From positions 1-20,346 of IMG/VR virus record IMGVR_UViG_3300025889_001205: 20,346 bases of DNA; one strand, 5' to 3'. The DNA is from a virus. Each line of letters starts with the position of its first letter. Position 1 is the first letter of the stretch. Positions 1 through 20,346 of this stretch are shown piece after piece. The notes under the pieces are model-generated. The model ran no database searches and was not told the DNA's origin. It saw only the letters and a list, made by a program, of their open reading frames with translations. The position numbers and the translations under genes were made by a program.

Positions 1-441
1 TTCGTTCCAGTTGTCACAGTAATAATAGCCTTCTATATCGCCTTCCTCGTTGCATTTCTCAGGTCTAATTAAGTTAGTAGGAATATGATAAGCTTTAATA
101 ACTTTCGTGTGTTTTTCGTCGTAGTGAACTTGAAAGTGTCCAGCTCCTAGCATCTTTAGTTCTTTGATAACTTTTCGTAAGTCCTCAGAACTAAATATAG
201 ACTTCATAGCAGCGTACTGAGATGGCTTTCTACTAGCGTCTAAAGCATGTAGTCCACGTCCGTAAATTAAACGAGAAACGTTGTTTATTACTGCGCTGTT
301 AGTAGTAGAGTTTCGAGAACGCTCTATTAAGAAGTCGTAATAGTCGTTATTGTCTCCGTATTCTACCCAGTTATTTCTAGTGTCCTCTTTTATCTCAGGC
401 TTTTCATAAGCTGCGAGGTTAAGTATTTTTATATCACTCAT
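1..441 (-). CDS. Phage portal protein, N-terminal part (runs off left edge)
   Basis: The gene starts with ATG at 441 and stays open for 147 codons to the window edge, so only the N-terminal part is seen. The portal is the dodecameric ring at the capsid vertex through which DNA is packaged and to which the tail attaches. Residues 28-42 (YGDNNDYYDFLIERS) followed by NSAVINNVSRLIYGRG near 61-76 match the start of portal proteins I know from Bacteroidota siphoviruses, where a short N-terminal tail leads into a helix that samples non-capsid partners. The start lies inside the end of the upstream 109-aa gene (stop 434-436), an 8-base overlap that suggests translational coupling. Its position at the far end of the virion cluster, away from the terminase, is unusual. 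The assignment rests on remembered family likeness, with no C-terminal part to confirm it. Confidence 0.75.
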   Translation of the reverse strand, partial: MSDIKILNLAAYEKPEIKEDTRNNWVEYGDNNDYYDFLIERSRNSTTNSAVINNVSRLIYGRGLHALDASRKPSQYAAMKSIFSSEDLRKVIKELKMLGAGHFQVHYDEKHTKVIKAYHIPTNLIRPEKCNEEGDIEGYYYCDNWNE

Positions 442-763
442 AAGTTATATAGTCGTTGTCGCTTGAATAAGTTGTAAACTCGTTATTATTTACGCTGAAG
501 TCTGATACTGTTTGATTAGTGCAAAATATTTTGTCCTTATAAACTATATCAGTAGCGTTTTTTAATTCTATTGTATAAAAGTTATTTTCTTTTAAAGCAA
601 CTATTTCATTAATTACTAAATAATATCTGTCTATAGTCGGAGTTATTACATAAGTAACAGCTTCGCCTGTTGTCTCACTTGTTAAAGTCATGCTATCCGC
701 TGCTAGCTCTCTAGGAATTACTTTAAATTCTTGAGCTATCCCTGTCTCTTGCAATATTATCAT
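434..763 (-). CDS. Hypothetical virion-associated protein (109 aa)
   Basis: This small, beta-rich, soluble protein has no signal peptide or membrane segment. The C-terminal half (residues about 70-109, containing YKDKIFCTNQ and an Asn/Ser/Tyr-rich tail) resembles short proteins that sit beside tail or portal genes in flavobacterial phages; their function is unknown to me. The gene opens the last visible transcription block: a strong terminator lies just upstream at 801-828, and the bipartite late-promoter-like motif ends 8 bases before its ATG at 763. It overlaps the portal start by 8 bases. The context suggests a virion or head-tail connector component, but that is inference only. Confidence 0.6.
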   Translation of the reverse strand: MIILQETGIAQEFKVIPRELAADSMTLTSETTGEAVTYVITPTIDRYYLVINEIVALKENNFYTIELKNATDIVYKDKIFCTNQTVSDFSVNNNEFTTYSSDNDYITYE

Positions 764-765
764 AA

Positions 766-793
766 CTTATATACGTTTAAGTGCTAATTTGTT
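766..793 (-). promoter_or_regulatory. Late-promoter-like bipartite motif, site 1
   Basis: On the minus strand, AAC (793-791) within AAACAAA is followed after 15 bases by CGTA (775-772), then TATAAG, and the ATG of the 109-aa gene begins 8 bases after CGTA. The same arrangement recurs at three other block starts (near 3413, 4973 and 12256). The layout AAC-N15-CGTA resembles ECF-sigma promoters. It sits just downstream of the terminator at 801-828. Confidence 0.6.
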
Positions 794-800
794 TTAAAAT

Positions 801-828
801 AAAAAAGGGTAACTCGAAAGCTACCCTT
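801..828 (-). terminator. Rho-independent terminator after tail tube gene
   Basis: On the minus strand, AAGGGTAGCT pairs with AGTTACCCTT across a TTCG tetraloop (10 pairs, one G-T), and the right arm runs into TTTTTT (806-801). It lies 24 bases after the stop of the tail-tube gene and before the promoter-like motif of the 109-aa gene, so it closes the scaffold-capsid-tube block. Confidence 0.85.
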
Positions 829-851
829 AAAACAATTAAACTATAAAACTA

Positions 852-1415
852 TTATGGTATTGGTGTAATTGTAGAACCGTCTCCTAATTGGATATTCATT
901 CCTAAGTTTGCTAAAGTTTGGTCTGAAGTAGCATCAACAAACAAGTGAGGAAGTTTCTCCATAGCTTGAAAAGTTAAGTTATACCCAGCCATATCTCCAA
1001 AAGCAGCACCAGTCACTATAGAACCTCCATTAACGTCAGCTCCGTGCTCATATCCTACTAAGAAGTAATTATTGTTGTTGTCTTTTACGAAAATTTTAGG
1101 TCTTCCCCAAGAAAGTAACTTTACTTCTTTATGAGTTGCTAGGTCTTGCTTCTTTAACATTACGTTTAAAACTGCATCGAAGAAAGTAGTACCGTTATCT
1201 CTACTAGAAGTAATAGCTGTCTCTAGGTTAGAAGTTCCTTTTAATTCGTATTTGTACGCTGTAGGCGTTCCGCCTATTGCTGTAACTTGGTCGTTTACAT
1301 CTAAGGTAATTTGCTCAGAAGGTAAGTCGTCGTAATTTACAAAGTAAATTGCATCTAGTCCTCCTACGTTGTCCTTACATGGCTCAAGTCTACCAGCTGA
1401 AATATCACATGCCAT
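852..1415 (-). CDS. Major tail tube protein-like virion protein (187 aa)
   Basis: The opening MACDISAGRLEPCKDNVGGL, the central ELKGTSNLETAI...SSRDNGTTFF segment (residues about 57-80) and a later GYEHGADVNGGSIVTGAAFGDMAGYNLTF segment form a pattern I recognise from abundant structural proteins of Bacteroidota siphoviruses, generally taken as the tail tube subunit. Tube subunits polymerise in stacked hexameric rings around the tape measure. The length suits a tube protein. It is flanked by terminators on both sides (1432-1463 upstream, 801-828 downstream), a usual sign of separately tuned, highly expressed structural genes. Being next to the major capsid gene and 3.5 kb from the tape measure is odd, so a head-decoration role cannot be excluded. 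Confidence 0.65.
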   Translation of the reverse strand: MACDISAGRLEPCKDNVGGLDAIYFVNYDDLPSEQITLDVNDQVTAIGGTPTAYKYELKGTSNLETAITSSRDNGTTFFDAVLNVMLKKQDLATHKEVKLLSWGRPKIFVKDNNNNYFLVGYEHGADVNGGSIVTGAAFGDMAGYNLTFQAMEKLPHLFVDATSDQTLANLGMNIQLGDGSTITPIP

Positions 1416-1431
1416 ATTTTCTATTTTTTAT

Positions 1432-1463
1432 AAAAAAGGGGGGGCGTTAACCCACCCCTTTAT
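1432..1463 (-). terminator. Terminator between major capsid and tail tube genes
   Basis: On the minus strand, AAAGGGGTGGG pairs with CCCCCCCTTTT over a TTAACG loop (one T-C mismatch, one G-T), and the T-run continues as TTTTTT. It lies 20 bases after the capsid stop and about 17 bases before the next ATG. No promoter motif is visible between it and the tail-tube gene, so read-through must supply that gene and the hairpin probably acts as a partial terminator or mRNA stabiliser. Confidence 0.75.
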
Positions 1464-1483
1464 TAAGTTATTAATTCAGTTTA

Positions 1484-2440
1484 TTAGTTAACAGCGTTAA
1501 CAATTCCGTAAGTAACTACGTCAGCAGCAAAAGCATATTGAACGCCAGCAGTAAAACGCATAATTACTCGTACGTTTTGTGAACCGTCAAGGTCTGCCAT
1601 ATCTAATACTTTTACTTCTTGGTGGTCTGACAATAAACCAGTACCAAAATACAAGTTGTCAATAGTTGACAAGATAGCAGTATCAGCAGACATACCTGGA
1701 CACATTACAACAGGAATACCATCGAAGTACAAAGCACCTCCTGAAGTATACCACATGTTACCTTTTCCTTCGAACCCGTTAGCTCCTACTCCAGCAGCAC
1801 CAAAGCCACCTAAAGAACGAACGTAAGCTTTGAAGATGTTGTTAGATACATAAAGTCTAACGTCTTCTCTTCCGTAAAGGCTGTCAGGCATAGCGTCTAC
1901 TATTTTACCTAACTCAGTAACTACGTTAGCAGAAGTAACAGTAGTACCAGTAACTTCTTGAGCAGCTGGTAATTCAGTATCTAAAGACAAAAGTCTTTCA
2001 AAACCGTCAAATTGTCCTGTAGTAGCAGCGTTACCTTGCCAAATAGAAAGCTCGTTTCTAGCAGCAGACTTTTCAGCTACATGAGCTATTAAGAAGTCAG
2101 CGAAGTTCTTAGGTAAGTTATCAAAAGCAGAGTATCCCATTTGGATAGCCTCCCAGTCGCTTCTGAAGTCAGCCTTACACAAAGACAAGTTAATTTGTAA
2201 ATCTTTTGGCTCAAGAATTTTCTCAGTCAAAGTTAATGTAGAAGTAGGGTCGAAGTCGCAAGAACCGTCTTTAACGATATCGTCTAGTCCTACTCTTTTA
2301 AGTACTTCTTTGTACTTAACGTTTTGCTTAACAGTAATTAAATTGTTAGCAATAGTCGGCGCTGGTAAAAGCGCAGCAGCTACATACTTACCAGCAAACT
2401 CGCCAGCGTAAGTAGTAGTAATTGAAGTTGTTGTTGCCAT
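1484..2440 (-). CDS. Major capsid protein, HK97-fold type (318 aa)
   Basis: The protein is 318 residues with no signal or membrane segment, rich in Ala, Gly and Val. It has an N-terminal extended stretch (MATTTSITTTYAGEFAGKY) and a long helix-rich region around residues 100-140 (FADFLIAHVAEKSAARNELSIW) like the spine of HK97-type capsid proteins. The C-terminal part (RVIMRFTAGVQYAFAADVVTYG) resembles the end of major capsid proteins in Bacteroidota phages. It follows the scaffold-like gene and is followed by a strong hairpin, the context expected of the most abundant virion gene. The leader is purely A/T (TTTAAATAAATAAAAAATG), typical of Bacteroidota translation starts. The fold is inferred from pattern and context. 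Confidence 0.8.
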   Translation of the reverse strand: MATTTSITTTYAGEFAGKYVAAALLPAPTIANNLITVKQNVKYKEVLKRVGLDDIVKDGSCDFDPTSTLTLTEKILEPKDLQINLSLCKADFRSDWEAIQMGYSAFDNLPKNFADFLIAHVAEKSAARNELSIWQGNAATTGQFDGFERLLSLDTELPAAQEVTGTTVTSANVVTELGKIVDAMPDSLYGREDVRLYVSNNIFKAYVRSLGGFGAAGVGANGFEGKGNMWYTSGGALYFDGIPVVMCPGMSADTAILSTIDNLYFGTGLLSDHQEVKVLDMADLDGSQNVRVIMRFTAGVQYAFAADVVTYGIVNAVN

Positions 2441-2461
2441 TTTTTATTTATTTAAAAATTA

Positions 2462-3103
2462 TTATTTGCTTATTAAGTCATATACTTTAGAACGTAGAGA
2501 AACTTCTTTTTTATTGAAAGATATTTGTTCTCTAGGTTGTACATTTTCAGGGTTATGTTTAATAGGCTTAGAAAGTTCTGTTTCCTCTTTTACTTCCTCT
2601 TCCATTTCAGCCTCTTCTTTCTCCTCGTCTTTTTTCATATCTTCTAAAATAGAAGGTATCTCTTCTAAAATTAGCTTTTTAATTTCGCCTATAATTTCAG
2701 CTTTGTCCTCTTCGCTAATTTTACTAGGAGCTTCCTCTTCAGCAGCAAAGTAAGTTTCTTTAGAAACAGACTCAACTATTTTTTTAGCAGTTGGCTCTTC
2801 AGTTGAGGCTTCTACTTCTACCTCCTCTTCAGCTATAGGCTCTTCAGCTTCCATTTCTTTCTTTTCGTAAGAAGCTATAATACCTTCCTCAGCTACTTTA
2901 AGAATCATGTCGTCAGCCATAGCATACTCGCCTACTGGTAAAGGTATCCTTTCATCCTCGTTAACAATAAATACAGGTTGGCCAGCTTCAAAAATTTCAG
3001 CCTCTAAAGCAGCTTGTCCGTCTGCTGTCATGATTTGCTCTAGTTTTACTTCTACAGCCTTTAAACCGACTTTTTGAAGTATTGAGTTTATTTGTTCTTT
3101 CAT
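2462..3103 (-). CDS. Possible nested in-frame scaffold product from internal start (213 aa)
   Basis: Met104 of the 316-aa fusion (ATG at 3103) lies exactly where the N-terminal domain ends and the scaffold-like part begins. Its upstream bases (TTAAATAAAATAGAAATG) are the A-rich leader typical of Bacteroidota starts. Initiation here would give a free scaffold of 213 residues alongside a smaller amount of the long fusion, as in lambda C/Nu3. The internal start is an inference; the sequence shows only the well-placed ATG and leader. Confidence 0.35.
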   Translation of the reverse strand: MKEQINSILQKVGLKAVEVKLEQIMTADGQAALEAEIFEAGQPVFIVNEDERIPLPVGEYAMADDMILKVAEEGIIASYEKKEMEAEEPIAEEEVEVEASTEEPTAKKIVESVSKETYFAAEEEAPSKISEEDKAEIIGEIKKLILEEIPSILEDMKKDEEKEEAEMEEEVKEETELSKPIKHNPENVQPREQISFNKKEVSLRSKVYDLISK

Positions 3104-3412
3104 TTCTATTTTATTTAACTTATTAATTGCCCATTCAATTCCTGAAGTTCCTCCCCAAGCGTCCCACATTAAACCTCCACAGCCTTCGCTATAAGGTACG
3201 TCTTTATGCTGTTGGTGTCTTTTAAAACTTGCCATTCTTGCTATAGTGTCTCTACTTATAGGTTCTCTATTTGCAAGCTGGCTAGCTCTCTTCTTTCCTG
3301 TAGCTTCTCCACAAGTACCCCAGCCATGTTTTTCAACCCATTCAAGTGCTCTCTTTGCGTTGTTAGTAGCACTTTGAGGGTAGTCTGTGTAACTCTCTAA
3401 AAGAACGTTCAT
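2462..3412 (-). CDS. Fusion: phage N-terminal domain plus acidic scaffold-like protein (316 aa)
   Basis: Residues 15-100 (NNAKRALEWVEKHGWGTCG, then ASFKRHQQHKDVPYSEGCGG and LMWDAWGGTSGIEWAINKL) match a small domain that I know as an N-terminal or internal fusion on portal, protease or capsid-assembly proteins of many phages; its role is unknown. From residue 104 (MKEQINSILQKVGLK) the protein changes character. A beta-hairpin-like segment (residues 108-182, with QPVFIVNEDERIPLPVGEY) resembles the repeat of Bacteroidota phage scaffold-type proteins. It is followed by a very Glu/Lys-rich, coiled-coil-prone tail to 316. Such acidic, helical proteins just upstream of the major capsid gene usually scaffold capsid assembly. 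The gene opens a block under the late motif at 3413-3441. Confidence 0.65.
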   Translation of the reverse strand: MNVLLESYTDYPQSATNNAKRALEWVEKHGWGTCGEATGKKRASQLANREPISRDTIARMASFKRHQQHKDVPYSEGCGGLMWDAWGGTSGIEWAINKLNKIEMKEQINSILQKVGLKAVEVKLEQIMTADGQAALEAEIFEAGQPVFIVNEDERIPLPVGEYAMADDMILKVAEEGIIASYEKKEMEAEEPIAEEEVEVEASTEEPTAKKIVESVSKETYFAAEEEAPSKISEEDKAEIIGEIKKLILEEIPSILEDMKKDEEKEEAEMEEEVKEETELSKPIKHNPENVQPREQISFNKKEVSLRSKVYDLISK

Positions 3413-3441
3413 TAATATATACGTTTATTAAATAGTTTGTT
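3413..3441 (-). promoter_or_regulatory. Late-promoter-like bipartite motif, site 2
   Basis: On the minus strand, AAC (3441-3439) in TAACAAA is followed after 15 bases by CGTA (3423-3420) and TATA. The ATG of the scaffold fusion begins 7 bases after CGTA. Here the whole element lies in the non-coding gap after the 86-aa gene, so its conservation cannot come from coding. Confidence 0.6.
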
Positions 3442-3447
3442 ATAATT

Positions 3448-3708
3448 TTAACTTGAAACTCTTACTATTGTCCTAGTAGTGTCCTCGTTTGTGACGTTGC
3501 TATTATTAGTACTTACTATAGGACTACTAGTCTCGCTTTCTACTCGTGTAGTATCTTCATTTGTAACTACTGAAGTATTGCCACTTACTAAGCTTCCTAT
3601 TCCTTGCGCTAATATTGAACCGTCGCAACATTTACGAGAATAAGTTTTTCCGTCTTTACATAGACAACCTCTATTACCTCCGACTGGGCTTGTTTTACTA
3701 GGTGTCAT
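3448..3708 (-). CDS. Small Cys-rich phage protein with TNEDTTR repeats (86 aa)
   Basis: Residues 9-38 hold a compact cysteine block: C15 and C17 in GCLCKDG, and C27 and C28 in RKCCDG, followed by ILAQGIG. I have seen similar blocks in small proteins encoded near capsid genes of Bacteroidota phages, without known function. The four cysteines could bind a metal or form disulfides. The rest is Ser/Thr/Asn-rich and contains VTNEDTTR twice (48-55 and 72-79, 24 residues apart), which looks like an internal duplication. There is no signal peptide or membrane segment. It ends the protease block, 3 bases after the 228-aa gene, and is followed directly by the late motif of the scaffold gene. Confidence 0.6.
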   Translation of the reverse strand: MTPSKTSPVGGNRGCLCKDGKTYSRKCCDGSILAQGIGSLVSGNTSVVTNEDTTRVESETSSPIVSTNNSNVTNEDTTRTIVRVSS

Positions 3709-3711
3709 AAT

Positions 3712-4398
3712 TTAAAACATTGTAGGCTTCTGATAGTAAGTCTGTATTAATATTCCTATACTTCCTTCAATATCTACAGAAGTTCCTGAGTCATTTCTTA
3801 AAGCAAAGTAAAAGCCACCAGTTACGAAAGGGTCTGAAGCTCCAGCTGTGTAAGTAACAAAATTAAATTGGTTACCGCTTACATCTTGGTCTCTATTTAC
3901 TTTTATTTCACTTCCTATAATAGAGTCGTCTGCAAAACGTCTTAAAGAAAGTCCTAAAGTTTGAGTAGAGCCAGTAGTTATACCAAAGTTTACTCTAATA
4001 TTGTGCTGTAACCTTTGCCCCTCGTATGCTGTACCAGTATAAGGTATAATAACATGGTCGCCAGTTCCAGCTATGTCTAGCTCGTCGTATGAAGTAGTAC
4101 CGCTTGCTACTTTGTCTGTTGCATTATCAAAGAAAGTAAAACCGTTTGCTATTTCTCCGTTTAATAAAGTAACAGGAGTTACTATTGTTTTACTCCATTG
4201 AGTAGAACCAAAGTTAACAGCATCTGTAGTAACTACGCTACCACTATCTAATAGTGCGCTTGCTGGGTTAGTTCCGTCAAAGTAATATACTTGTCCGTTA
4301 TAGTAGTACATTGAGCCTTGCTCGTTCTTTAAGCCTGAAGGGTCGTTAACTATGTCTAGCCTTACATTATAAGCTGTGTTTTTAATATCTCTTGCCAT
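3712..4398 (-). CDS. Beta-rich virion protein, possible capsid decoration or fibre (228 aa)
   Basis: This is not a family I can name. The N-terminal 55 residues (with MYYYNGQVYYFDGTNPA) look like a short anchoring or beta-prism segment of the kind found at the start of phage fibre and decoration proteins. From about residue 75 the pattern is alternating hydrophobic strands with Gly/Thr turns, ending in FYFALRNDSGTSVDIEGSIG and IQTYYQKP. This is reminiscent of C1q/TNF-like jelly rolls, in which a late strand carries the N-D/S-G turn. It lies between the prohead protease and the scaffold/capsid genes in the same block, which favours a head-surface role. The jelly-roll reading is inference. Confidence 0.5.
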   Translation of the reverse strand: MARDIKNTAYNVRLDIVNDPSGLKNEQGSMYYYNGQVYYFDGTNPASALLDSGSVVTTDAVNFGSTQWSKTIVTPVTLLNGEIANGFTFFDNATDKVASGTTSYDELDIAGTGDHVIIPYTGTAYEGQRLQHNIRVNFGITTGSTQTLGLSLRRFADDSIIGSEIKVNRDQDVSGNQFNFVTYTAGASDPFVTGGFYFALRNDSGTSVDIEGSIGILIQTYYQKPTMF

Positions 4399-4399
4399 T

Positions 4400-4972
4400 T
4401 TATTTAATTATGTTTTTTAGTTGTTTAATAATGTCCTCTTTTTCGTCGCTCATTTCTAAGGCTTCTAGTCCTTGATAAATCCCCTCAATTGAGAATCCTT
4501 TATAGTCTCCAGCTTTTATCTTTTGCCACTCTTCCTCGTTGTAAACTTTCATAGTGATTGCCCAGCTACCTACAGGAGCTTTAAGATTGTAAAGTGCTGT
4601 CTTGTCTTTGTCAGTATCTTCTACTATCCAGCTCTCTATTACGCTCACTCCTTTAACTGGTCTTTCGTGTTCGCTTGTTATGTTGTTTAAGTTTAGTTTT
4701 TTCATAAACAGCTCAGCAGTTTTGTAGATAGTTTCTTTAGAGAAGTATATATTAAATTCTTTCTCTTTTATTTTGCGATAAATACGCTTTTCAGGAACTA
4801 AAGCTAGCCCTGTAACTATTCGCTTCTCATCGTCTACTACTTTAAGCTCCATTTTATAACCTGATAAGGCTACAAAGTTCTCTTCTATTGCTGGATTCTC
4901 GACAAGTGAAACAGCGAAAACTCCATCTTCTGTCTCGTCTTCTATAAATAATTCTACTTCTTGTAATTCCAT
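4400..4972 (-). CDS. Prohead maturation protease, XkdF-like (190 aa)
   Basis: It likely cleaves scaffold and capsid proteins inside the prohead. The N-terminus (residues 6-37, with FAVSLVENPAIEENF) is the signature opening of XkdF-like phage proteases. His102 sits in NITSEHERPVKG and Ser161 in GDYKGFSIEG, the usual His and Ser positions of this serine-protease fold, with the strand SWIVED (114-119) between them. The length is normal for the family. It opens a late block: the bipartite motif at 4973-5002 overlaps the end of the tape-measure gene. It is followed within 2 bases by the 228-aa gene. Catalytic residues are assigned by pattern only. Confidence 0.75.
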   Translation of the reverse strand: MELQEVELFIEDETEDGVFAVSLVENPAIEENFVALSGYKMELKVVDDEKRIVTGLALVPEKRIYRKIKEKEFNIYFSKETIYKTAELFMKKLNLNNITSEHERPVKGVSVIESWIVEDTDKDKTALYNLKAPVGSWAITMKVYNEEEWQKIKAGDYKGFSIEGIYQGLEALEMSDEKEDIIKQLKNIIK

Positions 4973-5002
4973 AACTTATTTACGTTTAAAGTGTACTTTG
5001 TT
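4973..5002 (-). promoter_or_regulatory. Late-promoter-like bipartite motif, site 3
   Basis: On the minus strand, AAC (5002-5000) in CAACAAA is followed after 15 bases by CGTA (4984-4981), and the protease ATG begins 8 bases after CGTA. CGTA is followed by AATAAG instead of TATAAG. The upstream half lies in the last codons of the tape-measure gene. Confidence 0.55.
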
Positions 5003-6929
5003 GTATTTTGTTTCTTTGTAACGACTGAGCAGTAGTTACGTCTCCAGCGACTACATAAGCCTGTAAAGGTTGCTGTCCTAAAGTCTCTGCTAGTTGGTTA
5101 GTGCCTGTATTTCCTACTACGTTAAACACAGCTGGAGAACTTACAGCAGTAGGAGGATTCGGAGCAGTAGGAGAAGCACCTCCTCCACCTCCGCTACCAC
5201 TAGCTTGAAATTGTGTAGCAGAAATAGTAGCAATTTGAGCAGCGCCTGTAGCAGCAACTATACCAGCCTTAACAAAGTTAGCTCCAGTTAACGCATCTTG
5301 TGGTACTGCTAACTGTGTTATAATACCTTGTGCTGTACTTATTATTGCTTGCCCTATACTTATAGCTTTATTGATATTAAAAGCTCTCCTTTGCGCCTCT
5401 TCACTTTCTCCAGCAAAAGCAGTTACTAAATCTGAAATAGCTTGTAAACTTTGTTGAGCCATTTCTATTTTAGCATCTCTTAAGGCAGCTTCTCTTTCTT
5501 CCTCTTCTTTAACCCTTTGAGCAGCATCTAATAAAGACTTTTTATATAGTTCTGCTTGTTTTAGTCTTTCCTCTTTTCTATATCTATCTTTTATTTCTTT
5601 AATAGCTGCTTGCTGTGCTTCCTCTAATAAAGCTGTATCTTCTCCGTGTTGTTTAGCTGCTTCTAATATAGCAAAGTACTTATCATAGACAGCGTTTATT
5701 TCTTGCTGTTCTTTTTCTATTTTACTTTGTAAATACTCATCTTCTAGTTTAGCTATTTCAGTAATTAAGTCAGATTCTGCTTGTGCCTCTTTTGCTATTC
5801 TAGCTAACTTTTCAGCAAGTTCTTTTTCCTCTCTAGCTTTTCTTTCAGCAGCCTCTTTTTCTCGTCTTGCTTTTCGTTTATCGGCAGCTTCTTGCTGTGC
5901 TTTTAATTTATCAAGCTCTGCTTGTCTAGTAAATTCTACTTCGTCTATTTGCATTTGACGAGCTAGCTCTACTGACTCTTCCTCTAGTTTTAATATTTTA
6001 TCATTATTAATTTCAATTTGTTTGTTAATTTCTTCTCCTTTTTTCTCTGTTAACTCTCCTAAATCATGTAGTAAGTTCCACTGTTTCTCAAGCAATTTTT
6101 GTTCTGCAGCTATTTGATTTTTAAATTCAATGTTTGCTTGTAATCGTTCTTTTCTATTTTTTTGAATAGCATAAAAAATATCTGCTTCGGAATCTCCCCG
6201 AGCTTTCATCATTCTTATTTCAAAGTCTCGAGTTTTTTCTATTGCCTTACGTTCTTTTTCTAAAGCCTCTATTCGTTTTCTTGATTGCTCTAAAAAATCT
6301 TCCGTACGTTTTAGATTTTCGTTAGCTAATTTTTCTGATTCATCGTCTACAATTCCTATCCATTTTGTAAATTCGTCCCATTTTAAAATTAAAGCTACAG
6401 TTAAAGTTGTAAGTATAGAGATAGCTGTTATAATTGCACCTAATGGATTAGCAGCAGCAGCCGCTCGCATAATAATCATCAAAGCTTTAAAGGATTTAAA
6501 AGCATGTATAAGTCCCTGTATACCCTGAGCCATAGCCATAGCACTTTGAACTTGTAAAAGTGCTTCTTCCATTTTTTCGCTATCTACTCCGAAGGCACCC
6601 ATTAAGCCACTAGCAAATTCGAAACCATGAGCTACTCCTTGTAAAGACCCTACTAAAGCACTATTAAAGCTTTGAGATAACTGTTTTACTTCTTTATTTG
6701 CGCTGCTTAATTTGCCTTGCAATTCGCCAGCCTTTGCAGCTAACTCGTTAAATTCTCTAGAGCCTTTTTCGCCAGCTAGAGCCATTTCTTTAAGACGTTT
6801 CTTAAGTTCGTTAAACTCTTTTACAGTAGCAGCATTTTTTAACTCTTCAAAAGAAAGAGATAATTTATCTACGTTTTTCGTAGCGTTCTCAGTGTCAACA
6901 TTTATATTAACAGTTTTTTCTATCGCCAT
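4986..6929 (-). CDS. Tail tape measure protein (647 aa)
   Basis: It sets tail length and is ejected ahead of the DNA. The sequence shows an N-terminal helical region (1-90) and a hydrophobic stretch around residues 145-183 (ANPLGAIITAISILTTLTVA) that could insert in the host membrane. A very long Glu/Lys/Ala-rich coiled coil follows from about 205 to 490, then a second hydrophobic Ala-rich helix near 525-570 and a Gly-rich C-terminal part (SGSGGGGGA). This layout is standard for tape measures. At roughly 0.15 nm per helical residue it predicts a tail of at most about 100 nm. It starts with ATG at 6929 inside the end of the 47-aa gene (10-base overlap), so the two are translationally coupled. 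Unusually, the tail-chaperone gene is more than 4 kb upstream. Confidence 0.85.
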   Translation of the reverse strand: MAIEKTVNINVDTENATKNVDKLSLSFEELKNAATVKEFNELKKRLKEMALAGEKGSREFNELAAKAGELQGKLSSANKEVKQLSQSFNSALVGSLQGVAHGFEFASGLMGAFGVDSEKMEEALLQVQSAMAMAQGIQGLIHAFKSFKALMIIMRAAAAANPLGAIITAISILTTLTVALILKWDEFTKWIGIVDDESEKLANENLKRTEDFLEQSRKRIEALEKERKAIEKTRDFEIRMMKARGDSEADIFYAIQKNRKERLQANIEFKNQIAAEQKLLEKQWNLLHDLGELTEKKGEEINKQIEINNDKILKLEEESVELARQMQIDEVEFTRQAELDKLKAQQEAADKRKARREKEAAERKAREEKELAEKLARIAKEAQAESDLITEIAKLEDEYLQSKIEKEQQEINAVYDKYFAILEAAKQHGEDTALLEEAQQAAIKEIKDRYRKEERLKQAELYKKSLLDAAQRVKEEEEREAALRDAKIEMAQQSLQAISDLVTAFAGESEEAQRRAFNINKAISIGQAIISTAQGIITQLAVPQDALTGANFVKAGIVAATGAAQIATISATQFQASGSGGGGGASPTAPNPPTAVSSPAVFNVVGNTGTNQLAETLGQQPLQAYVVAGDVTTAQSLQRNKIQQSTL

Positions 6930-7063
6930 GCTTTTTTCCTTTTTTCTTGTTTCAACTTAGCTTTAAAACTTGTTTCTAGTTTGTATTTGCCTTTAGCTAT
7001 GTCTACATTCTCTCCGACTTTTAGCCATTCGTCCATTTGTAGTAAATCTATTATTAGTCTCAT
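6920..7063 (-). CDS. Small basic protein between tail protein and tape measure (47 aa)
   Basis: ATG at 7063 overlaps the TGA stop of the 801-aa gene (ATGA), and its own TAG (6920-6922) lies inside the first codons of the tape-measure gene. It therefore fills the 130-base gap exactly and is coupled on both sides. The product begins MRLIIDLLQMDEWLKVGENV and ends in a Lys/Arg-rich helix (KAKLKQEKRKKAWR). I do not recognise the family. The position just before the tape measure is normally taken by chaperone genes, so a tail-assembly helper is a reasonable guess, no more. The double overlap is the main evidence that it is real. Confidence 0.65.
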   Translation of the reverse strand: MRLIIDLLQMDEWLKVGENVDIAKGKYKLETSFKAKLKQEKRKKAWR

Positions 7064-9465
7064 AGTTTTATTTTTTGTATGTTTTCTTGTAATAATAAGC
7101 TATTATCTTCTTGTAATAAATATCCGTCTACTCCGTCTTGTTTAATTATAAATTTCTCTTCCTCGATTATGTCTCCGTTAGAGTTCTTATATTGAATAGT
7201 GTACTCAGCTTCTCTCTTAACTCCGCTTACATTAGTAGCTATTATAAAGTCTATTACTATGTCCCCATTTTCGTCTGTTACATCTACAGGGTCTGTACTT
7301 ATCCAAGGGTAAGGCGCAGCTGGGACTACGTTCCAAACGTCTCCTTTGCTTGGCTTAATAGGTGCAACTGGTACGCTTATAACTCCTCCACCTTCAGGAA
7401 CTGTAGGAAATACTGGAGGTACTTTTCGTCTAGTTGTTACCACTAAGTCAGTAATTAATTCTAGTGTTACTTTGCCAGTAGTTAACTGAGACTTCATTAA
7501 ATTAATTCTATACTTCTTATCTCTTATAATTAAAGCATCGTTTAACTGAATAGAGTTTAATAAGCTTAAAGGTAAGTTAGTATCTACTGTAACTATCCTA
7601 GCTTTGTCTGAAAATAAGTTTTGTAAATATGCTCTATAATATATGTTATATAGCGAGTTCTCGTTTGGCTCTAAACTTAAAGAACTTATTTCCTCGTTGA
7701 AGTTGATTGAATAGTCTGAAACATTGTAAAAAGTATCTTGTCCAAAAGGGTAGTAGTTTGTTATCTCTTCAGGTGTAACTCCGTCACTTAAATAAAAGCT
7801 AGTTGTTTTACTTTGAGGGTAAAAATATAGCATAGTACAATTAGGAATAACAGGCTTATAGTCAGGAGCAGTTTCTAGTGAATAGCCTACCTGTAAATCT
7901 GTGCCTGTGAACTTGCTAAATAATAAAGTCTCAAAAGGCAAATCTATTATAAAGTCTCCTCCGTCATATCCGAAATAACTAGTAAGCCCTCCGTATTGTT
8001 TGTTGTTGTTTTCCTTGTATTTAACATTCAATAAGCTTTTACTTTCTTGCCAGTTAAACTCTATGTTAGTGTAAAGCTTTGGTCTATCTACTTTTATAGT
8101 GCTTATGTCAGTATATTGCGTTATGTCTATTGTTTCTCCGTAAGCGTACCATCTTTCTAAAGGCTCAACTTGAAAAGTATCAGTAGCAGTAGGGTAGCAC
8201 GTTAAATTAAACATTCTTAAAAGCCCCGAGAAATAGTCTGAAATAGTTATATCAGGAGCAGTAAAGTTAAAGTCTATAAAGTCGCTTTGAACAAATGAAT
8301 AGTTATCACTACCCGCACTTCTACTAATTTCAAAAGTTTGGTTACTTGAATCTGTTACGCTGTATACAAAATTCCAACCTACTGATACTATAAAAGTGTC
8401 TGAATCATTTGAACGAAAATAAAACTCGTAATAATCATCCATTCCTGTCAAGTTCTGATATTCTACAGCCCATTCTAAATAGACATCTGACGTAATTACT
8501 CCAGTGCTATATTCATAAGTTCCGTTTTTGTAAACATCAATAACAAACTGAGAAGCTGGATTTGCAGCAGCCACTAATAGCTGAGACTGAAAATAAGCAT
8601 AATTAAAAGTCCAAGTTCCGTCATTATAAGGTGTCCATTGCATTACATCAATGTATTTAAACCTTACTTTATTATCTGCTAGTGGGTCATAGTCAACCTC
8701 TGCGCCTGTAGGATTAGGATTAACAGGAGAATATACTGGCCATTCTAAAAGAACAGGAGCCTTACCAGCTGTAAATACGTCGCTATTTTTCCACCATGTA
8801 AATAAGTTTTCAAATCTTGTATCGTAATCTATAAAACTACCAGTAAAATTTATACCGTATTTGTTCTCTATTAATTCAAGTACTTTCTTTGCTCTAATTG
8901 CTGGAAATAACTCTCCAAACTCTATAGCAGTTCCTGAGTTAGCTATATTCTCTGTGCCACTGCCATAAGTCCAAACTCTCTCGCTAGATATTAAAGGAAA
9001 TCTTACATCTAAGTCCGCTCCGCTTGTAATAGTGTTTTTCACTTCGGCATAAGTACCCTCAAACTCTATACTACTATAGTCTAAGTCCCTTAACTTGTCG
9101 TCTTGAAATAAGTCTTTTAAAGTAACTACTTCGCCATAAAAAGTAATAGTATAGTTTTGTATTTGTCCGTCTTTTAGTTCTGTTCCTTCTAGTTGTATCT
9201 TACCAGTCCTGAAAGGCGTGTAGTTTATTTCTATTCTCGCTGGTTGTCTAGTCTTAGCTATAAAACCGTCTTCTACATCGTTTTGGTAATAGTGTCTAAA
9301 TATTTGGTTATTATTAGGAGAAGCAGGAACTGTGAACTGCTGAGAAAAGTCAGTAAATACTTTAGCTATGTCGTTAATGTTTTGAACGCTAGAACTTACC
9401 TCTATATTCTCGTCGTCGAATAAGTCTAATATTTGGTCATTAATATATATCTGTACTTGTCTCAT
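7060..9465 (-). CDS. Large tail protein with C-terminal BACON-like domain (801 aa)
   Basis: The N-terminus (MRQVQIYINDQILDLFDDEN, then DFSQQFTVPASPNNNQIFRHYY at about 40-62) is typical of large tail-tip or baseplate proteins of Bacteroidota siphoviruses. The first 700 residues are beta-rich and aromatic with no membrane segment. Near residue 690 a Pro/Gly linker (PVFPTVPEGGG) leads to a module at about 718-779 with PWISTDP, IIATNVSGVKREAEYTIQY and FIIKQDG, the pattern of a BACON-like immunoglobulin fold. Such domains are linked to glycan or mucin binding. The last residues carry a duplicated LLQE unit (YLLQEDNSLLLQEN). It overlaps the 343-aa gene upstream and the 47-aa gene downstream by a few bases. 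The role as distal tail or adhesion component is inferred. Confidence 0.65.
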   Translation of the reverse strand: MRQVQIYINDQILDLFDDENIEVSSSVQNINDIAKVFTDFSQQFTVPASPNNNQIFRHYYQNDVEDGFIAKTRQPARIEINYTPFRTGKIQLEGTELKDGQIQNYTITFYGEVVTLKDLFQDDKLRDLDYSSIEFEGTYAEVKNTITSGADLDVRFPLISSERVWTYGSGTENIANSGTAIEFGELFPAIRAKKVLELIENKYGINFTGSFIDYDTRFENLFTWWKNSDVFTAGKAPVLLEWPVYSPVNPNPTGAEVDYDPLADNKVRFKYIDVMQWTPYNDGTWTFNYAYFQSQLLVAAANPASQFVIDVYKNGTYEYSTGVITSDVYLEWAVEYQNLTGMDDYYEFYFRSNDSDTFIVSVGWNFVYSVTDSSNQTFEISRSAGSDNYSFVQSDFIDFNFTAPDITISDYFSGLLRMFNLTCYPTATDTFQVEPLERWYAYGETIDITQYTDISTIKVDRPKLYTNIEFNWQESKSLLNVKYKENNNKQYGGLTSYFGYDGGDFIIDLPFETLLFSKFTGTDLQVGYSLETAPDYKPVIPNCTMLYFYPQSKTTSFYLSDGVTPEEITNYYPFGQDTFYNVSDYSINFNEEISSLSLEPNENSLYNIYYRAYLQNLFSDKARIVTVDTNLPLSLLNSIQLNDALIIRDKKYRINLMKSQLTTGKVTLELITDLVVTTRRKVPPVFPTVPEGGGVISVPVAPIKPSKGDVWNVVPAAPYPWISTDPVDVTDENGDIVIDFIIATNVSGVKREAEYTIQYKNSNGDIIEEEKFIIKQDGVDGYLLQEDNSLLLQENIQKIKL

Positions 9466-10496
9466 TAAATAACATAGTTAAGTTGGTTATGACTGTACTC
9501 AAATTCTACTCTGTAGTTTATTAGTTTCTCGTTTATATGCTCTTGTAATAATACGCTCTGAGTTCTTAACTTAACTGGCTCGTCGTTTAGCATTATCTTC
9601 TCACTAAGTAACATTGCTTTCATTACATCCTTATAACTTTCAGGTACGAAGCCAGTATTACAAGTAATTGATTTAATAGCGTTTCTATTAAATACTTGTC
9701 TTCTATTCTCGTATATATCGTAGTTAATATTCTCACTCATAAAGTGGTACTCAGTGCCAGTAGCTTCAAAGTTACTTTGACTGGCTTTAAAGAATATTAT
9801 CTGCTGCCAGACTCCGTACTGGTTAATAAAGTCGCATACTATAGGGCTGTATTTAGGCTCGCAAATAGGCACAAAGTAATAAGTTCTAACAGGAGCTCCA
9901 GCTTCGTAAATATCAACTTGGTTAGTTACTCCGATATGGCTAGGGTGCACATAAGGCACAAAGTTAACTCCATTGTTTAAGCTTATAGCATCTGTGTTAT
10001 TGTAAACAGCTTGAGTTAAACTACCTGATACATTGTGATAGTATATTCCTCCTCCGTTTCCTGTCTCTTGTACGTAGTAAGTAGCTTCGTCTAAAAATAT
10101 ATGGCTGTCAGTTATTCCGCTTGTATCTCCTAAGCTTGGGTTATATCCTTGTTCATAATATCCGAATCCGTCAAAAGCTACATAGTCAGTTGTTAATTCT
10201 TGTACCTCGTTTACGTAGAGAATAACTCTCAAGTTAACATACTCACTATTGCCAGCTGCTGTTTCTACTGAAGCACTAGTAAACTTCTGAAAAGAAATAT
10301 ACTCTCTACAGTAAGGGCTAACATCAAAGTAAGCTGTATCTGCTATCGAGCTAGGTATTACTTTACTTAGTGTGTAAGTAGGCGTACCAGGTACTGATGC
10401 TGGGTTGTTATATAAATATAGTTCCGCTTTTACTACGTCTGAAACTGTAGCTGTCTTACTTACTATATAAGGGCTTCTTACAAATATACTAGTCAT
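9465..10496 (-). CDS. Tail-associated protein, distal tail type (343 aa)
   Basis: This beta-rich protein with many Tyr and Asn has no signal peptide or membrane helix. The opening (MTSIFVRSPYIVSKT, then VKAELYLYNNP and YFDVSPYCREYI) resembles proteins paired with the large tail-tip protein in Bacteroidota phages, where I know the pair only as tail or minor structural proteins. The start ATG at 10496 overlaps the stop of the gp10-like gene by 8 bases, and its stop (TAA, 9465-9467) overlaps the ATG of the 801-aa gene. The tight coupling implies products needed in fixed ratio. A distal tail or baseplate hub role fits the position, but no domain proves it. Confidence 0.55.
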   Translation of the reverse strand: MTSIFVRSPYIVSKTATVSDVVKAELYLYNNPASVPGTPTYTLSKVIPSSIADTAYFDVSPYCREYISFQKFTSASVETAAGNSEYVNLRVILYVNEVQELTTDYVAFDGFGYYEQGYNPSLGDTSGITDSHIFLDEATYYVQETGNGGGIYYHNVSGSLTQAVYNNTDAISLNNGVNFVPYVHPSHIGVTNQVDIYEAGAPVRTYYFVPICEPKYSPIVCDFINQYGVWQQIIFFKASQSNFEATGTEYHFMSENINYDIYENRRQVFNRNAIKSITCNTGFVPESYKDVMKAMLLSEKIMLNDEPVKLRTQSVLLQEHINEKLINYRVEFEYSHNQLNYVI

Positions 10497-11070
10497 TTGT
10501 TATATTCTTTGTTGTACTTGTTAAAAATCTTTCTACATCTAAACCGAACTTATTTATCAAGTCATCAGGCAACTTTTTAAAAGCTGCTTCGAATGGCTTA
10601 GTAAAAAACATAGTCGGCTTTATTCCTCTATTATAAATGTTTCCAGCTACTATTTGAGCTATTGTTTTATAAGTTCCTTTTGTAAATCTTCCTTTCTCGT
10701 CTCTTAATCTTAGGTTTTTTCTTTTAACCCATTTTTCAATGTTATTTACAAAAGTTCCCCAAGTTCCTTTAAAGTTTCCACTGCCAAATCTGTAAGGGCT
10801 ATTAGGAGCTTGCTGCCCTCTTATTGCTTTGTCCCCTCCTTTTACTTTACTAGGATTTGCTCCTTTAACTCCTTGGTCTACAAATAAGCCGTATCGCTCC
10901 ATTAAGAAGCTAAAAGCAAAGCTATTTTTCATAACTCTTAATTCATAGTCTAAGCTATTGTAAAGTTCTTTGCTTGAGTTCTTATCTTTCTTAGTTAGGT
11001 TCTGTCTACTAGCTTTAATAACAGCTTGAGCAAATTTGCTTAATTCTATTTTTAGCTCCTCGCCTAACAT
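10489..11070 (-). CDS. HK97 gp10-like head-tail/tail completion protein (193 aa)
   Basis: The protein is basic and helical at both ends. Residues 55-95 (MERYGLFVDQGVKGANPSKV, then a Gly-rich basic loop) and 110-175 (KWVKRKN, TIAQIVAGNIYNRGIKPTMFF) carry the hallmarks of HK97 gp10-like proteins: an aromatic-Gly-V-D-x-G turn and a late helix followed by G(I/L)KP and an aromatic pair. Members act at the head-tail joint or in tail completion. The length is slightly above the usual 130-170 because of a Lys/Asn insertion. It overlaps the 150-aa gene by 7 bases and the 343-aa gene by 8 bases. The position between tail terminator and tail proteins is as expected. Confidence 0.65.
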   Translation of the reverse strand: MLGEELKIELSKFAQAVIKASRQNLTKKDKNSSKELYNSLDYELRVMKNSFAFSFLMERYGLFVDQGVKGANPSKVKGGDKAIRGQQAPNSPYRFGSGNFKGTWGTFVNNIEKWVKRKNLRLRDEKGRFTKGTYKTIAQIVAGNIYNRGIKPTMFFTKPFEAAFKKLPDDLINKFGLDVERFLTSTTKNITND

Positions 11071-11516
11071 ATAGTCATTTCGTTAGGAATCAATACATCA
11101 AAAGTAACAGCCCAGCCAGCTAAGTAATTTTCAAAGCGTTCTGTAAAAGGTTCTATACTAGGGTCTCCGTCTATTCTAAAAGTCCTTGTGTTCTCTCCTC
11201 TGTCAAATATTTCAAGCATACGTAACACTACAGCTAACTGAGTATTAAGTACGTCTTGTTCGTTGTCGTTGCCTCTGAATATGTCAGTAGTTTCCTCTTT
11301 TGGTTTGTCTACTATATCCATACACATTACAGTAACATTAAACCGAAGTACGTTGCTTTCTCTCGTTAAATTGTTAACCATAACATGAGATAAAGGGAAT
11401 ATAGTCTGCTTGCTTAAGTCTATCTCGAATATATCGCCTTCTGTTACTGTATTAACAAAAACATCTTGCTCTAACTGCTCTCTAATAGTTGTTAATATGT
11501 TATAGTATCCTGTCAT
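11064..11516 (-). CDS. Tail terminator/completion-like protein (150 aa)
   Basis: This acidic alpha/beta protein has a central block (HVMVNNLTRESNVLRFNVTV, then MCMDIVDKP and GNDNEQDVLNTQLAVV) and an ending (EPFTERFENYLAGWAVTFDV) that I recognise as a frequent protein next to gp10-like genes in Bacteroidota siphoviruses. The conserved ATFDV/PN-type ending and size suit the tail terminator or completion family, which caps the tail tube under the connector. Its ATG at 11516 overlaps the TGA of the frameshifted tail-chaperone frame (ATGA, 11513-11516), not the 0-frame stop, which lies 58 bases upstream. This supports coupling to the long chaperone product. The functional name is inferred from context. 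Confidence 0.6.
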   Translation of the reverse strand: MTGYYNILTTIREQLEQDVFVNTVTEGDIFEIDLSKQTIFPLSHVMVNNLTRESNVLRFNVTVMCMDIVDKPKEETTDIFRGNDNEQDVLNTQLAVVLRMLEIFDRGENTRTFRIDGDPSIEPFTERFENYLAGWAVTFDVLIPNEMTIC

Positions 11517-12255
11517 CTCTTAAAGCTTTTCTTTATTTCGTTTGTTTCTATTCTATTCTTTTCAGTTTCAAAGGTTAGGTATGTAAGGGCTGTAGCAAGC
11601 GGTAATCTAGTGACCTCTTCAAAGTATCTAACATCTCCTCTAGCGAGTTGATAAATACTGGAATACCATCCCCATTTTTTGCTAAATTGGGAGCGTGCTG
11701 AGTAATCTCTTTCGCTTGCCTCTCCAAATAACTGGGCAAAGCTTTTAGTAATTCGCTTCCTAAATTGTAAAAAAAAACCTGTGCACCTAACACTACATTT
11801 AAAGGCATTAGCTTCATTAACTCGCTATAAGGTTCAGTTCCTTTATAATCTACTATCCTGTACTCCTCTTTTAAACTGTTACATATCGGCCTAAATAAAA
11901 CAGCCATAGCTCTGTGCATTTCTTCCCAGTCTCCTATGTACTTGTCAAGGTCTACATACTCTCCAAAAGTAATAGCATCTAACTTAGGTATAAAGCCGAA
12001 GTTAAAGCCTTTTAACTTAAACTTATTTACTAGTGGTTTATCTTGGATAAACAAGTTATCTAAGTGAAAGCATATCTCATCTATTGACTTCTTTTCTATC
12101 ATTCCTACCTCATCTAGTGGTATTAGGCAAAAGTGGTTAATCATTAAAGCCTTTAACTCATCCTCTTGAACGTCTTTAGCTTGTTTCAAAAAAGACTGAT
12201 ACTGAACTAGAGTTATCTCGCTTAAGTTCTCAGGAACATTAATTTTTACTTCCAT
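11513..12255 (-). CDS. Tail assembly chaperone, long -1 frameshift product (about 247 aa)
   Basis: This is the GT-like fusion. It reads residues 1-162 in the first frame to a run of nine T (11777-11769), slips back one base, and continues for 85 residues in the -1 frame to TGA at 11513-11515. The added part contains FSKKWGWYSSIYQLARGD and EVTRLPLATALTYLTFE and ends in a charged helix (EKNRIETNEIKKSFKR). It reads as good protein and resembles the second-frame domain of tail chaperones in other Bacteroidota phages. The -1 frame is open from 11824 to 11513 but has no ATG, GTG or TTG, so it cannot start on its own. It ends in an ATGA overlap with the next gene. In lambda, G and GT bind the tape measure during tail assembly. 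Confidence 0.75.
11575..12255 (-). CDS. Tail assembly chaperone, short product (226 aa)
   Basis: This is the unshifted product of the same gene (G-like). The N-terminal part (EVKINVPENLSEITLVQYQSF) and the segment around residues 85-125 (FGFIPKLDAITFGEYVDLD, then HRAMAVLFRPI) are typical of the tail-chaperone-like protein that follows the terminase in Bacteroidota phages, where a predicted helical body with an R-P-I motif is kept. After the slip site at codons 160-162 the 0 frame runs on 64 residues (with KNGDGIPVFINSLEEMLDTL), so about 196 bases are read in two frames. The start ATG at 12255 is preceded by the late motif. A chaperone role is inferred from frameshift architecture and likeness. 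Confidence 0.7.
   Translation of the reverse strand: MEVKINVPENLSEITLVQYQSFLKQAKDVQEDELKALMINHFCLIPLDEVGMIEKKSIDEICFHLDNLFIQDKPLVNKFKLKGFNFGFIPKLDAITFGEYVDLDKYIGDWEEMHRAMAVLFRPICNSLKEEYRIVDYKGTEPYSELMKLMPLNVVLGAQVFFYNLGSELLKALPSYLERQAKEITQHAPNLAKNGDGIPVFINSLEEMLDTLKRSLDYRLLQPLHT
11769..11777 (-). other. Slippery run of nine T for -1 ribosomal frameshift
   Basis: The 0-frame codons are GTT TTT TTT TAC, so the heptamer T TTT TTT (11776-11770) fits the X XXY YYZ rule. After the slip the next codon is TTA at 11770. A second candidate, A AAA AAT in GCA AAA AAT GGG, lies downstream at 11680-11674 in the same phase. The T9 run is favoured because the protein-like part of the -1 frame (FSKK...) begins before the second site. 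Confidence 0.7.
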
Positions 12256-12285
12256 AATTTATATACGTTTAATTATTCTTTTGTA
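12256..12285 (-). promoter_or_regulatory. Late-promoter-like bipartite motif, site 4
   Basis: On the minus strand, TAC (12285-12283) in ATACAAAA replaces AAC but the ACAAA core is kept. CGTA follows after 15 bases (12267-12264), then TATAAA, and the chaperone ATG begins 8 bases later. The element lies in the non-coding gap after the terminase large subunit and would start the long tail block. Confidence 0.6.
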
Positions 12286-12298
12286 TTAAAGTCGGTAG

Positions 12299-12354
12299 TG
12301 AGAGGGGTAGCTAGTTAACTTAGCTTCTATGCTCTCAACATTGTCCCCCTCTCA
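12299..12354. repeat. Perfect 9-bp inverted repeat in the terminase-tail gap
   Basis: TGAGAGGGG (12299-12307) is the exact complement of CCCCTCTCA (12346-12354), separated by 38 bases. That loop holds a smaller nested hairpin, AGCTA-AGTTAAC-TAGCT on the minus strand. GTTAAC occurs both inside the loop and just beyond it (near 12364). No T-run follows on the minus strand, so this is not a standard terminator. The 120-base gap (12256-12375) has no ORF. Candidates are an RNA processing or stabilising structure, or a packaging-related site. Confidence 0.6.
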
Positions 12355-12375
12355 TGTAACTGAGTTAACCTACCT

Positions 12376-13572
12376 TTATCTTATGTAATATTCTCCTCTA
12401 TGTACATTCTCTAACTGATAGCTTACTGCATATCTTAAAGCGTCTATAGCATGATTGTATTTGTCTATAGGAGTATTACTCTTCTTTTCTAGCCAGCTGT
12501 AGTTGTTTAGTTCCTTAATTAAGTCCGTACTATCAGGGTCTATAATCAAATCAAAGTCCTGAAGTAAAGCTATTCCGAAAGTTACTGAGCCTTGCCCTTT
12601 AATAGTTGGCACTATGTTATTAACAGCGCTTAGTTCACTAATTAACCTAGGCTCTGCTGAGTCTGCTACTATTAAGTTCTTTTTAGCAAAGCGTACATTT
12701 AACTCTGCTATCTGTGACGTTGTTAAGCCTTGCTTATAGTAGTGTAGTTTAATGTATATCTTTTTTCCGCTTTTATCTATCGACGTTTCTACTAAGGTAG
12801 TAGGGTCTGCTGAAAAGCCAAAGTCCTGTCCGAATACGCTAGTACTTACTTGCTTGAACTGTCCTATTTGCCAGTTGTTGAATACTACTCCCTCTGCTCT
12901 ATCTAGCCAGCCTCCTAATATCTGATGCTTGTACTTCTCGGGTCTGCGCTGTTTAATGTTCTCTATTTGATTTAAATAGCTTTCACTTAAGTTGTCTATA
13001 TTGTCTAGGTAAGTAGTATGAATATATGTAGTATCCCCTTTTTTGTCGTTAGTGCTTTCTTGCACTCCCCTAGCTTCAAAGAATCTTTGATAGATAAAAT
13101 GCTCTTTAGTTGTAGGGTTCATTATTAGTATTACCCTGTTTCGTATTCCTTTAGCTCTTACTGATAAGTCTATTTTATCAAAAGTGTCTTCGTCTGTTAG
13201 CTCCTCTGCCTCATCTAGTACCCAAGTAGTAACTCCTTGTAAAGACTTTAAGTTAGCTGTTTGGTCTCCTGAGCTTGTTTTAATACCTCTGAATAGTATA
13301 CGGCTGTTAGTAGCTAGGTTTATTATTTCGTCTTTTGTGACGTGAAATAAGTCCTCCATTTTTAAGAGTTCTATTTTCTCCAAAAATTCGGGAATAATAG
13401 ATACGCTAGCTGAGCGCAAAGTATAACGAGTAAAAAGAATGACATGTCCTTGCTGTTGAGTTAGTAAACATAGTAAAGTTGATATAGCAAACGACTTACC
13501 CGAGCCACGTCCACCAGTTACTATGTAATAGCGTGAGTCAGAGTCGAATACTAGGTATTTCTCATTTATCAC
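12376..13572 (-). CDS. Terminase large subunit (398 aa)
   Basis: This is the ATPase-nuclease motor that packages and cuts phage DNA. The ATPase half has Walker A GGRGSGKS (residues 20-27), Walker B TTWVLDEAEEL (115-125) and a coupling segment ILIMNPTTKEHF (149-159). The RNase-H-like nuclease half has FGQDFGFSADPTTLVE, then LIVADSAEPRLISEL and the final YNHAIDALRYAVSY, which supply the three acidic metal ligands. The length is normal for the short PBSX/SPP1-like group. The start is GTG at 13572, overlapping the small-subunit stop by 11 bases; no in-frame ATG lies nearby and the family starts just before this point. It is followed by the structured 120-base gap. Confidence 0.93.
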   Translation of the reverse strand: MINEKYLVFDSDSRYYIVTGGRGSGKSFAISTLLCLLTQQQGHVILFTRYTLRSASVSIIPEFLEKIELLKMEDLFHVTKDEIINLATNSRILFRGIKTSSGDQTANLKSLQGVTTWVLDEAEELTDEDTFDKIDLSVRAKGIRNRVILIMNPTTKEHFIYQRFFEARGVQESTNDKKGDTTYIHTTYLDNIDNLSESYLNQIENIKQRRPEKYKHQILGGWLDRAEGVVFNNWQIGQFKQVSTSVFGQDFGFSADPTTLVETSIDKSGKKIYIKLHYYKQGLTTSQIAELNVRFAKKNLIVADSAEPRLISELSAVNNIVPTIKGQGSVTFGIALLQDFDLIIDPDSTDLIKELNNYSWLEKKSNTPIDKYNHAIDALRYAVSYQLENVHRGEYYIR

Positions 13573-13852
13573 CTCTTAGGCGTTTAATAGTCTCTTCAAA
13601 GTCGAAGTTAGTAGATAGTTCCCCTTTTACTTCTGTTTCTGTTTTCTTAGGTACGAAGTACTGAGCATACTTAGCGAATAGTTCTAAGTACTTACCTGGA
13701 CTTTCTTTTAGCACTTTAGCAAATGCATCTTCTATGTTAGGAACTTGCCCTTCTAAAGTTTTAATAAAGACCTCTCTCGCCTCTTTGCTTAGCTTATTTT
13801 CCGCTCCCTTAGGTCTACCATTACCTTCTTTATTTCCTTTCTTAAATGGCAT
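13562..13852 (-). CDS. Terminase small subunit-like protein (96 aa)
   Basis: Small subunits bind the packaging start site and recruit the large subunit. The N-terminus, FKKGNKEGNGRPKGAENKLSK, is the Gly/Lys/Arg-rich opening of phage proteins of the DUF5681 type often encoded just before the large terminase gene. A helical region follows at about 25-75 (EAREVFIKTLEGQVPNIEDAF, then YLELFAKYAQYFVP). The size is short for a small subunit and no clear HTH is visible, so the call leans on position and the N-terminal pattern. The stop TGA at 13562-13564 lies inside the large-subunit gene. Confidence 0.7.
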   Translation of the reverse strand: MPFKKGNKEGNGRPKGAENKLSKEAREVFIKTLEGQVPNIEDAFAKVLKESPGKYLELFAKYAQYFVPKKTETEVKGELSTNFDFEETIKRLRGDK

Positions 13853-13880
13853 GTTATTTTGTGTTATTTTAACTTATCTC

Positions 13881-14063
13881 TTACTTATTTTTCTTATCTG
13901 ATATTAGATAGTAAAGAACAGCATAAATAGCGAATAAGATAGCTGTACTACATTTCTCTTGTGAGTTATATATTAAGCTCAATGTAAAGAAAGCTAGTAC
14001 TACTGTTCTATTAAAAGTTTTACTTCCTACTATTAGGTCTAGTTGTTTTATTATTTGTTTCAT
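13881..14063 (-). CDS. Small two-helix membrane protein, holin candidate (60 aa)
   Basis: Two hydrophobic segments are visible: residues about 20-33 (TVVLAFFTLSLIYN) and 41-55 (AILFAIYAVLYYLIS). They are flanked by Lys-rich N- and C-termini, so both ends would face the cytoplasm. This is the topology of class II holins, which permeabilise the membrane at lysis. No endolysin gene lies beside it, so the holin idea is weak; a membrane-bound superinfection or other accessory protein is equally possible. It lies between an acidic 62-aa gene and the terminase small subunit, 6 bases after the former. Confidence 0.5.
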   Translation of the reverse strand: MKQIIKQLDLIVGSKTFNRTVVLAFFTLSLIYNSQEKCSTAILFAIYAVLYYLISDKKNK

Positions 14064-14069
14064 GTTTAT

Positions 14070-14258
14070 TTAGTTTAAGTTTTTTAGCATGTAATATTTT
14101 TCCTCTTCTATTTCTATTACTTCTGCATTTAGTTCGTTGTCGTCTTCTATCTCATCTACAAAGCTTACTATGTAGTGTCCTCCTTTAATGAAGTTTAATA
14201 TTTCCTCGATTAAGTCATTACTTATTCCTCTTTTGAGTTTAACGTAATAGTAAATCAC
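14070..14258 (-). CDS. Hypothetical small acidic protein (62 aa)
   Basis: I do not recognise this protein. It begins IYYYVKLKRGISNDLIEEIL and has a very acidic second half (FVDEIEDDNELNAEVIEIEEE). It is soluble, with a likely helix then beta strands. The start is GTG at 14258: GTGA overlaps the TGA stop of the 145-aa gene (14255-14257), a stop-start coupling that also occurs with ATG elsewhere in this cluster and makes GTG credible. No in-frame ATG offers an alternative. Confidence 0.55.
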   Translation of the reverse strand: MIYYYVKLKRGISNDLIEEILNFIKGGHYIVSFVDEIEDDNELNAEVIEIEEEKYYMLKNLN

Positions 14259-14692
14259 TTGTAATTAGTATAAAAGGTTTCTAATTTATTTAGTACTCCT
14301 TTAAAACAAGGGCCGCAACTAGTAGGCTTAAAGTCGTAGTGTAATACTCTATTATAAATCTTAATTAGTTGCTTTTGCTCTTCAGGTCTTATCATTGTCT
14401 TAGGTTTACTAAAAAAGTCAGTTAAATAGTTGTATTCGTCTTCCTCTAAGCATTCAGGCTTATTATAAGGGAATAGCTTATTTAGTTTCTCTTTTCTGTC
14501 GTCGCATCCGCAGTCATCTCCAGCAATAAACTTGACTAGCTTTTTGATTCCAGTTGCTTCTGTTACTTTCTCTATAGTATCTCCTAAACCCTCAGAAGTT
14601 TCCTCGTTTGCCTCTTCAAAGTTAGCTTTCCATTCTTTGTACTCCTTAGTTCTTTTGTCTAAGTTCTCGTAATATTCGTTACTCTTCTCCAT
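14255..14692 (-). CDS. Conserved phage protein with CxC and CxxC motifs (145 aa)
   Basis: Residues 1-45 are a charged helix. Then comes GIKKLVKFIAGDDCGCDDRK (48-67) with C61 and C63 and the run EKLNKLFPY. A helical middle (CLEEDEYNYLTDFFSKP) and a second pair, C127 and C130 in TSCGPCFKG, complete the protein. The GDDCGC...KLNKLFPY block recurs, in my memory, in hypothetical proteins of Bacteroidota phages encoded shortly before the terminase. The two cysteine pairs could form a zinc or iron-sulfur site, but no fold is evident. The start overlaps the 65-aa gene by 14 bases. Confidence 0.6.
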   Translation of the reverse strand: MEKSNEYYENLDKRTKEYKEWKANFEEANEETSEGLGDTIEKVTEATGIKKLVKFIAGDDCGCDDRKEKLNKLFPYNKPECLEEDEYNYLTDFFSKPKTMIRPEEQKQLIKIYNRVLHYDFKPTSCGPCFKGVLNKLETFYTNYK

Positions 14693-14876
14693 TGTATTCT
14701 AATTTAATTCCGTATACAGACCTTTTAGGAATAAAAGGGCTAGTTATTAATTTTCTTTCTCTATATTCTGTTAAACCTATTCTAGTATATATTTCTTTAC
14801 TTAACATTATCTCCTCGTATTTAGGGTAAGTGTCTATAAAGTTATCCAATATACTGAAAGCCTTAGTTTTTGTCAT
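14679..14876 (-). CDS. Hypothetical protein (65 aa)
   Basis: The family is not recognised. The protein is a small mixed alpha/beta polypeptide (SILDNFIDTYPKYEEIMLSK, then basic KRSVYGIKLEYNGEE) without membrane segments or cysteines. Its ATG at 14876 overlaps the preceding 62-aa gene by 14 bases and its stop overlaps the next start by 14 bases. It is thus part of a tightly packed run of five short genes between the sigma-like gene and the terminase. Confidence 0.55.
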   Translation of the reverse strand: MTKTKAFSILDNFIDTYPKYEEIMLSKEIYTRIGLTEYRERKLITSPFIPKRSVYGIKLEYNGEE

Positions 14877-15051
14877 TTCCTTGTTTAATTAGTTTCTCAA
14901 TATACAAAGTAGCATCCATTAACTCCTCTTGTAAGTGAATTAGAAAATTATCAGTATTATTTTCTGCTAAAGTAGTTTTATACTTTTTAATTCCTAGTTC
15001 GGACCTTTCATTAAATTTATTAACTACGCTTTCTACTATTTTGTCCTTCAT
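14863..15051 (-). CDS. Short phage protein resembling dATP/dGTP diphosphohydrolase-type N-termini (62 aa)
   Basis: The pattern FNERSELGIKKYKTTLAE followed by HLQEELMDATLYIEKLIKQ resembles the short, widespread phage proteins with R-x3-G-x(K)Y-x-TTL and E-E-x-x-D-A. These motifs are shared with MazG-like and DUF5664-type nucleotide diphosphohydrolases, whose E/D residues bind metal. At 62 residues it has only the two-helix core, so catalysis is uncertain and it may be a remnant or a binding version. Its ATG overlaps the stop of the 85-aa gene (ATGA at 15048-15051). Confidence 0.5.
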   Translation of the reverse strand: MKDKIVESVVNKFNERSELGIKKYKTTLAENNTDNFLIHLQEELMDATLYIEKLIKQGNDKN

Positions 15052-15305
15052 AGTATTTCCTTTCTTATATTGTACTGCTCTAATAACTCAGTAATAAGCT
15101 CGTAAACTTCTGTAACTCCTTCGTACATTCCAGTTATTCTCTCATTAGGTAAGTCTAAGCTTTCTATCTTATTGTAAACCTCAGCTCTTCTATTGATATA
15201 CAAGTCCCAAAGCATTAAAGCCATGTCATTACTCTTAATAGCTCTTTGAAAAGCTTTATAGTCGTTTTCGTCTTTTAAGTTATATGTTAATTCAGCTGTG
15301 CTCAT
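15048..15305 (-). CDS. Hypothetical protein (85 aa)
   Basis: It contains YNLKDENDYKAFQRAIKSND followed by MLWDLYINRR and a C-terminal acidic helix (VTEVYELITELLEQYN). The combination of a 'DEx-D-x-x-x-F-x-x-A' helix and an LWDLxxxxR segment recalls a common small phage protein of unknown function. The start ATG overlaps the stop of the sigma-like gene (ATGA at 15302-15305), so it is co-translated with it. No catalytic or membrane feature is visible. Confidence 0.55.
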   Translation of the reverse strand: MSTAELTYNLKDENDYKAFQRAIKSNDMALMLWDLYINRRAEVYNKIESLDLPNERITGMYEGVTEVYELITELLEQYNIRKEIL

Positions 15306-15799
15306 ATTTTCTCGTAGTCCTCGTTTACATAGTCTTCGTAGTCTTCGCCTACAGCTATTTTAATTCTTTCTTTGCAAGTCTTGATAGTATGAAAGATACT
15401 AGACAAACTTATTTTAGTATCCTTAGCCAGTTCTCTCATTGTTCTATCTTCTGTGTATAGTTGCCAAAGCATTTTATCATACCAGTGCCAGTCTTCTACT
15501 TCGTCTTCTATTCTTTCGTAAATAGTTTCTAGTTCCTCTTTTCCTTGGTCTTCTAAATACTCTAAAAAAACACAGTCTTCTAAGTCAACTTTGAATACGT
15601 TGCTTTTCTTTCTATGTAAGTCAAAAGTCATGTTTCTTAATACATAATATACGAAAGTGTCTATCGTTTGTTCTTTGAGTTCTATTTTAGATAGCTTCAG
15701 ATACATTTCTTGCACTATATCTTCTGAATAGTCGCCTCCTCCTAGCTTATTAACTATGTTAACCCATTTGCTATGCTTCTTATATAATTTAGATAACAT
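15302..15799 (-). CDS. ECF-like RNA polymerase sigma factor (165 aa)
   Basis: Region 2 is visible at residues 23-66: DYSEDIVQEMYLKL matches the conserved D-x-(E/D)-D-(I/L)-(V/T)-Q-E-x-(F/Y)-L-K-L helix, and YYVLRNMTFDLHRKK matches the promoter-melting (R)-N-x-x-x-D-x-x-R-K-x helix. An acidic linker follows (72-105). Region 4 lies at 108-147, with LAKDTKISLSSIFHTIKTCKERIK as its helix-turn-helix. The length is that of a two-domain ECF sigma. It probably redirects host polymerase to phage late promoters; the four bipartite motifs here have an ECF-like layout. A TATATTTG box ends 4 bases before its ATG, so its own mRNA may be nearly leaderless. A terminase-like or other HTH role is the alternative. 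Confidence 0.7.
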   Translation of the reverse strand: MLSKLYKKHSKWVNIVNKLGGGDYSEDIVQEMYLKLSKIELKEQTIDTFVYYVLRNMTFDLHRKKSNVFKVDLEDCVFLEYLEDQGKEELETIYERIEDEVEDWHWYDKMLWQLYTEDRTMRELAKDTKISLSSIFHTIKTCKERIKIAVGEDYEDYVNEDYEKI

Positions 15800-15803
15800 G
15801 GGA

Positions 15804-15811
15804 CAAATATA
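15804..15811 (-). promoter_or_regulatory. Host-type -7 box TATATTTG before the sigma-like gene
   Basis: The minus strand reads TATATTTG, a perfect match to the Bacteroidota -7 consensus TAnnTTTG, in the 15-base gap before the sigma-like gene. No clear TTG-type -33 element lies 17-23 bases upstream. The ATG begins only 4 bases after the box, so initiation here would give a leaderless or very short leader. Confidence 0.45.
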
Positions 15812-15814
15812 TAA

Positions 15815-16015
15815 TTATTCTTTTATAATTTCTCCTAACTTCATAAGACTGCTATCTGTGAGTCCTATTTTATTACTCATGTAGTTAAGCACCTGAGCGG
15901 GATGCATACCCGCCCTAGATGCTAACTTTGAATAACTTATTTTATTATCTACACAATAACGAACTATTAAACGCTTAGTTTCGTTTCGTAAGTTTGCTAA
16001 GTCTTCTGCTTCCAT
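15815..16015 (-). CDS. Small HTH transcriptional regulator, Cro/CI type (66 aa)
   Basis: Residues 22-60 form an XRE-like helix-turn-helix: DNKISYSKLASRAGMHPAQV is the first helix and recognition pair, followed by LNYMSNKIGLTDSSLMKLGE. The protein is almost only this domain, as in Cro-like regulators. It sits just before the sigma-like gene and 3 bases after the SSB-like gene, so it could act as a timing switch between recombination and sigma genes. Operators were not identified. Confidence 0.7.
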   Translation of the reverse strand: MEAEDLANLRNETKRLIVRYCVDNKISYSKLASRAGMHPAQVLNYMSNKIGLTDSSLMKLGEIIKE

Positions 16016-16018
16016 AAT

Positions 16019-16270
16019 TTAAAAAGGTAAATCGTTATCCATTAAAGGCTCTTTTTGAGTTTCCTCTTTTGGCTTATAAGTGTCTTTAACTCCGTAAGGC
16101 TTCCCCCCTTTGCTCATTAATAAACTAATATTAACCCAGCCTTTATCTTGGTGGTCTTGCATCCACTTAGTAAAGTCCTCAACCTTTATACTAATGTTGC
16201 AAAGTACCCAGTCAGGTGCGTTCTCAGCTCTTTTTACTATTAGTCCGTCTGTAAATGTTTTTTCTTCCAT
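16019..16270 (-). CDS. Small SSB-like protein with acidic DNDLPF tail (83 aa)
   Basis: The protein ends in KEPLMDNDLPF, closely like the DDDIPF tip with which SSB proteins recruit exonucleases and helicases. The body (residues 5-65; GLIVKRAENAPDWVLCNISI, then QDKGWVNISLLMSKGGKPYG) resembles short single-strand-binding-like proteins that I know from Bacteroidota phages. It is half the size of a normal OB-fold SSB, so it may be a minimal or distinct fold. It lies directly after the exonuclease and annealing genes, which suits ssDNA protection and partner loading during phage recombination. DNA binding is inferred. Confidence 0.6.
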   Translation of the reverse strand: MEEKTFTDGLIVKRAENAPDWVLCNISIKVEDFTKWMQDHQDKGWVNISLLMSKGGKPYGVKDTYKPKEETQKEPLMDNDLPF

Positions 16271-16282
16271 TTTTATTTTATT

Positions 16283-16990
16283 TTATACTGTTACTTTATT
16301 TAAACTCTCTTGAAGCATATTGTAATACTCTCTACACTCCTCAACTCTTTGCTTCATTTCGTTAATAGTGTCCTCGTTATATTCTACTTCGAATATCTTA
16401 ACTCTTAAATTCTCAGGTATTCTATCGTATTGCATTTTGTCTCTAACTTTCTGCTCTATTTCTAGTGCTTGCTCGTCTGTTGGGTCAATAGCTTTTAGTT
16501 TCCACGTTTCCCTCCTTATTTCGTCTTGAATAGCATCTTCTGTATGGTTAATTAAACAGTAAGCTACATAACCCTTTTTAAGTCCTGTTAAGTCCATATA
16601 AGCAAGGACTTGATAAAGATAATCTTTAGTAGGTAACTCACTCTCAAAGAAAGGGAACGTCGTAGCATCCCAGCTAGTTTTAATATCAATAATAGCTTCG
16701 TCAGTAACTATATCTGGAGTTCCTACAAAGTAATCATTTTTATACTTTTTTTCATTTTTAAATACTCCAAAGTGTCCGCTAACTTTTGAGAAAAATAAAA
16801 TACTATCTTCCTCCTGGTTAGTACCTCTTTCAGTATATCTATTAGAGAAGTCTTTTTTAATTCCAAACTCATTAAATAAAAGTTGCTCTTCTACTGCTGT
16901 CTTAGCTGTTTTGCTTAATAATTCTGTTTTGCTTCTTGCGTTAGTCATTATTTTACCAACCGCTGAAGCATGGCAAAGGTATTGTTTCAT
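16283..16990 (-). CDS. YqaJ/RecB-type phage exonuclease, PD-(D/E)XK fold (235 aa)
   Basis: It likely resects double-stranded ends to feed the annealing protein, like lambda Exo or RecE. PD-(D/E)XK motifs are seen: E54 with RGTNQEE in the first helix, GTPDIV with D93, AIIDIKTSW with D102 and K104, and the Q127/Y131 helix YLYQVLAYM. Length and motif spacing are normal for YqaJ-like nucleases. It starts inside the ERF stop (ATGA at 16987-16990), so annealase and exonuclease are made in coupled amounts, the standard two-component phage recombinase. Confidence 0.8.
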   Translation of the reverse strand: MKQYLCHASAVGKIMTNARSKTELLSKTAKTAVEEQLLFNEFGIKKDFSNRYTERGTNQEEDSILFFSKVSGHFGVFKNEKKYKNDYFVGTPDIVTDEAIIDIKTSWDATTFPFFESELPTKDYLYQVLAYMDLTGLKKGYVAYCLINHTEDAIQDEIRRETWKLKAIDPTDEQALEIEQKVRDKMQYDRIPENLRVKIFEVEYNEDTINEMKQRVEECREYYNMLQESLNKVTV

Positions 16991-17511
16991 TGTTCTATAG
17001 TTTTAAGTTGCTCATTAGTTAATTCAAACTTCTCTATAAGTTCCTCTTTTGTGTAAGTACCCTCAGCAATAGCTTGAACTGCTTTATTAAACTGAGTAGC
17101 TGTTAAAGTAGTTTTCTTAGTTACTTTTTTAACTTGCTCTCCTGAGGCATCGTTGTCAACGTCAGTTACAAGTCCTAAGGCACTGCTCAAAGCATAACGT
17201 CTGTAGTAAGTAACTCCACTACCAAAAGACTGATAGTCATTCATTCCTTTTAAAGCTACTTCAGGAATAGCTACATTACTTATTGACTGCTCTCCACTTT
17301 CAACGTGAAAAATAGCAGTCTCTAGATAAGTTATTCCTTCTTTACTTTGTAAGTTTTGCATAAAGCCAAGTCCATGCTTTTTAAGTAGTGGGTTAATTTT
17401 TTCAAAAATAGTAGGCAAGTCAGCGTAAGAATAGCCATAGCCTTTTGTTCCTTTGTGAATAGTCGGTACTTCTTGCTGAAAGTCCGCTATTGCTTTAAAT
17501 AAATTTTTCAT
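16987..17511 (-). CDS. erf: ERF-family single-strand annealing protein (174 aa)
   Basis: It anneals complementary single strands in phage recombination and circularisation. The N-terminal FKAIADFQQEVPTIHKGTKG with YSYADLPTIFEKINPLLKKH and the signature GSGVTYYRRYALSSALGLVT followed by DVDNDA are diagnostic of the ERF family (P22 Erf-like). A short C-terminal helical extension (residues 135-174) with acidic tip follows. It heads the recombination block: a host-type promoter box lies at 17532-17558 and the exonuclease follows with a stop-start overlap. Length is normal for the short ERF group. Confidence 0.88.
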   Translation of the reverse strand: MKNLFKAIADFQQEVPTIHKGTKGYGYSYADLPTIFEKINPLLKKHGLGFMQNLQSKEGITYLETAIFHVESGEQSISNVAIPEVALKGMNDYQSFGSGVTYYRRYALSSALGLVTDVDNDASGEQVKKVTKKTTLTATQFNKAVQAIAEGTYTKEELIEKFELTNEQLKTIEQ

Positions 17512-17531
17512 AGTTTAATTGTTTTATGTTT

Positions 17532-17558
17532 CAAATATATATAATAATTCAATACCAA
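17532..17558 (-). promoter_or_regulatory. Bacteroidota-type promoter before the ERF gene
   Basis: On the minus strand TTG (17558-17556) is followed after 16 bases by TATATTTG (17539-17532), close to the known TTG-N17-23-TAnnTTTG pattern. It lies in the 47-base gap between NinG and ERF, with a 20-base A/T leader to the ATG. It would start the ERF-exonuclease-SSB block. Confidence 0.6.
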
Positions 17559-18065
17559 TTACATTTTTTTATATTTTTTTATTAATTCTTTTATCTCGTC
17601 AATAGTTAATTTTAGTGGCTCGTGGTCTTTACGCTCTAAAAATTCTACTCTATCTACTCCTATCCTGTTTATTAATTCTCTTCTATAGTTTACTAAGTTT
17701 CCGCTGAAATAGGAATTACAGCGTTCGCATTGTTTGTGTACGTTATCTTCATTGAAACGAAGCTCAGGAGTACTACCTACGCTCATATAGTGCCCAGCGT
17801 TCATTTTTCCGTTATACGTTCCACAAGAAATACATCTCCTATCCTGGTCTCGTCTTCTTATGTAAGCATTAAAAGCACGTTGTAACAAGTTTAAATAGTC
17901 TGTTCTTGTGAGTAGTTTCTCTTTTAGTTCTTTCTTTCTCTTTTGCCACTGTTTACGCTTCTGAAGTTCAACGTATTCAAAGCCACATTTAGGAGAACAA
18001 ACTATTTGTAAGTTTCTAACTGGTGTAAATTGTTCTTTGCAGATTTTACATTTTTTAGGTCTCAT
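17559..18065 (-). CDS. ninG: NinG/Rap-like recombination protein with zinc motifs (168 aa)
   Basis: NinG (Rap) is a structure-specific nuclease that acts on branched DNA in lambda. Here an N-terminal zinc ribbon is formed by C6, C9, C23 and C27 (KKCKICKEQF ... CSPKC). A basic coiled stretch (35-55) leads to an HNH-like core with C78 and C81, AGHY (H92), N108, H110, C113 and C116-N117. All expected cysteines and histidines are present. It overlaps the preceding nuclease gene by 4 bases (ATGA at 18062-18065). Together they probably process Holliday or flap intermediates made by the ERF system. Confidence 0.88.
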   Translation of the reverse strand: MRPKKCKICKEQFTPVRNLQIVCSPKCGFEYVELQKRKQWQKRKKELKEKLLTRTDYLNLLQRAFNAYIRRRDQDRRCISCGTYNGKMNAGHYMSVGSTPELRFNEDNVHKQCERCNSYFSGNLVNYRRELINRIGVDRVEFLERKDHEPLKLTIDEIKELIKKYKKM

Positions 18066-18424
18066 ATAAAAAATTCTTTTAATGGTATTAATACAGCTTT
18101 ACTTGTATTATCGTCTCCCATTTCTTTGATATTTCCTTTTTTATAATATATTCTAGCTATCTCTTTTAATTTACTAGATTCAATCATTAAAATATATTTG
18201 TCTTTATACTCTCCACTAAAAATAATTGCCCACCAGTTAGCTGTACTTTTTGCTATTCCTGAGGGTTTGCCTCTACTTTCAAACTCAATAGCTATATTTC
18301 CGCTTTTATGTATCCAGCTATCTCTTTTGACTTCAATAGTTTTAAAGTTAAGAATATCGTTTAAAAGCTTTTCGCCTATTTGTCCTACTTCTAAATCGTG
18401 TCTAAAATCTGAGCAGAAATTCAT
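18062..18424 (-). CDS. PD-(D/E)XK nuclease, Holliday-junction-resolvase-like (120 aa)
   Basis: Motifs in order are GQIGEKLL (E18), TIEVKRDSW (E31, K33, D35), GNIAIEFESRGKPSGI (E47) and TANWWAIIF (61-69). This E...E-x-K-x-D...E pattern with a following SGI and an aromatic A-x-W-W helix is shared by phage nucleases of the resolvase/restriction-endonuclease type. The size is right for such a minimal domain. The catalytic arrangement is a little irregular, so activity is inferred. It starts in the stop of the coiled-coil gene (ATGA at 18421-18424) and overlaps NinG the same way. Confidence 0.6.
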   Translation of the reverse strand: MNFCSDFRHDLEVGQIGEKLLNDILNFKTIEVKRDSWIHKSGNIAIEFESRGKPSGIAKSTANWWAIIFSGEYKDKYILMIESSKLKEIARIYYKKGNIKEMGDDNTSKAVLIPLKEFFI

Positions 18425-18660
18425 AATAACTCCTTAAGTTCCTCTACTTGTTGTTTAAGCTTTTCTATCTCTGCATCCTTTTGCAAGATAGCTAGTGTTA
18501 AATCAGAAGTACGCCCAGTAATATGATTCATGTTTAAGTCTAATTCAATTAAGAACTGAGCAGTAGTTACTAGGTCTTGTTTAAGTGTTTCGTCTTTTAT
18601 TTCTTTAATTGCTAGTCTTATTGACCTTTTAGCAAGTATGTAGTCTAATAAATAATCCAT
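18421..18660 (-). CDS. Hypothetical coiled-coil protein (79 aa)
   Basis: I chose ATG at 18660, one base after the helicase stop; a TTG start 9 bases earlier is possible but unnecessary. The first 45 residues form amphipathic helices (LLDYILAKRSIRLAIKEIKD), and the last 30 (ILQKDAEIEKLKQQVEELKE) are a clear coiled coil with Leu/Val/Ile heptads. No catalytic feature is seen. Position between helicase and resolvase suggests a DNA-metabolism accessory or multimeric regulator, but the family is unknown to me. Confidence 0.6.
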   Translation of the reverse strand: MDYLLDYILAKRSIRLAIKEIKDETLKQDLVTTAQFLIELDLNMNHITGRTSDLTLAILQKDAEIEKLKQQVEELKELL

Positions 18661-18661
18661 T

Positions 18662-19552
18662 TTAATCAATTTCTAAAGGTTCAACAGTTTTAAAATATTC
18701 GCTTCTTTTTATTACGTCTACTCCGTCAATTAAAAAGCCTTTGCCAAAATTATAATTTAAAAATAAAGGTTTCTCGTAAAACGTCGGCTTTCCTCCTGTA
18801 TCAGTATCTTTTATTTTTACTACTTCTAATAGTGTAAACATCCAAAGCTGCTCGTGACTAATTAACCTGTGAATAACTATAAAGTCATCTGCTTTATTTG
18901 CGAAAGCCTTACCTCCTTCTATGTCACTTTTTAAAGGTATTCTTACTTGTCCGTTCCATTCATGCTCTTTTGGATAAGTCGCAGATAGTCTACCTGTAGC
19001 AGAAACTGGATGAGCATTAATAAATATCGAATAGTTACTTTGCTTAGTTATTAACTTTAGTTCGTTCAAAACTTCGTAATTACTAGAATAAGTTAATTCA
19101 GTCTTTAAAGCGTTAAAAGGGTCTATAAGCAAACAGTCAGCACCGCTTTTTAAGAATAAGTCTGTTACCTCTTTTATCTCGTATCTCCTAGTATTATCAA
19201 TAAAAGTAAAATAGTTTTCTAGCTTAACCTCAGCTCTCCTAATTTCTTTGTGTGTTAATTCCATAAACTTTTTAGCTGTGTACATCTGAATTAAGTCTCG
19301 CATTACTTTACCTGAGCTATTTTCGTCCATAAACAAACAAAATTTTAAATTGTGGTTAGTTGCTAGTGCCAGGAAGTACCAAAGCTGGAAGTAACTCTTA
19401 CCTACGTTATCGTGGCCGAGAAAGATATTAAGTTGGTTATGTTTATAAACTAAGTGCTCGTCTAGTCTGCATCCTAGTTTAAGTCCGAAAGGGATATTTC
19501 CGTCTCTATAGTCTTTTAAGAATTGTGTTGAGTGTCCGTTATTTAATATCAT
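18662..19552 (-). CDS. Short DnaB-like replicative helicase/RecA-fold ATPase (296 aa)
   Basis: The RecA-fold core is visible: Walker A GHDNVGKS (46-53) after the strand LNIFL, Walker [11 protein letters not shown] (D144), INAHPV with H181 as in DnaB/RepA motif, and a later R-rich segment near IVIHRL. The DnaB N-terminal domain is missing and the protein begins with a short adaptor (1-38), as in single-domain phage helicases. It would unwind DNA at the phage fork, helped by the protein encoded just upstream. Its ATG lies inside the end of that gene (14-base overlap). RepA-type hexameric ATPase is the alternative name. Confidence 0.8.
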
Positions 19553-20183
19553 AGTTATACTTTTTAGCTTCGTCTCTTAGTCTAGTCGTTATATCCTCTT
19601 TTTTGCCTTTCTCTCCGTATTTACGTTTAAGCCAATTAAGAGCTGTTAAATATAAACTTTTATAACTCTTATTACCTTTGTAGTTTTCTATTTCGTCTAG
19701 TGTGCTGTCTATTTGTGCTTCAGTGTAATTTTCTTTTAGTTTCTCTATTTCGTCGTTTGTGATAGATAAATGAGCGAAGCTCCTATATATATTATTTTCT
19801 ATTTCTCTTTCTCTTTCTCTTTGCCTTTTGGTTTGGGTTTCGTTTGGGTTATGGTTTGGGTTTTGTTTGGGTTTTTTTGGTCTTCCTCCTTTGCTTCCAT
19901 TTTCTCTATTTGCTAGAATTTTAGTTATCCTTTTATCACAGCTTGGAATAGTCCAAAAACTGTCCTCTTTTAAACCTTTTAAATTTAATATTTCGCTTAT
20001 TTCCTCCTCACTTGCGTTACAATATTTAGATAACTGAGTAAGGTTATATTTTATCTTATTGTCATTCATATAAGCAAGGTCTATTAAGTCCCTATAAATA
20101 CCTCTTTGGCTTGGTGTCATCATCATTACTTCAGGGTCTGAAATAAAGTCTTTTGGGTAAAATGTATATCCTAGTTTGTCCAT
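19539..20183 (-). CDS. DUF1376-like replication initiator/helicase-loader protein (214 aa)
   Basis: The start is placed at ATG 20183 ([13 protein letters not shown]); an upstream GTG at 20228 would add 15 residues reading through a terminator hairpin and is unlikely. Residues 9-90 ([20 protein letters not shown] ... [13 protein letters not shown]) form the winged-helix domain of DUF1376-like phage replication proteins. A low-complexity basic linker follows, with GRPKKPK, NPN repeats and RERERE. The C-terminal helical part ([31 protein letters not shown]) recalls DnaD/DnaT-type loader domains. Placement directly before the helicase fits a loader. Whether it also binds an origin is unknown. Confidence 0.7.
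19800..19876 (-). repeat. Low-complexity tandem repeats in the initiator linker
   Basis: On the minus strand, three to four copies of a CCCAAAC-type unit (coding for NPN/NPNET) are followed by AGAGAA repeats (coding for RERERE). They separate the two domains of the initiator. Both tracts are prone to slippage, so linker length probably varies between related phages. Confidence 0.7.
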
Positions 20184-20193
20184 AATTTTATTT

Positions 20194-20226
20194 AAAAAAA
20201 AACCTCCGTAAATCCTTGAGGCTCTC
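20194..20226 (-). terminator. Leader terminator/attenuator-like hairpin before the initiator gene
   Basis: On the minus strand AGCCTC pairs with GAGGTT (one G-T) over an 11-base loop, and the right arm runs into nine T (20202-20194). It lies between the TATATTTG box at 20293 and the initiator ATG at 20183, so it would end or attenuate transcripts before the replication genes. The stem is short, and the upstream ACCTC (20249-20245) can pair with the same right arm. Confidence 0.55.
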
Positions 20227-20300
20227 ACTTCTCAATTCATTACAGAGGTCAATTAAATCTCTTTGTTGCTTATTGTGAGAGCGCAACTTTTACAAATATA
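20203..20300 (-). ncRNA. Structured leader or small RNA upstream of replication genes
   Basis: From a TATATTTG box (20300-20293) a transcript of about 90 bases would run to the T9 tract. Inside it GTTGC (20287-20283) pairs with GCAAC (20269-20265), and GCTCTCAC (20282-20275) in that loop is the exact complement of GTGAGAGC (20228-20221). The two helices are adjacent, which permits an H-type pseudoknot. The region has only a two-codon ORF (ATG AAT TGA). Whether it is a riboregulator of the initiator gene or a free small RNA cannot be told from sequence. Confidence 0.4.
20293..20300 (-). promoter_or_regulatory. Host-type -7 box TATATTTG before the replication block
   Basis: TATATTTG on the minus strand matches TAnnTTTG exactly and abuts the stop codon of the upstream gene. 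No good TTG -33 box is seen at the right distance, so this is a weak or activator-dependent promoter candidate. Confidence 0.45.
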
Positions 20301-20346
20301 CTAATTATTTTCTTTCCACTTTCTGTAAGCTTCAGCACTTCTTTTT
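20301..20346 (-). CDS. C-terminus of an unknown gene (cut by right edge)
   Basis: The minus strand is open in one frame from the window edge to TAG at 20301-20303 and reads KRSAEAYRKWKENN, a charged helical ending. Only about 14 codons are seen, so neither start nor function can be given. It supports the view that genes continue upstream on the same strand. Confidence 0.4.
   Translation of the reverse strand, partial: KRSAEAYRKWKENN

Follow-up and report, generated by a model that had tools for sequence, protein, structure and literature searches.

The virion genes of the phage studied here are very probably transcribed from four late promoters that are read by host core RNA polymerase associated with the phage's own ECF-type sigma factor and that would yield leaderless mRNAs. 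The stretch of DNA analyzed (hereafter the window) is a virus record of 20,346 bp with 34.5% GC, in which the minus strand carries essentially all genes. Transcription proceeds from the early side, at ~20.2 kb, down to the gene for the terminase large subunit (terL, 12376-13572) and then through the virion module, which comprises, in this order, a 226-aa gene, tail genes, the tape measure, a Peptidase_S78_2 protease, capsid-type genes, and the portal. The features on which we rely are listed below.

772-793, minus strand: putative late-promoter element 1, AACAAA-TTAGCACTTAA-ACGTA, 8 nt before the ATG at 763; orthologous site in 9 other phages.
3420-3441, minus strand: putative late-promoter element 2, AACAAA-CTATTTAATAA-ACGTA, 7 nt before the ATG at 3412; same site in relative G004.
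4981-5002, minus strand: putative late-promoter element 3, AACAAA-GTACACTTTAA-ACGTA, 8 nt before the ATG at 4972; orthologous site in distant phages.
12264-12285, minus strand: putative late-promoter element 4, TACAAA-AGAATAATTAA-ACGTA, 8 nt before the ATG at 12255; orthologous site in many diverged phages.
434-763, minus strand: 109-aa gene downstream of element 1 and followed by the portal gene; no PHROG match.
2462-3412, minus strand: 316-aa gene downstream of element 2 and upstream of a capsid-type gene.
4400-4972, minus strand: gene behind element 3 for a protein resembling head maturation proteases; Pfam Peptidase_S78_2.
11575-12255, minus strand: 226-aa gene downstream of element 4, the first of the virion block after terL; phrog_32199.
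15302-15799, minus strand: predicted sigma factor of the ECF type with 165 aa and no regions other than 2 and 4 (family Pfam matches, profile, and fold).
15804-15811, minus strand: TATATTTG, a -7 half-site of the host sigma-A type; 4 nt separate it from the sigma ATG.
17532-17539, minus strand: TATATTTG, a further -7 half-site of the host sigma-A type; 20 nt separate it from the early-side gene 16987-17511.
805-828, minus strand: AAGGGTAGCTTTCGAGTTACCCTT-TTTTATTTT, an intrinsic terminator that immediately precedes element 1; same place in relatives.

The pattern ACAAA-N11-ACGTA has four exact matches in the window, exclusively on the minus strand (792-772, 3440-3420, 5001-4981, and 12284-12264; the 5' ends given in the first-pass annotation, as in the list above, are one base longer and include the preceding A or T), compared with 0.08 on average, and never more than 1, in dinucleotide shuffles of the window. 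The distances of 8, 7, 8, and 8 nt to the ATGs at 763, 3412, 4972, and 12255 agree with the placement first reported, and a scan of the window that tolerated one mismatch yielded 0 extra matches, i.e., no halo of near matches. All four sites (4/4) stand upstream of virion-module genes, whereas the early-side genes of the window, terL among them, lack the element, which upholds the claim that it precedes late genes only. At its 3' end, the tape-measure gene runs into element 3. Within one genome the spacers differ from site to site, so that no site is a copy of another; the bases right before ACGTA are also constant in the clade of the window, where they read TAAACGTA or TTAAACGTA, with TAAACGTA at 4/4 window sites. 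The element can be read as AAC-N15-CGTA and thus combines the AAC -35 box, the CGT -10 box, and the ∼15-17-nt spacing of ECF-type promoters, such as that of Bacillus SigW (consensus TGAAAC-N16-CGTA). It had also been claimed that two of the sites follow a terminator or other structured gap. Site 1 does, with a clear terminator at 828-805, but our scan detected none before elements 2, 3, and 4. A second intrinsic terminator is located at 1441-1458, before the 852-1415 gene.

Relatives of the phage retain the element. G004, a 32,217-bp relative whose sigma is 91% identical, has the same four sites and no others; a reversed control pattern gave 0 matches in this genome. A dyad search of G004 without prior pattern, covering all 5-mer/gap/5-mer pairs upstream of genes, ranked the element first, with 4/4 occurrences upstream. 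The shuffle counts and the G004 pattern together rule out a chance origin of the four sites. A search of related phages had been proposed with the first-pass annotation, and it showed that the element persists upstream of the orthologues of three of the four genes at 28-67% protein identity, with diverged flanks and spacer. It recurs before the orthologue of 11575-12255 in many further phages, and some relatives have no recognizable element before the orthologous gene. The ACAA of the -35 box is the most constant part of the orthologue alignment, and the -10 box reads ACGTATA, GCGTAAAA, TCGTTTA, AGGTTTATA, or AGTTATTA depending on the genome.

As general features, the "exactly 11 bases" and the "ACGTA" of the original description have to be given up. 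The gap from ACAA to GT is 14, 15, or 16 nt across the sigma-bearing phage family and constant in the window clade only, and in other clades the -35 box contains TAC and the -10 box AGT or GGT. We therefore rejected a single family-wide motif with a constant 11-base gap, because both gap and -10 vary by genome. The ACAA/GTW pattern was picked after the orthologue alignment, and contigs fetched later provide an independent check, with a broader peak: ACAA tops all 256 4-mers at the expected -35 place (40 versus 11.5 at other spacings), and the spacing peaks at 15-16 nt (19 and 13). A control that read the -35 box as AACA was contaminated, as it catches genuine AACAA sites one base off. In this later set (contigs L188-L378), we also noticed an excess of ACAA-N18-GTW before gene starts (15 versus about 4), which possibly reflects a further clade in which the gap is longer or the -35 box differs. 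In addition, relatives of the 11575-12255 gene in L201, L225, L232, L235, and L242 are preceded by clearly different -10 boxes (CTTAATTATA, TATTGTAT), which probably represent further sigma specificities. The pairing of sigma and promoter was found in dozens of IMG/VR phages.

A phage sigma had been assumed but not located in the first-pass annotation, and we found it in the window at 15302-15799. Judged by family profile and modeled fold, the product of this gene is a divergent ECF-type sigma factor. On its own, the sequence scores 17.2 bits against Sigma70_r2 (E 0.0044), short of the curated family cut-off of 24, which is a sensitivity threshold and not a defining ECF trait, and it has no PHROG match; membership in the ECF group is based on the family profile and the fold. 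In a 40-member family alignment (A1), Pfam Sigma70_r2 was recognized in 13/40 members (best E value, 2.7e-6) and Sigma70_r4_2 at 6e-5, and the profile aligned over positions 12-158 with Mycobacterium tuberculosis SigL in the PDB (1e-4), SigW being the next match. With 165 aa and domains sigma2 and sigma4 only, the protein has the architecture of ECF (group 4) sigmas, which span about 160-200 aa. A single-sequence fold reached a pLDDT of 40, so we used an alignment-based AlphaFold (AF2) model (pLDDT 79), for which the top Foldseek matches in the PDB were ECF sigmas and the best viral structure matches included entries named Sigma70-ECF. The full-length model superposes poorly (TM about 0.4), probably owing to a flexible placement of the two domains, whereas single domains alone fit well: the region 4 domain superposes on SigE region 4 bound to -35 DNA with a TM of 0.81 and an rmsd of 1.4 Å. 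One IMG/VR query with the sigma retrieved 330 related stretches, and a profile search of genome contigs, aimed at the host, found no relative. Directly upstream of the sigma gene, 15815-16015 encodes a 66-aa Cro/C1-type HTH protein (HTH_26) that might regulate the early-to-late switch.

Judged by capsid and terminase, the Nonlabens phages P12024S and P12024L (Inhavirus), seawater phages of a flavobacterium, are the nearest isolates. Their gp33/gp35 are recorded as "hypothetical, Sigma-70 region 2," and their records carry no promoter annotation. The window sigma is too diverged to match any of the phage records by tblastn, and it was gene order and hhalign that revealed the homologue, which aligns with A1 at 97.7% probability (E 1.3e-12). 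The gene is located shortly before the terminase, a place similar to that in the window, and the P12024S protein scores 25.2 bits against Sigma70_r2, above the cut-off of 24. Six AACAAA-N13/14-CGTTAAT sites occur in each of the two phages, always with an ATG 7-8 nt downstream (in P12024S, the ATGs at 3031, 5412, 21280, 23961, 25201, and 26802), and the same box pair ranked first in a dyad search without prior pattern there. The P12024S form, AAC-N16/17-CGT, belongs to the same promoter class as the window element, but the gap in the two isolates is one or two bases longer and CGTTA replaces ACGTA. In P12024S (L184), an element at 21250-21280 lies before the gene two places after sigma, upstream of terL. 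The terminase thus appears, from the position of this site, to be also part of the late regulon in P12024S, unlike in the window. As controls, we searched five Flavobacteriaceae phages (RAP44, 11b, P12002S, Harreka_1, and Arctus_1) with the sigma HMM and found no match in any; these sigma-less genomes hold 1 correctly placed site in 221 kb, whereas the window has 4 and P12024L has 6. The proposal of an ECF-like late promoter is thus strengthened by the sigma encoded in the window, by the conservation of orthologous sites, and by the presence of the element in cultured sigma-bearing phages.

The -10 core is largely uniform inside a genome and differs between genomes (CGTA, CGTT, GGTT, or AGTT). 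The window and G016 have CGTA throughout, P12024S has CGTT at 5/5 sites located 8 nt from the start, and G013 has GGTT at 4/5. The -10 4-mer is the same in 35/47 within-genome pairs, compared with a mean of 11.7 and a maximum of 25 in 10,000 permutations, which ignore kinship. Such a concerted change per genome is expected if the sites are read by a factor encoded in that genome. All C-type representatives (9/9) have Arg at sigma residue 63, at the end of the region 2.4 helix, whereas nearly all of the A and G types carry Lys or Asn there. This association with the -10 base is the best of about 260 columns (Fisher, 6e-7), with shared ancestry as a serious caveat, and the best sigma tree, which is poorly resolved, contains only about 4 changes of -10 base and residue 63, one of them firmly supported. 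We keep residue 63 as a lead only, a candidate specificity determinant. A short region 2 loop as the cause of the C-type -10 was dropped, since L199 has the short loop together with A.

The distance between the element and the start codon is fixed to the base. Counting start codons that open at least 50 codons in all sigma-bearing contigs, we found 76 distinct elements with GTW exactly 8 nt from the start, whereas 7 and 9 nt are represented by 4 and 3 elements, respectively, and the second most frequent distance by 15 elements. Clustering (elements more than 8 mismatches apart) left 44 at 8 nt, versus a mean of 2.6 for the other distances. When all IMG/VR contigs were scanned with the exact pattern, 34 distinct matches turned up, 9 of them at 8 nt and one at 7 nt. 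A pyrimidine (T or C) precedes the ATG at 44/47 elements, compared with 1502/2951 (51%) of other starts, so that both the constant -10-to-ATG distance and the pyrimidine-purine step of leaderless promoters are present. Transcripts made with the phage 7-11 and phiEco32 sigmas start 6-9 bp from the promoter sequence (PMC8948821). With that offset, the simplest reading places the start at the A of the ATG. Shine-Dalgarno pairing plays no part in flavobacterial translation, which makes leaderless late messages plausible. Among flavobacterial host mRNAs, 87% have leaders over 10 nt (PMC6847099) and 5.5% are leaderless (PMC9723704). The near-leaderless transcripts proposed at the outset are favored by this single exact distance, and we have moderate confidence that the late mRNAs are strictly leaderless.

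The early side carries signals of a different type. The -7 signal of the Bacteroidetes primary sigma has the consensus TAnnTTTG (PMC6847099), and such boxes precede the sigma gene, the 16987-17511 gene, and 19539-20228; none is found within 80 nt of the four late starts, which thus lack the host sigma-A (Bfr type) signature. The early promoters of the window are half-sites, and no TTG stands at the -33 spacing of the one at 15804-15811. Full TTG-N19/20-TAnnTTTG promoters occur in G005 and P12024L, where they stand 23-24 nt upstream of an early-side ATG. E. coli-type TTGACA/TATAAT is no more frequent in the window than in shuffles. The TATATTTG box stands merely 4 nt before the sigma ATG, and the message of the sigma gene itself may be leaderless too.

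Based on these results, we propose that TAnnTTTG promoters direct the host sigma-A holoenzyme to the early-side genes (those right of about 12.4 kb), as the half-sites suggest, and that, going by gene order, the early transcript would supply the phage sigma. The sigma holoenzyme would then bind the late promoters, with their ECF-like -35 box, [A/T]ACAA[A/T], and a -10 box that is ACGTA here, a step strongly implied by co-occurrence, ECF homology, and the genome-specific concerted -10 variants. That the late promoter is read by the phage sigma is what we propose with high confidence from the sequence comparisons. The exact 8 nt between GTW and ATG, together with the -1 pyrimidine, imply initiation at the A of the start codon, which would produce leaderless late mRNAs. 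We also lean, with some reserve, toward a broader picture of a leaderless virion regulon, shared by a widespread family of Bacteroidetes-type phages, in which the sigma sets the start on the AUG and in which the -10 code and the sigma diversify together, residue 63 being the candidate determinant.

One could imagine that a host ECF sigma reads the elements, the phage protein acting elsewhere and the phage hijacking a host stress regulon. Flavobacteria do have several ECF sigmas, and the host ECF motif SM6 of Flavobacterium psychrophilum, likened here by description, has a CGT -10 box as in our element, although it belongs to a host stress/T9SS regulon with no phage sigma (PMC9723704). We consider this improbable, given that sigma-less Flavobacteriaceae phages lack the element, that the -10 core shifts in concert over the sites of one genome, and that the -10 base covaries with sigma residue 63, though with only about 4 independent changes on the tree. 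Phage late genes often require activators, and with a small HTH_26 protein encoded directly upstream of sigma, the element might instead be an operator that lies next to a host promoter and binds an activator or a repressor, for instance the Cro/C1-type protein at 15815-16015. This is very improbable, as the four late starts have no TAnnTTTG host -7 box nearby and the element is bipartite with a promoter-like gap, is non-palindromic, and keeps a distance to the ATG that is constant to the base.

The same constant distance would suit a translation initiation signal in a leadered mRNA, to which we give hardly any credence: few genes per genome carry the element, its conserved -35 box lies about 30 nt from the ATG, beyond normal ribosome contact, and the GT at -11/-10 contrasts with the A-rich stretches ahead of the other starts of these phages. 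A closer variant of our proposal keeps the late promoters and places the transcription start a few bases inside or before the ATG, giving short leaders or a different start codon. It draws on the 6-9-bp range of the phage 7-11 and phiEco32 starts (PMC8948821), which leaves one or two bases uncertain, and on the one window site and few relatives at 7 or 9 nt. We regard it as unlikely, considering that the 8-nt peak (76 versus 4 and 3) and the -1 pyrimidine fit a start at the A.

A late regulon served by a phage sigma is of a known kind. Salmonella phage 7-11 has a sigma with regions 2 and 4 (SaPh711_gp47), bipartite late promoters, and an order from host-sigma early to phage-sigma late transcription (PMC8948821), which we propose here as well; like 7-11, our phage encodes a sigma and bears a bipartite motif upstream of late genes only. 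Compared by description, the 7-11 consensus is GTAAtg-16-aCTA (PMC8948821), versus ACAA-N14/15/16-GTW in the window family, which, unlike 7-11, consists of Bacteroidetes-type phages and has the ATG locked 8 nt after GTW. The gp36 sigma of phiEco32 also serves middle and late genes, but from single-element promoters (tAATGTAtA) and without similarity in region 4 (PMC8948821), whereas both boxes and region 4 are present in the window. Bacillus SigW and M. tuberculosis SigL resemble the window sigma by profile and fold, and the promoters are readable as AAC-N15..17-CGT; unlike them, the window sigma is phage-borne with no anti-sigma recognized, and the promoters of its family have [A/T]ACAA[A/T] at -35 and a -10 that varies between phages. 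The authors of the 7-11 study predicted more undescribed sigma/promoter pairs (PMC8948821). In the freely readable literature, we found no description of sigma-dependent late promoters in Bacteroidetes phages, and this sigma family and its ATG-locked promoter appear to be undescribed.

The cultured phages P12024S and P12024L make the late-promoter proposal directly testable. If late mRNAs are leaderless, the question arises of how flavobacterial ribosomes, which serve mostly leadered host mRNAs, translate abundant phage messages. The many naturally paired sigmas and promoters would provide material for decoding ECF specificity, and the regulatory code proposed here for a very common, nearly uncultured phage group would allow late genes to be read off metagenomic contigs.
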